This document shows, piece by piece, positions 1 through 64,000 of a stretch of DNA of 64,000 nucleotides. Below the pieces are notes generated by a model. It made no database searches. It saw nothing but the letters and a program-made list of their open reading frames with translations, and was not told where the DNA came from. This DNA comes from Chloroflexota bacterium (GTDB lineage: Bacteria > Chloroflexota > Anaerolineae > 4572-78 > J111). The translations under genes were made by a program, and so were the position numbers. Each line of letters starts with the position of its first letter. Within the stretch, counting starts at the first letter, position 1. The stretch is from contig BOKF01000040.1 in the NCBI GenBank assembly GCA_016860845.1, positions 12,076 to 76,075 of the forward strand, given 5' to 3'.

Positions 1-1392
1 CTCTGGGATGTCGGTTTCCAACTCAGCTTTGTGGCTACTCTGGGCCTGATCCTGCTGGTGCCGCCTCTGGAGCGCGGCATCTTTGGCCTGCTGCAACGCC
101 TGCTCAATACCGAGCAGGTCGGCCTGGCGATGGCCCTGTTCAGTGAACTCATCATCGTCACCCTGGCTGCGCAGATTATCACCGGGCCGCTCATCGTCTA
201 CCATTTTGGCCGCCTTTCTATAGTCTCCCTGCTGACCAATCTATTGATCTTACCGGTCCAGCCGCCGATTATGATTGGCGGCGGCCTGGCGACCCTGGCC
301 GGAATGCTCTGGCTGCCGCTGGGAGTCGCGCTCGGCTGGCTGGTCTGGCTGCCCCTGGCCTGGTCGGTCTGGATGGTCGAGTTGACCGGCCGCCTGCCCT
401 ACGCCTCGCTTGACCTGGGCACGTTTCCGCTGTGGCTGCTGATCTTGATGTACACCGCCCTCGCTGCGGGTATCTGGTCGGCTAACCGTCCGCGAGCGGA
501 AAAAGAAGCGCAGCCCCGTTTTCATCTCCCCGAAATCGGTTCGGCGGCAACACAGCTGTGGGTCGGCGGGGTGGCAGTCGGCGCGCTGCTTGTCTGGCTG
601 GCCGTGCTCTCCCTGCCCGATGGCCGCCTGCACGTGGCCTTTCTGGATGTCGGCCAGGGCGATGCCATTCTCATCACCACTCCCGATGGCCGCCAGATCC
701 TCATTGACGGCGGGCCTACTGCCACCGATCTGGCCTGGCGGCTGGGCCAACAGATGCCGTTTTGGGATCACTCGCTGGATATGGTCGTCAATACCCACCC
801 TGATGCCGACCACCTGGCCGGCCTGCCGCCCCTGTTAGACCGCTACCGGGTGGAGCAAATCCTCATCCCCGATGTCGGCACCGACAGCGCCCTGTACCGG
901 GAGTGGGAAACCCAACTGGCCGAAACCGGGCTTACGCCGACCATCGGCCAGGCCGGGATGGAACTCACCCTGGGCCGCGGCATCACCGCCACCCTGTTGA
1001 ATCCCGGTCCGGCCGCTGTCCGTGAAGATGACCCCAACAATCATTCGGTCGTCATGCGGCTGCAAATGGGCCGGATCAGCTTTTTACTACCCGGAGACAT
1101 CGAAGAACCCGTCGAGCATAGCCTGGTATGGCAGCAGGCCTCGCTGGCCGCTACTGTGTTGAAAAGCGCCCACCACGGCAGCAAAACCTCCTCCAGCGAG
1201 ACCTTTCTGGACGCGGTCAATCCACAGGTGGTGGTCATCTCGGTGGGCAAGGATAATGATTTCGGGCATCCCTCGCCGGAGGTGCTGGAGCGTTACGCCG
1301 AGCACGGCCTGACCGTGTTCCGCACCGACGAGCAGGGCACGGTTGAGTTCAGTACGGATGGCGAGCATCTGTGGGTGGAAACCGGACGGTGA
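1..1392 (+). CDS. comEC: ComEC/Rec2 DNA-uptake channel, 3' part (5' end outside window)
   Basis: The reading frame is open from base 1, so only the last 463 residues are visible. The first ~200 residues are strongly hydrophobic (the competence-domain channel helices). From about residue 211 a metallo-beta-lactamase-like domain follows, with HVAFLDVGQGDA, the metal-site motif THPDADH near residue 266, SAHHGSK near 390 and a GHPSPE block close to the C-terminus. This is the order seen in ComEC, the inner-membrane channel for transforming DNA with a proposed nuclease-like C-terminal domain. A partial, diverged copy of its central coding sequence is found near 17.2 kb. Family assignment is secure. 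Confidence 0.93.
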   Translation, partial: LWDVGFQLSFVATLGLILLVPPLERGIFGLLQRLLNTEQVGLAMALFSELIIVTLAAQIITGPLIVYHFGRLSIVSLLTNLLILPVQPPIMIGGGLATLAGMLWLPLGVALGWLVWLPLAWSVWMVELTGRLPYASLDLGTFPLWLLILMYTALAAGIWSANRPRAEKEAQPRFHLPEIGSAATQLWVGGVAVGALLVWLAVLSLPDGRLHVAFLDVGQGDAILITTPDGRQILIDGGPTATDLAWRLGQQMPFWDHSLDMVVNTHPDADHLAGLPPLLDRYRVEQILIPDVGTDSALYREWETQLAETGLTPTIGQAGMELTLGRGITATLLNPGPAAVREDDPNNHSVVMRLQMGRISFLLPGDIEEPVEHSLVWQQASLAATVLKSAHHGSKTSSSETFLDAVNPQVVVISVGKDNDFGHPSPEVLERYAEHGLTVFRTDEQGTVEFSTDGEHLWVETGR

Positions 1393-1423
1393 GCTCATAT
1401 ACGCTTTACCAACCGGCCATGAA

Positions 1424-1711
1424 TTACTGCGTAATTACTATTTTCTTTTGGTAGGCTTTGACCATCGCGATAGAGCAGGTACATTCCTTCACGGAATCCC
1501 CAGAATAACCGCAGGGACAGGGTTTCATATTCGCAATCAAAGTAAAATTGGCTGGGTACGTCAGTGAGCCGGCCGAGCGGCTGATGGCGACAATTTTATC
1601 TTCCAGTGGCTGGCGGAGCATTCCCAGCATTCGTGTCCCGAACTCTGGCGGCTCGTCTAAAAAGAGCATACTCCGTTGCGCCAGGTTGATCTCGCCGGAC
1701 TTGGGTGACAC
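1424..1711 (-). pseudogene. comM (YifB, Mg-chelatase-like ATPase) fragment
   Basis: About 86 residues match the middle of ComM/YifB AAA+ proteins: SPKSGEINLAQRSMLFLDE (Walker B region), PEFGTRMLGMLRQPLED and a Cys-rich segment CPCGYSGDSVKECTC. A full ComM is about 500 residues. Homology stops abruptly on both sides (just before SPK and just after YQKK), there is no ATG at a sensible place, and there is no Walker A. I read it as a decayed internal fragment, convergent with comEC. Confidence 0.75.
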
Positions 1712-2016
1712 ATGTCATAGAAAGAAATGACATTTGCCACTTCAAGAAATTGAGGGAGAAGGTATGATTATACAAGGGTCAGTGGTCGTTTATTTGCGCT
1801 ATTTGAGCGCCTTACAAATTCCCTTGACCTTACAGCAGCGCACCTTTTATGTTTATCCGCAGGTTTAAATACTACCTACGCTTCACCTCTTGTCCTCGTT
1901 TGTTTGCTACATGAACTAAACCAACACGTACGTCGAACAGTACCTGAACGCGGTGCCTGAACAATTTAAAGCCGATTTACGGTCACAAAGCCTTTAGGCA
2001 ACTTAGGTGGATTGCT
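1712..2016. other. intergenic, no gene recognised
   Basis: Between the comM fragment and the MetV-MetF fusion gene. Only short unconvincing open frames are present and I recognise no protein, RNA or repeat. It probably carries the promoter of the locus downstream, but no clear -35/-10 pair can be defended. Confidence 0.4.
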
Positions 2017-3567
2017 ATGCGTGTACATTTATCTCAGCGCTATCATCCTCCTTTTTATCCTGTCCAGCGTGAGCTATGGCCGATGCGGGTATTCACGGCC
2101 TTGATGCGCACCATCAAAGGCTTTCTCTTCGGTTGTCGGATGTGTGGCAACTGCATTTTGCCAGAAACAGCCTTCATCTGTCCAATGACCTGTCCTCGAA
2201 GTCTGCGCAACGGCCCCTGTCGAGGCTCTACTCCTGGTCGCTGTTTTGTTGATCCCACGTGTAGTTGTGTTTGGTTCCATATTTGCCAACAGGCTGAACA
2301 ACGAGGCAGGTTGGAAAATCTGTTGGAAGTCAACGCCCCACTAAGTAGTGACCGCTTGGGGTGCGAGTCTCTCCTGAGCGATTATCAGCTTTGGCGCAAA
2401 CGAGGTCGAGGACCGCATTTGCGGGACCTGATAACAAGCCGGGCAAAGTTCAACGCTGACTTGGAAGCATTTCGTTACAAGTTGCGGCAACCCAACTGGT
2501 GGCAGGGTGACAGTCAGTATCATCCGCCAGCCTATATCGAGCCGGTGTCAAAACTTGAAGAAATGTTGCGTAAAGGTCAGTTTGCCATTTCGGCCGAAGT
2601 TGACCCGCCAATGGAGCCTACCGGTGAACGTATTGCCCAAGTTGCCAACTGCCTCAAAGGTTGTGTAACCACAGCCAACTTCACCGATAATCCTATGGGT
2701 GTGCCCCGTATGAGTGGCCTGGCTTGCGCGCTTTACAGCCTTGAAAACAACCTGGAACCGGTTCTACAGCTTCAAACCAGGCATAGAAGTCGTTATGATA
2801 TCGAGGCTGAAGCAGTGGGGGCGGCTGCTGTGGGTGTGTATAATATACTGTGCCTCTCCGACGACATCGGGCGACTAGGCCCCGGGCCGCGTCCCCGGCC
2901 CCAGTTTAATGACCTTGATGCTGTGCAAGCTATTTGGATGCTGCGACGCCTGCGAGACGAGGGAATTAATGTAGATGGTGAAACTATCCAGGACCGCCCT
3001 CGTTACTTTTTGGGTGCAATTGCATCACCCTTTGCCGCATTGCCCCGCTATGAAGCTATTGTCACTGAAAAGAAGATCAACGCTGGAGCCCAATTTTTGC
3101 AAACACTGCCCGTCTTCGATTTAGCCCGTTTTGACGAATGGCTCGAAGCGCTCGACAAACGCAGCTTGCTGGGAAAAGTTTATCTGATGGCCACCGTAGC
3201 CTACCTTAAGAGTCCCCGGCACGCCCACTTTATGGCCAATGAGGTCCCTGGCGTATATGTCCCCCCTGCCATTATGGCTCGTATGGAGAACGCTGTTAAT
3301 CCCAGAGAGGAGGGCATTGAAATTGCTCTGGATCTTCTCACTCAAATCAAGCGCAAGCCTGACATCCACGGACTGCATATTTTGGCCCCTGGTGAGGAGG
3401 AAGTGGTGGTGCCGCGCTTGGTGAAAGGGTTAAACTTCAGAACCGCTGTTACAGGCACAGCAACCTTCCCCAGCTCGAATAACGGCCACAACAAAACAAG
3501 CTGCCATCCAGCTATGAACACCTATAACTTTTTGGGAACAGAACATAACAAGAACTTAAAAATCTAA
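2017..3567 (+). CDS. MetV-MetF fusion: methylenetetrahydrofolate reductase-like
   Basis: A 516-residue protein joining two units that are separate genes at 13.3-15.2 kb. Residues ~35-90 form the Cys-rich zinc/FeS module of MetV (MTHFR_C): CRMCGNCIL, ICPMTCPRSLRNGPC, then a Cys-containing CSCVW. From ~residue 190 comes a MetF-type TIM barrel (FAISAEVDPP, NFTDNPMGVPRMS, YNILCLSDD). The N-terminal NAD-like fold of full MetV is missing. The last ~40 residues, Thr/Asn/His-rich and ending in many Asn and Lys, do not resemble MetF and may be a read-on tail after a lost stop. It is first in the electron-transfer locus and is likely a second methylene-THF reductase, or a MetF homolog with another C1 substrate. 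Confidence 0.8.
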   Translation: MRVHLSQRYHPPFYPVQRELWPMRVFTALMRTIKGFLFGCRMCGNCILPETAFICPMTCPRSLRNGPCRGSTPGRCFVDPTCSCVWFHICQQAEQRGRLENLLEVNAPLSSDRLGCESLLSDYQLWRKRGRGPHLRDLITSRAKFNADLEAFRYKLRQPNWWQGDSQYHPPAYIEPVSKLEEMLRKGQFAISAEVDPPMEPTGERIAQVANCLKGCVTTANFTDNPMGVPRMSGLACALYSLENNLEPVLQLQTRHRSRYDIEAEAVGAAAVGVYNILCLSDDIGRLGPGPRPRPQFNDLDAVQAIWMLRRLRDEGINVDGETIQDRPRYFLGAIASPFAALPRYEAIVTEKKINAGAQFLQTLPVFDLARFDEWLEALDKRSLLGKVYLMATVAYLKSPRHAHFMANEVPGVYVPPAIMARMENAVNPREEGIEIALDLLTQIKRKPDIHGLHILAPGEEEVVVPRLVKGLNFRTAVTGTATFPSSNNGHNKTSCHPAMNTYNFLGTEHNKNLKI

Positions 3568-3609
3568 GGAGCCGTTATGAGCTAACGCTCACCGCTGAGG
3601 TTGGCAATC

Positions 3610-3643
3610 GGGGAAATGAGGGGACGCCCCCAGGCCTTTCCCC
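3610..3643 (+). other. nested GC hairpin between metVF fusion and CBS-ACT gene
   Basis: Outer arms GGGGAAA and TTTCCCC enclose a GGGG/CCCC inner pair. No U-run follows, so it is more likely an mRNA-processing or attenuating structure than a strong intrinsic terminator. Confidence 0.35.
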
Positions 3644-3675
3644 GCCTTCAAATTTTACTTTCAGGAGAGAGCTAA

Positions 3676-4341
3676 GTGTTTGTAAAAGATCAGATGACCC
3701 CTAACCCTCTAACAGTCAGGCCTGAGACCCCCATTATTGAAGCCCAGGAGAAAATGAGACAACATAATATCCGGCACCTGCCCGTTGTAGAGGACGATTT
3801 TTACCTTGTAGGTCTGCTGAATCGTGAAACAATCCTACAAGCAATGCCCTGGTCGGCGGCACACCTCAGTGCCTTTGAGACCCAGTATATCCTGTCAAAG
3901 GTCAAGGCCCGTAACGTGATGTTGCGCGATGTCATCACGGTGGTGGAGGACGAGTTGGTGGAGGAGGCGGCTCGCATTATGGTTGACCATAAAATGACAT
4001 GCTTGCCGGTTATGCGAAACAAAAGGTTAGTCGGCATTATTACCGATATTGATCTCCTGGCCATCACTATGGAGATGCTGGGCGCGCGCCGGCATGGCCT
4101 GCGCCTCTCGGTATTGGTCCCAAACCGGGTCGGGGAAATAGCGCGACTATCCACCGCCATCGCCAGCATCGGCGGCAATTTGGCTGCTTTTGGTACCTGG
4201 GAGGGTGAACTGGACCCGATTTCTGGGTCTCCAAAACAAATAGGGATTGTTTTGAGAGTAGAAGAGGTTTCTAAAGAGCGGGTGATTACTGCGGTGGAAA
4301 AACTGGCAGACGTAGAGATTCTGAACCTACGCGAGGTGTGA
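3676..4341 (+). CDS. CBS-CBS-ACT domain protein (AcuB-like)
   Basis: 221 residues, GTG start with a good ribosome-binding site (caggagag) 6-10 bases upstream. It has two CBS repeats (MTPNPLTVRPETPIIEA near residue 8; VMLRDVITVVEDELVEEA near 80, with LVGIITDIDLL at the end of the second) and a C-terminal ACT-like domain from ~140 (SVLVPNRVGEIARLSTAIA). CBS pairs bind adenine nucleotides and ACT domains bind small ligands, so it is probably an energy- or amino-acid-sensing regulator. Its place between the MetV-MetF fusion and hdrA suggests it tunes this locus; that is inference. Confidence 0.85.
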   Translation: MFVKDQMTPNPLTVRPETPIIEAQEKMRQHNIRHLPVVEDDFYLVGLLNRETILQAMPWSAAHLSAFETQYILSKVKARNVMLRDVITVVEDELVEEAARIMVDHKMTCLPVMRNKRLVGIITDIDLLAITMEMLGARRHGLRLSVLVPNRVGEIARLSTAIASIGGNLAAFGTWEGELDPISGSPKQIGIVLRVEEVSKERVITAVEKLADVEILNLREV

Positions 4342-4418
4342 CAGCGTAACGGTTTTGCCAAAATTTTACCCCGACAGGGCAAAAGTGTTGGAAGCCAGAA
4401 CAGATAGCGGAGTATATT

Positions 4419-7400
4419 ATGATCGAGCCTCAAACAGTTAGTATGCCAATCCGTAGAAATGGGGACGCTTTGCCTGACGGCGCGGTGCTGGTTGTTGGCG
4501 GAGGTGTGGCCGGAATGCGGGCCTCTATTGATCTGGCAGAGGCCGGCCTACGGGTCATTTTAATTGAATCGCTGCCCTCCCTGGGCGGGCGGGTGGCGCA
4601 ATTAGGTTTTATGTTTCCTACGCACGATTGTGTGCTGTGCCGGGGAACATCAGATCACGGCTACGGTTGTACCCGGCCAGCTATCTCACCCGGCTTTTTG
4701 GATCACAACCTGCACCCCAATATTAAGATACTGACCAACACCGAAGTCATCGCGGTTGAGGGGCAGGCCGGAGACTTTACCGTTCACCTCCGTCAGAATC
4801 CGCGTTATGTGGATCTTTATCGCTGTATCAACTGCGGCCTGTGTACGGCAGCCTGTCCAGTTTCTCTGCCTAGCGATTTCCAAATGGGACTGTCGCGTCG
4901 CAAAGCTATTTACAAAGTAGCGCCGCGCGCCATCCCCGATGCTTATGTAGTTGATAAAGGCCCTTACTGCCAGGATTGTAAGCTGTGTGTTGATATTTGC
5001 CCCACGGGTGCGGTCAATTTAAACGAAAAAACCCGGGAAGATATGATCCACGTCAGGGCAATCATCCTGGCCGTGGGTTATAGCCTGACTAATCTGAATG
5101 AGTATGAGGAGTACGGTTGGGGACGCTACGCCAACGTGTTACACAGCATGCAGTATGAACGCTTGGCCAGCCGCTCCGGCCCGACAGAAGGGATTGTAGC
5201 CCGTCCATCGGATAAACAATTGCCCCGGCGCATTGCCTGGGTGCAGTGTGTTGGCTCCAGGGATCAGAAATATCCCTACTGTTCCTCTATTTGCTGCATG
5301 TATGCCGCAAAAGAAGCAATGCTGGCCATGCAGTGCTTGCCCAACGTCGAGTGTACCATTTTTTCAGTGGATGAACGCGCTTTTAACAAGGAATTTTACG
5401 CTTATTATCACCGGGTGCAAGAGCAACACGGGGTCAGGTACGTTCGCTGCCGTATCTCCGGCCTCAAAGAAGACCCCCAGACTAAAAACTTGAAAGTGCA
5501 CTATCTGAACTCTGAGGGCGAGTTGGTTCAAGAGGAATTTGATATGATTGTGCTTTCGGTGGGGACGCAGCCGCCTGCCAGGGCTAAAGCTCTGGCTGAA
5601 ATGCTGGGGATTGAATTAAATCCCTATGGCTTTTGCCAGACCGATAAGTTCAGCCCGCTGGAAACCTCTCAACCGGGCGTTTATGTTTGTGGTACGTTCC
5701 AATCGCCCAAGGAAATCGCTGAGACTTTTCTTGATGCCACCGGCGCCGCCGGTGAGGTCATCCGCTTGATGAACAGCACTGTTCGCGCCGGCCGGGTCGA
5801 GTCGAGTCGAGAATTTTCCTTCCTCTCGGCTAATGGTTTTGGCCCTGAATGTAACGGCGGCGATGGACAGGAACCACGGGTGGGTGTCTATGTTTGCCGC
5901 TGCTCACCCAGCATTGATGGTATTCTAGATACAGGCCAGATCATCGCTTTTGCAAAGGATTTGCCGGGCGTTGTTCACGCCACCGGATTGAACTATAGCT
6001 GTTTTGAAGGTGAACGCGCCCAAATCAAAGAGTTTATCAAGACCCACCAGCTAAACCGGGTGATTGTGGCCGGTTGCAGCCACCGAACTCACGAGTCGCT
6101 GTTCCAACGTACCGTGCGAGAGGCCGGTCTCAACCCCTATCTGCTGGAGATGGTCAATATTCGTGAGCATTGTGCCTGGGTGCACCATAATTATCCTGAG
6201 GCGGCCACCCGCAAAGCCAAAGAGCAAATCCGAATGGCCGTTAGTCGTGCCCGCACGCTGACTTCAATTTACAAAGAAACGCTCACCCCAGCCCGGCGGG
6301 CGCTGATCATTGGGGGCGGTGTGGCCGGGATGACTGCGGCCCTGACCATTGCCGATAGCGGTTTTGAAGTGACTCTGGTAGAACGCGCGGCTGAACTGGG
6401 GGGCAACCTGCGCCACATTTACTACGTAGCTGAGGGCGATAATCCGCAGCGACTCCTGCGTAATCTGGTCAATCGGGTGCGGGGCCATGACCGGATTGCC
6501 GTCTTGACTCGCAGTGAAGTTATTGCCCACGAAGGGTCGGTCGGTAATTTTCGCTCGGTTGTTCAAACCCGGCCACCGCACTACCTGTCTGCCGTAGGGC
6601 CAACGGAAACCGATATCCACCATAGTGTGATCATCGTTGCCACCGGCGGCCAGGAATGGCGCGGCGATGCTTATCTGCTTGGTCAAGATAAACGGGTGAT
6701 GACGGCGGTTGACCTGGAAGAGCGCTTGGTTCATCGTCTCGAGGAAATTACGGGCCTGAAAGAAGTGGTTATGATCCAGTGTGTGCGCGATCCGGCAGGC
6801 CCCGACTATTGCAGCCGCATTTGCTGTACCAACACTATGAAAAATGCGATTCGCATCAAGCTGCTTAATCCCGACTGTAGGGTGACGGTGCTTTACAAGG
6901 ACATCATCACCTATGGTTTCCGGGAGCAATACTACACCGAAGCCCGCCGGCGGGGGGTGATTTTTGTGCGGTATGACGAGGCGACCAAACCGCAGGTGTC
7001 GGTAAGGCAGAGTGACGGCCAGCTCCAGATTACCGTTTATGAGCCGGTTTTGAAAAAAGAATTGAATCTCAGCCCTGACCTGCTGGTGCTGAATATGGCT
7101 ATTGTGCCTGCCGAGGGCATTGACCGCCTGTCTGCACTGCTAGGCGTGCCCCTTTCCAGTGACGGCTTCTTTATGGAAGCTCATCTCAAAATGCGGCCCA
7201 TGGATTTTATGCGCGAAGGCATCTTCTTGTGCGGTATGGCCCACTACCCCAAATTTCTGGAAGACGCCATCGCCAATGGTCAGGCTGCCGCCGGGCGAGC
7301 CATCTCCATTCTCTCCAAAACGCCGCTCTATATTGGTGGGGCCATAGCGGTTGTAGACCAGGAAAAATGTGTCGGCTGCCTGACCTGCGTGCGGACCTGC

Positions 7401-7598
7401 CCCTTTAGTATTCCCCAAATTCAGTCAGATCACACCGGTGTTGGCAACCTGATGGGCGCGGCTTATATCGATCCGGCGCAGTGCCAGGGATGCGGCACCT
7501 GCACCGCCGAGTGTCCCGCCGAGGCCATCCAATTGATGAATTACCACGACGAGCAGATTTTTGCCCAGGGGTTGGGTGCGTGGCAGGTAGCGGTATAA
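4419..7598 (+). CDS. hdrA: double HdrA-type flavin/FeS electron-bifurcating subunit
   Basis: 1059 residues, against ~650 for a methanogen HdrA, because two HdrA bodies are fused. Residues 24-40 hold the FAD site VLVVGGGVAGMRA, followed by the HdrA signature PTHDCVLC near 68. Two ferredoxin clusters follow (CINCGLCTAACP; CQDCKLCVDICP) and the conserved CSSICCMYAAKEA block. Near 500 a VYVCRCSPSIDG domain begins (the N-terminal domain of classical HdrA). A second FAD domain (GGGVAGMTAALTIADSGF) with CSRICCTNTMKNA follows, and two 4Fe-4S motifs at the C-terminus (CVGCLTCVRTCP; CQGCGTCTAECP). Known HdrA proteins bifurcate electrons at FAD; here the second body probably extends the electron wire. 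Next to it lies mvhD. Confidence 0.9.
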   Translation: MIEPQTVSMPIRRNGDALPDGAVLVVGGGVAGMRASIDLAEAGLRVILIESLPSLGGRVAQLGFMFPTHDCVLCRGTSDHGYGCTRPAISPGFLDHNLHPNIKILTNTEVIAVEGQAGDFTVHLRQNPRYVDLYRCINCGLCTAACPVSLPSDFQMGLSRRKAIYKVAPRAIPDAYVVDKGPYCQDCKLCVDICPTGAVNLNEKTREDMIHVRAIILAVGYSLTNLNEYEEYGWGRYANVLHSMQYERLASRSGPTEGIVARPSDKQLPRRIAWVQCVGSRDQKYPYCSSICCMYAAKEAMLAMQCLPNVECTIFSVDERAFNKEFYAYYHRVQEQHGVRYVRCRISGLKEDPQTKNLKVHYLNSEGELVQEEFDMIVLSVGTQPPARAKALAEMLGIELNPYGFCQTDKFSPLETSQPGVYVCGTFQSPKEIAETFLDATGAAGEVIRLMNSTVRAGRVESSREFSFLSANGFGPECNGGDGQEPRVGVYVCRCSPSIDGILDTGQIIAFAKDLPGVVHATGLNYSCFEGERAQIKEFIKTHQLNRVIVAGCSHRTHESLFQRTVREAGLNPYLLEMVNIREHCAWVHHNYPEAATRKAKEQIRMAVSRARTLTSIYKETLTPARRALIIGGGVAGMTAALTIADSGFEVTLVERAAELGGNLRHIYYVAEGDNPQRLLRNLVNRVRGHDRIAVLTRSEVIAHEGSVGNFRSVVQTRPPHYLSAVGPTETDIHHSVIIVATGGQEWRGDAYLLGQDKRVMTAVDLEERLVHRLEEITGLKEVVMIQCVRDPAGPDYCSRICCTNTMKNAIRIKLLNPDCRVTVLYKDIITYGFREQYYTEARRRGVIFVRYDEATKPQVSVRQSDGQLQITVYEPVLKKELNLSPDLLVLNMAIVPAEGIDRLSALLGVPLSSDGFFMEAHLKMRPMDFMREGIFLCGMAHYPKFLEDAIANGQAAAGRAISILSKTPLYIGGAIAVVDQEKCVGCLTCVRTCPFSIPQIQSDHTGVGNLMGAAYIDPAQCQGCGTCTAECPAEAIQLMNYHDEQIFAQGLGAWQVAV

Positions 7599-7626
7599 GG
7601 GGAGAATGAGAGAATTCTGACCACAC

Positions 7627-7656
7627 CTTACGCATCACGCATTACGTATCACGTAT
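7627..7656. repeat. degenerate tandem ACGCATCACGCATTACG-type repeat
   Basis: The gap between hdrA and mvhD carries four imperfect units of ACG-ATC/ATT-ACG type. Similar short tandem units occur in several other places in the window, some inside genes. No coding or regulatory role is apparent. Confidence 0.5.
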
Positions 7657-7665
7657 GAGGATATT

Positions 7666-8109
7666 ATGAGCAACAATAGACATCACAACAATTTTGAACC
7701 CGAAATCACCGCTTTTACCTGCATCTACTGCGGGTATATGAGTGTGGATACGGCAGGGGCGCTGCGGATTCAATATCCGCCCAATATCAAGCTGGTTAAA
7801 ATGCCCTGCACCGGCAAAACCGATGTGCGCTACATTCTTGAAGCCTTTGAACAGGGCGCCGACGGGGTGTTCATCACCGCCTGTGCGTTGGGCAATTGCC
7901 ATCACGTTCGCGGCAACGAACGGGGTCTGGCCCGGGTAGAGCGGACAAAACGGCTGCTGGAAGAAATCGGCCTGGAGAGCGAGCGGCTTGAGATGCACTT
8001 TGTATCAGGGGGAATGGGCAACACCTTTGCCCAGGCCGCTACCGCCATGACCGAGAGGATACGGGCGTTAGGCCCAAATCCGCTAAAAAGCAACTATACT
8101 TCGGAATGA
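7666..8109 (+). CDS. mvhD: MvhD-like hydrogenase/Hdr-linking FeS subunit (Cys form)
   Basis: 147 residues, the usual MvhD length. It starts with CIYCGYMSVDTAG, has the PCTGKTDVRYILEAFEQGADGV core and then TACALGNCHH, where the redox Cys pair sits, and ends with the IGPNPL-type tail. MvhD carries a 2Fe-2S cluster and passes electrons between HdrA and a hydrogenase or another oxidoreductase. It is placed between two hdrA genes. The paralog at 12.9 kb has selenocysteine at the position of the first Cys of this pair; this copy keeps Cys. No hydrogenase genes are in the window, so its partner is probably MetV/MetF or the NAD(P)H domain of the giant HdrA. Confidence 0.88.
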   Translation: MSNNRHHNNFEPEITAFTCIYCGYMSVDTAGALRIQYPPNIKLVKMPCTGKTDVRYILEAFEQGADGVFITACALGNCHHVRGNERGLARVERTKRLLEEIGLESERLEMHFVSGGMGNTFAQAATAMTERIRALGPNPLKSNYTSE

Positions 8110-8202
8110 ACGCTGTCCAAGGCAAGAAGGCAAAGTCATGAATTTTATGGGAGCAGATGCAAAGATAGCCAGGAGCCAGACCCTTTGGAAGAAGAGGTAA
8201 GT

Positions 8203-11200
8203 ATGGCTAGCAACGGGCGCGGAAAAGAAAACGGAAACGTCGTTGGCGCCGTCATGGTTGTTGGCGGCGGCATCGCCGGCATGCAAGCCGCGCTGGATCT
8301 GGCTGAGTCCGGCTTTAAAGTACACCTGGTTGAGACAAAATCGGCCATTGGCGGACATATGGCCCAGCTTGATAAAACCTTCCCCACTAACGATTGTGCC
8401 ATGTGCACCATTAGCCCCAAACTGGTAGATGTTGGCCGTCACCCCAATATCAATATTCTGACCCAGACTGAGGTTGAGCGCATCAGCGGGCAGGCGGGCG
8501 ACTTTATGGTTACGGTACGTCGCCAGCCGCGCTATATTGACATTAATAAATGTACCGCCTGCGGCGATTGCGCCCAGGTTTGCCCGGTTGTCATTCCATC
8601 CAGGTTCAACGTGGGTCTGGAGCAGCAACGAGCCGCTCACAAACTCTACCCTCAGGCTATTCCCAACGCTTACGCTATTGAAAAGCGCGGCATCGCTCCC
8701 TGCCGCGATGCCTGCCCGGCCCACCAACGGGCGCAGGGCTACATCGCCCTCATTCGCGAGGGGCGCTACGATGACGCGCTGCGGGTCATCAAAGAGGACA
8801 ACCCCTTCCCCGGTATCTGCGGCCGCATCTGTAACCATCGCTGCGAGGATGCCTGTAACCGGGGCAAGGTGGATGAGCCGGTCAATATTCACGCCCTTAA
8901 ACGGTTTGTGACCGATAAAGTTTACGCCAAGCCTCGCGTCCCGCCACAGCCCGTTCCGCGCCAATACGAGGAACGGGTGGCAGTGATTGGCGCAGGACCT
9001 TGCGGGCTGACCGCTGCCCAGGATTTGTGCAAACTGGGCTACCCGGTAACCGTCTTTGAGGCGCTGCCGGTGGCCGGGGGTATGCTGCGGGTGGGGGTGC
9101 CGGAGTATCGCCTGCCCAGTGCGATTGTGGATCGTGAGGTGCAAGATATTATTGACCTGGGCGTCGAGCTACGCCTCAACACGACCGTCGAACATCTGGA
9201 CCACCTCTTTGATGAGGGATTTAAGGCCGTGCTCATCGCTGTGGGCGCTCATGAGGGCATCCGGCTGCCGATTCCGGGCAACAATCTTGATGGCGTACTC
9301 ATCAATACCCATTTTTTGCGAGAGGTTCGCCTGCACCACTCCCAAAACGGCGATTCGCCGTTTCCCGATCTGCCCCAAAAACGGGTGCTGGTTCTTGGAG
9401 GAGGCAACGTGGCTATTGATGTGGCGCGCACCGCCGTCCGCCTGGGGGCAAAAGAGGTGGCCCTGGCCTGCCTTGAAGGGCGCGAGACCATGCCGGCCCA
9501 CGAATGGGAAATCCAGGAGGCCATTGACGAGGGAATCAAGCTTTATCCAAGCCGCTCCTTTACCTGTATTAGCGACAACGGTCGCGGCGGCGTGGCCGGG
9601 GTGGAATGTGTCAAGGTGCGCTCTTTCTCATTTGACAGCCAGGGGCGGCTGGAACTGGAAACCGAACCGGGCAGCGAACATGTGCTTGAGTGCGAAACGG
9701 TCATTTTTTCGGTGGGGCAGCGCGCCGGTCTGGCCTTCATCCCCGCGGACGCCGGAGTAGGCTTAACCTCGCGGCGGACGATTGCCATCAACCCCAATAC
9801 CTTTGCCGCCACTCGACCCGGTGTTTTTGCTGCGGGTGACAGCGTCAGCGGAACGGCCTTTGTCATCGAGGCGGTAGCCAGCGGTCACCAGTCCGCCGGG
9901 TCGATTCACCGCTATCTACGGGGTGACGCCCTGGAACCCAGATCAAAGCCCGAATTGCCGGTGGTCAAGCTGACCCAGGCCGAACTCGAAGCGCGCCAAC
10001 AGCGAGGCGAAATTCGGCTCACCCCGCGCGTGCCGGTACCGGAATTACCGCTTGAGACGCGAGTCCGCAACTTTGCCGAGGTGGCGCAGGGCTATACCGA
10101 CGAGCTGGCCCAAGCCGAAGCAGCTCGCTGCCTGGCCTGCGGTATTTGCTCTGAGTGTCTGAGCTGCCAGTACGTTTGCGGGGTTGGGGCGGTGCTGCAC
10201 GATATGGTTGAGCAAATTGAAGAGATTAATGTCGGAGCAATTATTCTGGCGCCGGGCTACCAGGTTTATCGGGCCGAGCTATCGGAGGAGTATGGCTTTG
10301 GCCGGTACCCCAACGTTGTCACCAGCCTGCAATTTGAACGATTACTCAGCGCCTCTGGCCCGACAATGGGCCACGTCAAGCGGCCTTCTGATGGTAGAAC
10401 AGCCAGAAAAATTGCCTTTCTGCAATGCGTCGGCTCCCGTGACCAATCGCACGACTATTGCTCAGCGGTCTGCTGCATGTACGCGGCCAAAGAGGCCATT
10501 ATGGCTAAAGAGCACGAGCCCGAAACCGACATCCACGTCTTTATGATGGATATGCGCGCTTTTAGCAAGGGCTACGAGGAATATTACCGCCGGGCGCGCG
10601 ATAAGTACGGTATTAAGTATACCCGCTGCCGCATCTCGACAGTCAAGGAGGATCCGGTCACCAGGAAGCTGATTTTGAGATATACGGTGGATGATGAGCC
10701 AACAGCAGGTGAGGCAGCGATACAACGTGACTCACTCCTTGCAGATTCGCGGACTCGCCCTTCGTCTCTTCTTCAAGAGGAATTCGACCTGGTTGTCCTC
10801 TCGGTCGGTATGGAGATTTCAGAGAGCGTGAAGGCGCTGGGGCATCGGCTGGGGATTGAGTTGGACAGTTACGGTTTCTGCCACACGGTGCAGTTTGACC
10901 CGCTGCAAACCAGCCAGCCCGGCATCTATGCCATCGGCCCCTTCCGCGAGCCAAAGGACATTCCTGAGTCGGTGGTCGAGGCCAGTGGGGCGGCGGCCAG
11001 AGTTGGGGGGCTGCTGGCCAAGGCCCGCCACACGCTCACCCGCACCATCGAATACCCGCCGGAACGGGATGTGTCGCCGGAGGAAGTCAAAACCGCTGTT
11101 TTTGTTTGCCACTGCGGGACAAATATCGGCGGCTTTGTTAACGTGCCGGAGGTGGCCGGCTACGCTCGGTCCTTACCCAACGTCGTCCACGCCGAGGACA

Positions 11201-12909
11201 ATTTGTATACCTGTTCGCAGGACAGCATCGCCCACATCACGGCGAAGGTGAAAGAATTAGGCGCTAACCGGGTGGTCGTGGCTTCTTGCACGCCTCTAAC
11301 CCACGAACCCCTGTTCCAGAGCAGTATCCGCGAGGCGGGGCTTAACCCTTACCTGTTTGAAATGGCTAATATTCGGAACCAGTGTTCCTGGGTCCATTCC
11401 GCTGACCGGGAGATAGCGACCCGCAAGGCCAAAGATTTGGTGCGTATGGCCGTGGCGCGAGCATCGGCATTACAACCTTTACACACAACTGAGTTGGTTG
11501 TTGAACAGAGTGCCCTGGTCATTGGCGGTGGGGCGGCTGGGATGAGTGCGGCCCTGTCCCTGGCAGAACAGGGGTTCCCTGTCCATTTGGTAGAACGTAC
11601 CGCCGAACTGGGCGGCAACCTGCGCTATGTCCACTATTTTGCCGGAGAAACTGGCGGGTCGGCGGAGCCGCAAGCCGACCTGTCCAACCTGATAAAGCAG
11701 GTCAAAGCCGAGCCGTTGATTACCCTGCACCTGGAAACCGAGTTCGAAGCGATGGACGGTTTCAAGGGTAATTTTAGTTCGACGTTGCGCCACAAAAATG
11801 GCCCCTTCACGGTCAAGCACGGCGTCATCGTCGTAGCTACCGGCGGGGTGGAGTACAAGGGCCATGAATATGGCTACGGCAGCCATCCGTACATCCTGAC
11901 CCAATTGGAATTCGAGCAGTTGCTGGCCGAGGAGCAGGGGAGCACCCCCGTGAACTACCGGGGGCAGGTGGGAGCAGGGGAGCAGGGGCCTGCACAAGCA
12001 GACGAAAAATCCAAAATCGTAAATCGTAAATCCAAAATCGAAAATGTGGTGATGATCCAATGTGTTGGCCCGGCTGAACGTTTCTGTGGGCGTATCTGCT
12101 GCACGACGGCCCTAAAAAACGCGCTCAAGCTAAAAGAATTAAATCCCGACGCCCAGGTTACGGTCATCTATCGGGATATCCGGACTTACGGCTCCAAAGA
12201 GCGGCTGTATACGCAAGCACGCCAGGCGGGTGTGCTCTTCGTGCGCTATGACTTTGACCGGAAACCGGAAGTGATCAGCAACAGCACCGCAGGGGGAACG
12301 AATAGCGAATTAACGGTGCGTGTCTGGGAGCCGGTGCTGGGCAAAACCCTGACGCTGAAACCTGATTTGTTGGTATTGAGCACACCGATGGTGCCCTCGC
12401 CGGGCGCACGGGAGTTGGCCACCAAGTTGAAGATAGCGGTGGATATGGACGACTTTTTCCTGGAAGCGCACGTCAAGCTGCGGCCGGTTGATTTTGCTTC
12501 GGATGGAATATTTATGTGCGGTCTGGCCCACTATCCCAAATTTCTAGATGAAAGCATCATCCAGGCCCAGGCCGCAGCCGCTCGAGCGGCGACCATCCTT
12601 TCCCAACAGGCTATAACCTCTAGCGGCCGGGTTGCCGTGGCCAATCAAACTCGCTGTGTGGGTTGTTTAACCTGCGTGCGGATTTGTCCTTACCATGTGC
12701 CCAAGATGGTCGCTAACCTGACCGGGGTCGGCAATATTATTGGCGCGGCTCAGATTGAACCGACCATTTGCCAGGGCTGCGGTATTTGCGTGGCCGAGTG
12801 TCCGGCCAAAGCCATTCAATTGATGCACTACACAGATGCCCAGACGTTGGCCAAGCTGGATGCGCTATTTGAGCACGATGAAGTTTTAGAGGAGAAAGTT
12901 CTAGCATGA
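8203..12909 (+). CDS. hdrA: giant HdrA with inserted GltD-like NAD(P)H domain
   Basis: 1568 residues from ATG 8203; a TTG at 8185 is in frame, but GAAGAGGT lies at the right distance before the ATG. Order: FAD domain (VMVVGGGIAGMQAALDLAE; signature PTNDCAMCTISPKLV), a 4Fe-4S motif CTACGDCAQVCP, then a complete GltD/NfnB-type insertion of ~450 residues (CRDACPAHQRAQGYIALI, CGRICNHRCEDACNRG, GAGPCGLTAAQDL, LVLGGGNVAIDVARTA, FAAGDSVSGTAFVIEA), a Cys-rich CLACGICSECLSCQYVC, the CCMYAAKEA block, a VFVCHCGTNIGG domain, a second FAD domain, and two C-terminal 4Fe-4S motifs. The GltD module is known to bind FAD and NAD(P)H, so this subunit likely brings NAD(P)H electrons into the Hdr wire. Two low-complexity in-frame insertions (about 10,690-10,775 and 11,930-12,044) are odd. 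Confidence 0.9.
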   Translation: MASNGRGKENGNVVGAVMVVGGGIAGMQAALDLAESGFKVHLVETKSAIGGHMAQLDKTFPTNDCAMCTISPKLVDVGRHPNINILTQTEVERISGQAGDFMVTVRRQPRYIDINKCTACGDCAQVCPVVIPSRFNVGLEQQRAAHKLYPQAIPNAYAIEKRGIAPCRDACPAHQRAQGYIALIREGRYDDALRVIKEDNPFPGICGRICNHRCEDACNRGKVDEPVNIHALKRFVTDKVYAKPRVPPQPVPRQYEERVAVIGAGPCGLTAAQDLCKLGYPVTVFEALPVAGGMLRVGVPEYRLPSAIVDREVQDIIDLGVELRLNTTVEHLDHLFDEGFKAVLIAVGAHEGIRLPIPGNNLDGVLINTHFLREVRLHHSQNGDSPFPDLPQKRVLVLGGGNVAIDVARTAVRLGAKEVALACLEGRETMPAHEWEIQEAIDEGIKLYPSRSFTCISDNGRGGVAGVECVKVRSFSFDSQGRLELETEPGSEHVLECETVIFSVGQRAGLAFIPADAGVGLTSRRTIAINPNTFAATRPGVFAAGDSVSGTAFVIEAVASGHQSAGSIHRYLRGDALEPRSKPELPVVKLTQAELEARQQRGEIRLTPRVPVPELPLETRVRNFAEVAQGYTDELAQAEAARCLACGICSECLSCQYVCGVGAVLHDMVEQIEEINVGAIILAPGYQVYRAELSEEYGFGRYPNVVTSLQFERLLSASGPTMGHVKRPSDGRTARKIAFLQCVGSRDQSHDYCSAVCCMYAAKEAIMAKEHEPETDIHVFMMDMRAFSKGYEEYYRRARDKYGIKYTRCRISTVKEDPVTRKLILRYTVDDEPTAGEAAIQRDSLLADSRTRPSSLLQEEFDLVVLSVGMEISESVKALGHRLGIELDSYGFCHTVQFDPLQTSQPGIYAIGPFREPKDIPESVVEASGAAARVGGLLAKARHTLTRTIEYPPERDVSPEEVKTAVFVCHCGTNIGGFVNVPEVAGYARSLPNVVHAEDNLYTCSQDSIAHITAKVKELGANRVVVASCTPLTHEPLFQSSIREAGLNPYLFEMANIRNQCSWVHSADREIATRKAKDLVRMAVARASALQPLHTTELVVEQSALVIGGGAAGMSAALSLAEQGFPVHLVERTAELGGNLRYVHYFAGETGGSAEPQADLSNLIKQVKAEPLITLHLETEFEAMDGFKGNFSSTLRHKNGPFTVKHGVIVVATGGVEYKGHEYGYGSHPYILTQLEFEQLLAEEQGSTPVNYRGQVGAGEQGPAQADEKSKIVNRKSKIENVVMIQCVGPAERFCGRICCTTALKNALKLKELNPDAQVTVIYRDIRTYGSKERLYTQARQAGVLFVRYDFDRKPEVISNSTAGGTNSELTVRVWEPVLGKTLTLKPDLLVLSTPMVPSPGARELATKLKIAVDMDDFFLEAHVKLRPVDFASDGIFMCGLAHYPKFLDESIIQAQAAAARAATILSQQAITSSGRVAVANQTRCVGCLTCVRICPYHVPKMVANLTGVGNIIGAAQIEPTICQGCGICVAECPAKAIQLMHYTDAQTLAKLDALFEHDEVLEEKVLA

Positions 12910-13340
12910 CAACTTCAAAGAATGGGGGTGACCCTCAAATTGTGGCCTTTTGCTGCCGCCATTGCGCGTATGCGGCGGCCGATATGGCGGGCGGAATGCG
13001 TCTGACCTACCCGGCTGCCCTGAAAGTTTTTGAGCTGCCATGCACCGGCAAGCTCGACGTGCTGTATGTTCTGCGCGCCTTTGAGGACGGGGCCGACGGC
13101 ATCATTGTGGCCGGTTGACTGGAAGGCGACTGCCATTACCTGGAAGGTAATCTAAACGCCCGGCGGCGCGTGGAGTACGCCCGCAAGCTATTGGAAGAAA
13201 TCGGTCTGGAAGGTCGGCGCATCCGAATGGTCAACGTCTCGGCGGCGATGGGGCCTCAATTTGCCCAGGCCGCTACGGAGATGACAGCAGAAATTGTCAA
13301 AATCGGCCCAAATCCATTAAGGACAGATTATGGAGGCTAA
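12906..13340 (+). CDS. mvhD: MvhD-like subunit, selenoprotein (in-frame UGA = Sec71)
   Basis: Starts by ATGA overlap with the giant hdrA and runs 70 codons to TGA at 13116-13118. The same frame then continues for 73 more codons with unmistakable MvhD sequence (LEGDCHYLEGNLNARRRVEY, ending GPNPLRTDYGG) to TAA at 13338-13340. The sequence around the stop is GIIVAG-U-LEGDCHY. In MvhD/VhuD proteins this position is Cys or, in Methanococcus VhuD, selenocysteine. The total of 144 residues equals the family length and the Cys paralog upstream. Conventional callers would report a 70-residue truncated gene. Another selenoprotein gene (selD) lies 4.3 kb downstream, supporting Sec decoding in this organism. 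Confidence 0.88.
13119..13155 (+). promoter_or_regulatory. candidate bacterial SECIS of the selenoprotein mvhD
   Basis: 16 bases after the UGA a perfect 6-bp stem ATTACC/GGTAAT (13135-13140 and 13146-13151) closes a 5-base loop TGGAA. Position and size suit a bacterial SECIS read by SelB; the loop lacks a clean GGU, so the call is moderate. Confidence 0.5.
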
Positions 13341-13343
13341 GTT

Positions 13344-14030
13344 ATGATAGTAGCAGAACAAAAACCCCTGGCGGAAATTAAATCAATGATCGCCGACGCC
13401 GAGCGGGTGCTGGTAGTTGGCTGTGGCACGTGTGTTACGGTTTGCTTTGCCGGCGGCACCAAAGAGGTGGATATTTTGGCCTCCAGCCTGCGGATGGCGA
13501 CCAAGCTCGATGGCAACGGCAAAGTGGTTGATGAATTTACCGTGCAGCGCCAGTGCGAGTGGGAATACAACGCGCCACTTGCGGAAAAGCTGGCTAACTA
13601 CGATCTCATCCTGTCGCTAGGGTGTGGGATCGGGGTGCAGACGCTGGCCGAGCAGTTCCCCCAAAAGCGGGTTGTCCCCGGCCTTAACACCAAGTTTATG
13701 GGCTTACCTACTGAGCAGGGAGTTTGGGAAGAACGCTGCGCGGCCTGCGGCAACTGCATTCTGGATAAGACCGGTGGCATTTGTCCGATTGCTCGCTGCG
13801 CTAAGCAGTTGCTCAACGGCCCCTGCGGTGGCTCGCAAAATGGCGTCTGCGAGATTAACGCGGAGGTACCCTGCGCCTGGCAGCTCATCTGGGAGCGAAT
13901 GACCGCTCTGGGGCAGATTGATCGCTTGCTGGAACTGCAACCGCCCAAGGACTGGCGCACCAGCCGCGATGGTGGGCCGCGCAAAATTGTGCGGGAAGAT
14001 TTACGTTTACCCCTTACTCCGCATCAGTAG
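13344..14030 (+). CDS. metV: MetV: FeS/zinc partner of methylene-THF reductase
   Basis: 228 residues; GGAGG in the end of mvhD is its ribosome-binding site. The N-terminal half is a Rossmann-like domain with VLVVGCGTCVTVCFAGG and ILSLGCGIGVQTLAE; the C-terminal half is the Cys-rich MTHFR_C module CAACGNCILDKTGGICP...CAKQLLNGPCGG...CAW. MetV couples MetF to electron-donor complexes in acetogens (known for Moorella MetVF-HdrABC-MvhD). It is directly followed by metF, the same order as in acetogens. Frame, length and Cys spacing are all intact. Confidence 0.9.
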   Translation: MIVAEQKPLAEIKSMIADAERVLVVGCGTCVTVCFAGGTKEVDILASSLRMATKLDGNGKVVDEFTVQRQCEWEYNAPLAEKLANYDLILSLGCGIGVQTLAEQFPQKRVVPGLNTKFMGLPTEQGVWEERCAACGNCILDKTGGICPIARCAKQLLNGPCGGSQNGVCEINAEVPCAWQLIWERMTALGQIDRLLELQPPKDWRTSRDGGPRKIVREDLRLPLTPHQ

Positions 14031-14048
14031 CAGCAGAAGGAGCACACC

Positions 14049-15203
14049 ATGATAACAGCACCGCTAACATTGAATGGTCACAAAGTGGGCAGCAACCTGG
14101 AACGGGTGATTCGCTCCGGTCAGTTTGTCGTAACCGGAGAGTTAGGACCGCCCAAAAGTCACGACGCCGAGGTCATTCGCTCAAAGGCCAAACTGCTGAA
14201 GGGCTACGTGGACGCCGTCAACCTCACCGACAACCAGACGGCCATTGTCCGCATGAGCAGCATTGCTGCCGGAGCCATTCTGGTTCAGGAGGGGTTAGAG
14301 CCGGTGATCCAGATGACCTGCCGCGATCGCAATCGCCTGGCGATACAAAGCGATTTGTTGGGCGCAGCCGCGTTGGGCATCAAAAATCTGCTGTGCCTCT
14401 CCGGCGACCACCAATCGTTTGGCAACCATCCTGGCGCTAAAAATGTCCACGATGTTGACTCGCTACAACTGGTGCGGATAGTCAAAGATTTGCGTGACGA
14501 AAATAAATTTCAGTGTGGTGAAGAGATTAAGGGCGGCGGGCCGCGTTTCTTAATCGGGGCGGCAGCTAACCCCTTTGGCGACCCCTTTGAGTGGCGGCCC
14601 TATCGCCTGGCCAAAAAAGTTGCCGCCGGGGCCGACTTCATTCAAACCCAACTCATCTACGACATACCGCGCTTCAAGGAGTTTATGAAGCGAGTGGTAG
14701 ACATGGGCTTGCACCAACAGATCGCTATTCTGGCCGGGGTGGGACCGCTCAAGAGCACCGGCATGGCCAAGCACATGCGCGATAACGTGCCCGGCATGCG
14801 GCTGGAGGACAGGTACATTGACCGCATGGAAGCCGCTATTGGCGATATCGAGCCGCTCAAGGAGCTTAACAACCGGGCCAAAGCATTGGCTGCTCAATTA
14901 AAGGCATTGGAAGCCCCAACCGGTAACGGTCACCGTACCGAAGTTGAGGCTGAATTGGCTGAACTTAATCAACGTATCGGTGAAGTTAAGGCCGCCCAGA
15001 CCAAAGCTTGGCGAGGCGAGGGTATCAAACTCTGCATCGAACAAATTCAGGAATTGCGTGAAATAGAAGGTGTAGCCGGAATTCATATTATGGCCATCGA
15101 ATGGGAAGCAGCGGTCGCACCCATTGTCGAGGGGGCCGGTCTTTTGCCCCGGCCGAATTTTTCTGACTCCCCTAACGGGTCGGGACAGCCAAACGGAGGA
15201 TGA
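14049..15203 (+). CDS. metF: MetF: 5,10-methylenetetrahydrofolate reductase
   Basis: 384 residues with the MetF barrel: VVTGELGPPKSHD near the start, VNLTDNQTAIVRMSS, IQMTCRDRNRLAIQSDLLGA, NLLCLSGDH (flavin loop) and IQTQLIYDIPRF. It catalyses reduction of methylene-THF to methyl-THF with FMN or FAD. It is longer than typical MetF (~290-310) because a helical, charged stretch of ~45 residues (Glu/Ala/Lys-rich, possible coiled coil) precedes the last segment. Its ATGA overlap with the HdrC-HdrB gene indicates translational coupling, hence a shared complex. Confidence 0.92.
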   Translation: MITAPLTLNGHKVGSNLERVIRSGQFVVTGELGPPKSHDAEVIRSKAKLLKGYVDAVNLTDNQTAIVRMSSIAAGAILVQEGLEPVIQMTCRDRNRLAIQSDLLGAAALGIKNLLCLSGDHQSFGNHPGAKNVHDVDSLQLVRIVKDLRDENKFQCGEEIKGGGPRFLIGAAANPFGDPFEWRPYRLAKKVAAGADFIQTQLIYDIPRFKEFMKRVVDMGLHQQIAILAGVGPLKSTGMAKHMRDNVPGMRLEDRYIDRMEAAIGDIEPLKELNNRAKALAAQLKALEAPTGNGHRTEVEAELAELNQRIGEVKAAQTKAWRGEGIKLCIEQIQELREIEGVAGIHIMAIEWEAAVAPIVEGAGLLPRPNFSDSPNGSGQPNGG

Positions 15204-16606
15204 ATATGGCCAAACGACTAGCTCCAACTGAGACCCTGGCTCAAACGATCCAGCGAGAGACAGGGGAAAATGTTTTTCTTTGCTACCAGTGTGTCAAATG
15301 TACCAGCGGCTGCCCCCTGGCCGAGCATTTTGATTTGACCCCCAACCAAGTGATGCGTTCGGTGCAGCTTAATGAGGAGTCTGTGCTGGAATCAAATACT
15401 ATTTGGCTCTGCGCCTCTTGTCAAACCTGCACAACCCGCTGTCCCCAGGGGCTGGACATCGCCGGCGTGATGGATGCCCTGCGCATTGAGTCCCAACGGA
15501 GAGAAATCCCCGCCGCCATTCCCGAGGTAGCCAAATTTAGCCGTCTCTTTCTGGGAGATATTGGTATTTTTGGACGGTTATATGAAGTGGGCTTAATGGC
15601 CGGCCTCAACCTGGCCACCGGCCAGTTGACCAAAGATATGGATATGGGCCTGAAAATGATGAAGCGGCGCAAACTCAGGCTGGTGCCTGCTTTTGCCCGT
15701 CCGCCCAAAAATGTTGAACCGGTCCAACCGGCCGACAATAGAATTGCCTACTTTCCCGGCTGCTCCTTGCATGGCTCCGCTGCCGAGTATGACCACACCA
15801 TCCGGGCCGTTTGTGAAACGGTGGGCCTGGAATTGGTTGAGCCGCCCGGCTGGATTTGCTGCGGTTCCAGTCCCGCTCACAGCACCGATCGCACCCTGGC
15901 CACGGTCATGCCCATCACCAACCTGGCCCTTATTGAACAGATGGGCCTAGATGAAGTGACCGCTCCCTGTAGCGCCTGTTTTGCCCGCCTGAAAGCAGCT
16001 ACCCACACCCTGGCTCACAATGGCAGCCTGGTCGCTACAGTTAAAGAGCAGGTAGGCTATGATTATCAGCACACTGTTACCGTGCGGCACCTGTTGGATA
16101 CTCTGGTTGATAGGGTGGGTCTGGCTGTTATCCAGAGCCATGTTAAAAAGCCGCTAATGGGCTTAAATGTAGCCAGTTATTATGGCTGCCTCATCACCCG
16201 ACCGGCTCAGCTTACCGGAGCCGAACACCCGGAATATCCTGTGAAGCTTGATAATTTAATGCGGGCGCTGGGGGCTGAGGCTGTTGATTGGTCTTACAAA
16301 ACCGATTGCTGTGGGGGCAGTCTGGGGTTGACCCAAACGCCCCTGGCCCTGGAAATGACAAAACGCATTTTAGAAAATGCCCGCGCTTGCGGCGCTGATG
16401 TGGTGACGACGATGTGTCCGCTCTGCCACGTCAACCTGGATGCCCGGCAAAGCCAACTCAAACTTGATTTCAAGCTGCCCATTCTTTACAGTACGCAACT
16501 GATGGCCCTGGCTTTTGGCCTGGATGAAAAGATCACGGCTTTCCAGAAAAACCTGGTGGACCCCCGGCCCGTTTTGGCAGAAAGAGTCGCCCGATTTAAT
16601 GCTTGA
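15200..16606 (+). CDS. HdrC-HdrB fusion, heterodisulfide-reductase-like
   Basis: 468 residues. The N-terminal HdrC part has two 4Fe-4S motifs (CYQCVKCTSGCP near 28 and CASCQTCTTRCPQGLD near 71). The C-terminal HdrB part has two CCG motifs: YFPGCSLHG...WICCGSSP...PCSACF and VASYYGCLITRP...TDCCGGSLG...CPLCH, which hold the non-cubane clusters in HdrB. In methanogens this unit reduces CoM-S-S-CoB; bacteria lack that substrate, so here it probably passes electrons to MetV/MetF. The start overlaps the metF stop (ATGA); a second ATG two codons on has a better-placed GGAGG. Confidence 0.92.
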   Translation: MNMAKRLAPTETLAQTIQRETGENVFLCYQCVKCTSGCPLAEHFDLTPNQVMRSVQLNEESVLESNTIWLCASCQTCTTRCPQGLDIAGVMDALRIESQRREIPAAIPEVAKFSRLFLGDIGIFGRLYEVGLMAGLNLATGQLTKDMDMGLKMMKRRKLRLVPAFARPPKNVEPVQPADNRIAYFPGCSLHGSAAEYDHTIRAVCETVGLELVEPPGWICCGSSPAHSTDRTLATVMPITNLALIEQMGLDEVTAPCSACFARLKAATHTLAHNGSLVATVKEQVGYDYQHTVTVRHLLDTLVDRVGLAVIQSHVKKPLMGLNVASYYGCLITRPAQLTGAEHPEYPVKLDNLMRALGAEAVDWSYKTDCCGGSLGLTQTPLALEMTKRILENARACGADVVTTMCPLCHVNLDARQSQLKLDFKLPILYSTQLMALAFGLDEKITAFQKNLVDPRPVLAERVARFNA

Positions 16607-16631
16607 GCAGCAGGGTTGAAAGGCAGAAACT

Positions 16632-17075
16632 ATGAGGATAATCTACGTCAAACCTGTTGAAATCATTGGCAATTGCCGGGCCAACCTAACCCTGGAGGAT
16701 GAGTTTCGAATTAGGGGGATGAAACTTGAAAATCCCAGGCAAAGCAACCTTTGTTTTTTGGCCCTGGGCCATTTGCCGGCCATTGTCGCCCAACTTCAAC
16801 AGGATAATCATTTTTATGCCCACGTCATCTGCCCGGAGTGCCTTTCTCACCTGGGTTTAGCGAATAGTGTTACCTTTCTATTAGGCCATGCAGATAAATG
16901 GGAGCTGTGCCAGGCAATCTCAGAATACCATAGACTATGGAAACAGCGCCCGGAATCACAAATTGCCGGACAACTGAGGATAGAAGCAACCCAGCATCAG
17001 AACCAAGGTGAGTACGCCGAGGCAACCCAAAAGATGAAGGCAGCCCTGGCCGAGTTGAAACAACTTCAAGAGTGA
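16632..17075 (+). CDS. TIGR04076-like small Cys protein
   Basis: 147 residues. The first ~85 resemble the small TIGR04076 family: VKPVEIIGNC, EDEFRIRG, LCFLALGHLP, then VICPECLSHLGLANSVTF. The family has no established function but often travels with redox genes. The remaining ~60 residues are helical (AEATQKMKAALAELKQLQ). It ends the electron-transfer locus, 25 bases after HdrC-HdrB, and is probably co-transcribed. Family match is by pattern only. Confidence 0.6.
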   Translation: MRIIYVKPVEIIGNCRANLTLEDEFRIRGMKLENPRQSNLCFLALGHLPAIVAQLQQDNHFYAHVICPECLSHLGLANSVTFLLGHADKWELCQAISEYHRLWKQRPESQIAGQLRIEATQHQNQGEYAEATQKMKAALAELKQLQE

Positions 17076-17206
17076 GCTGCTCCTGTACCGTCTTGTCCAA
17101 TCTTGAGGCTATTGTCTTGGCCGAGATTTTTTCAGCAGCCCGCTCCCTTGACCCTGGCAAATTGGGGTAGCGCGATAGGGTTGATCGTCCATAAACTGCT
17201 GTCACT

Positions 17207-17288
17207 CAGCTCTGGGCCGGTGGGGCGGCTGTCGGCGCGCTGTTCGTCTGGCTGGCCGTGCTGTCTCTACCCGATGGCCGCTTGCACT
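17207..17288 (+). pseudogene. comEC internal fragment
   Basis: About 80 bases are clearly similar (roughly four of five bases) to comEC bases ~555-640; the readable peptide VGALFVWLAVLSLPDGRLH matches comEC VGALLVWLAVLSLPDGRLH. No other part of comEC is present. It lies on the far side of the hdr-met locus from comEC itself. Confidence 0.75.
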
Positions 17289-17294
17289 CAGGCA

Positions 17295-17430
17295 TTATGG
17301 TGTGCTTAATTGATTTGGCTTCCTTCTCCAAGCATGATCCATCATCTAACCCAACAACCCTGTTTAAATCCACAAAATAAAAGTCAGCTCTCATTAAAAT
17401 AGCTCCTTTTAAATCCGCTTCACCTAAATA
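17295..17430 (-). pseudogene. pentapeptide-repeat protein fragment
   Basis: On the minus strand GEADLKGAILMRADF shows the A(D/N)LXX pentapeptide pattern for about three units, then runs out. No start codon or full-length frame is present, so it is a remnant next to the comEC fragment. Confidence 0.5.
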
Positions 17431-17448
17431 AAACCCAAAAATTATTCG

Positions 17449-17510
17449 GAATGGTAGGGACGCCCCTTGCGGTCGTCCCGAGGGGCAGGTGCAGGGCCAT
17501 GCCCCTACCT
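17449..17510. repeat. palindromic intergenic repeat (GTAGGGACGCC... / ...GCCCCTACC)
   Basis: A GC-rich imperfect palindrome framed by GGTAGGG and CCCCTACC. Its form is that of dispersed non-coding palindromes seen in many large bacterial genomes. The stretch from 17,076 to 17,688 otherwise holds only the two gene fragments; no intact gene is seen. Confidence 0.5.
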
Positions 17511-17688
17511 ACCGGAATTAATATATGGTTTGATTTAGGTCGGTATGGAACAAGCCAACCCTAATTCCTTAATACGCTTGCGCTCCGACCGGAATAGAGT
17601 AAAATAGGTTTGTGATCTTTTCCAGGTATCATCAAAGTAATTGACCACTTACCACCTGTACCCATGGTTTTGATTATTGAAATGAGGC

Positions 17689-18747
17689 ATGCTCTTGACC
17701 GGCGAGAAAATTAAATTGACCGCCCTGGCCAAATGCGCGGGCTGAGCCAGCAAAATGGCCCCCGAGGCTTTGACGCAGGTGCTGCGTCCTTTACACAACC
17801 TATTTAACGGCAACAGCCCGGCCAATCTGTTGGTTGGCTTGGGCATGGCCGACGATGCGGCGGTCTACAAGCTGAACGAGCAGCAGGCCATCATCAACAC
17901 CATAGATTTCTTCACGCCGGTGGTGGATGATCCCTATGATTACGGCGCGATTGCCGCAGCCAACTCCATGAGCGACGTGTACGCTATGGGCGGGGAAGTG
18001 ACCTTTGCCCTAAATGTCGGCGCATTTCCGGCCAATATGGAACCGGCCCTCATCACCGAAATCCTGCGCGGCGGGGCCGAAAAGGTGATCGAGGCCGGGG
18101 CGGTCATCGCCGGCGGGCATACCGTTACCGACGATGAGCCGAAATATGGCCTGGCCGTGACCGGCCTGGTCCACCCGGAGCGCATCTTCACCAAAGGGGG
18201 AGCTAAACCGGGCGATGCGCTGGTGTTAACCAAGCCGCTCGGCACAGGCACCATCAGTACGGCCCTCAAGCGCGGCCTGGCCGACCCAGCCCACGTTGCA
18301 GGAATGGTCGCCTCCATGAAGCGGCTTAACCGGGCGGCAGCTCAAGCTGGACAGGCCGTGGGCGGGATTAAAGCAGTGACGGACATTACCGGCTTCGGCC
18401 TGCTGGGGCATGGGATGGAGATGGCCCAGGCGTCAAACAGCAAACTTTTGCTTGAGTGGAGTCGGATGCCCCTGCTCGACGGCGCTGTGGACTACGCCGC
18501 CCAGTTCATTTTTCCAGGGGGGGCGTCGAATAACAAAATGTTTTTTGAGAAAGATGTTACTTTTGCCCCCGCCATCCCCGACGACCACCAGTGGTTGCTG
18601 TGGGATCCCCAGACATCCGGGGGGTTGCTGATGGCTATCCCGGCCGAGCGATTGGCCGATTTTCAAAGTATCTGCGCCGAGCGGAACCAACCGGCCTGGG
18701 TGGTCGGACAGGTTATCGCCGGCAGCGGCATCGAGGTTGTACCCTAA
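17689..18747 (+). CDS. selD: SelD selenide, water dikinase; selenoprotein (UGA = Sec19)
   Basis: Makes selenophosphate from selenide and ATP. The frame from ATG 17689 reads KLTALAKCAG-U-ASK, with TGA at 17743-17745 exactly where SelD proteins carry the catalytic Cys or Sec; downstream come DDAAVY, DFFTPVVDDPYDYG, ANSMSDVYAMGG and GGHTVTDDEP, all SelD hallmarks. In-frame TGA just before 17689 fixes the start. A caller ignoring Sec would begin at ATG 17755 and lose the catalytic residue. 352 residues is the normal length. Recoding needs SelB and tRNA-Sec, which must lie outside the window. The stop is followed at once by the htrA-like ATG. Confidence 0.95.
17772..17788 (+). promoter_or_regulatory. 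SECIS hairpin of selD
   Basis: A perfect 7-bp stem GACGCAG/CTGCGTC with tri-loop GTG, starting 26 bases after the UGA. The apical GCAGGTGCTGC closely resembles the GCAGGUCUGC tip of the E. coli fdhF SECIS, with the GGU that SelB reads. Confidence 0.75.
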
Positions 18748-19860
18748 ATGACAGAACCTTCTACGCCCAGCAGCACCCCACCGCCTCACCCCCATGACAG
18801 CGACGCCCATGTCGTCAACCCCATCAATATTGCCCGCGCCCGCCATGCCAGCGCCCAAGCCCAGCCAGCCGTTGATAGAACCCGCCAAATCTCCACAGTA
18901 ACGAAGAGCCAGGCCAGTCCGACAAAGTCAGGTTTTCTACCGCTGATGGGCGGGCTGCATTGGGGTGGATCATCCAGCGGCTGCTTGTTGCTATCTATGC
19001 TGGGGGTAGTTTTTGTCCTGGGCGGCATTCTGGGGGGGATGATGGGCGGCGGGCTGATTCTGTGGGCCAACGACTCGGAGGTGGCCTTCTGGCGCAGCAC
19101 ACCCACCCCGACCCCCTTACCTACGCCAACGCCGATGCCCGTAGCCACCTCAACCCCTAGCCCCACCCCTGAACCGGTCGCCACAGCCTCAACGGAGGAT
19201 CTTATTGCCCAAATTATTCCCTCGGTGGTGACGGTCATCAACCAGCAGCCGCAAACTTTTTCGGCCAATCCCGCCGACGCCCGCGTTGTCGGCTCCGGGG
19301 TGATTGTGGACAGCCGGGGCTTTATTGCTACCAACCATCACGTCATCGAAAATGCTGGACTACTGAGTGTGGTTCTGGCTAATGGCCAAATGGTCGAAGC
19401 ACAATTGATTACGTCTGATCCAACCCAGGATTTAGCTGTTTTGAAAGTCGGCGTGACCGATCTGCCGGCCATCATCTGGGGCGACTCAGCGGCAGTCCGT
19501 CCAGGACAGGGGGTGTACGCTATTGGCAGCCCTTTAGGAGACTTCCCCAGCTCGGTCAGCTTTGGGATTATCAGCGGCTTAAATCGAGCGCTGGAGATCA
19601 ACCAGCATGTCATTGACGGCCTGATTCAAACCGATGCCGCTATCAATCGGGGCAGTTCCGGCGGCCCGCTGGTGAATAACAAGGGTGAGGTAATTGGGAT
19701 CAACACCTTCATCATCCGCGAGAGTGAGGATCGCGGCGTAGCCGAGGGCATCGCTTTTGCTATCCCGGCGGCGGCCGCTCAAAACCTGCTCAATCCCTGG
19801 ATTGCCGCGGCCAGCGGCGAGACTGTCCCCATCCCGGTCTCCGGCCCGTCCGGGAATTAA
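18748..19860 (+). CDS. membrane-anchored HtrA/DegP-type serine protease without PDZ
   Basis: 370 residues. A ~70-residue Pro/Ser-rich cytoplasmic head is followed by one membrane segment (CLLLSMLGVVFVLGGILGG), a Thr-Pro-rich linker and a trypsin-like domain. The catalytic triad is visible: His in TNHHVI, Asp in TQDLAVLK, Ser in GSSGGPL. No PDZ domain follows, the protein ending soon after the protease. Probably an extracytoplasmic quality-control protease. The ATG directly abuts the selD stop, so it is probably co-transcribed with selD. Confidence 0.9.
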   Translation: MTEPSTPSSTPPPHPHDSDAHVVNPINIARARHASAQAQPAVDRTRQISTVTKSQASPTKSGFLPLMGGLHWGGSSSGCLLLSMLGVVFVLGGILGGMMGGGLILWANDSEVAFWRSTPTPTPLPTPTPMPVATSTPSPTPEPVATASTEDLIAQIIPSVVTVINQQPQTFSANPADARVVGSGVIVDSRGFIATNHHVIENAGLLSVVLANGQMVEAQLITSDPTQDLAVLKVGVTDLPAIIWGDSAAVRPGQGVYAIGSPLGDFPSSVSFGIISGLNRALEINQHVIDGLIQTDAAINRGSSGGPLVNNKGEVIGINTFIIRESEDRGVAEGIAFAIPAAAAQNLLNPWIAAASGETVPIPVSGPSGN

Positions 19861-19880
19861 CACCTAACAGCGAGGTATAA

Positions 19881-20507
19881 ATGAGAAATGTCTATGAGTC
19901 CTCTCATCCTCTGGTAAAGCATAAACTGACCATCTTGCGCGATAGAGAAACCAAACCCAAAAAATTCCGCGAATTGATCCGCGAGATTGCGATCCTGCTG
20001 GCCTACGAAGCCACTCGTGATTTGGCCCTCGCGCCGACCACCGTAGAAACGCCGATGGGCCAAGCGCCGGGGGCTTTTTTACAGGAGCAGATTGGCCTGG
20101 TGCCGGTCTTGCGGGCGGGACTGGGGATGGTTGAGGGTGTATGGGAGATGATGCCCGGCAGCGAAGTCTGGCACATCGGCCTGTTTCGAGACGAACGCAC
20201 CTTAAAGCCGGTGCAATACTACAACAAACTGCCTGTCTCGCCCACCGTGCAGGTCTGCATTGTGCTCGACCCTATGCTGGCAACCGGCGGGTCAGCCTCG
20301 GCTACGGTTGATATTCTGAAAAAGTGGGGAGCACAGCGGATCAAATATATGGGCATTATCGCTGCGCCGGAAGGCATCAAAACTTTGCACGACGCCCACC
20401 CGGATGTAGATATTCATATCGCCGCCGTGGATGAACGCCTCAACGAGATTGGCTACATTGTGCCCGGCCTGGGTGACGCGGGCGACCGCCAATTTGGGAC
20501 GGGTTGA
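19881..20507 (+). CDS. upp: uracil phosphoribosyltransferase
   Basis: 208 residues, the normal length. Converts uracil and PRPP to UMP. Motifs: [13 protein letters not shown] at the N-terminus, [10 protein letters not shown], the PRPP loop [12 protein letters not shown], and the C-terminal uracil-binding [19 protein letters not shown]. Ribosome-binding site gaggt precedes the ATG. Confidence 0.96.
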
Positions 20508-20508
20508 T

Positions 20509-21432
20509 TTGGTAGATGCTGCCCCTCAAAAGAATTTCACCTGGGCCGATGGGCTGCTCCTGCTGACCATCCTCTTTTGGAGCATCAACTTTTCCCTGGT
20601 CAAGTTCGCTTTAGCCGAATTACCGCCACTGGCATTCAACGGTTTGCGCATGGCTCTGGCTGCCGGGTTGATGCTCGCTCTGGTTCCAACCCTGGGCTAT
20701 TCCCTTAAATTCCAGCGCCACCATCTTGGTCGCCTGATTATTTTGGGATTGTTAGGCAATACCTCGTACCAACTCTGCTTCATTTTTGGCATTGCTCGCA
20801 CCAGCGCCGATAATGCTGCCTTGATTCTGGCGACCGTCCCGGCCTGGGTTGCCCTGATTGGCACCCTGACCGGAACCGAAAAGGTTACGCCGGGCGGCTG
20901 GCTGGGCGTGGCTCTCTCTCTGGCCGGGATTGGCTTGATCATTTGGGGGGGCAGCCACCAAACTCAGCTTCACTTTGGCGGGGCAACATGGGTCGGCGAT
21001 GCGTTGATCCTGGGCGCAACGCTGTGCTGGTCGCTCTATACCCTGATCAGCCGGCGCATGCTGCGTACTTACCCCTCTATCACCGTGACCAGCTTCACCA
21101 CTGCCATCGGAGTTATCCCACTGGTGCTCATATCCATCCCGCCGCTGGCTCACCTGGAGTGGGGAACTATCTCGCTGACAGCCTGGAGTTCGCTCATCTT
21201 CTCAGGCATTTTTGGCATTGCCCTGGCCTATTTCTTCTGGAATTATGGCGTGTCCCGTCTGGGCAGTACCCGCACCTCGCTTTATTCCAACCTGACCCCA
21301 CCCCTGGCGCTGCTAATGGCCTGGCTCCTGCTGGGCGAAACCCTGACCTTGCTCCAAATCGGGGGCGGCTTGCTGGCTCTCGGCGGGGTGGCCCTGGCCC
21401 GGCGCTACACGTATGATGTGACAAAAGCATAA
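20509..21432 (+). CDS. EamA/DMT-family transporter
   Basis: About 307 residues with ten hydrophobic segments arranged as two EamA repeats (first WSINFSLVKFAL...; second ATLCWSLYTLISRR...). The family exports small metabolites; the substrate cannot be told. The frame runs back into upp, but TTG 20509, just after the upp stop, gives the normal EamA length; no clear ribosome-binding site is seen, so translation may be coupled to upp. Confidence 0.85.
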   Translation: MVDAAPQKNFTWADGLLLLTILFWSINFSLVKFALAELPPLAFNGLRMALAAGLMLALVPTLGYSLKFQRHHLGRLIILGLLGNTSYQLCFIFGIARTSADNAALILATVPAWVALIGTLTGTEKVTPGGWLGVALSLAGIGLIIWGGSHQTQLHFGGATWVGDALILGATLCWSLYTLISRRMLRTYPSITVTSFTTAIGVIPLVLISIPPLAHLEWGTISLTAWSSLIFSGIFGIALAYFFWNYGVSRLGSTRTSLYSNLTPPLALLMAWLLLGETLTLLQIGGGLLALGGVALARRYTYDVTKA

Positions 21433-21450
21433 CTGCCAGGAGTTATCTCC

Positions 21451-22926
21451 GTGTCTGAACTCTCTACCCTTGTCCAGCGAGTCTGGAACTACTGCCACAT
21501 TTTGCGCGACGACGGCGTATCGTATGGCGATTATTTGGAGCAGTTGACCTACCTGCTCTTTCTCAAAATGGCCGAAGAGGGCGGACAAATCGAGGCCATT
21601 CCGCCGGAGTTGAGTTGGTCCAGCTTGATTCCCCTTAAAGGAGAGGCCCTGGCCGGCCACTATGGTCACATTCTGGCCGAATTGGGTCAGGGGACAGGGC
21701 TAATCGCCACTATTTTCCGCCAGGCCCGGAACAAAATCACCGACCCGGCCAAGCTGGAACGGCTGCTGGCCTTGATTGACCAGGACTCCTGGACCGGCTT
21801 CGGCCTCGACATCAAGGCGGCGATCTACGAAGGGCTGCTGGAAAAGAATGCCCAGGACACCAAATCGGGCGCGGGCCAGTATTTCACCCCCCGGCCGCTG
21901 ATCCAGGCCATTGTAGAGGTCATGCAGCCCGCTCCCGGCCAGTGCATCGCCGACCCGGCCGCCGGCACCGGCGGCTTTTTACTGGCCGCTTACGACTATA
22001 TCCTCAAGCAGCATGGCCCGCTCGACCCTGAACAGTTGCATCACCTCCGCCACGAGGCCCTGCACGGCCGGGAAATTGTAGACAACACTGCCCGGCTGGG
22101 CGTGATGAACCTTTATCTGCACGGTATCAGCGCCAACAGCGCTGCCAGTCCGATCAGCATTGGCGACAGCTTATTGGCTGCCCCTGGCGAGCAGTTTGAT
22201 ATCGTGCTGACCAATCCGCCTTTTGGCAAAAAAGGCAGCGTGACCTTCACCCCGGCTGCCGGTGAAACGCGCCGCGAAACCCAGACTATCGTCCGTGACG
22301 ATTTTTGGGCCGCGACCAGCAATAAGCAGCTCAACTTTGTCCAGCATGTCAAAACCTTGCTCAAGCCGGGCGGCAGAGCGGCCATGGTGGTGCCTGATAA
22401 CGTGCTGTTTGAGGGCGGCGCGGGTGAAACCATCCGCCGCAAGCTGCTCCACCACACCGACATGCATACGCTGCTGCGCTTGCCGCCGGGTATTTTTTAC
22501 GCCCAAGGGGTTAAGGCTAACGTGCTCTTTTTCAACGCCAAGCCGGCCAGCGAAAGACCCGGGACGGAGGCGTTGTGGGTTTATGATTTGCGCACCAACC
22601 AGAATTTTACGCTCAAGCAAAAACCGCTCACCCGCGCCGATTTGGACGATTTCGTGGCCTGCTTCAACCCGGCCAATCGCCAGGAACGCACCGCCACCTG
22701 GTCGGAGGCCAACCCGCAGGGGCGCTGGCGCTGCTACCGTTATGAGGAACTCTTGGCTCGTGACAAGGCTAATCTGGATATTTTCTGGCTGGGCGACCAC
22801 AACCTGGCTGATCCTGCTACCCAGCTCGATCCCGACCGGCTGGCAGTCGAGATTGTCGAGGAGCTGGAAACCGCGTTGGAAGAATTTCGGGCGATGGTGG
22901 TTGATGAGGAGGAGGGGTTGGCATGA
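21451..22926 (+). CDS. hsdM: type I restriction-modification N6-adenine methylase, HsdM
   Basis: 491 residues, GTG start after CCAGGAG. It has the HsdM N-terminal helical region, the N6-methyltransferase SAM motif DPAAGTGGFL and the catalytic NPPFG (motif IV), plus KSGAGQYFTPRPLI typical of HsdM. The next gene, expected to be hsdS, starts by overlap but is cut after 12 codons, and no hsdR is seen, so the system is incomplete here and methylation would need an HsdS from elsewhere. Confidence 0.93.
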   Translation: MSELSTLVQRVWNYCHILRDDGVSYGDYLEQLTYLLFLKMAEEGGQIEAIPPELSWSSLIPLKGEALAGHYGHILAELGQGTGLIATIFRQARNKITDPAKLERLLALIDQDSWTGFGLDIKAAIYEGLLEKNAQDTKSGAGQYFTPRPLIQAIVEVMQPAPGQCIADPAAGTGGFLLAAYDYILKQHGPLDPEQLHHLRHEALHGREIVDNTARLGVMNLYLHGISANSAASPISIGDSLLAAPGEQFDIVLTNPPFGKKGSVTFTPAAGETRRETQTIVRDDFWAATSNKQLNFVQHVKTLLKPGGRAAMVVPDNVLFEGGAGETIRRKLLHHTDMHTLLRLPPGIFYAQGVKANVLFFNAKPASERPGTEALWVYDLRTNQNFTLKQKPLTRADLDDFVACFNPANRQERTATWSEANPQGRWRCYRYEELLARDKANLDIFWLGDHNLADPATQLDPDRLAVEIVEELETALEEFRAMVVDEEEGLA

Positions 22927-22961
22927 GCCTGTGGCATGCCAGCGATGATGAAAACTTTTAA
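22923..22961 (+). pseudogene. hsdS 5' remnant (12 codons)
   Basis: ATG overlapping the end of hsdM begins MSLWHASDDENF and stops; a dispersed repeat begins right after. Position and overlap are those of the specificity-subunit gene of a type I system, but too little is left to prove it. Confidence 0.4.
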
Positions 22962-23008
22962 CCACCGATTTCACAGATTACACGGATTTTGATCTTTATC
23001 TGTGAAAT
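22962..23008. repeat. inverted repeat ATTTCACAGAT...ATCTGTGAAAT
   Basis: Perfect 11-bp arms at 22968-22978 and 22998-23008. The wording (TCACAGATTACACGGATTT) is that of a common dispersed non-autonomous repeat. It replaces the body of hsdS. Confidence 0.6.
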
Positions 23009-23028
23009 TGTGTATCTATGTTACAACG

Positions 23029-23062
23029 AAAAAGCCCTGCCATTGTGGCGGGGCTTTGGTTC
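23029..23062 (-). terminator. intrinsic terminator, originally of the tRNA-Val
   Basis: Hairpin AAAGCCCTGCC/GGCGGGGCTTT around a 5-7 base loop. Read on the minus strand it is followed by TTTTTCG. Before insertion of the element it would have stood directly 3' of the tRNA-Val gene now at 50.3 kb; now it follows the integrase gene. Confidence 0.7.
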
Positions 23063-23079
23063 TTTGGATCAAAATGGAT

Positions 23080-23108
23080 CAGGTGGGCAGTACAAGACTC
23101 GAACTTGT
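23080..23108. repeat. attL, 29-bp direct repeat
   Basis: Identical to 50293-50321; corresponds to the last part of the T-arm and the acceptor end of tRNA-Val. The sequences diverge on both sides of the 29 bp. Confidence 0.85.
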
Positions 23109-23114
23109 ACTGTC

Positions 23115-23978
23115 TCAAACCACGTCGCCGGGCGCTTTGAGGCGATAGGCGGCCCGGCGCTCGGCGTCTTCGACGGCCAGATAGATGGCGGTGGTGGTGA
23201 TGTCGGCATGGCCCATTTGCCGCTGAATAATGTCTAACTCTATGCCTCGTCTGATCGAGTGGGTGGCGTAACTGTGGCGAATTTGATGCACGGTCATCTG
23301 GATCGCGGCGCGGTCGCACCATTTTTGGAGAGCCTGATAGATGCCGTTGCGGGTCAGGGGGTTGCCAAGTACGTTGAGAAAGAGCCGGCGGCCGCCGGGG
23401 TGCAGCTCCAGCCAGGCTTGCAGAGTCCGGACGCATTTTGGCCCAAAATAGACTTTTCGATCTTGCCGGCCCTTGCCTCCCCGGATCAAAATACTGTTAT
23501 CTTCCAGCTCGAGATCCACCAGGAGCAGGCCGGCCAGCTCGCTGGCCCTGGCTCCGGTGTCGTAAGCCAGGCGAAAAAGCGCATGATCCCTGGTAGCCAG
23601 GTCATCACTTTTTAGATGGTCCCTAATGGACTTAAACAGCCGGCGCATGGTCTCCACACTCACGGCTTTGGGCAGCCGGCGCGGTTTTTTGGGCCGGTCC
23701 AGGCGGTCGAGCGGATTTTGGGGTAAAAGCTCCTGCTGGTCGCACCAATTGAGGAAGGCGCGGACGCCGTGAAAAACGCTGTCCAAGGTGGCCTCACTGC
23801 AATTTTCACGCTTGTGAGAGAGGTAGGCCCGGACGTGGGCCGGGGTCGGCGGCCATTCGGCGAACTGCTTAAACTCGCCTAACACGTCCTCGTAATAAGC
23901 CAGCGTGGACTCCAGCCGGCCCGCCGCGTGCTTGGCCTGAATAAAGGTGCTGATGTGGTGCGCAAGTTCTGGTGACAT
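23115..23978 (-). CDS. tyrosine recombinase / integrase (XerC/D-like)
   Basis: 287 residues from the ATG preceded by AGGAGGACAC; an ATG ten codons further upstream is open but lacks a site. N-terminal SAM-like core-binding domain, then the catalytic set: Arg in DTGARASEL, Lys in GGKGRQDRK, HQIRHSYATH (His-x-x-Arg), QMGHADI and the nucleophile Tyr in TAIYLAVED. It lies 7 bp from attL and is surely the element's integrase. No excisionase is evident, unless one of the small DNA-binding proteins at the right end serves. Confidence 0.95.
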   Translation of the reverse strand: MSPELAHHISTFIQAKHAAGRLESTLAYYEDVLGEFKQFAEWPPTPAHVRAYLSHKRENCSEATLDSVFHGVRAFLNWCDQQELLPQNPLDRLDRPKKPRRLPKAVSVETMRRLFKSIRDHLKSDDLATRDHALFRLAYDTGARASELAGLLLVDLELEDNSILIRGGKGRQDRKVYFGPKCVRTLQAWLELHPGGRRLFLNVLGNPLTRNGIYQALQKWCDRAAIQMTVHQIRHSYATHSIRRGIELDIIQRQMGHADITTTAIYLAVEDAERRAAYRLKAPGDVV

Positions 23979-24023
23979 GTGTCCTCCTAAAAAGATAAAA
24001 TGGGACACAATTTTATGGATTTG

Positions 24024-24037
24024 GTGACTTTCGTCAC
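24024..24037. promoter_or_regulatory. dyad GTGAC-TTTC-GTCAC between int and a divergent small gene
   Basis: Perfect 5-bp arms around a 4-base spacer in the 95-base divergent region. A possible operator serving integrase control; short, so only moderate support. Confidence 0.35.
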
Positions 24038-24060
24038 TGGCAGGACCAGGCCAGAGGGGG

Positions 24061-24066
24061 TATAAT
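24061..24066 (+). promoter_or_regulatory. -10 box TATAAT, leaderless-type start
   Basis: Consensus TATAAT ends 7 bases before the ATG of the small Cys protein at 24074, so transcription would begin at or next to the start codon (leaderless mRNA). The -35 (TGGCAG, 17 bases upstream) is weak. Confidence 0.5.
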
Positions 24067-24073
24067 CGGCCCT

Positions 24074-24289
24074 ATGGAAAAGCAAAAAAGCCAGTGTGGA
24101 CAATGCTACTGGCGAAATTCAGTGACCGGCATGTGCTGCCGGGCGGGTGCGCCCTCCCAGGGCGAACACACCCACTATCAAAAAGAGCCGTGCCCGTTGT
24201 TCAGGACTTTTGGGGCCGGCGGGATAGGTAGCCCAGGGCGAGGCCCAACCCTGCCACGAATAACGATAACGTCCAGGGGTTTACGGTGA
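24074..24289 (+). CDS. small Cys-rich protein, divergent from integrase
   Basis: 71 residues; the first 43 look real: CGQCYWRNSVTGMCCRAG...EPCPLF, a Cys pattern of small zinc-binding proteins common on mobile elements. The rest is Gly/Pro-rich and overlaps a convergent gene by 89 bases, so the protein end is less certain. It is the only convincing plus-strand gene in the element and may regulate integration; that is a guess from position. Confidence 0.5.
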   Translation: MEKQKSQCGQCYWRNSVTGMCCRAGAPSQGEHTHYQKEPCPLFRTFGAGGIGSPGRGPTLPRITITSRGLR

Positions 24290-24362
24290 CAAGCTGGGCG
24301 CTCATTTGGCCCATGCTGAAGCCCACCACCAAAAGGACCAGGCCAGAAATTAACTGGTTCAT
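24201..24362 (-). CDS. small two-span membrane protein (53 aa)
   Basis: MNQLISGLVLLVVGFSMG... with a second hydrophobic stretch (TLSLFVAGLGLALGYLS) and a basic tail RRPQK. Starts by ATGA overlap with the preceding 57-residue gene, which supports it as real. Last gene of the membrane operon; function unknown. Confidence 0.6.
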   Translation of the reverse strand: MNQLISGLVLLVVGFSMGQMSAQLVTVNPWTLSLFVAGLGLALGYLSRRPQKS

Positions 24363-24532
24363 TTAGAAAATCCTCCATTGTACGAAAACCAAAAACCAAG
24401 CAAAAACAGGCCGGCCAGGATTGGCCAGCGCCATGTAAGCTGACCGTTTGCGGTCAGATCGGCGGCCATGCCAAAGCAGCAGGCCAGGCCGACGACGTAC
24501 AACAGCGTTTCGCTGTTACGGTTGCCAATCAT
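24359..24532 (-). CDS. small membrane protein (57 aa)
   Basis: Two hydrophobic stretches (LLYVVGLACCFGMAADL and WPILAGLFLLGFWFSY). Overlaps its neighbours on both sides (17 bp upstream, 4 bp ATGA downstream). No homolog recognised. Confidence 0.6.
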   Translation of the reverse strand: MIGNRNSETLLYVVGLACCFGMAADLTANGQLTWRWPILAGLFLLGFWFSYNGGFSK

Positions 24533-24695
24533 CGGCCAGCCTCCGGCCTCCCGCGGGAGATGCGCCCTCTACTCGCTCAAGGCGCACCCGGACGGGCATA
24601 CCGGGCAGGCCCCGGCCTACCCAGACCCCCACAAAAAAGATGGCCAGCGGAGCCAGGCAGAACATGCCAAAAATGATGGGTAAGGGATTATCCAT
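24516..24695 (-). CDS. small single-span membrane protein (59 aa)
   Basis: Start chosen at the ATG preceded by GGAGGTCAAC rather than the in-frame ATG four codons before it. One membrane segment (LPIIFGMFCLAPLAIFFVGVWVG) then a basic cytoplasmic-type tail. Overlaps the YdjM-like gene by 8 bp. Confidence 0.65.
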   Translation of the reverse strand: MDNPLPIIFGMFCLAPLAIFFVGVWVGRGLPGMPVRVRLERVEGASPAGGRRLADDWQP

Positions 24696-25284
24696 GTTGA
24701 CCTCCAATCAATCCCAATAAACTGTAAGCGAAGCGGCCCACCCAATAGCGGGCCGGGCCGGGTATCATCTCCCAACCCTGCCACAAAATAAAAGCCCAGC
24801 AGGGCGTAGCGACTAACGTAAATTCGGCCCATGTGCCTGTTCGCAACGGCGAACAACTAAAATCCTTAGTCCATAAAGGGCCAAGCAACGGCACGCCAGA
24901 TTTTGTCAGAAAATCGCCCAGGATGTGCCAGAGATAGCCCCAGGCAAACCACATGAGCCAGGGCCAGCCCAGGTTGAGGCCCAGGGCCATCATGATCAGC
25001 GCCCACACGGGCCAGTGAGTGGCGTTTCTATGGCCCAGGATCGAGCGGACCAGGCCGGAAATAAACAGGCCGATTTGATCGAGCAGCCAGGCCAGCCAGC
25101 GGGGGAGCAGCCGGGCCAGGAGCGAGCCGGGCCGGGCGATGGTGCCGCCGCCGCTGTCAATGTCGGGAGCCAGGCTGCCGACGACGACGGCGATCCAGCC
25201 GGCGGCGTCGGGAGAGTGGCCGACAGCCAGGCTGTAGGCAACGGTCGCGGCGGCGGCAATGGCGACGTGAGTCGAGCCGGTCAT
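24688..25284 (-). CDS. YdjM/DUF457-type membrane metal-dependent hydrolase
   Basis: 198 residues. Family motifs: N-terminal TGSTHVAIA, VGSLAPDIDSGGG, GHRNATHWPV, WGYLWHILGDFLTKSGVPLLGP, in which His and Asp ligands are conserved. Several membrane helices. The family (LexA-regulated YdjM in E. coli) has no firmly known substrate. ATGA overlap with the upstream gene places it in the same operon. Confidence 0.85.
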   Translation of the reverse strand: MTGSTHVAIAAAATVAYSLAVGHSPDAAGWIAVVVGSLAPDIDSGGGTIARPGSLLARLLPRWLAWLLDQIGLFISGLVRSILGHRNATHWPVWALIMMALGLNLGWPWLMWFAWGYLWHILGDFLTKSGVPLLGPLWTKDFSCSPLRTGTWAEFTLVATPCWAFILWQGWEMIPGPARYWVGRFAYSLLGLIGGQHG

Positions 25285-25565
25285 GATCTAACCCTGTCGC
25301 TGGAGTCAGGCTTAGAAGCGCCTCGGTTCCACCACCATGCCAAGCCATCTTGAGCCAGGTGAAGGCCAAATGAGGCGATAGCCAACGTCACAAGCATTTG
25401 CTCTCCGTGTAGGCGCATGGTGGCCAGCGTGTCGGGCTGCTGGGTCACGGCCCAGGCTCCAGCTATCGCCATCAAAATAGACCATAAAGACAGGTCTATG
25501 ACATAAAGCACATCCAGGGTGAGAGACTTCCAATTTGGTTTTTGAAACTTCCAGGTGAATTTCAT
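25281..25565 (-). CDS. two-span membrane protein (94 aa), unknown
   Basis: Basic head (KFTWKFQKPNWK), membrane segments near residues 18-42 and 56-76, charged tail. Start overlaps the stop of the O-antigen-ligase-like gene (ATGA). Not recognised. Confidence 0.65.
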   Translation of the reverse strand: MKFTWKFQKPNWKSLTLDVLYVIDLSLWSILMAIAGAWAVTQQPDTLATMRLHGEQMLVTLAIASFGLHLAQDGLAWWWNRGASKPDSSDRVRS

Positions 25566-26485
25566 AAGTCATTCCTTTCACGAGATAGAGCTATAAAAAA
25601 TATAAAACCGGCTCCCCAAATGTGGAGCGGTTCGTCAACTAAAGACCATGCGCCGTAGGCGGCAACCAGGGCAGTGGCCCAAACGGGTAATTGTGGCCAG
25701 CGCCGGGCGACGGCCCAGATCAGCCAGGCCAGCGCCGCCAGGCCGATCAAGCCCAGCTCGGCGGCAGTGGTGGCCACCAGGTTGTGAGCGTGAGGCCAGT
25801 TATTCAAGGTGAAATATTGGCCCGGTCCCAACCCGACGAGCGGCGCGGACCAGAAGCCCCGCCAGGCGTCGGCCCAGAAGTGGAGCCGCCAGGCGTAGCC
25901 GGCGGGATTGAGCCACCAGCCGGCCAGGATCAGGGGGGAGCAGAGGAGCAGAGGAGCGGGTGAGCGGGGGCGAACAAGAGCGACCAGGCCGGCCACGATA
26001 CCGCCGATGCTGGCCAGCCAAGCGCCGGCAATCACGGCTGCCGGCGCAATCAAAAGCGGCAGGCCGGTCAGCAGCGCCAGGCCCAGCAGGTTGAAGGCAA
26101 TGACGTTTTGATTTCCCCAATTGGGGAAAAATGAAAATAAGGCGTAGGGGATCAGCGCCCACAAAGCGGCGCGGTGGATGGTTTCATCTGGCCAGCGGTG
26201 AGCCAGGCGGTACAGCCCCAGGTAGCCCAGCCAGACCCCGATTTTGATTAGACTGTGCTGCCAGGTTTGATTGACCAGGGCGCTAACCAGCATGGCGGCG
26301 ATCAGGAGCAATAGTCCCTGCTCTATCCGATCAAATTCAAAATTTGAACACTGGTGCAGTAGCCAAACCATCAAGCCCAACCAGGCCAGCAGGTTGACCA
26401 GCGTTAGGGTCGGACTTTGCCAGCCGGCGTATCCGCCGGTGAGAGCCAGCCAGAGCAGGAGCAGAGCCAGGGTCAAGGTCTTCAT
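25562..26485 (-). CDS. O-antigen ligase (Wzy_C)-like polytopic protein
   Basis: 307 residues with about nine membrane segments and a long loop that contains WPHAHNLVATTAAELGLIG, the HxHN...E-x-G-x-x-G pattern of the WaaL/Wzy_C family, which joins lipid-linked glycans to lipid or protein acceptors. Shorter than usual WaaL (~400). It lies directly after the FtsK-like ATPase gene. As cargo of the element it may, with the GT39-like enzyme at 36 kb, decorate surface or particle proteins; that is inference. Confidence 0.7.
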   Translation of the reverse strand: MKTLTLALLLLWLALTGGYAGWQSPTLTLVNLLAWLGLMVWLLHQCSNFEFDRIEQGLLLLIAAMLVSALVNQTWQHSLIKIGVWLGYLGLYRLAHRWPDETIHRAALWALIPYALFSFFPNWGNQNVIAFNLLGLALLTGLPLLIAPAAVIAGAWLASIGGIVAGLVALVRPRSPAPLLLCSPLILAGWWLNPAGYAWRLHFWADAWRGFWSAPLVGLGPGQYFTLNNWPHAHNLVATTAAELGLIGLAALAWLIWAVARRWPQLPVWATALVAAYGAWSLVDEPLHIWGAGFIFFIALSRERNDL

Positions 26486-28497
26486 CAGTCACGCAGCCAG
26501 TCGGGTAAATCGTCGGCGTAGACCGGTTCGGGTTGTTTGCCGTTTGTCCGTTTGGCTCGTTTTGCCTTTGGCGCTTCCGGCTCGTTGGCCCTGATGACCT
26601 CAATCGCTAACGGCTCATCAGGCGTTTGCCACAATTCTTCAAACCACTCATTTTCTAATTCTGCTGATACAGCTTCATCGGTTTGCAGCTCATCTGGCTC
26701 ATCACTGCCTTGAGCTTTCAAGGTTTTTAAATTTTCAGGGTCTACCGAGTTGGCGGATTCCTCGGAACGCGGAACGCGGAACGCGCTCACATAGTCAGGG
26801 TGAGGATGTTTGCCGGCGACGTACTCATCAGCCAGGACCAGCCAGCGGGAGATTTTGCGGGGGATGTCAGCCGGAGCCAGGTAGTATGGCAAGCCGTTAA
26901 TTTCTATCTCAGGCTCAAGTCCAGGGTGCGTCCCTCTGACTTCATAATTTTCTAAAATGGCCATTACTTCAGCCCTGGCAAAACCTTGAGGTTTTAGGAA
27001 CTGGTGCAGCGTTTTGGTGTTGCACTCGCCCTTGAGATTGTCCAGAGCAAAGGTGAATAGAAACTCCGCCTTTTGCGCTCGCTCGGCGCTGCGGGAGTCG
27101 GTCTGTGCGCCGGCTTTGGCGTCGGCCACAACTTTCTTGACGGTCGTATCGGCGATCAGCGGGGCTTGCAGCTCGATCATTTCACCCCCCCACTTCCACA
27201 AAAAGCGTCCGGGGATGTTGGGCAGCTTGGCCGCCTCGTATTTCCCATCTCCTAACAAAATACCTGAAGCGGTGCCCGAGCCGCAGCGGAACGCGGCCCG
27301 GCTGTCCATGTTGTTGGCGATCTGCTGGGGCACAATAGCGCTGGATGGCGTTTGAGTGGCCAGCACAACGTAGATACCGACGGCGCGGCCTTTTCTGGCC
27401 AATTCGCTGAGCGAAAGGGTGGACTTGAGAGCGTATTTTCTGTTTTCCATCAGGCTGGCCAGCTCGTCAATGACCACGATCCAGTAAGACAAAGGCTCTG
27501 ATTTAAATCGCTTGTTGTAAGCAGATATTTTTTTAGCCTTACCTGCCATGAGCTTGGCGCGGCGGTCCATCTCGGCCTCAACGTAGCGCAAAATCGGCCC
27601 AACCTGGTAGGGTTCGGTGGCGATCTGCTGGCCCAGGGGCGGGCGCAGCTCCTCGCCGGGCTTGGGCCGGTAGTTGTCATCAACGGCTTTGATCTTGGGC
27701 GGGGCTTTGCTTTCGCTGGCGGCCTCGGCATCGGCCTCAGAAACATAGTTGACATCTCCCCCAAGATGAGGCAGGCCGGCATAGTCAATAAACTCAAGTC
27801 CTCCCTTGAGGTCCGTGAGAAACAATCTGAGTTTGGCCGGATCGTTGCGGCTGATGAGCGTGCAAAGCATGACGTTGATGAGGTTGGATTTACCACCGCC
27901 TTTGGTGCCGCCGACGAGCAAATTAATCATTTCGTCCATATCGCCGAAATAACTTTTTTGATTGGCGCCCATGCCCAGGGGAAAGCTGAGCGGGTCCGCA
28001 GCTTCGGCCATCTGCTTCATCATTTCGCCGTAACCGACTTGAGTCGGGATGGCTCCCCGCCCGTGCTTGGTCTCCACTGAGTACCAGTGACCGGCCGGGC
28101 TTTCATGAAACTCGACTTTTGAGCCACAGGCAGCGGTCAAGGTCTCCAAAGTGGCCTCATCGCGCAAGTGTTTGAGATACACCCCACGCGGCAGGCGCTT
28201 GGTGTCAATGTGGAAGAAGTAAGCGTCTTCGCCGATCTGGATTTTGTCGAGACGGACCGGCCAGACATCAGACTCCAGGAAGTCTTTTTCAGTCTTCTTT
28301 TTGCGGTAGCAAATATCCATGTTGGCCAGGTAAACCGGGATGCGCTTTTGCAGGTGGGTGGCTTCCTGCTTCAGCCGCTTTTGCAGCTCGCGTTGATATT
28401 TGGCTTCAGCGCGGGCGCGTTCCCGTTCTTCGCGCTCTTGCGGGGTCAGGTGGGTGTAAATGTTCAGGCCGGGGATGAAGGGCTTGAAAAAAAGCAT
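26485..28497 (-). CDS. FtsK/HerA-superfamily ATPase (DNA or assembly motor)
   Basis: 670 residues. An N-terminal charged helix rich in Glu/Arg/Ala lacks obvious membrane helices, followed by a motor domain with Walker A GGTKGGGKSN (~residue 195), FLTDLKGGLEF, Walker B YWIVVIDELASL (~340) and the FtsK block LATQTPSSAIVP...DSRAAFRCGS. The C-terminal ~200 residues include a winged-helix-like part and an acidic tail with a low-complexity insertion (26763-26785, GGAACGC units). Proteins of this class act as conjugative dsDNA pumps (TraB type), phage packaging motors or filamentous-phage assembly ATPases. The surrounding membrane operon fits either a conjugation or an extrusion role. Confidence 0.85.
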   Translation of the reverse strand: MLFFKPFIPGLNIYTHLTPQEREERERARAEAKYQRELQKRLKQEATHLQKRIPVYLANMDICYRKKKTEKDFLESDVWPVRLDKIQIGEDAYFFHIDTKRLPRGVYLKHLRDEATLETLTAACGSKVEFHESPAGHWYSVETKHGRGAIPTQVGYGEMMKQMAEAADPLSFPLGMGANQKSYFGDMDEMINLLVGGTKGGGKSNLINVMLCTLISRNDPAKLRLFLTDLKGGLEFIDYAGLPHLGGDVNYVSEADAEAASESKAPPKIKAVDDNYRPKPGEELRPPLGQQIATEPYQVGPILRYVEAEMDRRAKLMAGKAKKISAYNKRFKSEPLSYWIVVIDELASLMENRKYALKSTLSLSELARKGRAVGIYVVLATQTPSSAIVPQQIANNMDSRAAFRCGSGTASGILLGDGKYEAAKLPNIPGRFLWKWGGEMIELQAPLIADTTVKKVVADAKAGAQTDSRSAERAQKAEFLFTFALDNLKGECNTKTLHQFLKPQGFARAEVMAILENYEVRGTHPGLEPEIEINGLPYYLAPADIPRKISRWLVLADEYVAGKHPHPDYVSAFRVPRSEESANSVDPENLKTLKAQGSDEPDELQTDEAVSAELENEWFEELWQTPDEPLAIEVIRANEPEAPKAKRAKRTNGKQPEPVYADDLPDWLRD

Positions 28498-28502
28498 GGT
28501 TT

Positions 28503-28545
28503 AGCCCTCACCCTAACCCTCTCCCGGAGGGAGAGGGGATTCCTC
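28503..28545. repeat. CCCTCTCCC/GGGAGAGGGG palindromic repeat, copy 1
   Basis: Hairpin unit preceded by CCTCACCCTAACC. Similar units lie near 29567-29605, 40545-40595 and 47819-47858, each at or inside the 3' coding end or a Pro-rich linker. Confidence 0.6.
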
Positions 28546-29862
28546 GGTTGGGGTGGCGATGGGTGAAATGACGGTGGTCGCGGTCGCGGTGGGGGTCTCA
28601 GTGGGGGTACTGGTCGCGGTCGCGGTGGGCGTCTCTGTTGGCGTGCTGGTGGCGGTCGGCGGGATGGTGGTAGCGGTAGGTGTGGGGGTAGGCGTCACGG
28701 CAATCCATTGAATTTGTTGGGCGCGGATGGCCATGCCGCCACAGGCTTTATCCGCCAGGCCGATGACCAGGGCGGTGTGCTGGGTGGGATCGCCGGCGGG
28801 CATTTGTGCGCCTTCAAAAATGAGAAAATAAGGGACTCCAGCCCAGATAGCCAGGTTGCTTACAGAACAGCCGCCCACGGCCACTACAGGCCCGCTGAGC
28901 GTGATTTTAGCGGGGGTGGCGGTCGGCACGGGTGTTTTGGTCGGTTCCGGTAATTTGATCGAGCCGCCGCCGCTCGATGCCGCCGGCGCGGGTATCTCAA
29001 CCCGAGGCGGGGGAATGTAGGGCGTGGGGGTTGGGGGTTGGGGGTCGGGGGTCAGGGTGATAGTGGGCGTGACCAGGCCGGTGTAGTAGGGGCTGTTGGG
29101 ATCGTTGCGGGCGTCATACACGGGCGCTTTGTTTTTGTCGGGTGTGGGCAGGCCGTAGGCGGCCAATCCCTGGCCCCAGGTGGCCGTCGCCGTGCCGGTC
29201 AGGATGGGCTGATACTCTGGCAGCAGCGGCGCGGGCGTGGCCGTGCCGTTGAGCCAAAAGATTTCAGTGACCATCAAAATGGGGTAGTCACACTCTTTAG
29301 GGAATTTTTGAATATAACCCTTGAGCTGGACCATCTGCATGAACGGATCGCGGTCCAGCGGAGTTTGCAGGTAGAGGTAATACGGCGTGCCGTTCAGCCC
29401 GGCAGTGGTAAAGCCAAGATTGCTCATGGAGCAGCCCTGCTCATAGGTGATGACCCCAACGAGGTAGGGCGCGGCTTGCGGATCGCCGGCGGGCCGGTTC
29501 AAGGCGGCCTGCATTTGGGCGGTGGCTTGAAGTTGGGCCGGTTCCAGGGCGGGGGGCTGACCCCCTCCCTGGCCTTCCCCCTGAGAGGGGGAGGGGAGAG
29601 GAGTCGGGGTCAGGGGTTCGAGGGTGCGGACTACTGCCGGCTGTTCGGTTGGCTGCTCGGCGGCTTTGGCTTTGCCCAGCCTGCCGCCGCCCAGCACCCA
29701 GGTGATGCCGTAGCCGATGCAGAGCAGAAATAAGATGCCGATAACAACAATTTTGATGAGGTCTGATTTTTCCATAGTGTGCTTGTGTCCCCGCTGGCCG
29801 CGTTTGTCGCGGTTCAGCGTCATTGGCTCCTGGCCGGGTTCGAGAAATTCAATCTTGGCCAT
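28513..29862 (-). CDS. single-span membrane-anchored protein with two similar outer modules
   Basis: 449 residues. Short basic cytoplasmic head, one membrane helix (IVVIGILFLLCIGYGITWVLGG, ~residue 38), then two related outer modules: VGVITYEQGCSMSNLGF...PYYLYLQ and VVAVGGCSVSNLAIWAG...PYFLIFEG, each with a Cys in G-C-S-(M/V)-S-N-L. Modules are joined and followed by long Thr-Pro repeats; the extreme C-terminus is encoded by a CCCTCTCCC palindromic repeat. Not recognised; looks like a surface or pilus-associated factor of the assembly operon. Confidence 0.7.
   Translation of the reverse strand: MAKIEFLEPGQEPMTLNRDKRGQRGHKHTMEKSDLIKIVVIGILFLLCIGYGITWVLGGGRLGKAKAAEQPTEQPAVVRTLEPLTPTPLPSPSQGEGQGGGQPPALEPAQLQATAQMQAALNRPAGDPQAAPYLVGVITYEQGCSMSNLGFTTAGLNGTPYYLYLQTPLDRDPFMQMVQLKGYIQKFPKECDYPILMVTEIFWLNGTATPAPLLPEYQPILTGTATATWGQGLAAYGLPTPDKNKAPVYDARNDPNSPYYTGLVTPTITLTPDPQPPTPTPYIPPPRVEIPAPAASSGGGSIKLPEPTKTPVPTATPAKITLSGPVVAVGGCSVSNLAIWAGVPYFLIFEGAQMPAGDPTQHTALVIGLADKACGGMAIRAQQIQWIAVTPTPTPTATTIPPTATSTPTETPTATATSTPTETPTATATTVISPIATPTEESPLPPGEG
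29567..29605. repeat. CCCTCTCCC-type palindromic repeat, copy 2
   Basis: Lies in frame within the Pro-rich linker of the 449-residue membrane protein (encodes PLPSPSQGEGQGGG). Confidence 0.55.
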
Positions 29863-29864
29863 AA

Positions 29865-30311
29865 TTAAAACCTGAATTTCTTGCCGCGTTTGAGGGCGTA
29901 TTGGCCGGCCCGGATCGCTCGCCGCCAGTTGGCGTCGTCTACAAATTCATCGTTGAGATCGCCGGCCAGGCCCAGGCCGCCAGAAACATTCAGGGCCGGG
30001 TTTACGGGCCGGTCGGTCACAAAGCTGTACAACCACCACAGGGCCGACAGGCCCAGCATGATGACCACGAAAATTCCAAGCACCTGGTACTTGTCCAGCA
30101 AGCTAAAGACGGTCAAAGCGTAGCTACCCAGGGCATTGATAAATGTGGGAGTGGTGACAGAGGGTAAGGGCAGCTCCGGCGCGGCGTTTTCGTCGAAGTC
30201 AACCGGCTCAAAGTGGTAGGGCAGGGGAATGGGCGTTGGTTCTTGAGCCAGGGCGGGCGTGGTCAAGGCTAAGGCTAAGGCTAAGGCTGAGAGCAAGGCA
30301 AAGAGTTTCAT
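29865..30311 (-). CDS. signal-peptide plus single-span membrane protein (148 aa)
   Basis: Start at MKLFALLSALALALALTTPA, a signal peptide cut near ALA-QEP, followed by ~70 outer residues, one membrane segment (VLGIFVVIMLGLSALWWLYSF) and a basic tail KRGKKFRF. The hydrophobic core of the signal is encoded by (AAGGCT)4 units. Frame remains open further upstream, but that part is inside the preceding gene. Type I membrane topology; unknown role. Confidence 0.7.
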   Translation of the reverse strand: MKLFALLSALALALALTTPALAQEPTPIPLPYHFEPVDFDENAAPELPLPSVTTPTFINALGSYALTVFSLLDKYQVLGIFVVIMLGLSALWWLYSFVTDRPVNPALNVSGGLGLAGDLNDEFVDDANWRRAIRAGQYALKRGKKFRF

Positions 30312-30315
30312 AGGG

Positions 30316-31242
30316 TCACACGAAGGGCAGTAACTTGATGAGTTGGAGAATGAAGCCGATGACATCCAGGATAAAGTTAAACAGGCGGATGACCAGGCCC
30401 TTGAGAAATTCAAAGATTTTGAAGAAGAGGACCAGGGGCAGCATGATCAACAGCCAGGCGACGAACAGGCCGAAGGCTCCCAGGAAACGGAACAGGTCAA
30501 ACACGGCTTTGATGAGCTGCACGGGCAGACTAGCAATGTAGCCGGTGAACGAGGCCCAGGCGGTCAGGCTGTAGCGTTTGCCATCGTCTATGCCGCTTTG
30601 CATGGTCTCAAAGGTCCAGCCCACGTTGGCCATTGGGCGCGGCAGGCTGGGCGCGTACCACTCCGGGGCGGCCACAATGGTGAAAGTGTCGGTGTAGGTG
30701 ATGGCCTCGATTTCGCCGGACAGCCAATTAGTGTAAGAAATGGTGTCACTGATCCAGCCCTGGGTCGTGCCCACCATGCCGCTGATCTGCTCGGTGCTGG
30801 TGATGGTGCTGCTACTGGTCATGGTGGTGGTCAGCAGCGGCGCGGGGGTGATGCTGTAAGAGACCGGCGAAGGCAGGGCCAGCGGGGTGGGCGCGTAGCC
30901 GTTGGGGTTGGGCTGCGGCAGGGTCAGCAGCGGCAGTGAGGTTGGCTTTGGATACTGCGGCGCTTCAAAGGGCTTGGGATCGGGCATGGGCGCGTTGATC
31001 GTTGCCGTAGCCGTGCCAGGCATGGGCGTGGGTGTCGGGGTGGTGGTGGGCGTGCCAGGGCCGGGCGTGGGTGTCGGGGTGGGGCTGGGTGTCCGGGTGG
31101 GTGTGGGTGTGGGCGTGGTAAAAACGCAGGGATCGCCGGAGCAGCCGCTTTGAGCCAGGGCCGGGTAAGCCAGGCTAAGGCTGAGGCTGAGGCTGAGAAA
31201 CAGGGCGATTTTTAGCGAATGTTGATAGAGAAAAGCGCCCAT
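30316..31242 (-). CDS. secreted/membrane protein with Thr-Pro linker (308 aa)
   Basis: Starts inside the 3' end of the 775-residue gene (31-bp overlap). Signal peptide (IALFLSLSLSLSLAYPALA) with hexanucleotide repeat coding, a long Thr-Pro-rich region, a small outer domain, then two or three hydrophobic segments (FLGAFGLFVAWLLIMLPLVLFF; FNFILDVIGFILQLIKLL) near the C-terminus. No family recognised. Possibly a membrane-platform component of the same assembly apparatus. Confidence 0.7.
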   Translation of the reverse strand: MGAFLYQHSLKIALFLSLSLSLSLAYPALAQSGCSGDPCVFTTPTPTPTRTPSPTPTPTPGPGTPTTTPTPTPMPGTATATINAPMPDPKPFEAPQYPKPTSLPLLTLPQPNPNGYAPTPLALPSPVSYSITPAPLLTTTMTSSSTITSTEQISGMVGTTQGWISDTISYTNWLSGEIEAITYTDTFTIVAAPEWYAPSLPRPMANVGWTFETMQSGIDDGKRYSLTAWASFTGYIASLPVQLIKAVFDLFRFLGAFGLFVAWLLIMLPLVLFFKIFEFLKGLVIRLFNFILDVIGFILQLIKLLPFV

Positions 31243-33539
31243 ATATGCCGCCAGAAAATAGCTATTGTGGCCAGGATGATGCCCACAATGACGATTGGAT
31301 AAAGAACGGTGTGGCCAATCGTTTGATTGACCAACTGCGTGCCGGCCAGCAGGCCGCACCAGAAATTTGTATCGGCGCAACCCATCAGACCGGCAAAAGC
31401 GGATGTCTGCACACCGTCATTGAAAGCATAGTAGAAGGTGATCGGGATCGTGACCGTGACAAAAACATTGGCCCATATCCAGGATAGCAGCATCCAGAAC
31501 AAGTCCCAGATGGCTAACACCAGATCAACGAAAAGGCGCAGCGGGGAAATGTAGTGCAAAACGGCCTGAAAGAAGGGCAAAAGCCAGGCTAAAACGCCGT
31601 TGACCAGGCCAACCAGGAAGTTATAGAGCGAACCGATGAAGGCCAGGACGTTGAGGCCGCTTTGCCAGAGCCAGGCCATGATATTCCCCAGGGAAGCCCA
31701 CCACCAGGCCATAATGTGGCCCACAGTGGCTAGCGCCCAGGTCCACAGGGCTGAGATGAAAACGAGAAAATAGCGGCCCTGGCGCTCGATCCAGGAAGCC
31801 ACATTCAAAAAATTGTTAATGCCGTACTCGATGACCCGGATGACCCAGGCCAGGGCGGTGAGCAGGAAGCAAAGCAGCGCCTCTAACATGACCCAGAAGC
31901 CGGCCATGAGCCAGTTCCACCAGGAGCTAAACCAGCTATCGCCTGATGTGCCGGTCCCGCCATAAATCTGGTGATAGAGGTTCATATTGATGCCCCAGCT
32001 CGCCAAAATGCCGGCAGCGTCGGCGCAGCCAAAGTTGTAGTTAAACTCAATTGGGCCGATGGCTCCCGGATCGGGGTTGTTGGTGGGACCCGGCAGGCGC
32101 GGGCCTCGGTCGGCCAGGAAGATGCAGACGTTATCCAGGAAGATGTCGTCTTCAGCCGAAAATTCGGTCACGGGATCAACGCCGGCGTTAGCAAAAGCGA
32201 CGGCGGCCCCGGTCTCGCCGGCCAGCGTGGACAGGTCCAGCTCGAAGGTGTACATGTCGGGGTAGACTTCAAAATAGCCGGCGGAGCTGCTTGGGCCGTT
32301 GTCTACCGTGGTCGCAAGCAGGGCGCTTTGATCGTTGGCGGTTTCGGCCTCGAAGGAAAGTAAAATGTGCTGCTCGCCGGTGATGACCGGCATGGTGTAG
32401 AACGAGGTGGACATGAGCAGGCTTTTGGTAAATTCGTCGCCCTCGTTGAAGGGTAAAAAGGCGTTTTCGGCGGCCTCGTTCCAGCGGGCATCCCGGTACC
32501 AGTCCCAGCCGGCAGAGGTATCAAACGTGCCGTTGACCGGGGCAAGGCATGCCCCTTGCTGCTGGCCGTCTTCGCCGGTGTCCAGCGAAACACAGGCATA
32601 ATCCAGGGTCAGCGTGCCGTCGCCGTCGTTTTGCAGGCCGAAAATGATCGGGCCGCCCATCGTGGGCGTGTCCAGGGTGGCGGTGTATAAGCCAGGCTCT
32701 TGAATGTCCAGGGCCTCGTTTTGAGTGCCTAAAAAGACGCTGAGCGAAGCCGGCGCGGTCACGCCGGTGGCGGAAATGACGGCGTTATAGGTTTTGTTGC
32801 TTTCCAGGGTGGCCAGGTTTTGGGCGGCGATGTCACCCGAAGCCAGGGTCAGGGTGTCGTCGGTAATAACCGCCGTGCCGTCGAGCAGCCAGCCATCGGC
32901 GGCGCTGAAGCCGGCGTTTTGGACCAGGGGGCAAGATAGATAAACGCCGGGCTGGATGTTACACGAGGCCATGAAATAGGATTGATCCACCAGGAAGGTG
33001 AAACTTTCATCAAAGGCGGCCCCAAACGTTGTGGCGTCAAGGTAAATTGCAACCAGTTGGTCATTGTCGTTTTCGCTCGAAACACCAACAGTAATCCAGT
33101 CGGTGTTTATCGCTGTCCAAGTCCCGGTAATCATCTCCCCGTTTGCTAGCTCGAGCCTGCCCCGAAGGTGAGTACCATTGTTGAACGTGTGACGCTGGAT
33201 CAGTATATAAAGGGTATCTCCGGTATGAAGCACCCCGGAGTAAGGCGCTTTTAGAGTGGCTTTTAGGTTAGAACTATCGAGGTTGTTGCAGTTGAAGTGA
33301 TCGCAATTTAGGTTCCAGTCATCGCCAGATTGTGACCAAACCAGGCCGGGGTCTACATTCTCGACAATCTCAAAATTATCAACCAGGTAGCGCGGTTCAG
33401 CCTCTCCACACTCCTGAGCCAGAACCAGGGCAGGCACAGCCAGAGCTATATAAGCCAGCAAAAACGGAACTAAAAAGCGAAAAAACCGAGACGTAAACCC
33501 TCGTGCTATAAATTTGGAGCCAAGACAAATGCTTTTCAT
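31212..33539 (-). CDS. large secreted and polytopic protein (775 aa), unknown
   Basis: Signal segment (residues ~20-40, FLLAYIALAVPALVLA), then ~490 outer residues with two jelly-roll-like modules of carbohydrate-binding style (NAGFSAADGWLLDG and NGTFDTSAGWDWYRD motifs, many aromatic and Asp residues, paired Cys), then at least six membrane helices rich in Trp from ~residue 540 to the end. The topology, a big outer domain plus a polytopic base, recalls VirB6/TrbL-like or phage pIV-like platform proteins only in outline. It directly follows the coat-like genes. Confidence 0.7.
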   Translation of the reverse strand: MKSICLGSKFIARGFTSRFFRFLVPFLLAYIALAVPALVLAQECGEAEPRYLVDNFEIVENVDPGLVWSQSGDDWNLNCDHFNCNNLDSSNLKATLKAPYSGVLHTGDTLYILIQRHTFNNGTHLRGRLELANGEMITGTWTAINTDWITVGVSSENDNDQLVAIYLDATTFGAAFDESFTFLVDQSYFMASCNIQPGVYLSCPLVQNAGFSAADGWLLDGTAVITDDTLTLASGDIAAQNLATLESNKTYNAVISATGVTAPASLSVFLGTQNEALDIQEPGLYTATLDTPTMGGPIIFGLQNDGDGTLTLDYACVSLDTGEDGQQQGACLAPVNGTFDTSAGWDWYRDARWNEAAENAFLPFNEGDEFTKSLLMSTSFYTMPVITGEQHILLSFEAETANDQSALLATTVDNGPSSSAGYFEVYPDMYTFELDLSTLAGETGAAVAFANAGVDPVTEFSAEDDIFLDNVCIFLADRGPRLPGPTNNPDPGAIGPIEFNYNFGCADAAGILASWGINMNLYHQIYGGTGTSGDSWFSSWWNWLMAGFWVMLEALLCFLLTALAWVIRVIEYGINNFLNVASWIERQGRYFLVFISALWTWALATVGHIMAWWWASLGNIMAWLWQSGLNVLAFIGSLYNFLVGLVNGVLAWLLPFFQAVLHYISPLRLFVDLVLAIWDLFWMLLSWIWANVFVTVTIPITFYYAFNDGVQTSAFAGLMGCADTNFWCGLLAGTQLVNQTIGHTVLYPIVIVGIILATIAIFWRHIWALFSINIR

Positions 33540-33556
33540 AGTGCTATTTCAACGCT

Positions 33557-33581
33557 CCCGGCTGAGGTGGGTTCAGCCGGG
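33557..33581 (-). other. strong hairpin between coat-like genes and 775-aa gene
   Basis: Perfect 9-bp stem CCCGGCTGA/TCAGCCGGG, 7-base loop, 50 bases after the coat-like stop codon; no U-run follows on the minus strand. A processing or partial-termination element that would make the small genes more abundant than those downstream, like the terminator after gene VIII in filamentous phages. Confidence 0.5.
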
Positions 33582-33630
33582 GCTTGTTGTTTTCCTGCCT
33601 TCCTCAAGGCGATAAAACGGACGGGGCGGA

Positions 33631-33783
33631 TCAATTGAAGCCGCCAGAGAACAGGGACGCGATCTTCCGGGCCAGGTAGAAGCCGAAGGCGAGGCCGGCG
33701 GTCAGCGCGATGATGGGCATCAAGGCGTTGACGATCTGGCTGGCATAGCTGAAGATGGTGTCTACGTCAATCGAGAATGACAT
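33631..33783 (-). CDS. pVIII-like tiny membrane protein, copy 1 (50 aa)
   Basis: 50 residues: acidic amphipathic start (SFSIDVDTIFSYAS), one membrane helix (LMPIIALTAGLAFGFYLA) and a basic amphipathic end (RKIASLFSGGF). This is the plan and length of mature major coat protein of filamentous phages. Ribosome-binding site AAGGAG upstream. Practically identical to the next gene, differing only after GGF (N instead of GK). No signal peptide. Alternatives are a conjugative pilin-like or other oligomeric membrane peptide. Confidence 0.75.
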   Translation of the reverse strand: MSFSIDVDTIFSYASQIVNALMPIIALTAGLAFGFYLARKIASLFSGGFN

Positions 33784-33823
33784 GGTTCAGGGACTCCTTT
33801 CTAAAAGATGATGATGGGGCGGC

Positions 33824-33979
33824 TTATTTGCCGAAGCCGCCAGAGAACAGGGACGCGATTTTCCGGGCCAGGTAGAAACCAAAGGCGAGACCGGCAGTTA
33901 GCGCGATGATGGGCATCAAGGCGTTGACGATCTGGCTGGCGTAGCTAAAGATGGTGTCTACGTCAATCGAAAACGACAT
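33824..33979 (-). CDS. pVIII-like tiny membrane protein, copy 2 (51 aa)
   Basis: Tandem paralog of the preceding entry with an identical first 49 residues, ending GFGK. The DNA of the two copies differs at synonymous sites, so both are under selection for the same protein. Preceded by AAGGAGGT with ideal spacing, the best site in the operon, suggesting high expression. Confidence 0.78.
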   Translation of the reverse strand: MSFSIDVDTIFSYASQIVNALMPIIALTAGLAFGFYLARKIASLFSGGFGK

Positions 33980-34001
33980 GGCAGTACCTCCTTTCGTCGG
34001 G

Positions 34002-34181
34002 TTAGTCCTTGTCCCGGTCCCACCCTGGTTCCAACTTGATGCGTTCCGTTGGTTTCCAGAAGCGGGACAAGGGCATTAGCAGGGCCAGGAGAACCCCGGC
34101 CGCGATGAAAACAGGCAAGAGGATGTTTTGGATGAACGGCCCCAGGGTGATGAAAAAGGTTTGTTGCAGGTCAGTCCACAT
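34002..34181 (-). CDS. tiny membrane protein (59 aa)
   Basis: MWTDLQQTFFITLGPFIQ, one membrane helix (NILLPVFIAAGVLLALLMP) and a charged tail (RFWKPTERIKLEPGWDRDKD). ATG directly follows the TAG of the upstream 41-residue gene. Possible minor coat or assembly factor. Confidence 0.65.
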   Translation of the reverse strand: MWTDLQQTFFITLGPFIQNILLPVFIAAGVLLALLMPLSRFWKPTERIKLEPGWDRDKD

Positions 34182-34307
34182 CTATTTACCCGTAATATCG
34201 TCAATAAAGTTGTTTACGGCGGCGCTGGCCACCAGAGCAATAAAAACCACGGCCAACACAACGCTGGCAGTGGTCAGGAGTGACATGGTTTCAGCGGTTA
34301 CGTCCAT
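34182..34307 (-). CDS. tiny membrane protein (41 aa)
   Basis: MDVTAETMSLLTTASVV..., one membrane helix, ending NNFIDDITGK. Overlaps the upstream 53-residue gene by 17 bp and touches the downstream ATG. Too short for conventional annotation but its packing between two overlapping genes supports it. Confidence 0.6.
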   Translation of the reverse strand: MDVTAETMSLLTTASVVLAVVFIALVASAAVNNFIDDITGK

Positions 34308-34452
34308 AGCTCACCTTGACAATGAAGCTGAGAACCAGCACGACCAGCAGCGACAGCAGCAGCGCGGCCATGATGGTCTCGCCAAAATCGGCGCTGGTGG
34401 CCACGGTCAGGGTTTGGCCGGCCAGGGTGGTGGTGTAAACATCGGTACTCAT
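34291..34452 (-). CDS. tiny membrane protein (53 aa), paralog of the collar-protein anchor
   Basis: Residues 5-16 (VYTTTLAGQTLT), DFGETIMAALLL, one helix and a basic tail SYGRNR. It aligns with the last ~48 residues of the collar protein encoded next door: VYT-TL--G-TLT, then FG--I-A-L-L and a basic end. Overlaps that gene by 4 bp (ATGA). Confidence 0.7.
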   Translation of the reverse strand: MSTDVYTTTLAGQTLTVATSADFGETIMAALLLSLLVVLVLSFIVKVSYGRNR

Positions 34453-35303
34453 CGTCTAAAAACCACTCCAAAGGCCATCTGCAAGGCCACAACCGCAACA
34501 GTGGCCAGGACCAGGCCGGCAATGATGATTTGCCCAAAGCTGACCTGCACGGGCTGGGTCAGGGTTTTGCCGCTGTCCAGGGTGTCGGTGTAAACGCTGA
34601 GGTTAGGCAGGTAAGTGGTGCCGGTCATGGTTTGCGGGGTGGCGGTTGGCTGCGGCGTGATCGTGGGGGTCGGGGTCGGGCCGCCGACGCCGGTGTAGAT
34701 GATGAAATTCAGGGTCAGATAGGGTTGTAGGTTGTTGTGGGGCTGGCCGCCGCCGGTGTTTTGATTGGTTGCGGTGGCTGGGTTATTGGTGGCGGTCGTA
34801 TCGGCCGAGATAGAATTATCGTTCCCGGCAGCCACGCCAACCAGGGTTCGCCTGGCAGTGCCAGCGGCTGATGTTAGCGTGCCGTAAACGGTGTGGTTGT
34901 GCGGGTTCTGAGAGTGGTTATGGGCGTTCTGGATGTGACTATGTGACGGCATCTCGTTGATGGTCAGGGTGTGGGAGATTTCGCCGCCGGTCTCGCCGTA
35001 GCCATCAAATTCCGATTTTGAGGCGTCCCAGCCGACCGGGACGCGGCCTCGAAAGTCGGGAATTTTGAATTGATTTTCCTCGCCGGTGTAGCCGCCATAA
35101 ATCCAGTAAATTGTTTGAAATAAATATGGGTACTCATCTGTATACAGCGTTGAGCCGTCACAAATGAGCCAGCCGGGAGGCGGGTTATCGGTAGGCCATA
35201 GGCGGATTTCACCTATAATCGGCTCATCGGCCAGCGCGGGTAGAACCAGGAGCAGGCAGAGCAGCAGGCCAAGAACCAGGCTGAGAAAAAGGCGTTTTTT
35301 CAT
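34449..35303 (-). CDS. tail-collar-domain adhesin with signal peptide and C-terminal anchor (pIII-like plan)
   Basis: 284 residues. Signal peptide MKKRLFLSLVLGLLLCLLLV cut near ALA-DEP, then a phage tail-collar/MdpB-type domain: GEIRLWPTDNPPPGWLICDG, FKIPDFRGRVPVGWD, GGEISHTLTINEMPSHSH, and a His/Asn-rich NHSQNPHNHT. A Thr-Pro linker leads to a membrane helix (IIIAGLVLATVAVVALQMAF) and VVFRR. Collar domains normally sit in tailed-phage fibres; here the secretion signal and membrane anchor match a filamentous-phage pIII-like or surface adhesin. The anchor is shared with the 53-residue protein. Confidence 0.82.
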   Translation of the reverse strand: MKKRLFLSLVLGLLLCLLLVLPALADEPIIGEIRLWPTDNPPPGWLICDGSTLYTDEYPYLFQTIYWIYGGYTGEENQFKIPDFRGRVPVGWDASKSEFDGYGETGGEISHTLTINEMPSHSHIQNAHNHSQNPHNHTVYGTLTSAAGTARRTLVGVAAGNDNSISADTTATNNPATATNQNTGGGQPHNNLQPYLTLNFIIYTGVGGPTPTPTITPQPTATPQTMTGTTYLPNLSVYTDTLDSGKTLTQPVQVSFGQIIIAGLVLATVAVVALQMAFGVVFRR

Positions 35304-36727
35304 CGGGCGGCCTCCGCTACATTGCACGCGGCGCGGGTATCCACCAGCCAGAGGCGGGCGTCTACCAGGCCGGTTTGTTTGATGACGGCGTGCTGTTCGC
35401 CGTGATTGCGGGCCAAGAGGTCGTTGAGATAGGCACGCTCGGCGGGTGAGGTCGTCGGGTTTGAGGCGGTGATGATCCACCAGCGCGGGCGCTGGCATTT
35501 GACGGCCTCAAAGGTGGTTTGCTCCATGCCCATTGCCGCTTTGGTGGGTTCGGTCAGGGATTGGCTCAAATCGCCGGCCTGTTTCCAAACCACTTGGGGC
35601 ACGTCGGGCAGGTAATAGCGCATGGTGATGTAGCTGGACAGGTTGCCGTGATAAATGCCGTCGCCGGGTTCCAATTGGAAACTTTCGAGACCTTGAAGCG
35701 CCGATGAACGGCCCACCTGGTCGCTGAGCCAGTAAGCGCCCAACCAGGTGGCCACAGTGACCAGGGCCAGGGCCGCAATGAGGCGCGATCGCGCCAGGAC
35801 TGGAGCAACCAGGCTATACAGGACCGGTGCGAGCGGAGCCATGACCCGCACAATCAGGACCGGGGTAATCAGCACGGAGAGGATGCAGGCCAGGCCCAGG
35901 CAGACCACAACCAGGCCGGTTAGCTCCACCTGGCGCTTGATGTCCTGCCAGGCTAACAGCAGGAGCAGGCCGGAGAGCATGCCGGCATTGATGGCCAGGA
36001 ACGCGGCGGACTCGCTGAACAAGAGGGCGTTGAGGATGTACGCCGGCGTGCCAGGGTTGGGAGGTCTCACCCAAAAGCCGCTTTGCACGTCGCTGACCTG
36101 GTGCAGCAGGCCCCAGATGAGCCAGGGCAGCCAGATCATACCGATTAGGCCGAATGAGCCTAACATGCGCCACTCTAGCCGCCAGCGAAATATGCCTAAC
36201 CAGACCAGGGCAGCGACGTACAAAACCGCTAAATTGTGAAGGTAGAGAGAAAATGAGCCAGCCAGGACCAGGAGCCACCATTTACGCTCCAACAGGCCAA
36301 CCGTGGCCAGCGTGGTGGCCAGCATCAAGAGCGAGTAGGGCCGGGCCTCCTGGCTGTAGTAGATGGTGAACGGAGCCAGGGCCGTGACCAGGGCGGCGGT
36401 GTGTTGCGTGTTGCGTGTTGCGTGAAAATGACCGGATAAGCGCCACACGGCGGGGACCAGGGCAACGCCGGCCAGAGCAGAGACGAGGCGCAAGCTAAAT
36501 TCACCTGTACCAATACTGTGGGACACGGCCCACTCAATCAGGTACCAGGTGGGCGGGTGAACGTCGCCCAGGGTGGCGGCCCATAAATTGCCAATCGGCA
36601 AATTGGCGAGCCAGGCGGTGAAGGCTTCGTCATACCAGAGAGACTCCAGGCCCAGCGTGGGCAGCCGGAGCAGGGCAGCCAGGGCGGTGATGGCCAGCAG
36701 CGGACGCCGGCGCAACCAATCAAGCAT
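35300..36727 (-). CDS. GT39/ArnT-like polytopic glycosyltransferase
   Basis: 475 residues from the ATG overlapping the DUF4417 gene. First periplasmic loop ESLWYDEAFTAWL with the Asp-Glu pair typical of GT-C enzymes, and DVHPPTWYLIEW; about eleven membrane segments; a soluble C-terminal domain. GT39-like enzymes move sugars from polyprenyl-phosphate donors to proteins or lipids outside the membrane. A tandem CGCAACA-type repeat (36401-36424) encodes ATRNTQHT within a loop. Possibly modifies the element's outer proteins. Confidence 0.85.
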   Translation of the reverse strand: MLDWLRRRPLLAITALAALLRLPTLGLESLWYDEAFTAWLANLPIGNLWAATLGDVHPPTWYLIEWAVSHSIGTGEFSLRLVSALAGVALVPAVWRLSGHFHATRNTQHTAALVTALAPFTIYYSQEARPYSLLMLATTLATVGLLERKWWLLVLAGSFSLYLHNLAVLYVAALVWLGIFRWRLEWRMLGSFGLIGMIWLPWLIWGLLHQVSDVQSGFWVRPPNPGTPAYILNALLFSESAAFLAINAGMLSGLLLLLAWQDIKRQVELTGLVVVCLGLACILSVLITPVLIVRVMAPLAPVLYSLVAPVLARSRLIAALALVTVATWLGAYWLSDQVGRSSALQGLESFQLEPGDGIYHGNLSSYITMRYYLPDVPQVVWKQAGDLSQSLTEPTKAAMGMEQTTFEAVKCQRPRWWIITASNPTTSPAERAYLNDLLARNHGEQHAVIKQTGLVDARLWLVDTRAACNVAEAAR

Positions 36728-37394
36728 GGCCCTTGCGCTCCTCCCAATAGGTTGGAAACTCGATGACCTCAATGACGGACTCGAAGGGCATGCGCCCGTA
36801 GCACAAAATGAGCGTGGGTCCGATACGCTCAATCAGCTCTAAAAAGCCGCGTATAAAGTGGCCTTTTGATTGGCTGCTTCTCATCCCCACGGTGCTAATG
36901 GCGACGGTTGACCCCCACTTGATGCCGGCAAAGGCAAACTTGAAACTTTCCGGGCCGGCCCAGGAAACAGAGGGGATGACGGTAAGGCCCTGGCTCATCC
37001 AGTAAGCGCCTATCCAGCGGTTGCGGTAGGTGTTCCACTGCTGGGCGGCCAGCGGCCAGTGGTCCCAGATGGAAAAATCGGGGGTGAGGGCGGCGCTGAA
37101 ACGCTGGACGTAGGACAGGGCGCGGCTTGGCCGGGTCCAGGCCACTTCAAATTGGTAGTCGTCGAGGAAGAAATGGACGGCAGCGCGGCCTAAATTCTTC
37201 TCCGAGCGGGTGCGAATGTTGTAGGGGTGCAGCCGGCGCGGGCGGATCGTGCCAGCGTTGCCGATGACCGGCAGCCCCAGCGGGTTGTCGCTGGCGAAAA
37301 TTTGGCCGGTGTGCAGGGCGTCAAAGTTGCCCGGTAGTTTGGTCCAATCCTCTGCAGAGCGGACCAGGAAGGTGGGCATGGTCAGGGTGTCCAT
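36720..37394 (-). CDS. DUF4417 family protein
   Basis: 224 residues with the DUF4417 pattern: FLDDYQFEVAWTRPSRAL, LTPDFSIWDHWPLAAQQWN, YRNRWIGAYWMSQGLTVIP, AISTVGMRSS. The family is frequent on phages and plasmids; function unknown. Ribosome-binding site AAAGGAGA. Its stop overlaps the GT39 start by 8 bp. Confidence 0.85.
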   Translation of the reverse strand: MDTLTMPTFLVRSAEDWTKLPGNFDALHTGQIFASDNPLGLPVIGNAGTIRPRRLHPYNIRTRSEKNLGRAAVHFFLDDYQFEVAWTRPSRALSYVQRFSAALTPDFSIWDHWPLAAQQWNTYRNRWIGAYWMSQGLTVIPSVSWAGPESFKFAFAGIKWGSTVAISTVGMRSSQSKGHFIRGFLELIERIGPTLILCYGRMPFESVIEVIEFPTYWEERKGHA

Positions 37395-37561
37395 TAAAAG
37401 TTGGTCTCCTTTGGTTGGGCCTGGCGCTCAGGGGCTTTCTGGCCGGCGCTGGGCGCGGGCCGCTTCAGATCTCGCTCAAAGTGGGCGATAAGCAGCCGTA
37501 AGGCGGCGATAGTGCGCTGGGGGTCTTTGTCGCTGTTGGCAACACGTTGAAGTAGGTTCAT
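37394..37561 (-). CDS. small soluble protein (55 aa)
   Basis: MNLLQRVANSDKDPQRTIAA..., helical, then Pro/Gln-rich. TAATG junction with the DUF4417 gene. Not recognised. Confidence 0.5.
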   Translation of the reverse strand: MNLLQRVANSDKDPQRTIAALRLLIAHFERDLKRPAPSAGQKAPERQAQPKETNF

Positions 37562-37563
37562 GG

Positions 37564-38514
37564 TCAAAACTCGATTTCATCAGCGCGGGCCTGGCGCTGC
37601 TGCTCAATTTTGGCCCTTTGGCCCTGGTCGGGTTTGAGTACATAGTCCGGGGCGTCGTTTTCTCCCAGATCGGGTAAATAGCCGGGTTCCTGGCCGGCCT
37701 TGATCGTGGCTTGTTCGTAGTAAGTCCAGGTCTCCAGGCCCTGGCCGGCGCGGGGGTTTACGGCGATGGCGCGGGCGGTCATGCGGTCGCGGTCGGCGGT
37801 GGAGCTGATGACCCGTTCCCGTTCAGCCAGGCTCACGCCGCTGATCCGGTTGCTCTGGGGCGCTCCCCAGCCAATCTCGGAGAGCAGCCGGCGGCGCTGC
37901 TGGTAGTCCAGTTTTTCGACGGTTTCCGGGCTGTAGCCGTATTTGACAAGCTGCTCGCGCATATAAACGGCGGCGCTGGCCCTGGTGCTTTGGTTGTAGG
38001 ATTGGGTGACGGCGCGGGCTTCGCGGGCGCTGGCTCCGCTGCGGACTAAGCGGGCCTCTCCCCCCACTTGCATCCAGGTGTCGGCTTTGCCCCGGAGCTT
38101 GTCGCCGGCGGCGTCCCGATCCATCTGGCGGGCGTAGCGGAGTTCGTCATGTGCCTGGCTCTTGAGTTCGTCAGCCAGGGCGGACCAGTCACGGGGGGAC
38201 ATGCGGCCGGGGACGTAACCATGCTTGCGGGCTACGTCGGAGATCTCTTTTTCCTCTTCGACGTGGGCGCGGGCCTCGGTCAAGGTGCGGCGGTCGCCCG
38301 CGGAGAGCTGGCTTTCGTCATACTTGGCCAGGGTGTTACGGACAAAGGCATACTCTTGGACGGCCTGCCAGTATTCCGGGGTGTAGTCGCTGCGGTTAAT
38401 GATTGGCTCAGGCCGGGCCGGGGCGGTGCGGGCCTCGACGGTTTTGGTGCGGCCTCGTTTGCCGACGATGACCCGATGGCCGGCCGGACCGAAGGTTGCT
38501 GCTACAGCCGCCAT
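37564..38514 (-). CDS. charged helical protein (316 aa), unknown
   Basis: No membrane segment; rich in Arg, Glu, Ala and Gln. Visible blocks: NRSDYTPEYWQAVQEYAF, YVPGRMSPRDWSAL, KADTWMQVGGEARLV, KLDYQQRRRLLSEIGW. The N-terminus is basic (GKRGRTKTVEAR). Start at the ATG 13 bp inside the end of the upstream 68-residue gene. It could be a cytoplasmic structural or DNA-associated factor; I recognise no family. Confidence 0.65.
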   Translation of the reverse strand: MAAVAATFGPAGHRVIVGKRGRTKTVEARTAPARPEPIINRSDYTPEYWQAVQEYAFVRNTLAKYDESQLSAGDRRTLTEARAHVEEEKEISDVARKHGYVPGRMSPRDWSALADELKSQAHDELRYARQMDRDAAGDKLRGKADTWMQVGGEARLVRSGASAREARAVTQSYNQSTRASAAVYMREQLVKYGYSPETVEKLDYQQRRRLLSEIGWGAPQSNRISGVSLAERERVISSTADRDRMTARAIAVNPRAGQGLETWTYYEQATIKAGQEPGYLPDLGENDAPDYVLKPDQGQRAKIEQQRQARADEIEF

Positions 38515-38708
38515 AGTTCGATCACTCCGACGACTAAGAGGGACAGGTGAGCGACGGCGGCCAGGCCAGCGGTGAGGCGCTGCGCCCAGGTGGGCAGGTA
38601 AACGCGCCACACAAAGAGGCCGGTAGCGGCGAAGAAGAAGAGGCCCAGGAAGGTTAGATCACGCTGCTGGATAGCGGCGTTCCAGGTGGCGAGGGTAATT
38701 TCTGTCAT
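38502..38708 (-). CDS. small two-span membrane protein (68 aa)
   Basis: Segments FLGLFFFAATGLFVWRVYL and LTAGLAAVAHLSLLVVGVIELW. Overlaps both neighbours. The start MTEITLATW is the most plausible of several in-frame ATGs. Confidence 0.6.
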   Translation of the reverse strand: MTEITLATWNAAIQQRDLTFLGLFFFAATGLFVWRVYLPTWAQRLTAGLAAVAHLSLLVVGVIELWRL

Positions 38709-38952
38709 GGATGGGCAGGCTGTTGCGCAAGATAGGGTTGTCAATTTGGAGGGCGACGGCGATGGTTTTCCTTTCGTCGGCGGTCAGGTTTTTGTCTACT
38801 GCGGCCTGGCGGCGGACGGTCCAATCCTCACGCACCAGGTCGGCGGCGGCGAGCATGGCGGTCAAAACCTCCTGGTGGTTGAGCAAGAGGCGCGGGTGAC
38901 TTTCCATCTGGTAATTAAGAAAGTTGGTCAGGTACTCGGTGAAGGTCATCAT
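38659..38952 (-). CDS. small protein (97 aa), unknown
   Basis: Mostly helical and soluble (YLTNFLNYQMESHPRLLLNH, ADERKTIAVALQI). Overlaps the downstream gene by 50 bp and the upstream one by 38 bp, long for this operon, so its exact ends are uncertain. Confidence 0.45.
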   Translation of the reverse strand: MMTFTEYLTNFLNYQMESHPRLLLNHQEVLTAMLAAADLVREDWTVRRQAAVDKNLTADERKTIAVALQIDNPILRNSLPIHDRNYPRHLERRYPAA

Positions 38953-39160
38953 TTTGGGTTTCTCCGGTGGTCATTGGTTCGGTGGCGGCGCGGGCGCGGC
39001 CTAGCAGGGCAAACTTGGCGGCCTCGGTGATGGGCATGTCCTCCATCAAATCGGCCTGTTCAATGGCGCTTTTGAGAATGGCTTGCCGGACGCGCCACAT
39101 TTGCCAGGCCACAAAGCACATGGGGATGATGACGAGCATGAAGATGGTGAAGGTTTCCAT
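38915..39160 (-). CDS. small single-span membrane protein (81 aa)
   Basis: N-terminal membrane segment (FTIFMLVIIPMCFVAWQMW) then a charged cytoplasmic tail. First gene after a strong hairpin, so it may head the membrane operon. Confidence 0.6.
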   Translation of the reverse strand: METFTIFMLVIIPMCFVAWQMWRVRQAILKSAIEQADLMEDMPITEAAKFALLGRARAATEPMTTGETQNDDLHRVPDQLS

Positions 39161-39178
39161 AGGTTTGACCAGAAAAGA

Positions 39179-39227
39179 AAACGGCCCCAGCCAGGCAGAG
39201 TAAATCTGCTGAAATGCTGGGGCCGTT
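39179..39227 (-). terminator. intrinsic terminator separating the two halves of the element
   Basis: Perfect 12-bp arms AACGGCCCCAGC/GCTGGGGCCGTT with an inner CAGCAGA/TCTGC stem; on the minus strand followed by TTTTCTTTTC. It lies only 19 bp before the 81-residue gene, so it may act as an attenuator at the head of the membrane operon. The rest of 39161-39365 holds a CCCCA/TGGGG hairpin (39331-39352) and CCGCA/TGCGG palindrome, but no gene. Confidence 0.65.
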
Positions 39228-39365
39228 CTCCGATGCTAAAGGGTTACACGATGAAGTAAGGAGACAGGCCGCAAAATGCGGTATTTGCTTGGAGTCAGTC
39301 TACCACGAATGTAGCAGCGGCAACACCCCAATTTCTGGGGGTTTTTGTCAGGAGTTTGTCAGGGG

Positions 39366-39758
39366 TTAGACTTCCTGGGTTTCCAGGCGGTCACGGCGGG
39401 GCTGTTTGTGGCCGTGATCCAGGGTAAGCAGGGAGGCGGTGAACCACTGCGCGGCGATACTACGCAGGGTGGCCGGGTTGCCTTCGTAGCTATCGAGGGG
39501 GACCATCCAAAGGGGCTCCACGCCGTTGTGATCCTGCCGGCAGCGGTCCGCTTTGTAGGAGAAGAGATGGCCGAACACAAACAGCCGGACCGGGCCGGCG
39601 TGCTGCAATTCGGCCATCATTTCATACTGGCCCAGGCCCACGGTGCTGATAAAGTAGTGATGCCGGTCATATTTGACGGTAAACCGGGCGGTTTGCTTGT
39701 CGGGGTTGAGCTGGACCGGGGAGCAGATGACTACCTCGCCCGCAAAAATGGGCCTCAT
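39366..39758 (-). CDS. hypothetical protein (130 aa)
   Basis: Beta-rich, soluble: VVICSPVQLNPDKQTARFTV, HHYFISTVGLGQYEMMAEL. Overlaps the upstream 92-residue gene by 4 bp. Not recognised. Confidence 0.6.
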   Translation of the reverse strand: MRPIFAGEVVICSPVQLNPDKQTARFTVKYDRHHYFISTVGLGQYEMMAELQHAGPVRLFVFGHLFSYKADRCRQDHNGVEPLWMVPLDSYEGNPATLRSIAAQWFTASLLTLDHGHKQPRRDRLETQEV

Positions 39759-40033
39759 GGGTCATTCCGGTCCTGCCGCGATGGGTGTAGGTAGGGCGTG
39801 GTTGCTTTGAGCAATAGGAGCAGATCGGCGAGATGGCCAGGGGGATCGCACTCCAGGAGGCGGTCGTTTTCGTCGGCTTCGGGGGGGATGGCCAGGGCAC
39901 GCATGGGACAGTCCCAGCGTTCACAGCCGGCTTTGATGGCCTGGGGGCGGCAATCGGTGACGTAGAAGCCGCCGGCTAGCATAATCTCCCGCAGGAGTTG
40001 GCGTTTTTGGTAGGGGGTCATGCGTTGAGTCAT
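39755..40033 (-). CDS. hypothetical protein with Cys/His residues (92 aa)
   Basis: Basic helical head (MTPYQKRQLLREIM), then CERWDCP and a Leu-rich helix LADLLLLLKATTP. ATGA overlaps both sides. Not recognised. Confidence 0.55.
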   Translation of the reverse strand: MTQRMTPYQKRQLLREIMLAGGFYVTDCRPQAIKAGCERWDCPMRALAIPPEADENDRLLECDPPGHLADLLLLLKATTPYLHPSRQDRNDP

Positions 40034-40281
40034 TTGGACTCGACTCCCGGCTCGCCGCCGTCTGAGGGGAAGCGCATGAGGACGATGATCCCGGTGTCGG
40101 CGATGTCAAAGCGGATAGTCATATTGACTTTGATAGTGGTGCCGTTGACGACAACGGAGTCGGCGGGGGTGTAGATGAGATGGGCGTCTTTGGTGCCCCG
40201 GAGCAGCCAGACGCCTTCAGCGCCAATTTCGTTGGCGAGATCGGCAAGCTGTTGGAGCTTTGCGGTTAGTTCAGCGGTCAT
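40030..40281 (-). CDS. hypothetical protein (83 aa)
   Basis: Helical start (TAELTAKLQQLADLANEIGAEGVWLL) then beta strands (VNMTIRFDIADTGIIVLMRF). ATGA overlap with the gene after it. Ribosome-binding site AAAAGGAGAT is good. Confidence 0.6.
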   Translation of the reverse strand: MTAELTAKLQQLADLANEIGAEGVWLLRGTKDAHLIYTPADSVVVNGTTIKVNMTIRFDIADTGIIVLMRFPSDGGEPGVESK

Positions 40282-40328
40282 GGGTTATCTCCTTTTTGGC
40301 GGGTCTAATAATATGGCCATCAATCGGT

Positions 40329-40499
40329 TTACCTGCTACCCCACAGAGGTATAGGATACTCCCACATTTGGAAGCCATCAAAAGGTTTGTCTCTTTGCCC
40401 TTGCTCTTTCCGTAAATTACGGGGGTGCCACTTGCCACACTTGCGGCAGTAAACCTCTAACTTGGGCAGCTCTCTTTTGAAGAAATTAAACAAGATCAT
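40329..40499 (-). CDS. small zinc-ribbon-like protein (56 aa)
   Basis: MILFNFFKRELPKLEVYCRKCGKWH..., one CxxC plus His, basic middle (RNLRKEQGQRDKP). Starts 14 bp inside the end of the preceding 89-residue gene. Confidence 0.5.
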   Translation of the reverse strand: MILFNFFKRELPKLEVYCRKCGKWHPRNLRKEQGQRDKPFDGFQMWEYPIPLWGSR

Positions 40500-40755
40500 A
40501 GGCGGCCCCTCGGCTTTCCACGGGGAAGAGCGCGGCCTGCTGCGGGTTGCCCTCTCTGCCCTCCCCCAACCCCTCCCAGGGGGCGGGGAGAGCTGACCAT
40601 TCTTTGATCCATTGGGAGAGGGTGACGGACCAGTATAGCTCCTGGTAGTCGTGATAGGTGGCCTGGATTTCGCCGGTGGGCAGGCACTGCCAGGTTGATG
40701 GGACGGCGATGTTTGCGCCGGCGGGAAAGACGATTGTAATAGGGTATTTGTTCAT
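40486..40755 (-). CDS. small protein (89 aa) behind repA-like gene
   Basis: MNKYPITIVFPAGANIAVPS..., ending ESRGAAYDLV; a CCCTCTCCC-type palindrome encodes part of its C-terminus (PWEGLGEGREGNP). ATG directly follows a TAA (40756-40758) that would end the RepA-like protein if its frame shifted by one base in a C-run upstream. As sequenced the RepA frame runs over this gene in another frame; I consider this gene, not that extension, to be real. Confidence 0.6.
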   Translation of the reverse strand: MNKYPITIVFPAGANIAVPSTWQCLPTGEIQATYHDYQELYWSVTLSQWIKEWSALPAPWEGLGEGREGNPQQAALFPVESRGAAYDLV

Positions 40756-42211
40756 TTACGGTTCGCTTTTTATCACATGGCTCACATGGGCCATGTGATA
40801 GGGGGGGGGTCAAATTTTCGGGGGGGGTACTATCACATGGGCCATGTGTAGCCATGTCGTATGAGTCTATAAGACTCAAGTTTGCCATTTTTGGGCCATT
40901 TTCGGGCATTTTTGGGGTGTCGAGCCATGTGATCGAGCCATGTGATCCGTTCGAGCCATGTGATGCCATGTGATTTTCGGGGTCATCTGGGGGCTGATAC
41001 AAGGCCCATTTGTTGCCCTTGATCTTCACTCCGAGCGTGTCTATTACCTGCCAGTCGAGCTTGCGGCGGGCCTCCTGGAGCATGGTTTCATTGTAGCCGG
41101 CTTCGGCGGCGGCAGTGCGAAGGTCGAAATAACTCAGCGGGCCGTCGCTGAGCAAGTCGAGCAGCCAGCGGGCACAATCGCCGGTGAGAGTGTCGGGGAT
41201 AAAGGGCTTTTCGCTCACTTCATAGCTGAGCATGATCACGTCGGGATTGTGGGGGGCGGGGGTGTAGGACATGACCAGGGGCCGGGGATGCTTACAGAGG
41301 TTGGTTTTGACCATGTGCAGCCGGCGCGGGCCGTTGGGATCGAGGCCGGGGATGTAGAGGCCCAGAATGGAGCGAGCCATATAGGTCAGGTGGCTGGTGC
41401 CGCGTAGATCGTGCTGGCTGACCGGGCCGGCTCCGCTGTTCTGGCCATTGGCCGGCTTGCGGAGGTGGTGAACCAGGAGCAGCGCCAGGTTGAAGTGATT
41501 GGCCAGATTAGCCAGGAAGTTCAGCAGCTCGCGGGTGTCCTCGACGTTGTTTTCTCCCTTGCTGCTGATGGTGGAGAGGGAGTCTATGGTGAGCAGATCG
41601 GGCTTGAGGTCGTAGCACATATCAATCAGGTGGTCCTGGTTGCGCTTCAGGCCGAGGTCGAGCATTTCCCGGTCCGGGCGCTGGACAGGGTAGAAACAGT
41701 CGAGGCGCATGTCCCAGCCGGCCAGCCGGTCGTAGATGACCGGGAGGAAGCCTTCAGCGTCTACATAGATGATGTTGCCGCTTTGGATGTTTAACGGCAC
41801 GCCGTCCGGGGCGGGCAGGTCCATGATGTTGCGCCGGGCCAGGTCAAGGGCGACGTTAGTTTTACCGACGCCGGCATCGGCGGCCAGGACGGTGAGCAGG
41901 CCACGGGGCACCCAATTGGGCCAGTACCAGGTGACTTCGGGGAGGTTGGGGCCAAGATGGGCCAGGGTTTCATAGTGCTGTTTTTGTTGGGGGCGCAGCT
42001 CGGCGATGGTGTCAATGGTGGCGGCCAGGTCGGGGTACTCCGTTTTGACGGCGAGCAGGGCTTGAATGGCCTCATAGCGGTCGGGGAGTTTGGCGGCCAC
42101 CACTTGCCAGAGGTAGTCGTAAGGATCGGCAAGCTGGTTTAGCTCCAGCTCAGGCTGCCCCCCATTGAGCAGATCACAAATTGCCTGTTGCTGGCGGCGG
42201 TCAGTCAGCAT
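40496..42211 (-). CDS. RepA-like AAA ATPase (replicative helicase type), C-terminus frame-uncertain
   Basis: As sequenced 571 residues. Core: WVPRGLLTVLAADAGVGKTN (Walker A ~110-118), PDLLTIDSLSTISSKG (Walker B ~210), LLLVHHLRKP and an RGTSHLTYMARSILGL block, all typical of RepA/AAA_25 plasmid helicases related to the RecA fold. A small winged region follows. The last ~110 residues contain iteron-coded SHGSNGSHGS and then a basic stretch that is probably out of frame: G9 and G8 tracts (40801-40809, 40820-40827, plus strand) sit just before a stop-start junction in another frame. The N-terminal ~90 residues are not recognised. Confidence 0.82.
   Translation of the reverse strand: MLTDRRQQQAICDLLNGGQPELELNQLADPYDYLWQVVAAKLPDRYEAIQALLAVKTEYPDLAATIDTIAELRPQQKQHYETLAHLGPNLPEVTWYWPNWVPRGLLTVLAADAGVGKTNVALDLARRNIMDLPAPDGVPLNIQSGNIIYVDAEGFLPVIYDRLAGWDMRLDCFYPVQRPDREMLDLGLKRNQDHLIDMCYDLKPDLLTIDSLSTISSKGENNVEDTRELLNFLANLANHFNLALLLVHHLRKPANGQNSGAGPVSQHDLRGTSHLTYMARSILGLYIPGLDPNGPRRLHMVKTNLCKHPRPLVMSYTPAPHNPDVIMLSYEVSEKPFIPDTLTGDCARWLLDLLSDGPLSYFDLRTAAAEAGYNETMLQEARRKLDWQVIDTLGVKIKGNKWALYQPPDDPENHMASHGSNGSHGSITWLDTPKMPENGPKMANLSLIDSYDMATHGPCDSTPPENLTPPLSHGPCEPCDKKRTVNEQIPYYNRLSRRRKHRRPINLAVPAHRRNPGHLSRLPGAILVRHPLPMDQRMVSSPRPLGGVGGGQRGQPAAGRALPRGKPRGRL
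40771..40976. repeat. iteron-like CACATGG repeats, candidate replication origin
   Basis: About nine copies of CACATGG/CCATGTG in both orientations within 206 bp inside the 3' end of the repA-like gene: four direct CCATGTGAT copies at 40925-40974 and palindromic pairs at 40771-40800 and 40833-40849. Between them are two long G-runs and an AT-richer patch. Repeats of this kind beside a rep gene are typical plasmid origins. Confidence 0.6.
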
Positions 42212-42453
42212 CGTTCTGTCTCCTTTGACGTGTGTTCTCGCTTGAGCTGCTGCAAGCGGTCAATGGCTTTGAGGCAGCGCCGATAGCGGACCAGGGCATG
42301 GCGGTCCACGTCGGCACCGGGGTGGAGTTCGATCATTTTGGCCATGAGGCGGTCCGGTTCGGATTTCTCCCGCAGGAGCGTGATGGCCAGGTCCAGGGCC
42401 TCGGCCGGGGTCATTTCGCCGTTGAGGGTGTAGGTTAGGGCGGGGTCAGTCAT
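42205..42453 (-). CDS. small helical protein (82 aa)
   Basis: Residues such as MTPAEALDLAITLLREKSEPDRL and a basic KAIDRLQQLKREH tail. Start taken at the ATG overlapping the preceding stop; another ATG 12 bases earlier is in frame. Overlaps the RepA-like start by 7 bp. Not recognised. Confidence 0.55.
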   Translation of the reverse strand: MTDPALTYTLNGEMTPAEALDLAITLLREKSEPDRLMAKMIELHPGADVDRHALVRYRRCLKAIDRLQQLKREHTSKETERC

Positions 42454-43873
42454 GGGCGTGTCCATTCGTGCCGTGCCGCTGGGCTTTGTAGGCCAGCAGT
42501 TGGGTTAGGTAGTCACGGCTGGAGTCGTAGAGGGTTTCGGGTTCGTCCGGTAGCTCTGGCTCCGGGAGGGGGAAGTCTTCGTCCAGGTCCAGGTCAACCC
42601 GCTTTAGGGCCTCGAATAGCGTGCCATACACGGCCCGGCCTCGTTGCTTGATCTCTGCCAGGCGCTCCTTATAGGCGTCAATCCGGGGTTGGAAGTCTCG
42701 GATTAATTCGGCGAAGTCCTCACGGACCAGCTTGAAGTCATCCAACAGCACGCCATAGTCATCCTCAAGGGACTCCAGGTCGTCGCGGTGGTCTTCGATG
42801 ACGGCTTGCCGTTCACTGGCTAGGGCCTGTTGAAGCGCCTCTTTTTGCTCCATCGCTCGCTGGGTCAGGGTGGGATCGTGGTAGTGAAGGATGGCAGCGG
42901 TGACGATCCGGGCAAGCTGGCCGGGGTAAAGCGCCTCGAGCGCGTCAAGTTCCACTTGCCCTTGACCATAGGCTGCTTCAAAGTTGGCCTTGCGGAGATC
43001 CGAGTCCTTGACCGGGACGCGGGGCAAGGTGAAGTGGGCTACCTGGTCGGCGGTCAAGACGATGGGATGTAGTCGGATATCCAAAGCCTCAAAGCCTTCG
43101 TTGCGCTGGAAAAACTCGATCTTGCGGGCCACGCTGATGGGCATACCCAGGCCGGCAGGGTCGAAGTCGCTAATGTAGAGGATGCGGGCCGGTTTGTTGG
43201 CTTCCTGGGCGCGGCGCATGAAGTCCACCACGGCAGTGATAGACATCTCGCCAGCTCCTGTAACCAGGTTGATCGAGTAGCGCCGGCAGAGGGGGGTTAG
43301 CACGTCGTTCATAGTGGTTTTCTCGCACCATATTTCCAGGTGGAAGGGCTGCGGGATGCTTTCGTAGCCGCTGACCTCGAAGGCGGGCGGATCGGGCAAG
43401 GCATAGGGCAGGCTGTCCAGTTCGGGCAGTTCGGGCAGCTCGTAGCCGTCCTCATCCCAGCCGCCGGTGAGACCATAGCCGGGGGTGGGGTCGTCACCCC
43501 AATAGTAGGCATTGATGGCCGCTTCGGGGTTGCGCCGGTCCACAAAGGCGCTGGCTTGGACCAGGCCCAGGTAACGCGCCCACTTGGAAGCGTTGTTGAG
43601 GTAGTCCCAACAGGACTCGGTGTTCTCGTAGGGGCGGCCATCGGGCCGGGCAATGGGCGGGTTCTGGCTGACGATCTGGTAATGAACGCGGCGCAAGTGA
43701 ACGCCACGGCCATAACCGAAGCTGCGCCAGAGGTTGGTAAACCATTCAGCGGCGATGATCTCCGAGGGCCGGCCCGTGTAGAAGGGGTCATTGGCGGGAG
43801 CCAGGGCGCACAATTCAGTGACGCTGATACCCTGGCTGGCTGCGAGTTGTTTGATGATGTCGTAGTTGATCAT
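42446..43873 (-). CDS. Topo VI-A/Spo11-like TOPRIM protein (Mini-A-like candidate)
   Basis: 475 residues. N-terminal winged-helix-like part with GVHLRRVHYQIVSQNPP, similar in form to the RREIYY catalytic-Tyr motif of Spo11/TopVI-A (candidate Tyr65), then ENTESCWDYLNNASKWARYLGLV. A TOPRIM domain follows: EKTTMND (Glu184), VTGAGEMS and ILYISDFDPAGLGMPISVARK (Asp236, Asp238). The C-terminal ~130 residues are a charged coiled coil. Topo VI-A-like proteins without a B subunit are known on mobile elements; no B subunit is seen here. May nick or cleave element DNA during replication or transfer. Whether it is catalytic is unproven. Confidence 0.65.
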   Translation of the reverse strand: MINYDIIKQLAASQGISVTELCALAPANDPFYTGRPSEIIAAEWFTNLWRSFGYGRGVHLRRVHYQIVSQNPPIARPDGRPYENTESCWDYLNNASKWARYLGLVQASAFVDRRNPEAAINAYYWGDDPTPGYGLTGGWDEDGYELPELPELDSLPYALPDPPAFEVSGYESIPQPFHLEIWCEKTTMNDVLTPLCRRYSINLVTGAGEMSITAVVDFMRRAQEANKPARILYISDFDPAGLGMPISVARKIEFFQRNEGFEALDIRLHPIVLTADQVAHFTLPRVPVKDSDLRKANFEAAYGQGQVELDALEALYPGQLARIVTAAILHYHDPTLTQRAMEQKEALQQALASERQAVIEDHRDDLESLEDDYGVLLDDFKLVREDFAELIRDFQPRIDAYKERLAEIKQRGRAVYGTLFEALKRVDLDLDEDFPLPEPELPDEPETLYDSSRDYLTQLLAYKAQRHGTNGHAHD

Positions 43874-43878
43874 GGGGG

Positions 43879-44121
43879 TTATCCTTTCTTGGGTTTGAGT
43901 TGTTTGAGGATGCGCCGATCCTGGCCAACCGTCAGGGCGGCGACGATGTAGGCGATTTCCTGGCGGGTGAGGTTGGCGTCCCGATGGCCGCCGGCAACGG
44001 CCGCTTTGAGGGTGTTGTCTGCGGCGGCGATGACGGCGGTTTTGAGTTCGTCGGGCTTGGGAAAAGAGAGGTTGAACGATTTGTGCAGCTCGTTGGCCAG
44101 TTCTTGGATAAAGTCAGTCAT
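43879..44121 (-). CDS. small protein (80 aa), unknown
   Basis: Helical: FIQELANELHKSFNLSFPKPD..., basic C-terminus RRILKQLKPKKG, suggesting nucleic-acid contact. Overlaps no gene but is 5 bp from the next. Confidence 0.55.
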   Translation of the reverse strand: MTDFIQELANELHKSFNLSFPKPDELKTAVIAAADNTLKAAVAGGHRDANLTRQEIAYIVAALTVGQDRRILKQLKPKKG

Positions 44122-44132
44122 AGTCCTTCCTC

Positions 44133-44405
44133 CTAAATAGGTAAAGCCAATTGTTTTGAGTTTTCCGGCCGGATGGCTTTCCGGGCCGGGATGGTGTAGC
44201 GGTCAACATCGGGATGGAGTTTGCCGTATTCTTCCATCCACTTTTCGGCCAGGGCCTCGGTGTTTTCCATTGCCTGCTTCTGGCCTTTGCCGTGATTGGC
44301 TCCGCCACAGATGCAGGTGCAATCTGGGTGTTTGGCGTCATAGCAGTGTGCGTCACATCTGCCAATCAGTCCTTCGCTGTTGTAAGCGGCGATCATGGTG
44401 GTCAT
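44133..44405 (-). CDS. Cys-rich small protein (90 aa)
   Basis: N-terminal cluster CDAHCYDAKHPDCTCICGG (five Cys and His; zinc or FeS binding likely), then a helical segment and a tail KAIRPENSKQLALPI. Not recognised. Confidence 0.6.
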   Translation of the reverse strand: MTTMIAAYNSEGLIGRCDAHCYDAKHPDCTCICGGANHGKGQKQAMENTEALAEKWMEEYGKLHPDVDRYTIPARKAIRPENSKQLALPI

Positions 44406-44417
44406 GGGGCTGCCCTT

Positions 44418-45077
44418 TCAATCCCAGAAGCCCACGTCATAGGCTTCAAATTGTCCGATGAAGGTTTCTGAGGGAGCTATACTGGTAAATGACAAGCCTT
44501 CCTCATCATCAAGGTAAATGATTCTTGCTGGCCCTTCTAGGGTTTCGCTGGGTGGTCGGGCCTGCACTCGCCGGATCAATTCACGCTCGGCCATGAGGCC
44601 GTCGCCATGCTGCTCCCCAATATCCATGACCAACCAGACCAGGCTTTTAAGGCTCATCTTCTGATATTTTTGATTTATCGTTATGGTGGTGGCTTCTGTT
44701 TTGGCTTCCTCTATTCGCCGCTTCAAGTAATTTACGTGGTTGGTCCAGCTATCAATCGTCTCAGGGTGTGCTTTTTCCTTTTTGAAGCCCTCCAAAGTCC
44801 GTTGAGCATTGTTTAATTCATAGGTCCAGTGATAAATGGATTTGCGCTCAATAACCCTGGTGGTCTCCCGGTCAAGGTAAGGGTCCGACAACTCCCCCAC
44901 GTCATCCCCTAATCGCTGGTACTCCCGCAGGATGCCTCTGGATTGAACAAAAGCGGCCTCCTCTGAGGCGCATTTACCCTCACCTATCAAGGCGTTGTCA
45001 CTGCTGCCGGGTCCACCCCTGATGATGCGATAAACCCAGGTTTTTTTGTCGCTATTGAAGATTTCTCGAAAGATCAT
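44418..45077 (-). CDS. hypothetical protein (219 aa)
   Basis: Soluble and charged, with a central coiled-coil-like part (YELNNAQRTLEGFKKEKAH, YLKRRIEEAKTEATT). Codon use is more AT-rich than its neighbours, as is the next gene, hinting at a separate origin of this pair. Confidence 0.55.
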   Translation of the reverse strand: MIFREIFNSDKKTWVYRIIRGGPGSSDNALIGEGKCASEEAAFVQSRGILREYQRLGDDVGELSDPYLDRETTRVIERKSIYHWTYELNNAQRTLEGFKKEKAHPETIDSWTNHVNYLKRRIEEAKTEATTITINQKYQKMSLKSLVWLVMDIGEQHGDGLMAERELIRRVQARPPSETLEGPARIIYLDDEEGLSFTSIAPSETFIGQFEAYDVGFWD

Positions 45078-45080
45078 GGG

Positions 45081-45521
45081 TTAATCCCTCCTGCTGATTA
45101 TTGTTTTGGCCTCATCAAGAGCCTTGCTTAGAAGCTCCTGCACTCGCTCTTTGTTGCTGTGTGGCGTGCCGGCGTGGTATCTGATCTCGCCCAGATAGCG
45201 CAAGGCCCAATGATGCAAGTCCTTTAGGGCCTGAAACATGTCAGGCTCATCTATCGGGGTGGCGCTCAAACGCTGCCAGGCTTCCAAGTCAATGCCGGTA
45301 TCCTGTAGGGCCTGCTTGAGATTGGGGGCCTCAATGATGTGATCGTAGCCCCGCCAAAATTCGGGAGCATCGGCGGGGAGGTTCTCTAAGGTATCCTCCC
45401 AGCCACAATCACAATGTCCCCCTTGACGAATAAAGCAGCCATCGTCATGGCCATCGTGATTGAGTAGATACCAGTCGTATCCATCAAGGGGCACAAGGCC
45501 AGTAATTCTGAATTTAGGCAT
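45081..45521 (-). CDS. hypothetical protein (146 aa)
   Basis: N-terminus with DGHDDGCFIRQGGHCDCGWEDTL (Cys/His-rich), C-terminal helices. Follows the ParR-like gene by 3 bp. Not recognised. Confidence 0.55.
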   Translation of the reverse strand: MPKFRITGLVPLDGYDWYLLNHDGHDDGCFIRQGGHCDCGWEDTLENLPADAPEFWRGYDHIIEAPNLKQALQDTGIDLEAWQRLSATPIDEPDMFQALKDLHHWALRYLGEIRYHAGTPHSNKERVQELLSKALDEAKTIISRRD

Positions 45522-45524
45522 AGG

Positions 45525-45800
45525 TTAATCCTCCTCGTCATCATCCATTCTGGCCAGAGCGTCCAGGGCGCACGTGACGCGCTCGGTTTCTCTGGCAAAT
45601 TCACGCTCTAAGATAGGGTCAATCTCGCCGGTGGTGAGGACGCGGCGAATGAAGCGGCTGCGCTGGCCGGCGGTGAGCTGGTCTAAGCGGTCCATTAAAC
45701 TGTCCTCTGCTTCAAAGCGGCCTCGCCGTAGGCGAAAGGTGATACGTATTTCCGGGCCGTCTGCGCGGGGGCGGCCTCTGGATCGTTTTACGTCTGACAT
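45525..45800 (-). CDS. ParR-like centromere-binding partner of the ParM protein
   Basis: 91 residues, directly downstream of the actin-like gene (stop and ATG adjacent). Basic head KRSRGRPRADGPEIRITFRL resembles a ribbon-helix-helix strand, then helix DRLDQLTAGQRSRFIRRVL, acidic end. This is the plan and position of ParR/StbB in actin-type partition loci. Sequence identity to a named ParR cannot be judged by eye. Confidence 0.65.
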   Translation of the reverse strand: MSDVKRSRGRPRADGPEIRITFRLRRGRFEAEDSLMDRLDQLTAGQRSRFIRRVLTTGEIDPILEREFARETERVTCALDALARMDDDEED

Positions 45801-46856
45801 TTATTGCTTTGCCTCGGTTAACTGTTTTTCGTCGGACGTTTTTTCCCTCCAGATGGGGCGCTGGGCGAAGTAGCAAAAGCCGATGGCATTGGCCAGGGCC
45901 GGGTGCGCGAGCAGCACGCCGTTGCGGGGGAACGCGGCCCGGATCGCCGGTCCTAAGATGGCTGCTCCGCCGCCAAAAATAAGAATACGGCTCATGCGCT
46001 CGCCATTGCCCCACAGTCGAGTGGCGGCGGCGGTCACTTGTTGAGCCAGGGCGGTCGTGGCGGAGTCAATCAGGTCGCCGATGTCCTGGTACTGGCCAAA
46101 GACTTCAATGCGGCGCTGGTGGATGGCCTCATCAATTTCGTGGGGGGTCAGGATCAGGCCAAAGCGCCGGTTGATGGCGTCGCCCACAATTTCAATGACG
46201 TTGCGGACGCCGACCCGCTCACCGGCACTCCACTGCTCGACCGGCTCCAGGGCTTTGATGACCGATAAGTCCGTGGTATTCCAGCCCACGTCCAAAAAGG
46301 CGAAGGTGCGCAAGATCTCGCTTTCGGGGATGGTTGAAAGGCCGGTCTGGTCAAGCACGTGGTTATAAAAGCCACCGAAGGGTTGGGCCTGCACCACAAC
46401 CTGGTGAATGGTGATGGTGCGCTGCTGCTTGCCCCAGGTGAAATGGTGTTCGCCCTTGAGGGACCGGGATAGTTTTTTCCAATCGTCAAGCCAGAGGACG
46501 GGTAAACCCGTCACTACATAGGCGTGTGAGACTTCCAGCCGGGCCAGAGCAGCCAAGGCCAAAACGCGCTCCTCATCGCTGCCGATCCGGGCGCGGTCTT
46601 GCCGGCCTGATTGGGTGCGGCTGTGCTTCAGGGCGTCGTCGCCGATGTAGTATTCCACGCCGTCATAGATCATGCGGGTGGCGCGGCGGCGGGTGGCTCC
46701 TCCCAGGCCGGTGCCGAAGTGGGTCAAGTCCTGGGCCTGGCCCAAGATGCTGGGAAAAGCGACGGTTGACAGCTTGCCGTCTGCGAGTTTGGCGGCTTTG
46801 ACATCGCCGAAGCCAACGTCAAGGCCGATGCGTTCAATGGTGGTTTGGGGTGCCAT
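45801..46856 (-). CDS. parM: ParM/StbA-like actin ATPase (plasmid segregation)
   Basis: 351 residues with actin-fold signatures: phosphate 1 IGLDVGFGDVKAA (~residue 12), YYIGDDAL, phosphate 2 FLDVGWNTTDLSVI (~192) and adenosine motif ILIFGGGAAILGPAIRAAF (~293). ParM filaments push plasmid copies apart. With the ParR-like gene it forms a partition locus, which implies that the element spends time as an autonomous plasmid. Confidence 0.85.
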   Translation of the reverse strand: MAPQTTIERIGLDVGFGDVKAAKLADGKLSTVAFPSILGQAQDLTHFGTGLGGATRRRATRMIYDGVEYYIGDDALKHSRTQSGRQDRARIGSDEERVLALAALARLEVSHAYVVTGLPVLWLDDWKKLSRSLKGEHHFTWGKQQRTITIHQVVVQAQPFGGFYNHVLDQTGLSTIPESEILRTFAFLDVGWNTTDLSVIKALEPVEQWSAGERVGVRNVIEIVGDAINRRFGLILTPHEIDEAIHQRRIEVFGQYQDIGDLIDSATTALAQQVTAAATRLWGNGERMSRILIFGGGAAILGPAIRAAFPRNGVLLAHPALANAIGFCYFAQRPIWREKTSDEKQLTEAKQ

Positions 46857-47659
46857 TACCCTACTCCTTCTATAAATTCGTAATTACTCACATCATCGCT
46901 TGCGTGCGTGTGCGTGCGTGCGTTCACGTAGGCCAAAAACGAGAGATAGCCCGCTTTTGTCAGTTCCCGGCCTTGCGCGGGGGCCGCTTTGTTGCGCCAA
47001 CGGATCACTTCAGCTTTGGTCAAATCATCAAGCAGCCGGGAATATTCCCCTTTGCTAAACAGTTTGCCCCGGCCTGTCCAGGTACTTTCAGCCAGGCTCC
47101 GCTTTTCCAGCGTTATGCCTCTGGAAAATTGGTAAAAATCATCCTGGCTAATCCCTTCGGGCAACTGGAAGCGTAACATATGCTTGACCGAGCCGCTTTC
47201 GGTTTTGTGGATGATTTCCAGGGTGATAGGCTCTGGCTCCGGCGCTCCGGCCTGGCCGTCGCCGTCAAAGTCTCGATTGATGATTTTCTCGACAATCCAC
47301 AAAGCCCTCTGGTGGTCGGCTGAGATGAGCCACCAGGCCAGCGACGTGGACAGGATAAAGGCCGGGCCGGGCGTCCACCAGGGCCAGCCGTTGACGAAGG
47401 CGGGCAGGCCGATAGAGAGCAGGCCGCCGATCAAGCCCCAGACGGCGCTTTGAGCCAGGGGGACCAGGACATCGGACTCCCACGTTGCGGGCCGGGCCGG
47501 TTGGCGGCGCTCATAGTTGCTGTAGGTGGGGGCCAGCGGCGCAGGTTCAAGCGGGGTCTGCACGGCGTTTTGAAACGTGGCCGGCTGGCTCCAACCGTGA
47601 TAGGTTGGGCGGGCGGGGACGATGGCCAGCGGGTGGCCGCAGTGTGGACATGGTTCCAT
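46856..47659 (-). CDS. zinc-ribbon membrane protein (267 aa)
   Basis: N-terminal MEPCPHCGHPL ribbon half-site, Pro-rich linker, two membrane segments (~residues 73-115, SAVWGLIGGLLSIGLPAF; PAFILSTSLAWWLI), then a cytoplasmic domain ending in a winged-helix-like KAEVIRWRNKAAPAQGR. A TGCG-type tetranucleotide run (46902-46925) encodes NARTHTHA near the C-terminus. Not recognised. Confidence 0.6.
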   Translation of the reverse strand: MEPCPHCGHPLAIVPARPTYHGWSQPATFQNAVQTPLEPAPLAPTYSNYERRQPARPATWESDVLVPLAQSAVWGLIGGLLSIGLPAFVNGWPWWTPGPAFILSTSLAWWLISADHQRALWIVEKIINRDFDGDGQAGAPEPEPITLEIIHKTESGSVKHMLRFQLPEGISQDDFYQFSRGITLEKRSLAESTWTGRGKLFSKGEYSRLLDDLTKAEVIRWRNKAAPAQGRELTKAGYLSFLAYVNARTHTHASDDVSNYEFIEGVG

Positions 47660-47660
47660 G

Positions 47661-47804
47661 TCAGCCTCCTATGGCCCAAACGAGGGCAGTAGCGACAATA
47701 ACCACCATTGTCAGGGTAACTACCCAGCGCGGCGGCGCTGGGGCGTTGATAATGCGATAGTGAGACTTGGGCAGGTCAATGATTTGGGGTCTGGTGAGTT
47801 TCAT
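47661..47804 (-). CDS. tiny membrane protein (47 aa)
   Basis: MKLTRPQIIDLPKSHYRIIN... then a single C-terminal helix (VTLTMVVIVATALVWAI). Sits between two genes with a GGAGGC site for the next ATG at its end. ATGA-type overlap with the upstream gene. Confidence 0.55.
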   Translation of the reverse strand: MKLTRPQIIDLPKSHYRIINAPAPPRWVVTLTMVVIVATALVWAIGG

Positions 47805-48151
47805 GATTGCATCTCCTGAGACCTCACCCCCTCCCCCTCTCCTGGGAGGAGAGGGGAAAAGAACTCAAGCGGAAAGCTCATTTGACGGATGGGCCGGTAC
47901 TTGGGTGATGCGCCATTTTGCCAAGTGGCCGACTCCTCCTGCCTGGCTCGGCCATTATCCCTTAGCCGTTTTTGGGCCGCTTTGATGTCGCCGCCGAAAA
48001 ATTTGTCAGCCAGCGCATGCAGCCCTTGATGACCAATCCAGGCCATCCAGGGCGTTAAAAACGGGTAGAGCTTGCCGCACCTGGGACAAGGATGGGTGGG
48101 CGCGTATTTCTGAGCGACGGCTTTACCGCCAAGCTGTTGAGGGGTCAACAT
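47801..48151 (-). CDS. zinc-ribbon small protein (116 aa) with repeat-coded tail
   Basis: HPCPRCGKLYPFLTPWMAWIG near the N-terminus (one CxxC), helical middle, and a C-terminus PLLPGEGEGVRSQE encoded by a CCCTCTCCC palindromic repeat (47819-47858). Not recognised. Confidence 0.55.
   Translation of the reverse strand: MLTPQQLGGKAVAQKYAPTHPCPRCGKLYPFLTPWMAWIGHQGLHALADKFFGGDIKAAQKRLRDNGRARQEESATWQNGASPKYRPIRQMSFPLEFFSPLLPGEGEGVRSQEMQS
47819..47858. repeat. CCCTCTCCC-type palindromic repeat, copy 4
   Basis: CTCACCCCCTCCCCCTCTCC with a GGGAGGAGAGGGG partner; extends the reading frame of the 116-residue protein. Copy 3 is at 40545-40595. Confidence 0.6.
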
Positions 48152-48417
48152 GCGGGCCTCCCTCGCAAAATCTGCTCGATTTGCGAATGGGGCACATCGG
48201 GGACCAGCTCGGCAATGAGGTACTGGCCATCCTCGGACTGGACAAATTCGACGGCGGAAAGCCGGTGCTTTTTGGGCAGCAATTGGGGCGGGTAGAGGTA
48301 ATCCAGCACGGCTTGAGCCACGTAGCCGGCAATCAAACGGCGGGCCGGATCGTAGACGGCGGGCAAAGTCTTTGTTTTTTGGGGCCGTTTTTGTGGTATA
48401 ATGTGCTTACTGCTCAT
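48145..48417 (-). CDS. small basic protein (90 aa)
   Basis: MSSKHIIPQKRPQKTKTLPA... then HRLSAVEFVQSEDGQYLIAEL. Ribosome-binding site AAAGGAAAG. Not recognised; the basic head suggests DNA contact. Confidence 0.55.
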   Translation of the reverse strand: MSSKHIIPQKRPQKTKTLPAVYDPARRLIAGYVAQAVLDYLYPPQLLPKKHRLSAVEFVQSEDGQYLIAELVPDVPHSQIEQILRGRPAC

Positions 48418-48441
48418 GGTCTTTCCTTTCGCTTGGGTGGG

Positions 48442-48684
48442 CTATGAGTTTAATTTCATCAGGGCCGTATCGGGTTCAGGCTCCCGAGCGGCCTTTTTTT
48501 GTTCTTCCTGGGCGCAGGCGACAATCTGGGCCGTGAATTGGCGGGGGCCGTGGGGCGTGGTGATCGCGGCGATCCGTTCTACGGAAAAGCCGGCGGCAAC
48601 CATGCGCCGGATCATTTCGATGATGTCAGGGTCGAGGGGGGGCATGATAAAAAATCCTTTCTTTGTGATAGTTTGAATGGTCAT
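48442..48684 (-). CDS. small helical protein (80 aa)
   Basis: ATGA overlap with the upstream 49-residue gene; a second ATG at 48645 (MPPLDPDIIEM) is preceded by AAAGGA, so the N-terminal 13 residues are uncertain. RRMVAAGFSVERIAAIT looks like a helix-turn-helix half. Confidence 0.5.
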   Translation of the reverse strand: MTIQTITKKGFFIMPPLDPDIIEMIRRMVAAGFSVERIAAITTPHGPRQFTAQIVACAQEEQKKAAREPEPDTALMKLNS

Positions 48685-48830
48685 TTCAGGACCTCGCTAA
48701 AAAATTCAGCGAATTGGGACAGGATCAGCAGCAGGACCAGCACGCCGATCAGGGCGGCGAGCAGGGCCAGCCAGATGTTGTCATTGGGCCGGGTGAGCCG
48801 TCGCCACAGGGCGCGGAGTTTATCTTTCAT
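48681..48830 (-). CDS. tiny single-span membrane protein (49 aa)
   Basis: Basic head MKDKLRALWRRLTRPNDN, one helix (IWLALLAALIGVLVLLLIL) and an acidic tail. Overlaps genes on both sides. Confidence 0.55.
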   Translation of the reverse strand: MKDKLRALWRRLTRPNDNIWLALLAALIGVLVLLLILSQFAEFFSEVLK

Positions 48831-49149
48831 TCATCCACTCCTCGACGATCCGCCTTTGAACACGGTCCCACTTGACGCCAAGAGTTTCTTTGACATATCG
48901 GATCGTTGCCGAGGGGTCATCAAGGATGGCTTGCTGAATGGCCTTTTTGAGACAGCGGCTTTTGCCTTCGTAACCGGCCAGGGGGATGCCAAGTGAATGG
49001 TTGTGATTTTCGCGCACCAGGTCGCGCAAGCAGACGATTTGCTCATAGGTCCAGTGCTGGGGAGCCAGGCGCAGCGCCTCGTCAATGTACCAATCGTAAT
49101 CAAGGCGAAGATACTCTTCTCCGCGAATGAGGATGGTTTTAGCGTTCAT
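48820..49149 (-). CDS. hypothetical protein (109 aa), possible HTH
   Basis: Blocks APQHWTYEQIVCLRDLVREN and DDPSATIRYVKETLGVKWDRVQRRIVEEW; the latter could be a winged or HTH helix pair. ATGA overlap with the upstream 56-residue gene. Confidence 0.55.
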   Translation of the reverse strand: MNAKTILIRGEEYLRLDYDWYIDEALRLAPQHWTYEQIVCLRDLVRENHNHSLGIPLAGYEGKSRCLKKAIQQAILDDPSATIRYVKETLGVKWDRVQRRIVEEWMNER

Positions 49150-49316
49150 CGTTTTACCTCGTTCTTTTGGGGCATTTCAAAAAGGGACAATTGCTTTGGC
49201 GCGGATGGCTGCGCCTTGAAGGGGTCAAGCTGGACGCTTTGGGCCACCCCGCTGAAAAGGGGCAGGTCATTTCCACGTGGAAAAAGGGAGATTTGGACGG
49301 GTTTCTGTTTCTTCAT
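49146..49316 (-). CDS. small protein (56 aa), first gene after the regulated promoter
   Basis: MKKQKPVQISLFPRGNDLPLF..., with two QxSLF motifs (VQISLFP, KQLSLFE). QxSLF/QLxLF peptides bind the beta sliding clamp, so it could be a clamp-binding peptide protein; speculative. Start chosen 4 codons inside an open frame where the sigma70 promoter is closest. Confidence 0.55.
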   Translation of the reverse strand: MKKQKPVQISLFPRGNDLPLFSGVAQSVQLDPFKAQPSAPKQLSLFEMPQKNEVKR

Positions 49317-49364
49317 TTCTGGCCTCAAGTGTGGCGAGCGGCGGCGCTCGCTGGGTTTGAGTCC

Positions 49365-49393
49365 AGTATAGCAGAAGTTCTTGCACGTGTCAA
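49365..49393 (-). promoter_or_regulatory. sigma70 promoter with overlapping operator
   Basis: On the minus strand TTGACA, 17-base spacer, TATACT: near-perfect. An inverted repeat GTTCTTGCA/TGCAAGAAC (arms 49377-49385 and 49400-49408) straddles the -35, one arm lying in the spacer. It drives the operon from the 56-residue gene leftwards. The HTH protein encoded immediately upstream is the obvious candidate regulator. Confidence 0.75.
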
Positions 49394-49415
49394 TACCCTT
49401 GCAAGAACTCGTTTC

Positions 49416-49440
49416 AAAAAAAAGCGGCTTGGGGCCGCTT
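49416..49440 (-). terminator. intrinsic terminator of the HTH regulator gene
   Basis: Stem AAGCGGC/GCCGCTT, 5-base loop, followed on the minus strand by a run of T. It separates the regulator unit from the promoter that follows. Confidence 0.75.
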
Positions 49441-49885
49441 AATTTCGAGTTTTCTTTTTGCGCCGGTACTCGGCCACGTCGGGCCGTTTTAGCTCATACG
49501 GCAAGCCGTTCTCATCCAAAAGAGGGGCTTTACTGCCCTTCGTTCTGCGGTTCTTGTAGATGTCAGCGCAGTAAGCTATGTCGGCCTCGTTGACTTCCAT
49601 CGGGTAGCTCTCCCCGATGATTTGGATGTAGCGGTTACGATAAATCCAAGACTCTATTGTGGCTCTTGGAATGTCGTATTTCTCGGCGGCTTCAGTCAGG
49701 GTGATAGGCTGGCCAATGAGATGGCCAAAGCGTTCCTTGAGGATGTCGTCTTTGGTTTGCATGGTGGGTTCAAAGGTTGTGACCATAAACTCCCCAGTGT
49801 GTAGTTTAGTCAGTTCTATCTTATCACCTGGAGGCATGTTGGTCAATAGATTTTTTGTCAGGTCAAACGAGACTACTTTGGTCAC
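49439..49885 (-). CDS. HTH DNA-binding regulator (148 aa)
   Basis: Residues ~75-105 (ITLTEAAEKYDIPRATIESWIYR) form a clear helix-turn-helix of excisionase/MerR-like type. The N-terminal ~60 residues (VVSFDLTKNLLTNMPPGDKIELTKL) are beta-rich, the C-terminus is basic (RRKKKTRN). It is the best candidate to bind the dyads at 49377-49408 and perhaps 50274-50291; an excisionase function is possible. Confidence 0.75.
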   Translation of the reverse strand: MTKVVSFDLTKNLLTNMPPGDKIELTKLHTGEFMVTTFEPTMQTKDDILKERFGHLIGQPITLTEAAEKYDIPRATIESWIYRNRYIQIIGESYPMEVNEADIAYCADIYKNRRTKGSKAPLLDENGLPYELKRPDVAEYRRKKKTRN

Positions 49886-50259
49886 GTTTCCTCATCGTCT
49901 TTCCTGATGATGCGGTACATCGTAGAGCCTGGCTGCACGTAATGAGCCATCATCGCCTGGGCGCGGGCCGGGGTCAAGGTGGGTTCGGGCTTTGGCTCTT
50001 TGGGCGGCGTTTCTTCAACGTCTATTTTTCTCAGGTCAAAAGGTTCTGGTTGAGGCGGCGGCGGGGGTTCGGGTTGAGGTGTCGCGGCGGGTTTTGGCTC
50101 TGCTTTGGCCGGCTGTGGTTGTGCCGGCACAACGCCATGGATGGCTCCGCATTTTGCACAGTAAATCACGGCAAAAAAGCCAACGGTTTTGGCCTCTAAA
50201 TAGTTAATGCCTTGCGCGTTACAGAAAGGGCAGCGCATGGGGGTCGAAGTAGTAGTCAT
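49882..50259 (-). CDS. zinc-ribbon protein with Pro/Lys/Glu linker (125 aa)
   Basis: CPFCNAQGINYL...YCAKCGAIHG gives a four-Cys ribbon; a Pro-Glu-Gln-Lys-rich linker follows, and a short C-terminal helix (ARAQAMMAHYVQPG). First gene of the element's right end, 4-bp overlap with the HTH gene. Confidence 0.65.
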   Translation of the reverse strand: MTTTSTPMRCPFCNAQGINYLEAKTVGFFAVIYCAKCGAIHGVVPAQPQPAKAEPKPAATPQPEPPPPPQPEPFDLRKIDVEETPPKEPKPEPTLTPARAQAMMAHYVQPGSTMYRIIRKDDEET

Positions 50260-50273
50260 GGGAGTGATCCTTA

Positions 50274-50291
50274 TTCAATTGGCCAATTGAA
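50274..50291. promoter_or_regulatory. 18-bp perfect palindrome next to attR
   Basis: TTCAATTGGCCAATTGAA lies just inside attR, between it and the first gene. A likely operator or an integrase/excisionase accessory site. Confidence 0.6.
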
Positions 50292-50292
50292 C

Positions 50293-50321
50293 CAGGTGGG
50301 CAGTACAAGACTCGAACTTGT
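50293..50321. repeat. attR, 29-bp direct repeat within tRNA-Val
   Basis: Identical to attL. It covers the 3' end of the tRNA gene, which stays functional after integration. Confidence 0.85.
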
Positions 50322-50370
50322 GACCTCCTCGGTGTAAGCGAGGCGCTCTAACCAACTGAGCTAACCGCCC
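50297..50370 (-). tRNA. tRNA-Val (anticodon UAC)
   Basis: Cloverleaf on the minus strand: acceptor GGGCGGT/ACTGCCC with discriminator A, D-arm TAGCTCAGTTGGTTAGA, anticodon stem CCTCG/CGAGG around CTTACAC, and a T-arm with GTTCGAGTC. CCA is not fully encoded. Host gene that serves as the attachment site. Confidence 0.93.
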
Positions 50371-50424
50371 GGAACTGCTAAAATTATACCAAAAGAGCGC
50401 AAAATCAGCGAATCGATGGATGGG

Positions 50425-50530
50425 CGAATGGCGGATAGAAGATAGAGGATAGAAGAGGGAGGATTTTCATGGCAAAGGACGTTAAGCTTTCGATCCACTA
50501 TCTACTATCTTCCATCTACCATCTTCCTTC
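50425..50530. repeat. GATAGA / TCTATC short-unit repeats, inverted
   Basis: Left part has GGATAGAAGATAGAGGATAGAAG-type units, right part CTATCTACTATCTTCCATC-type units, so the two could pair. Non-coding; the remainder of 50,371-50,575 holds no gene. Confidence 0.5.
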
Positions 50531-50575
50531 TTCCCACTTTTGCCCCTCTCTCACCCTTACAGTAAAATCGGAGGC

Positions 50576-52333
50576 GTGAAACCTCAAACACTCATCGCCG
50601 GCCTAATCATTCTCCTATTAGCTGCTGGTGCGATCTTTTTTACCCGCGCCTGGTGGCACGAAACATTGTTCAACCTCACCGGCGAGGAGGCGACCCTGCC
50701 CCAAATATCCGGGGTCATTCAATACGGGCTGACTCGCCTCCAGCCGCCCCTGCAAACCGGCGCTGACGTGCCGGTGCAGTACGCCGATCTGAACCCTTAT
50801 GGCGTCAACACCTTCCTGCAAAACGAGGTCGAGCCGGAGAAGCGGGAAAAGGCCCTGCGCATGATTGCCGAGGCCGGTTTTAAATGGATCCGGCAGGAGT
50901 TTCCCTGGCAAGACATTGAAATTCATGGCAAGGGCGATTTTGAAGATCGCCGCCACGAGCCGTATCAATCGGCCTGGAACAAGTACGACCAGATAGTTGA
51001 CCTGGCCGAAAAGCACGATCTCAAGATTATGGCTCGCCTCAGCACCCCTCCAGCCTGGTCGCGGGCGCTGACCGACACGGTCGGCACCTTTGCCCCGCCG
51101 GACAACTATCGCGATTACGGCGATTTTGTCGAGGCAGTGGCAAGGCGCTACCAGGGGCGGATACCGGCCTACCAAATCTGGAATGAGCCAAACATCTACC
51201 CGGAGTGGGGCGTCTATCCCATTAATGCCGAGGAGTACACGGCGCTGCTCAAAGAAGGCTATACCCGCGTCAAAGCGGCTGACCCTGAGGCCATTGTAGT
51301 GATGGGGGCGCTGGCCGCAACGATTGAGCTGGACCGGGTCCGCCGCTACGATACCAGCGGCCAGCCGACCAGCCCCGGCGGCCTCAGCGACGTGCTTTTT
51401 TTGCAGCAGCTCTACGATGCCGGGGCCGCGCCCTATTTCGACGTGCTGGCGATGCAAGGTTACGGCCTGTGGAGCGGTCCAACTGACCGGCGCATGCAGC
51501 CGCGCGTGCTCAACTTCTCCCGTCCTCTTTATGTGCGTGATGTGATGGTCCGCAATGGCGACGCCCACAAAGCGATCTGGTTGAGCGAGTTGGGCTGGAA
51601 CGCCGTGCCGCCGGAGAGCGGCATTCCGCCCGTGTATGGTCAGGTGACGCCGGAGCAGCAGGGTCGCTACGCCGCCCTGGCTTATGAACGGATGGAGCAA
51701 GAATGGCCCTGGCTGGGCGTCGGTTTTTACTGGTTCTTCAAGCAGGCCGACGACCGGGAACGGGCCAGCAACCCCCAGTATTATTTCCGCATGGTCGAGC
51801 CGGATTTTACACCCATGCCGGTTTACCAGGCTATGCAAGCGCAAGCGCGCAAGCCCCCGGCGATGTATGCCGGCTGGCATCAGGCCAATCACTGGGCCGT
51901 TATCTACCGGGGCGATTGGCAGCCTGTCAAACAGCCGAAGGCCACGTTTGATGATGCGCTCCGTGCGGATCAAGTTGGAGCTACGGCCGTTTTTACCTTT
52001 GCAGGCAGCAGCGTGGACCTGGTGTTTGTCCCGAGCGAGGGACAGGTACGGGTTCAAATTGACCAGGCTGAACCCCTTGAGATTGACCTAAGGGCCAGCA
52101 GTCAAAAACCAACAGATCAGGGGTCAACCGTTAATTTGGCTCACACGCTGCCGCAAGGCTTGCATCAAGTCAGGCTTGAAGTCACCCAAGGGCCGGCGTT
52201 GCTCGACGGGTTCATCGTCGAGAACCGGCCCAGCCTGAGCTTCAATCGAGCCGGCAGCACGCTGATGGTGCTGGCGACGCTGGCCGGACTGGGGCTGCTC
52301 TGGTGGCAGCGCAGCCGGAAAGGAGAGGAATAA
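50576..52333 (+). CDS. membrane-anchored glycoside hydrolase (clan GH-A, GH39/GH5-like)
   Basis: About 585 residues. GTG 50576 gives a proper N-terminal anchor (TLIAGLIILLLAAGAIFF); the frame extends to a TTG at 50540 without reason. A TIM-barrel domain follows, with AYQIWNEPNIYPEWG (acid/base Glu) and KAIWLSELGWN (nucleophile Glu), the two-Glu arrangement of clan A. A C-terminal beta domain and a final membrane helix (LMVLATLAGLGLLWW) with a basic tail. Its substrate is unknown. First host gene after the element; a -10-like TAAAAT lies close to the start. Confidence 0.85.
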   Translation: MKPQTLIAGLIILLLAAGAIFFTRAWWHETLFNLTGEEATLPQISGVIQYGLTRLQPPLQTGADVPVQYADLNPYGVNTFLQNEVEPEKREKALRMIAEAGFKWIRQEFPWQDIEIHGKGDFEDRRHEPYQSAWNKYDQIVDLAEKHDLKIMARLSTPPAWSRALTDTVGTFAPPDNYRDYGDFVEAVARRYQGRIPAYQIWNEPNIYPEWGVYPINAEEYTALLKEGYTRVKAADPEAIVVMGALAATIELDRVRRYDTSGQPTSPGGLSDVLFLQQLYDAGAAPYFDVLAMQGYGLWSGPTDRRMQPRVLNFSRPLYVRDVMVRNGDAHKAIWLSELGWNAVPPESGIPPVYGQVTPEQQGRYAALAYERMEQEWPWLGVGFYWFFKQADDRERASNPQYYFRMVEPDFTPMPVYQAMQAQARKPPAMYAGWHQANHWAVIYRGDWQPVKQPKATFDDALRADQVGATAVFTFAGSSVDLVFVPSEGQVRVQIDQAEPLEIDLRASSQKPTDQGSTVNLAHTLPQGLHQVRLEVTQGPALLDGFIVENRPSLSFNRAGSTLMVLATLAGLGLLWWQRSRKGEE

Positions 52334-52602
52334 AATACTTATATAACGTTTACGAAACACTAACACAACGTAAATGTTCGGGCCTTGTTTGTATGATAAG
52401 ATGTTAATCAAGTACAAATTTGGGCATTTAACAACCATCAAGGCAGTATGATTCCTTTCTCCGACATCGGCCCGTTCATTTTGATAGATCAACTATTTCC
52501 TGATTTACCTCGGATCAGCCCTTGTCTCTTGGGGCGCCTCTTCAACTTTTCGGTATCTCCCTTTAAAACGAATCTAATAGACGAAAAACAGGTGGCAACT
52601 CT

Positions 52603-53439
52603 ATGCGCGCGATGAGGCCTGAAGAGATCGAAAAGATCGAATTATACCTGTTTCTGGAGACACTGTACCAACGGTATGGGTATGATTTCAGACACTATGC
52701 CCAGGCCTCGATCAGGCGCAGAGTGTACCACCTGGCAGCAAAAAACGGTTATGCCAGAATTAGCGAGATGTTTCCCCGATTACTGTATGACGAAGCCTTT
52801 GCTCAAGCGGCGATTTACGATTTTTCTATCACCGTAACCGAAATGTTCCGCGATCCTGAGTTTTACTGCTCCCTCAGGAAAAATGTCGTCCCTTACTTGA
52901 AAACTTACCCGTTTATTAAAATCTGGCATGCCGGCTGTGCCACCGGCGAAGAAGTCTATTCCCTGGCTATTGTCTTACGGGAAGAAGGTTTGTATGACCG
53001 GGCTACAATCTTCGCCACAGATTTTAATGAGGCAATTCTGGAAAAAGCCAAAGAGGGGATTTACGCCTTCAAAGACATCCGCCAGTATACCACTAATTAT
53101 CAAAAGGCAGGCGGAACCCGCTCATTTGCCGATTACTACCATGCCCAGTACGAATCGGCGATTATGGACCAGTCTTTAAAAAAGAATATTACTTTTGCCA
53201 GCCATAACCTGGTTACCGACGGCGTTTTTGGCGAAATGCATCTTATCTTTTGTCGCAACGTGCTCATCTATTTTGATAAAACGCTGCAAAATCGGGTACT
53301 CGGCCTTTTTTCCGACAGTCTCCCCTATAATGGCTATCTTTGCCTGGGCAGCAAAGAAACGCTGGATTTCTCAAATGTAGCCAACCGTTTTAAGGCTGTT
53401 GATGCGCCGGTCAAGATCTATCAGAAGCGGAGCGTATGA
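52603..53439 (+). CDS. cheR: CheR-type protein-glutamate methyltransferase
   Basis: 278 residues: N-terminal helical CheR domain (YGYDFRHYAQASIRRRV), SAM motif IWHAGCATGEEVYSLA, FATDFNEAILEKAK, HLIFCRNVLIYFD and LCLGSKETLDF. Methylates Glu residues of chemoreceptors or related sensors. The 269 bases upstream (52,334-52,602) have no gene. It overlaps nothing but is followed 7 bp later by cheB. Confidence 0.93.
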   Translation: MRAMRPEEIEKIELYLFLETLYQRYGYDFRHYAQASIRRRVYHLAAKNGYARISEMFPRLLYDEAFAQAAIYDFSITVTEMFRDPEFYCSLRKNVVPYLKTYPFIKIWHAGCATGEEVYSLAIVLREEGLYDRATIFATDFNEAILEKAKEGIYAFKDIRQYTTNYQKAGGTRSFADYYHAQYESAIMDQSLKKNITFASHNLVTDGVFGEMHLIFCRNVLIYFDKTLQNRVLGLFSDSLPYNGYLCLGSKETLDFSNVANRFKAVDAPVKIYQKRSV

Positions 53440-53446
53440 GAGGGTA

Positions 53447-54031
53447 ATGATGTTGACCAGGTATCGGCTTATTGTGATCGGGGGATCGGCTGGAGCCACG
53501 GCGGCGCTGAGCGAACTGTTACCCATTTTTCCGGCAGCTTATCCCTTACCGATCGTCGTCGTTCAGCATTTACACCCTTTACAGGACCGGTCTTTTATCG
53601 AGCGTTTTACCGGTCAGTGTGCCTTAACTGTCAAAGAGGCCGATGACAAGGAGGTCATCAAGGCGGGTCATATTTACTTTGCCCCGCCAAATTATCACTT
53701 ACTGGTTGAGGAGGACAAAAGCTTCTCGCTGTCCATTGATGAAAAAGTGAATTACACCCGCCCGTCCATTGATGTGTTGTTTGCCAGTGCAGCGGACGCT
53801 TACGGGCCGGGGCTGATTGGGGTGATTTTAACGGGGGCAAATCACGATGGGGCGCAAGGATTACGATTAATCAAAGGTCGAGGGGGGCTGACCATTGTTC
53901 AGGACCCCAGCACGGCTGAAAGCGCTTATATGCCCAGGGCTGCCCTGGAGGCGACGGCGGTGGACCATATCCTCTCGTTGCAGGATATTGGGCGATTGTT
54001 ATTAGAGACACCCCAGAAAGGAGTTGTGTGA
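53447..54031 (+). CDS. cheB: CheB-type methylesterase domain protein, no receiver
   Basis: About 194 residues, only the catalytic domain: Ser in VIGGSAGATAAL, His in VVQHLHPLQD, Asp in GVILTGANHDGAQG. Lacks the N-terminal receiver of classical CheB, as in many non-chemotaxis sensory clusters where CheB and CheR act with hybrid kinases. The ATG or the adjoining ATG may start it. Confidence 0.92.
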   Translation: MMLTRYRLIVIGGSAGATAALSELLPIFPAAYPLPIVVVQHLHPLQDRSFIERFTGQCALTVKEADDKEVIKAGHIYFAPPNYHLLVEEDKSFSLSIDEKVNYTRPSIDVLFASAADAYGPGLIGVILTGANHDGAQGLRLIKGRGGLTIVQDPSTAESAYMPRAALEATAVDHILSLQDIGRLLLETPQKGVV

Positions 54032-54109
54032 CGACCAGAACTTCTTTCTGAACTCCAATGAATTCCATAAACCTGTTTGTAAAATTCAAGTCACAAGGAG
54101 ATTTAAATC

Positions 54110-55225
54110 ATGACCAAAAAATTCATTTCTGTTTACGGTAAAGTTATTGCTCTGGTAGTTATAGCCGTGATGGCTATGGGGTGTTCAGCGTTCGCTTCTT
54201 CCGGGAACGGCGTAGAAAAGCCTTTGCCCGCGCCCCAAGAACAGATAAGCGAAGAAAGCGTCCAGGCTCCGGCACAAAAATTTAAGATTTTGCATATTAT
54301 GAGTTATCACTCACCCTGGGAATGGACCGACAACCAGCTCAATGGCTTCAAGGCGGCGTTGAAGGAATTAGACGTCGAATATAAAGTCATCCAGATGGAT
54401 ACCAAGGGCCACAGCGACGAGGAATCGAAACTGAAAGTGGCGCAGGAGGCCAAAGATTTGATCAATACCTGGCAGCCCGACCTGGTCTATACCAGCGACG
54501 ACGATGTTCAAAAGTACGTGGTTCAAGACTACCTCAACAAAGATATTCCCTTTGTCTTTAGCGGCGTCAATGCCGATCCCGCGCAGTATAACTTTGTCGG
54601 CGTCAAGAATGTGACAGGGGTCATCGAACACCAGCACTTTGTGGAATCAGTAGACTTGCTTAAGAAGATTGCGCCAGACGTAAAAAAGATCGCCGTTGTT
54701 ATTGATGACAGCCCCTTCTGGAACGGTGTAACCGAACAAATGAAAAAAGAGGAAAGCCAGCTTCCCAGTGATGTCAAGATTGTCAGTTGGGACATGCTGA
54801 AGACCTATGAAGAGTATCAGCAGAAGGTAAAAGAGTACCAAAGCACGGTAGATGCCATTGCTCTTCTAGGTATCTTTAATTTCAAGGATGAGCAAGGCAA
54901 AAATGTTCCGTACCAGGAAGTGCAGCAGTGGACAGCAGAGAACAGTAATTTGCCTGATTTTAGCTTCTGGGTAGACCGCGTTGCTTATGGAACCCTGAGT
55001 TCGGTCACCGTCTCGGCTTACGAACAGGGCTTAGCCGCCGGCGAGATGGCCAGGGGCATTCTGGTAGAAGGCAAAAGTCCCGCCGACTTTCCGATGAAAG
55101 CGACGGTTAAAGGAGAGCCTGTCATCAGCCTGGTCAGGGCCAAGAATTTAGGGCTGAACGTTGATAGCGAAATCCTTTTAACCGCCAGGGTCATTAACAC
55201 ATATGCCTGGGATGAACAAAAATAG
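54110..55225 (+). CDS. COG2984-type ABC substrate-binding lipoprotein
   Basis: 371 residues with a lipobox (VIAVMAMGC, Cys24) and the periplasmic-binding fold of the ABC_sub_bind family: ILHIMSYHSPWEWTDNQL, DLVYTSDDDVQKYVV, IPFVFSGVNADPAQ, VTGVIEH. No permease or ATPase gene is near, so it probably serves as a ligand sensor for the kinases downstream. AAGGAG site before the ATG. Confidence 0.85.
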   Translation: MTKKFISVYGKVIALVVIAVMAMGCSAFASSGNGVEKPLPAPQEQISEESVQAPAQKFKILHIMSYHSPWEWTDNQLNGFKAALKELDVEYKVIQMDTKGHSDEESKLKVAQEAKDLINTWQPDLVYTSDDDVQKYVVQDYLNKDIPFVFSGVNADPAQYNFVGVKNVTGVIEHQHFVESVDLLKKIAPDVKKIAVVIDDSPFWNGVTEQMKKEESQLPSDVKIVSWDMLKTYEEYQQKVKEYQSTVDAIALLGIFNFKDEQGKNVPYQEVQQWTAENSNLPDFSFWVDRVAYGTLSSVTVSAYEQGLAAGEMARGILVEGKSPADFPMKATVKGEPVISLVRAKNLGLNVDSEILLTARVINTYAWDEQK

Positions 55226-55252
55226 GTTATTTCTCATTTTGGCGTGGGTTCT

Positions 55253-55351
55253 GGGTGTCCAAACTGCTAAGAAACTTCCTGTTTCTTGCCGAGTGAAGAC
55301 CCTAAAGGTCTTTGAGACCTTTAGGGTCTGGATAGCTCAGTTTGGACACCC
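55253..55351. repeat. 99-bp nested inverted repeat
   Basis: Outer arms GGGTGTCCAAACTG / CAGTTTGGACACCC (14 bp, perfect) enclose AAGAAAC/GTTTCTT and a 15-bp perfect stem AGACCCTAAAGGTCT / AGACCTTTAGGGTCT with loop TTG. A cruciform-forming mobile-type repeat between the lipoprotein and kinase genes; in RNA it could attenuate. Confidence 0.75.
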
Positions 55352-55421
55352 GGCCCACACTCTGGGAGATACCCCGTAGTTACAGCCAGGGCCGTTGAAA
55401 ATTTTGCCTAAGAGGAACAGC

Positions 55422-58400
55422 ATGGCCTTCAGTTTACGGTTCAAGATCATTTTTATCACAGTGGCAATTTTGGTTTTTGCGATTGGGGCAACCACGCTGG
55501 CCAGCGGCTACGTTTTTTCCCAAGAATATTCAAATGTCCTCCAATCCAGAGCGCTGATTATCGCCAAAGGCGTCCAGGCTCAACTAAACCGGCTATTGGA
55601 ATTAGGGATACCGCTGGAAGATCTGATAGGTTTTGAAAAACAGATGCGGGGTACCGTTGATACGTATGAGGACATTTCCTATGCCATGATTGTTGATCTC
55701 GACGGCAAGATTCTTTTTCACAACGACCCTGCCCAACACAACAAAATATTGACAGATACGGCCACGTTAACAGCCATAAAGAGTGGTAAAGAGATCATTC
55801 AAATCTATGCCGAGCAGGCTGGACAATTCTATGATGTCTTCGTTCCAATTATGGATAGCAACGGCGCTCATGTTGGCGCAGTAAGGCTAGGGTTTCCGGC
55901 AGAACTCGTTACCGAGAAAACAGGGCGACTGACAACTTTCTCGGTAATAGTAGCCTTAGTTTCTCTGAGTGTTGCCGTAGCTCTACTGATTTTCCTCCTT
56001 GCGGTGTGGGTGACCAAGCCTCTCAGGAAACTCCTGGCCGCCATCGAGGACATCAGGAACGGAAGTACAGGTTTGACCCGGAAAGTTGAAATCGAATCCG
56101 GGGATGAAATCGGCCACCTTGGTTCCGCTTTCAATACCATGACCGCTCAACTACACGACTTGATTGACACCCTGGAAGAGCGGGTTGCCGACCGCACCCA
56201 CCGCCTGGGGATTGTGGCCAGCCTGGGCGAACACTTGAATGCTATTCTTGATCCAGGTGACTTGTTGCGTGAAGTCGTCAATCAGGTCAACAAGAACTTT
56301 AATTATTATCACACCCATATCTACCTCCTCAATCCATCAACTGAAACTCTGGTCGTAGCCGCAGGTACGGGTCGGGCTGGCCAGGAGATGGCCACTAACG
56401 GTCACAGCATTGCCCTCAACACGGCCAAAAGCCTGGTGGCTCGGGCGGCTCGTTCCCGAACAATCGTAACGGTTGATAACGTCCAGGAAGCCGAGGATTG
56501 GCTGCCCAACCCGCTTCTACCCGAAACGCGCGCTGAAATGGCTGTGCCAATCATTCAGGAAGATAAGGTTATCGGCGTGCTTGATGTCCAGGCAGAACGG
56601 GTCGGGGCCTTGGATGAAAACGATGCTAACCTGCTGCGATCACTGGCTAACCAGGTGTCAGTGGCCCTGGGCAATGCCCGCCTCTTTGAACAGACGAACC
56701 GAAGTAAAGAAGAAGCTGAAGTTGCCAAAGAAAAAGCCGAACAGGCGCGTCTCGAAGCGGAACAGGCCAGAGAAGAGGCGGAGCAGGCCAGACAGGCCAT
56801 AGAAACGGTCAACAAAACCCTGGAAGTACAGATGTGGCAGACGGCTGGGCTGGCCCAGTTAAATGACACAATGCGAGGGGAGCAAGACACTTCGACCCTG
56901 GCCGGCAGTATCATCCAGCAGTTGTGCCAATACCTCAATGCCCAGGTGGGGACGCTTTACGTGCGGGAAGAGCACTCGCTTCGTCTGGCCGGCAGTTATG
57001 CCTACACACCGCCCCGGCACCGCACCGATCAATTCCGCCTGGGAGAAAGCCTGATTGGGCAGGCCGCCCTGGAAAAACGCCCTATTGTGCTCAATGCTCC
57101 CGATGACCATCTAACCGTTACCTCCAGTCTAAGCCAGATTCAGCCACGACAGGTTCTGATTGCTCCGTTTATTTATAATGGACAGGTGGCCGGGGTAGTT
57201 GAACTGGGCAGCTTGACCGAGTTCAGCCCGGTTCAAATTGAATTTTTGCATCAGGCTCTGGAAAGTATGGCCATTGCCTTTGTAACGGCCCAGGCTCGCC
57301 ATCGAGTGAATGAATTACTGGCCGAGACTCAACAGCAGGCCGAGGAGTTGCAAGCCCAGGAAGAGGAATTGCGCGCGGCCAATGAGGAATTGGAAGCCCA
57401 GACCGAAAGCCTGCGCACCTCGGAGGCCAAGTTAAAAGCCAAGCAAACCGAATTGGAAGAAGTAAACACCCAACTGGAGGAAAAAGCCGAGGCATTGCAG
57501 AAGAACAGCGCCGTGCTGCACGAGCAGCGGACGACGCTGGATCGGCAAAACCAGGAGTTGAAAGCGGCCCAGCAAGCGCTAGAACAAAAGGCCGAAGAAC
57601 TGGCCCTGGCCAGCAAGTACAAGTCTGAATTCCTGGCCAATATGTCACACGAACTGCGCACTCCGCTCAATAGTCTGCTCATCCTGGCCGGCATGTTGGC
57701 CAAAAATGAAGGTAGTAACTTGACTCCGGGCCAGGTCGAGTCAATCCAGATCATCCACAATGGTGGGACAGATTTGCTCAATCTCATCAACGAAATTTTG
57801 GACCTGTCCAAAGTTGAGGCAGGCAAAATGGAGTTCCACTTTGAGCCAATGCCGCTGGAACGGCTGCTGACGACCATGCGGGCGCAGTTTACACCGGTAG
57901 CCGAAGGGAAGGGGCTGGTTTTTGAGACCAGCCTGGCCGAGGGTTTGCCAGAGACAATTGAAACCGACCAACAGCGGGTGGAACAGATTATCAAGAACTT
58001 GCTGTCGAATGCCTTCAAGTTCACTGCCCAGGGACATGTCCGCTTAAACATTTCCCGGCCGCAACCAGAGGTAGACCTGAGCAAATGTAGCCTCGACCCT
58101 ACCAGGGTCATTGCCTTCAACGTAACCGATACGGGGATTGGGATGACCCCCGAACAACAGAAGATCGTCTTTGAAGCCTTCCAGCAGGCCGACGGCAGCA
58201 CCAGCCGGCAGTACGGCGGCACCGGCCTGGGGCTGACCATCTCCCGCGAACTGGCAACAAAGCTGGGCGGGCAGATGGGCCTGATGAGCCAAAAGGATCA
58301 GGGCAGCACCTTTACCCTGTATCTGCCGCTTGAACGAGCAGACTCACGGGCACTCCAGCAACCGGCAGTCAAAGTGAGTAGTAATGGCAGCCATAAGATG

Positions 58401-59672
58401 CGGACCAAAAGGTCGCCTCTATCGCCTCAACCGGCTCCGGTGGCTGCTCCGTCCCTCCCCGCCAGTTTACCTGATGATCGGGCGGTGTGGCAGGCTGGTG
58501 ACCGGCTGCTGCTGATTATCGAAGACGACCCCAAGTTTGCCCGAATAGCTTATGATTACGCCCACCAGAAAAACTTCAAGTGCCTGGTGGCCGGCGATGG
58601 CGAGACGGGCCTCCAGTTGGCTCAGACCTACCCCGTTGATGCCATTATCCTGGACCTGACCTTGCCCGGTATGAGCGGTTGGGAAGTGCTGGATACCTTG
58701 AAACAAAACTCGAACACCCGGCACATCCCGGTTCACATCATCTCGGCAGCCGATGAAGACCTGGACGCCTACAAGCGGGGGGCCATGGGCTTTCTGACCA
58801 AACCGGTCAGCCCGACCACGTTGGAGGAGTCGTTCCAACGAATTGAGCGGTTCATCACCCGCCAGATCAAAAGCCTGCTGTTGGTCGAGGACGACGACAA
58901 CCTCCGCCTGAGTGTGCGCAAATTACTTGAAGGCAACGATATTCATATCAGCGAAGCCAGCCTGGGCCAGGCAGCGCTGGAGCAATTAGCCAGCCAGCAT
59001 TTTGACTGCATGATCCTCGATCTGAGCCTACCGGATATGAGCGGCTTTGAGCTGCTTAACCGGCTCGATGGCGACGAGAGCCTGTCTAAGTGTCCGGTCA
59101 TCGTCTACACCGGCCGGGCGCTGAGCGAGGAAGAAAACCAGGAGCTATTGAAATACGCCGACAGCGTTATCGTCAAAGGGGTCAAGTCGCCGGAACGGCT
59201 CCTGGACGAGACCGCGCTCTTTTTGCACCGGGTTATTGCCAACATGTCCGAAGACAAGCAGCAGACCATCAAACAACTGCACAATTACGAAGGAGTGTTA
59301 GCCGGCAAACAGATTTTGATTGTGGACGACGATGCTCGCAATGCCTTTGCTCTATCCAAACTGTTAACAGCTAAGGGGCTTAACGTCTACATTGCGCCCA
59401 GCGGCCCGAAGGCGCTGGAGTTGTTAGACAAGGTGCCTATTGATCTGGTGTTGATGGATATTATGATGCCGGGTATGGATGGTTACGAGACGACCGGGCA
59501 AGTACGGGCACAGGAGCGGTTCCGCCGCCTGCCGATCCTGGCCCTGACGGCCAAAGCTATGCAAGGTGACCGGGAAAAATGTCTGGCTGCCGGGGCCAAC
59601 GATTATCTGTCAAAGCCGGTTGATCCCGATCGCCTGTTTTCGATGCTGCGGGTGTGGTTAAGCCGGGAGTAA
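55422..59672 (+). CDS. hybrid sensor histidine kinase, CACHE-HAMP-GAF-GAF-kinase-3xREC
   Basis: 1416 residues from ATG 55422 (AAGAGGAA site; a TTG at 55395 is less likely). Order: membrane helix, extracytoplasmic sensor ~40-165, second helix, HAMP ([19 protein letters not shown]), two GAF domains, a long coiled coil of Glu/Gln/Ala, HisKA with H-box [13 protein letters not shown], HATPase ([33 protein letters not shown]), then three receivers with Asp in [20 protein letters not shown] and [14 protein letters not shown]. Probably senses a ligand with the neighbouring binding protein and runs a multi-step phosphorelay. Confidence 0.93.
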
Positions 59673-59699
59673 TAGTCCGGCTAGAAAAAGGTAAGGACT

Positions 59700-60836
59700 A
59701 TGACCGAAAAGCCTAAGATCTTGATAGTTGACGACAAACCGGAAAACCTCTTTGCCCTCAATAAGCTGCTCCAGGGCCTGGAGGTAACAGTGTTTCAGGC
59801 GCAGTCCGGGGTGGAGGCGCTGAACTTGAGCCTGGCCGAGGAATTTTGTGTGGCGGTGGTGGATATCCAGATGCCGGAGATGGATGGCTACGAATTGGTC
59901 GAACTGCTGCGCAGCAACAAAATGACCGCCACTCTGCCGGTTATCTTTGTCAGCGCCATCTATTCCGATGAGTACCACCATCGCAAAGGCTACGACGCCG
60001 GCGCGGTTGATTTTTTGAGCAAGCCGTTTGTGCCGGAAATTTTACTCAGCAAAATCAAGGTCTTTATCGAGCTGTACCAACAACGCCAGGCTCTGCAAAA
60101 GGCTAACCTGACCTTGACCAGGTTAAATGCTGACAAGGACAAGTTCTTTTCAATCATCGCTCATGACCTGCGCGGTCCCTTTAACGCCCTGCTGGGCAAC
60201 GCCCAGTTACTGGCTGCGAGACCTGAGTACCTAAAACTGGATGAAGTCCAAGAAATGAGCCAGAGTATCTATCGCAGCGCCAAGGCCGTCTACCAGTTGC
60301 TGGACAGCCTGCTGATCTGGGCGCAGTTGCAACAAGAGGGCGGCGGGATGCAGTGCCAGCCCGAGCCAATCGAGCTAAAAAGTCTAACCGAGGAGACGCT
60401 GGCGGTATTGGAACAGACGGCTGTCCAAAAAGAAATTGTCTTGAGTAATACCATCCCGGCCAATTATTGGGTTCAGGCCGACCGGCTCATGTTGGAAACG
60501 ATTATTCGCAATCTGGTGGGCAATGCCCTCAAGTTCACTCCACGAGGGGGGCAAGTGACGGTGATCGGGAAAAACGGCCTGGAGAGCCGAGCTGGATGGG
60601 TCAAGGTGTCGGTACAGGATACCGGAGTTGGCATGAGCCAGGCCGACATTGATCGGTTATTCAGGCTCGACGCCAGCCACAGCACACCCGGCACAGAGAA
60701 GGAAAAAGGCAGTGGTTTGGGGTTGATGATCTGCCAAGAGATGGTCGAGCGGAATGGAGGCCAGATTTGGGTTAAGAGCGAGGCAGGCCAGGGTACGACG
60801 GTGGAATTTACCGTTCCTATGCTTGACTCTTCTTAG
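59700..60836 (+). CDS. receiver-histidine kinase (REC-HisKA-HATPase)
   Basis: 378 residues, soluble. Receiver first (ILIVDDKPENLFALNKLL; Asp in VAVVDIQMPEMDGYE), then HisKA with FFSIIAHDLRGPFNALLG and a HATPase domain (NLVGNALKFTPRGG, VQDTGVGMSQ, KGSGLGLMICQEMVERNGG). Starts 27 bp after the hybrid kinase and is likely a partner in the same relay. No DNA-binding output domain is present in the cluster. Confidence 0.93.
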   Translation: MTEKPKILIVDDKPENLFALNKLLQGLEVTVFQAQSGVEALNLSLAEEFCVAVVDIQMPEMDGYELVELLRSNKMTATLPVIFVSAIYSDEYHHRKGYDAGAVDFLSKPFVPEILLSKIKVFIELYQQRQALQKANLTLTRLNADKDKFFSIIAHDLRGPFNALLGNAQLLAARPEYLKLDEVQEMSQSIYRSAKAVYQLLDSLLIWAQLQQEGGGMQCQPEPIELKSLTEETLAVLEQTAVQKEIVLSNTIPANYWVQADRLMLETIIRNLVGNALKFTPRGGQVTVIGKNGLESRAGWVKVSVQDTGVGMSQADIDRLFRLDASHSTPGTEKEKGSGLGLMICQEMVERNGGQIWVKSEAGQGTTVEFTVPMLDSS

Positions 60837-60996
60837 CCAACTATACCCGATACTCTTGTTGGCAAAGTTCGGGTCGAGCGCAGCGCAGTTGATGCTCCTA
60901 CGAATACAGGGGCTTACCTTAAAACAAAAGGTTGCCACAACCGACAAATTATTGAGGAAAAACAATACTCTCAGAAGAACCGGAAAAGGAAATGCC

Positions 60997-61962
60997 ATGT
61001 TACACCATCACAATTCCTTAAATCGCACCAAAAGTAAATGGATCCTCCTCATAGGGATAGCCGTCGTTACCGTGCTGTTGAGCGGCTGTGTCGCCCAGGC
61101 CGCGCCCAGGGTATACCGGGTGGGTATTTTGTCGGGGCTGGATTTTGTTGCCGATATAACTGATGGCTTCAAGGTTAAAATGGCCGAGCTGGGCTACGTC
61201 GAAGGGCAAAATGTTACTTATGACGTACAAAAAACGAACTTTGATAGAGTCGCATATAAGAAGATTCTCCAGAAATTTGTAGATGATAAGGTGGATTTGA
61301 TCCTCGTGTTCCCCACCGAGGCTTCTCTGGAGGCAAAGCTAGCCACCCAAGGAACCGGGATACCGGTAGTTTTTACCCATACCCTGATTGATGGGACGGA
61401 TCTGATCAAGAGCAAGCACGAACCAGGTGGGAATATCACCGGAGTACGCTTCCCCGGCCCGGATATTGCCCTCAAACGTCTCGCGATCATGCGTGAGTTG
61501 GCCCCTCAGGCCAAACGAATGTGGGTTCCCTATCAGAAAGATTACCCCACTGTAAATCCCCAGTTAGAGATCTTGCGCCCGGCCGCTGCGGCGGCGGGAA
61601 TAACCTTGCTCGAAGCTCCGGCTAACAATGCGGCTGAACTTGAGGCGGATCTGCAGGCGCGCGTGAAAGGGGCTGATCCCGGCCTGGATGCTATTTTATT
61701 GTTAGCCGAGCCTATGGCGGTAACGCCTGATTCTTTTGCCGTAATGGGTAAATTTGCCCACGAACACAAGCTGCCCATTGGCGGCAGCCTGGTGTCGGCG
61801 GGGGGTTATGAGTCTATTTTTGGGGTAAATGTTAACACTATTGAAACGGGCAAACAAGCAGCATGCCTGGCCGACAAAATCTTTAAAGGAACTCCAGCCG
61901 GCGCCATCCCCGTCGTCTCGGCCGATAGTTATCTACAGATCAATTATGATGCTGCTCCCTGA
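60997..61962 (+). CDS. COG2984-type ABC substrate-binding lipoprotein, second copy
   Basis: 321 residues from ATG 60997; lipobox VTVLLSGC. Family motifs RVGILSGLDFVADITDGFK, DLILVFPTEASLEA, IPVVFTHTLIDGT, NITGVRFPGPDIALKRL, PIGGSLVSAGGYESIFGVN. The usual C-terminal helix after LQIN is missing: the protein ends INYDAAP, 4 bp before the convergent mltG stop, so it may be slightly truncated. Likely another sensory or transport binding protein of this cluster. Confidence 0.82.
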   Translation: MLHHHNSLNRTKSKWILLIGIAVVTVLLSGCVAQAAPRVYRVGILSGLDFVADITDGFKVKMAELGYVEGQNVTYDVQKTNFDRVAYKKILQKFVDDKVDLILVFPTEASLEAKLATQGTGIPVVFTHTLIDGTDLIKSKHEPGGNITGVRFPGPDIALKRLAIMRELAPQAKRMWVPYQKDYPTVNPQLEILRPAAAAAGITLLEAPANNAAELEADLQARVKGADPGLDAILLLAEPMAVTPDSFAVMGKFAHEHKLPIGGSLVSAGGYESIFGVNVNTIETGKQAACLADKIFKGTPAGAIPVVSADSYLQINYDAAP

Positions 61963-61966
61963 ACTT

Positions 61967-63154
61967 TCATTGCCCCAAATAAACTGCCACATTCTGCAAA
62001 TGTTCCTCGTAGCTCATGGCAAACACGTGCTGCCCCCCTTCACATTGAGGCCGCTGGCAGACAAAGAAGAGATAGTCGGTTTGGGCAGGCTGGAGCACGG
62101 CCATGATTGAATCCGGGCCAGGACTGGCAATTGGACCGGGGGGCAAACCGGGATAAAGATAGGTATTGTAAAGCGAATTGACCTGGGTATACTCCTCCAG
62201 GCTGACCGGTGTTTTCCACCATTGACCGCTGGCAAATTGGTAGCCCAGAGCATATTGGACTGTCGGATCGGCCTGTAACAAAGGCTGGGTGCTGTCAGCT
62301 TTGAGCCGGTTCAGATAAACGCTGGCAACAAGAGGTTTTTCGGTCGGGATGGCCGTTTCCCGCTCAACGATAGAGGCCAGAGTGACCACCTGATAAAATG
62401 TTAAGCCGCGTTGTTGGGCCAGGGTAAGAACACTAGCCGGTAATTGGCTGGCCATGTTCTCCAGCATCCGCACGATTAAGTCTGCTGGAGTAGCTCTATC
62501 TGGCAAAGGATAAGTCCCCGGAAAAAGATAGCCTTCATAAGATTGGCCGGGGGGGCGGTCATGAAGCAGCGAGTGTCTGACTACCGTACCCTCACGCGCT
62601 GCCTGCAAAAATAACTCCCCATTCATAACTTCATTCGCAGTCAAATGATCCGCCACCTGCTCCATGCGCCAGCCCGGCGGAACCATGACCACCAACTGGG
62701 CTGAGCGGCCCCGGTAGAGCGCTGCCCCAATTTGGCGCATGGTCATATTCCGGCGAAGCTGGTACTCCCCGGCGCGCAGCCGGGTATCCAGGCCGTTGTA
62801 GCGCAGCAGTTGGGTGAACAACTCGGCCTCGCTGATCAGGCCCAACCCATGCAATTTATCGGCTACATCCACAGCAGTCTCGCCCTCGGCAATGGTCAAA
62901 CCCACCAGGCTTGAGTCATTGGAGAGCGGGGTGTTGATCTCGGCGGTGCGGGCTTCCAAGAGCGGATAGAGCGCCCGCGCTTCGGCATTGAGCGAAGGAA
63001 AAGGCCAGGCTGAACCGGCGTCAATCAACAGCGGGTTCGCATTGGGGCTAAAATAAGTGGGTAGATTGGTGATAATAACCACTACCAGCACTACGCCGGC
63101 GCCCAGCAGAATGACTTTGAAGATAAATTTAATCAGGGCAGCAAGCCAACTCAT
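61967..63154 (-). CDS. mltG: MltG endolytic murein transglycosylase
   Basis: 395 residues: one N-terminal membrane helix (GAGVVLVVVIITNLP), LysM-like DKLHGLGLISEAELF part and the YceG catalytic region with SIVERETAIPTEKPLVASVYLNRL (catalytic Glu) and DPTVQYALG, SLYNTYLYPGLPPGPIASPG. Cleaves nascent glycan strands and helps set their length. Confidence 0.95.
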   Translation of the reverse strand: MSWLAALIKFIFKVILLGAGVVLVVVIITNLPTYFSPNANPLLIDAGSAWPFPSLNAEARALYPLLEARTAEINTPLSNDSSLVGLTIAEGETAVDVADKLHGLGLISEAELFTQLLRYNGLDTRLRAGEYQLRRNMTMRQIGAALYRGRSAQLVVMVPPGWRMEQVADHLTANEVMNGELFLQAAREGTVVRHSLLHDRPPGQSYEGYLFPGTYPLPDRATPADLIVRMLENMASQLPASVLTLAQQRGLTFYQVVTLASIVERETAIPTEKPLVASVYLNRLKADSTQPLLQADPTVQYALGYQFASGQWWKTPVSLEEYTQVNSLYNTYLYPGLPPGPIASPGPDSIMAVLQPAQTDYLFFVCQRPQCEGGQHVFAMSYEEHLQNVAVYLGQ

Positions 63155-63168
63155 AGCTCAGTCTCAAG

Positions 63169-63221
63169 AGGAGCGACGAGTCATTTTGGCCGTTTTTAGA
63201 CCGGCCAAGTGCGTCGCTCCT
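63169..63221. repeat. nested inverted repeat AGGAGCGACG...CGTCGCTCCT
   Basis: Outer 10-bp perfect arms (63169-63178, 63212-63221) and inner TTGGCCG/CGGCCAA. Lies between the divergent mltG and def genes and so may touch their promoters. Same style as the element at 55.3 kb but a different sequence. Confidence 0.65.
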
Positions 63222-63317
63222 GAACAGTTACCGTGTCTGGACCTATTGTAGCATAAATTGTTTGACATGCACCTTAATACTGACTATTATAACTCCACTC
63301 AGGTTTAGAGGACAGGT

Positions 63318-63872
63318 ATGGCGGTTAGAAAAGTTATCACCCTTAACGACGAACGGCTCCGGCAGAAAGCCAAAAAGGTTAAACAATTTACCCCCGCTCT
63401 GAAACAATTAGCTGAAGAGATGCTGGAAACCATGCGCGCCCATAATGGAGTCGGCCTGGCCGGGCCTCAAATTGGGGTGATGCAGCGCATTTTTGTGGCC
63501 GAAATTCCAGCTTCCCGGAACGGTACGGATGAGCCGCATCCCCAAAGTGGGACCAGCTATGTGCTAGTTAATCCGGAAATCAGCCAATGTGCCGATAATC
63601 TCGTCGAAGGTCGCGAAGGTTGCCTTTCAATCCCAACCTGGTATGGCCTGGTGGAGCGGCCCGAATGGGTTGAGATCAAAGCCCAGGATCTGAACGGCAA
63701 GAAGATCAAGCTCAAAGTTGACGACCTCCTGGCCCGGATTTTCCAGCATGAACTGGATCATCTGAACGGCGTCTTGTTTATTGACCATGTTAAAGAGCGG
63801 GAGAAGTTGTGGCAGATTTTACCCGAGGACGAAGTAGCCGGAGAAAAAGAGACGGCAGAAGCAAGCGTTTGA
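63318..63872 (+). CDS. def: peptide deformylase
   Basis: 184 residues with the three deformylase motifs: GVGLAGPQIGV, EGCLSIP and QHELDHLNGVLF (metal Cys, two His, catalytic Glu). Removes formyl groups from nascent proteins. Acidic short tail. Ribosome-binding site AGAGGACAG before the ATG. Confidence 0.96.
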   Translation: MAVRKVITLNDERLRQKAKKVKQFTPALKQLAEEMLETMRAHNGVGLAGPQIGVMQRIFVAEIPASRNGTDEPHPQSGTSYVLVNPEISQCADNLVEGREGCLSIPTWYGLVERPEWVEIKAQDLNGKKIKLKVDDLLARIFQHELDHLNGVLFIDHVKEREKLWQILPEDEVAGEKETAEASV

Positions 63873-64000
63873 ACTTAGAGGCTGTCAAAAAATTCAAATA
63901 TCAGGCTATAAGTAGCCAAAACTGACCAAAATTGGCCTCAAATTGATGCCGAAAGGCCCATTTCTGTGACAAAAATGGCGGCCAAGGGGTAGTTTAGGTA
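63873..64000. other. window end, no gene; possible IS-type terminus
   Basis: Begins GAGGCTGTCAAAAAATTC, the sort of sequence found at ends of some insertion sequences, and contains a CCATTT/AAATGG hairpin. Nothing codes here; the window ends before this can be decided. Confidence 0.2.

Follow-up and report, generated by a model that had tools for sequence, protein, structure and literature searches.

The stretch of DNA analysed here (the window, 64,000 nucleotides) contains a mobile element of 27.2 kb, inserted in a Chloroflexota bacterium at a tRNA-Val gene between two 29-nt att cores. A block of this element, at positions 26485-35303, may build an extracellular, membrane-assembled structure that exports the element DNA, i.e. 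an extruded virus-like particle for which we prefer a filamentous shape, and we favor this reading with a confidence slightly short of even. The genes, their family, the tail homology, the differing adhesin heads, the att sites and the circular reading of relatives were computed here, and the topology, assembly, DNA export and particle shape are what we infer. In the proposed scheme the 50/51-mers would be the bulk subunit, lying in the membrane before assembly with the N-terminus out and the C-terminus in, as mature pVIII and the leaderless Pf3 coat do. The 41-, 53- and 59-mers are proposed as minor subunits and the collar protein as the carrier of a receptor-binding head, mounted on its coat-like tail. 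The 775-aa protein would act as a second binding or end protein. Circular dsDNA would be pumped into the structure as it grows by the FtsK-type ATPase, possibly with the 449-aa protein as its tether. The block encodes:

26485-28497, minus strand: FtsK-type translocase (Pfam FtsK_SpoIIIE), no predicted span
28513-29862, minus strand: 449-aa protein with a short N-terminus, one span and a Thr/Pro-rich stalk
29865-30413, minus strand: 182-aa ORF, internal-start hydrophobic signal and one further span
30316-31380, minus strand: 354-aa ORF, internal-start hydrophobic signal, Thr/Pro-rich region and C-terminal spans
31212-33539, minus strand: 775-aa secreted protein with a variable N-terminus, beta-sandwich ectodomains and a helical membrane-embedded C-terminus
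33631-33783, minus strand: 50-aa coat-like peptide, copy 2 (from ORF list, hydropathy and relatives)
33824-33979, minus strand: 51-aa coat-like peptide (copy 1); ribosome site AGGAGG
34002-34181, minus strand: 59-aa single-span peptide (simple hydropathy window)
34182-34307, minus strand: 41-aa single-span peptide (simple hydropathy window)
34291-34452, minus strand: 53-aa single-span peptide, paralogue of the tail of the collar protein
34449-35303, minus strand: collar adhesin (ATG at 35303, 284 aa), Collar/Gp10_C

A preliminary description of this DNA had reported that the 50- and 51-residue proteins are the same over 49 residues and differ at synonymous sites, and this was confirmed by the codon differences over residues 1-49, 10 of them synonymous and none nonsynonymous, within a 149-nt direct repeat that is 93% identical at the DNA level. 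The acidic amphipathic head ascribed to the 50-mer does contain acidic residues, limited to D6 and D8. The three additional tiny single-span proteins were also found (59, 41 and 53 aa at 34002-34452), membrane spans being predicted throughout with a simple hydropathy window. Five single-span mini-ORFs lie on one strand within 822 nt, which is more than expected by chance: when clusters (ATG start, 35-90 aa, exactly one span, same strand, within 850 nt, overlaps of up to 20 nt allowed) were searched over the window, the largest contained 5 ORFs, and none of 40 first-order Markov resamples exceeded 2 (cluster of 1 in 37 resamples, of 2 in 3). Inspection by eye revealed AGGAG-type ribosome sites for the 50- and 51-mer genes and GGAGG for the collar gene, and none of the AGGAG type for the 59-, 41- and 53-mer genes. 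Ten relatives of the 50-mer showed identities of 73-92%, and 28 of its 50 positions were invariant in an alignment of 12 sequences. A clear homolog of 52 aa is present in the related element L084 (E=7e-8, z 14.9). This homolog, together with the mini-ORF cluster, the 50-mer conservation and the ribosome sites, would argue for the particle.

The homolog in L087 (z 6.1-6.8) is tentative because z values of 5-5.9 were reached by other small ORFs of the 1192 compared, because similarity between the L084 and L087 peptides is marginal (15 of 500 shuffles scored as high), and because profile A1 gives no match to the L087 peptide; this may be counted against the particle. The tandem itself, whose absence from all related elements the preliminary description had set against its own reading, was seen in none of them; L084 has a single copy, and L087 has a tentative one together with a weakly similar, distant 42-aa peptide. 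The 50-mer and its relatives matched no known coat family in PHROGs or in a PDB profile search, the best E value of the 50-mer in phage and plasmid records was ≥3, and neither the 50-mer nor the coat alignment found a relative in viral contigs. The missing coat match would also speak against a particle; nevertheless, it is weak evidence because the proposed inovirus families have distinct major coats, according to the part of the source available to us (PMC6813254). A role of the 50-mers as holins or small membrane toxins is very improbable: their best PHROG match is indeed a holin family, but its E value of 0.09 (0.07 for the L084 homolog) is not significant, the tandem copies are kept identical in protein, and they are located beside adhesin tails of similar build.

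The collar protein had been described as secreted and C-terminally anchored, which agrees with its hydrophobic signal (residues 5-23), its Collar and Gp10_C domains (Pfam E=1.7e-16 and 7e-11, obtained with the longer reading that starts at 35498), its Thr/Pro linker and the C-terminal span (residues 259-277) of its coat-like tail. Although both domains are those of phage tail collar proteins, the latter differ from it in lacking the signal peptide and the coat-like membrane tail, and no other match to tail families was observed when 20 window proteins were compared with PHROGs. As judged by sequence comparison, the membrane tail is homologous to the neighboring free 53-mer (BLASTP, 40% identity over 48 aa, E=5e-8 in a single comparison; none of 500 shuffles reached the score), so that the collar protein reads as an adhesin on a small coat-like subunit. 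The proposed likeness to pIII is inexact: the anchor is coat-like and it is the 775-aa protein that occupies the pIII position.

The adhesin heads differ between elements (phage collar, CBM5/12 and BNR-like). L087 encodes an adhesin with a signal peptide, a CBM5/12 domain (E=1.8e-8), a linker and a hydrophobic tail. In the circular sister elements L191 and L192, which are about 88% identical on both flanks of the fusion site, L191 has a free 65-mer and in L192 a secreted BNR-like head is joined to that tail, about 1.09 kb (signal peptide, BNR-like repeats and linker) replacing codons ~3-22 of the L191 65-mer. The tail homology, this fusion and the CBM5/12 adhesin would favor the particle, and if particles are made, this would be a natural case of receptor-binding domains exchanged on coat-like subunits. 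A broader proposal, which we consider possible but rather unlikely, is that these elements belong to an unrecognized lineage of viruses, or of virus-like transfer particles, in Chloroflexota. An FtsK-type motor would then export circular dsDNA of ~15-27 kb through or into a structure built from single-helix coat peptides, and the target would change as receptor-binding heads are swapped onto coat-like tails. Such a lineage, if true, would be a natural counterpart of phage display.

The 775-aa protein yielded 12 matches, the first of which was the window's own, and the other 11 were aligned. Its model, on which Foldseek was run, reached pLDDT 64 and pTM 0.28. No sequence homolog was detected in the fetched related elements, with which it has the layout alone in common, and this may count against the particle. 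The alignment found no relative in viral contigs, genome contigs, 8 genomes, 400 Chloroflexota genomes or G423, G112 and G618, and the protein had no match in phage or plasmid records. Homology of its C-terminus with large proteins of L084, L087, L188, L189 and L191 was rejected (z ≤1.6). For the C-terminal 110 aa of the 354-aa ORF, which ends in IKLLPFV, the shuffles (of 500) reaching the score were 0 for L189, 2 for L188, 5 for L087, 11 for L191 and 35 for L084. The 449-aa protein is a possible membrane partner of FtsK, and proteins of similar build were recognized by eye in L084 (199 aa) and L088 (310 aa). Its matches to the Zot family phrog_197 (E=0.003, over the span and the Pro-rich part) and to a 684-aa protein of L188 (E=1.2e-4) were attributed to likely composition, and a tape-measure reading of the 752-aa protein of L087 (E=0.0028) was also discarded. 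Genes for secreted, span-containing NlpC/P60 proteins occur in L191 and L189, which would be in agreement with a particle.

The ATPase is clearly similar to FtsK and TcpA, its closest solved relatives, and by family it is probably a dsDNA motor. Its model shows a helix-rich C-terminal region of winged-helix-like appearance. A terminase match in PHROGs (E=1.5e-6) was weaker than the FtsK matches (E=9e-63), and the match to NCBIfam TraB was weak (E=2e-4, far below the cut-off). No Zot match was obtained with Pfam and no span by hydropathy, in agreement with the earlier statement that an element of 27 kb with an FtsK-type ATPase is unlike described inoviruses; Zot/pI structures were also absent from a VIA search of the ATPase (mainly residues 146-465), which says nothing against Zot/pI. 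With the FtsK alignment A3 we found 4 partial matches in viral contigs, none at E≤1e-50 in the 9 genomes from the order of G216, and 72 loci of 25-34% identity in genome contigs, which are probably ordinary chromosomal FtsK. The single sequence gave no relative in viral contigs and partial matches of <60% identity in phages (144 records) and plasmids (162).

A motor closest to FtsK and to the conjugation protein TcpA would be equally suited to conjugation, which speaks against the particle. We regard it as possible, if unlikely, that the element transfers circular dsDNA straight into a neighboring cell in the manner of Streptomyces AICEs and TraB, the peptides, adhesins and peptidoglycan hydrolases forming a contact apparatus. 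The weak TraB match, the integration at tRNA genes and the plasmid-type partition genes are in line with this possibility. According to the part of PMC3218068 available to us, AICE transfer seems to need an FtsK-type Tra alone, the integrase of most AICEs is of the tyrosine type, and the spread genes of pSLS lie next to tra; the element shares with this scheme the integrase at a tRNA gene, a protein with an FtsK/SpoIIIE domain and small membrane proteins. In contrast, its host is a Chloroflexota, its ATPase has no predicted span, no clt-like repeat array was found by TRF or octamer counts (clt sequences vary), RepSA, RepAM and Prim-Pol had no Pfam match in 30 window proteins, and adhesin heads on coat-like tails are absent from the AICE scheme as that part presents it, which also mentions that some AICEs have other or unknown replication modules (PMC3218068). 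The 30 proteins include the element's minus-strand gene-like ORFs of >200 aa, and they showed neither the VirB4-type ATPase nor the relaxase of T4SS conjugative elements; both were also missing from the scanned proteins of L084, L087, L188, L189, L191 and L192, covering part of their ORFs. This differs from the Tcp system of pCW3, whose TcpA the motor resembles, and would be a point for the particle. If the element does conjugate, FtsK-type dsDNA transfer would reach into Chloroflexota and would there have a surface apparatus dedicated to it. In both cases the 50-mer, the collar tail and FtsK are direct markers.

Regarding the particle reading, inoviruses (Tubulavirales; Ff, Pf3 and phiOH3) are among the nearest comparisons, as they also have small single-span structural peptides, a secreted anchored protein after the coat gene and an ATPase of the broad FtsK-HerA superfamily. 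The order small peptides, coat, large secreted proteins and ATPase is like that of phiOH3, in the part of its description available, and may support the particle. As far as the accessible part of PMC6813254 states, inoviruses are recognized by short single-span structural proteins of 30-90 aa, a range that includes the element peptides of 41, 50, 51, 53 and 59 aa, and by a pI ATPase that has Zot as closest domain and 1-2 spans and is not significantly similar to other ATPases, from which the FtsK_SpoIIIE-type ATPase described above differs in every respect. If the block makes particles, they would belong to a Chloroflexota virus-like lineage that these criteria miss because its ATPase is FtsK-type and not Zot-type. 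Other differences from inoviruses are the element size (15-27 kb), the adhesin head on a coat-like tail, the coat without a sequence match, and a RecA/DnaB-type helicase instead of a rolling-circle Rep, no initiator of that kind being matched by Pfam in the 30 window proteins. The lack of capsid, Zot and rolling-circle Rep matches in the proteins scanned would argue against a particle, and, the weaker terminase match of FtsK aside, no terminase, portal or major capsid of tailed phages was matched when 20 window proteins were compared with PHROGs.

At least seven related Chloroflexota elements were found through FtsK, a few candidates per genome being scored (3 in two of the searches), and linkage of the block to FtsK is therefore partly due to selection, which may weigh against the particle. 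In six of the seven the layout recurs, with small span peptides, a pair of large secreted proteins with anchors, and an ATPase of the FtsK family; three, of 17-18 kb, read as circular. Both features would support the particle, and L086, with no coat block on its contig, would not. Among the relatives examined from pattern scans of viral contigs, L088 was the one clear case, and no description of this element family was found in a literature search. The filamentous particle or pilus-like structure with a collar tip, as originally suggested, is partly supported: it gained from the recurring layout, the paralogy of collar tail and 53-mer and the sister-pair fusion, and lost from the coat without a known match and the FtsK/TcpA-like ATPase. 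Pleolipoviruses and fuselloviruses, with membrane matrix proteins plus spikes, provide another model, in which a lipid-containing pleomorphic or spindle-like virion would have the small span peptides as membrane matrix and the collar and 775-aa proteins as spikes. We consider this improbable: the structural candidates are membrane proteins, the spikes have C-terminal membrane parts and relatives read as circular DNA, but the candidates have no PHROGs match, the 775-aa protein and the 50-mer have none in phage records, and each small subunit has one predicted span.

Outside the block, the element, limited by direct repeats at 23072-23108 and 50285-50321 with the identical 29-nt core inside, has its integrase gene at the end opposite to tRNA-Val and contains:

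23080-23108, no strand: att core copy 1 at the distal element end (direct repeat D6, 29-nt identical core)
23115-24008, minus strand: tyrosine recombinase (integrase), PF00589 E=2.9e-33
24516-24707, minus strand: 63-aa single-span peptide, phmmer E ~5e-4 to L188, L191 and L192
25562-26485, minus strand: multi-span protein weakly like the O-linking oligosaccharyltransferase TfpM, NF058641 E=2e-4
35300-36832, minus strand: multi-span glycosyltransferase-like protein (Agl23/PMT-like), TIGR03663 E=7e-13, below cut-off
36720-37394, minus strand: DUF4417 protein, PF14386 E=3.4e-52, phrog_940 nuclease E=7e-72
40496-42211, minus strand: RecA/DnaB-type helicase (AAA_25), PF13481 E=3e-23, phrog_239 E=1.6e-18
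42446-43873, minus strand: topoisomerase-like protein, phrog_6247 E=1e-30
45525-46856, minus strand: plasmid-type partition genes, ParM-like actin (45801-46856) and StbB-like (45525-45800)
50293-50321, no strand: att core copy 2, overlapping the 3' end of tRNA-Val (50295-50370, minus strand)

The helicase is probably the replication protein of the element. The partition genes matched PF17989 (E=2.6e-22), PF10784 (E=7.6e-5, below cut-off) and phrog_691 (E=5.5e-47). The adhesin heads and the glycosyltransferase genes would also fit a cargo surface appendage or adhesion fiber unrelated to DNA transfer, but we give this little credence, since the block recurs with FtsK in six of seven small mobile elements, themselves found through FtsK. 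The Agl23/PMT-like protein has homologs in L086 (E=1e-62), L084 (9e-43, matching PMT_2 at E=3e-7) and L088 (5e-37), and the TfpM-like protein, with 20 bits to NF058641 against a cut-off of 600, has homologs in L086 (5e-12) and L088 (8e-5). Integrase homologs were found in L188, L087, L190, L191, L084 and L192, and the 63-aa peptide reached z=8.6 against L191.

All of the genes named in the preliminary description were found on the minus strand of the window, in an element of 27.2 kb that lies between copies of a 29-nt identical repeat, one of which overlaps the 3' end of tRNA-Val, the integrase being located at the opposite element end. The tandem coat-like peptides (the 50/51-mers, 33631-33783 and 33824-33979) are the same over residues 1-49, where 10 codons differ, 10/10 synonymously, and at the DNA level the pair consists of copies of a 149-nt repeat with 93% identity. 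Five single-span mini-ORFs are consecutive; when the window was resampled 40 times by a Markov model, no cluster exceeded 2. Ten relatives of the 50-mer were found (73-92% identity), and 28 positions of the family are invariant in an alignment of 12 sequences that counts both window copies.

As previously described, the collar protein (34449-35303) carries a signal peptide and a C-terminal span, between which Collar and Gp10_C domains and a Thr/Pro linker were identified. Its last 48 residues align with the adjoining 53-mer at 40% identity (E=5e-8 in a single comparison), a score reached by 0 of 500 shuffles. By this alignment the anchor is paralogous to the small peptide, and the collar protein is an adhesin on a coat-like tail.

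Of 400 genomes searched in the phylum, 328 have a match to the host MltG protein and, because the best ones include G216 (with G284, 50% identity), the FtsK search was directed at the class of that genome. There, at E<=1e-45, FtsK profile A3 retrieved three genomes out of 396, namely G423, G112 and G618. In the phylum, FtsK profile A5 matched 294 of 390 genomes at E<=1e-55, with G112, G254, G317, G230 and G275 as outliers at E<=1e-99 and a next best value of 4.7e-67; the remaining matches were taken as ordinary FtsK, two short G019 contigs perhaps excepted. These seven genomes, all obtained via FtsK, constitute the related set, and the linkage of the block to FtsK is therefore partly due to selection; the IMG/VR viral contig L088 (14.3 of 16.2 kb examined) was left out of the seven. 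The layout is present in six of the seven relatives, and three of the seven are read as circular.

Loci of the related elements
L084 (G112): integrated at tRNA-His, with a 39-nt repeat 20.6 kb apart and more partial copies; small spans, a secreted protein of 228 aa that has a Thr/Pro linker, the coat homolog (52 aa), two further secreted proteins (966 and 437 aa) and a span protein of 199 aa; on the opposite strand, FtsK and glycosyltransferase
L087 (G618): 141-nt terminal overlap, read as circular; FtsK, an adhesin with CBM5/12, a peptide of 95 aa (leader predicted, coat homolog tentative) and two secreted proteins (752 and 485 aa)
L191 (G230) and L192 (G275): 77-nt overlaps, both read as circular; small spans, a 65-mer that is free in L191 and fused in L192, NlpC/P60 protein (Pfam for L191, phmmer for the L192 homolog), 690-aa protein (cut by the contig end in L192), FtsK
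L188 (G254) and L189 (G317): gene order as in L191/L192, no fused adhesin seen; L189 has a 24-nt repeat at tRNA-Pro
L086 (G423): homologs of FtsK, glycosyltransferase, oligosaccharyltransferase-like protein, ParM, StbB and YdjM; coat block absent from its 19-kb contig

Among the seven relatives, a 50-mer homolog is clear in one, L084 (phmmer E=7e-8; z 14.9 against shuffled sequences), and tentative in another, L087. The L087 candidate, missed by the A1 profile of the 50-mer family in G618, reached z 6.8 past the leader and, when 1192 small ORFs were scanned, 6.1; another L087 peptide, an L088 peptide and one unlikely ORF scored 6.9, 5.9 and 5.1 in that scan. The candidate is supported by its place ahead of the two large secreted proteins; the score by itself does not support it. 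A 42-aa single-span peptide (L087:5597-5725) also shows weak likeness to the 50-mer (z 5.8-6.9).

A strong GC-rich hairpin of 11 pairs (window 33556-33582) lies directly after the 50-mer gene and ahead of the 775-aa gene. The 91-nt stretch containing it has a z of -3.2, 2 of 200 shuffles being equally stable, and the hairpin could have a stabilising or attenuating role on the coat message. An 8-bp GC stem directly follows the coat-like gene of L087, but its stretch does not reach significance (z -1.0); the hairpin of L084 is no more than weak (z 0.5).

The sister elements L191 and L192 provided a second case of a head on a small-peptide tail. Positions 1760-2136 and 2196-4285 of L191 match 14260-14637 (87.6%) and 15729-17818 (88.0%) of the L192 reverse complement, the gap between the matched stretches being 59 bases in L191 and 1,091 in L192. 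The 1,091 bases of L192 code for a signal peptide, for BNR-like repeats (Sortilin-Vps10 at E=5e-7 and BNR at E about 1e-4, none of them reaching the cut-off) and for a linker, and they read in frame into the tail of the 65-mer, which L191 has as a free peptide. This natural fusion is the collar/53-mer pattern again with a different head, and this regularity, together with the family, is what is new beyond the preliminary description. A small two-span peptide (66 aa and free in L191, 61 aa in L192) is homologous to the N-terminus of the 640-664-aa protein adjoining FtsK (shuffle z 9-27), whose L191 member has a ddrB-ParB domain (E=6e-35).

Loci of the two-span/640-664-aa homology
L191:1515-1715 and 8061-10001
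L188:6619-8541
L189:11148-13070
L192:13246-15240

The 775-aa protein (31212-33539) has 12 matches, one being the window's own and the others 38-68% identical. Its predicted model (pLDDT 64, pTM 0.28) has beta-sandwich ectodomains and a helical C-terminus; at the top of the Foldseek list, with low TM-scores, were glycosidases and the insecticidal Cry and Vip3 proteins, which are large and multi-domain, a CBM22 tandem stood lower down, and the putative ectodomain assignment is limited to "CBM-like beta-sandwich". The C-terminal third of the family (alignment A2) contains a Trp-rich, amphipathic-looking region of strongly varying length among relatives. For the window FtsK, the top one among the best 120 of 925 matches listed is the window's own. 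Some sources of the 50-mer, 775-aa and FtsK relatives are named as Anaerolineales MAGs. Source figures are equal for P0003 (coat), P0013 (775-aa) and P0025 (FtsK), with 3 contigs, the longest of 30,546 b, and likewise for P0010 (coat, 73%) and P0078 (FtsK, 35%), with 5 contigs, the longest of 22,086 b; we infer that each group lies on one contig. The glycosyltransferase encoded beside the collar gene has conserved counterparts in L086, L084 and L088, which, with the Thr/Pro-rich stalks, suggests that the surface proteins of the element may be glycosylated.

The small peptides may assemble, coat-like tails would then set the heads onto this assembly, and DNA would exit via the FtsK-type motor. 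The topology would be N-out, C-in, given the charge pattern and the fusions whose signal peptide places the head outside. The Pf3 coat is leaderless. That the block makes a particle is, on sequence grounds, close to an open bet; contact-dependent dsDNA transfer in its place appears rather unlikely. The reasons for preferring the particle are the conservation of the coat-like peptide and a head of phage type. The module proposed in the preliminary description is real and unusual and has a family, but its filament is still hypothetical.

The inovirus criteria of PMC6813254 demand a Zot-type pI with spans, which was not found in the element, whereas the small single-span proteins were. The gene order parallels that of phiOH3 as given in PMC4763002, where minor coats precede the major coat and the adsorption protein, a minor coat and the Zot-domain protein follow it in this order. 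In this phiOH3-type scheme the pIII place falls to the 775-aa protein and not to the collar protein, for which the preliminary description proposed a likeness to pIII. Compared with AICEs as described in PMC3218068, the element has the integrase and FtsK features but not the Rep type.

NlpC/P60 secreted proteins with C-terminal spans are encoded at L191:2324-3631 (E=8.6e-18) and L189:17754-19106 (E=1e-13), and the former also matches tail-protein PHROGs through this domain (E=5e-20). In L084, the adhesin-like ORF at 6964-7650 has no membrane span at its end, although a different frame just downstream contains a hydrophobic tail, and the 437-aa secreted protein (11071-12384), without a match in Pfam, contains an HYHLHF stretch that is by eye presumably M23-peptidase-like. 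Short tandem repeats (11 and 13 nt) occur within the helicase ORF at window 40884-40947, and the palindromic octamer ACGGCCGT is present in 14 copies in the 17.3 kb of L087, 7.6 being expected from sub-words.
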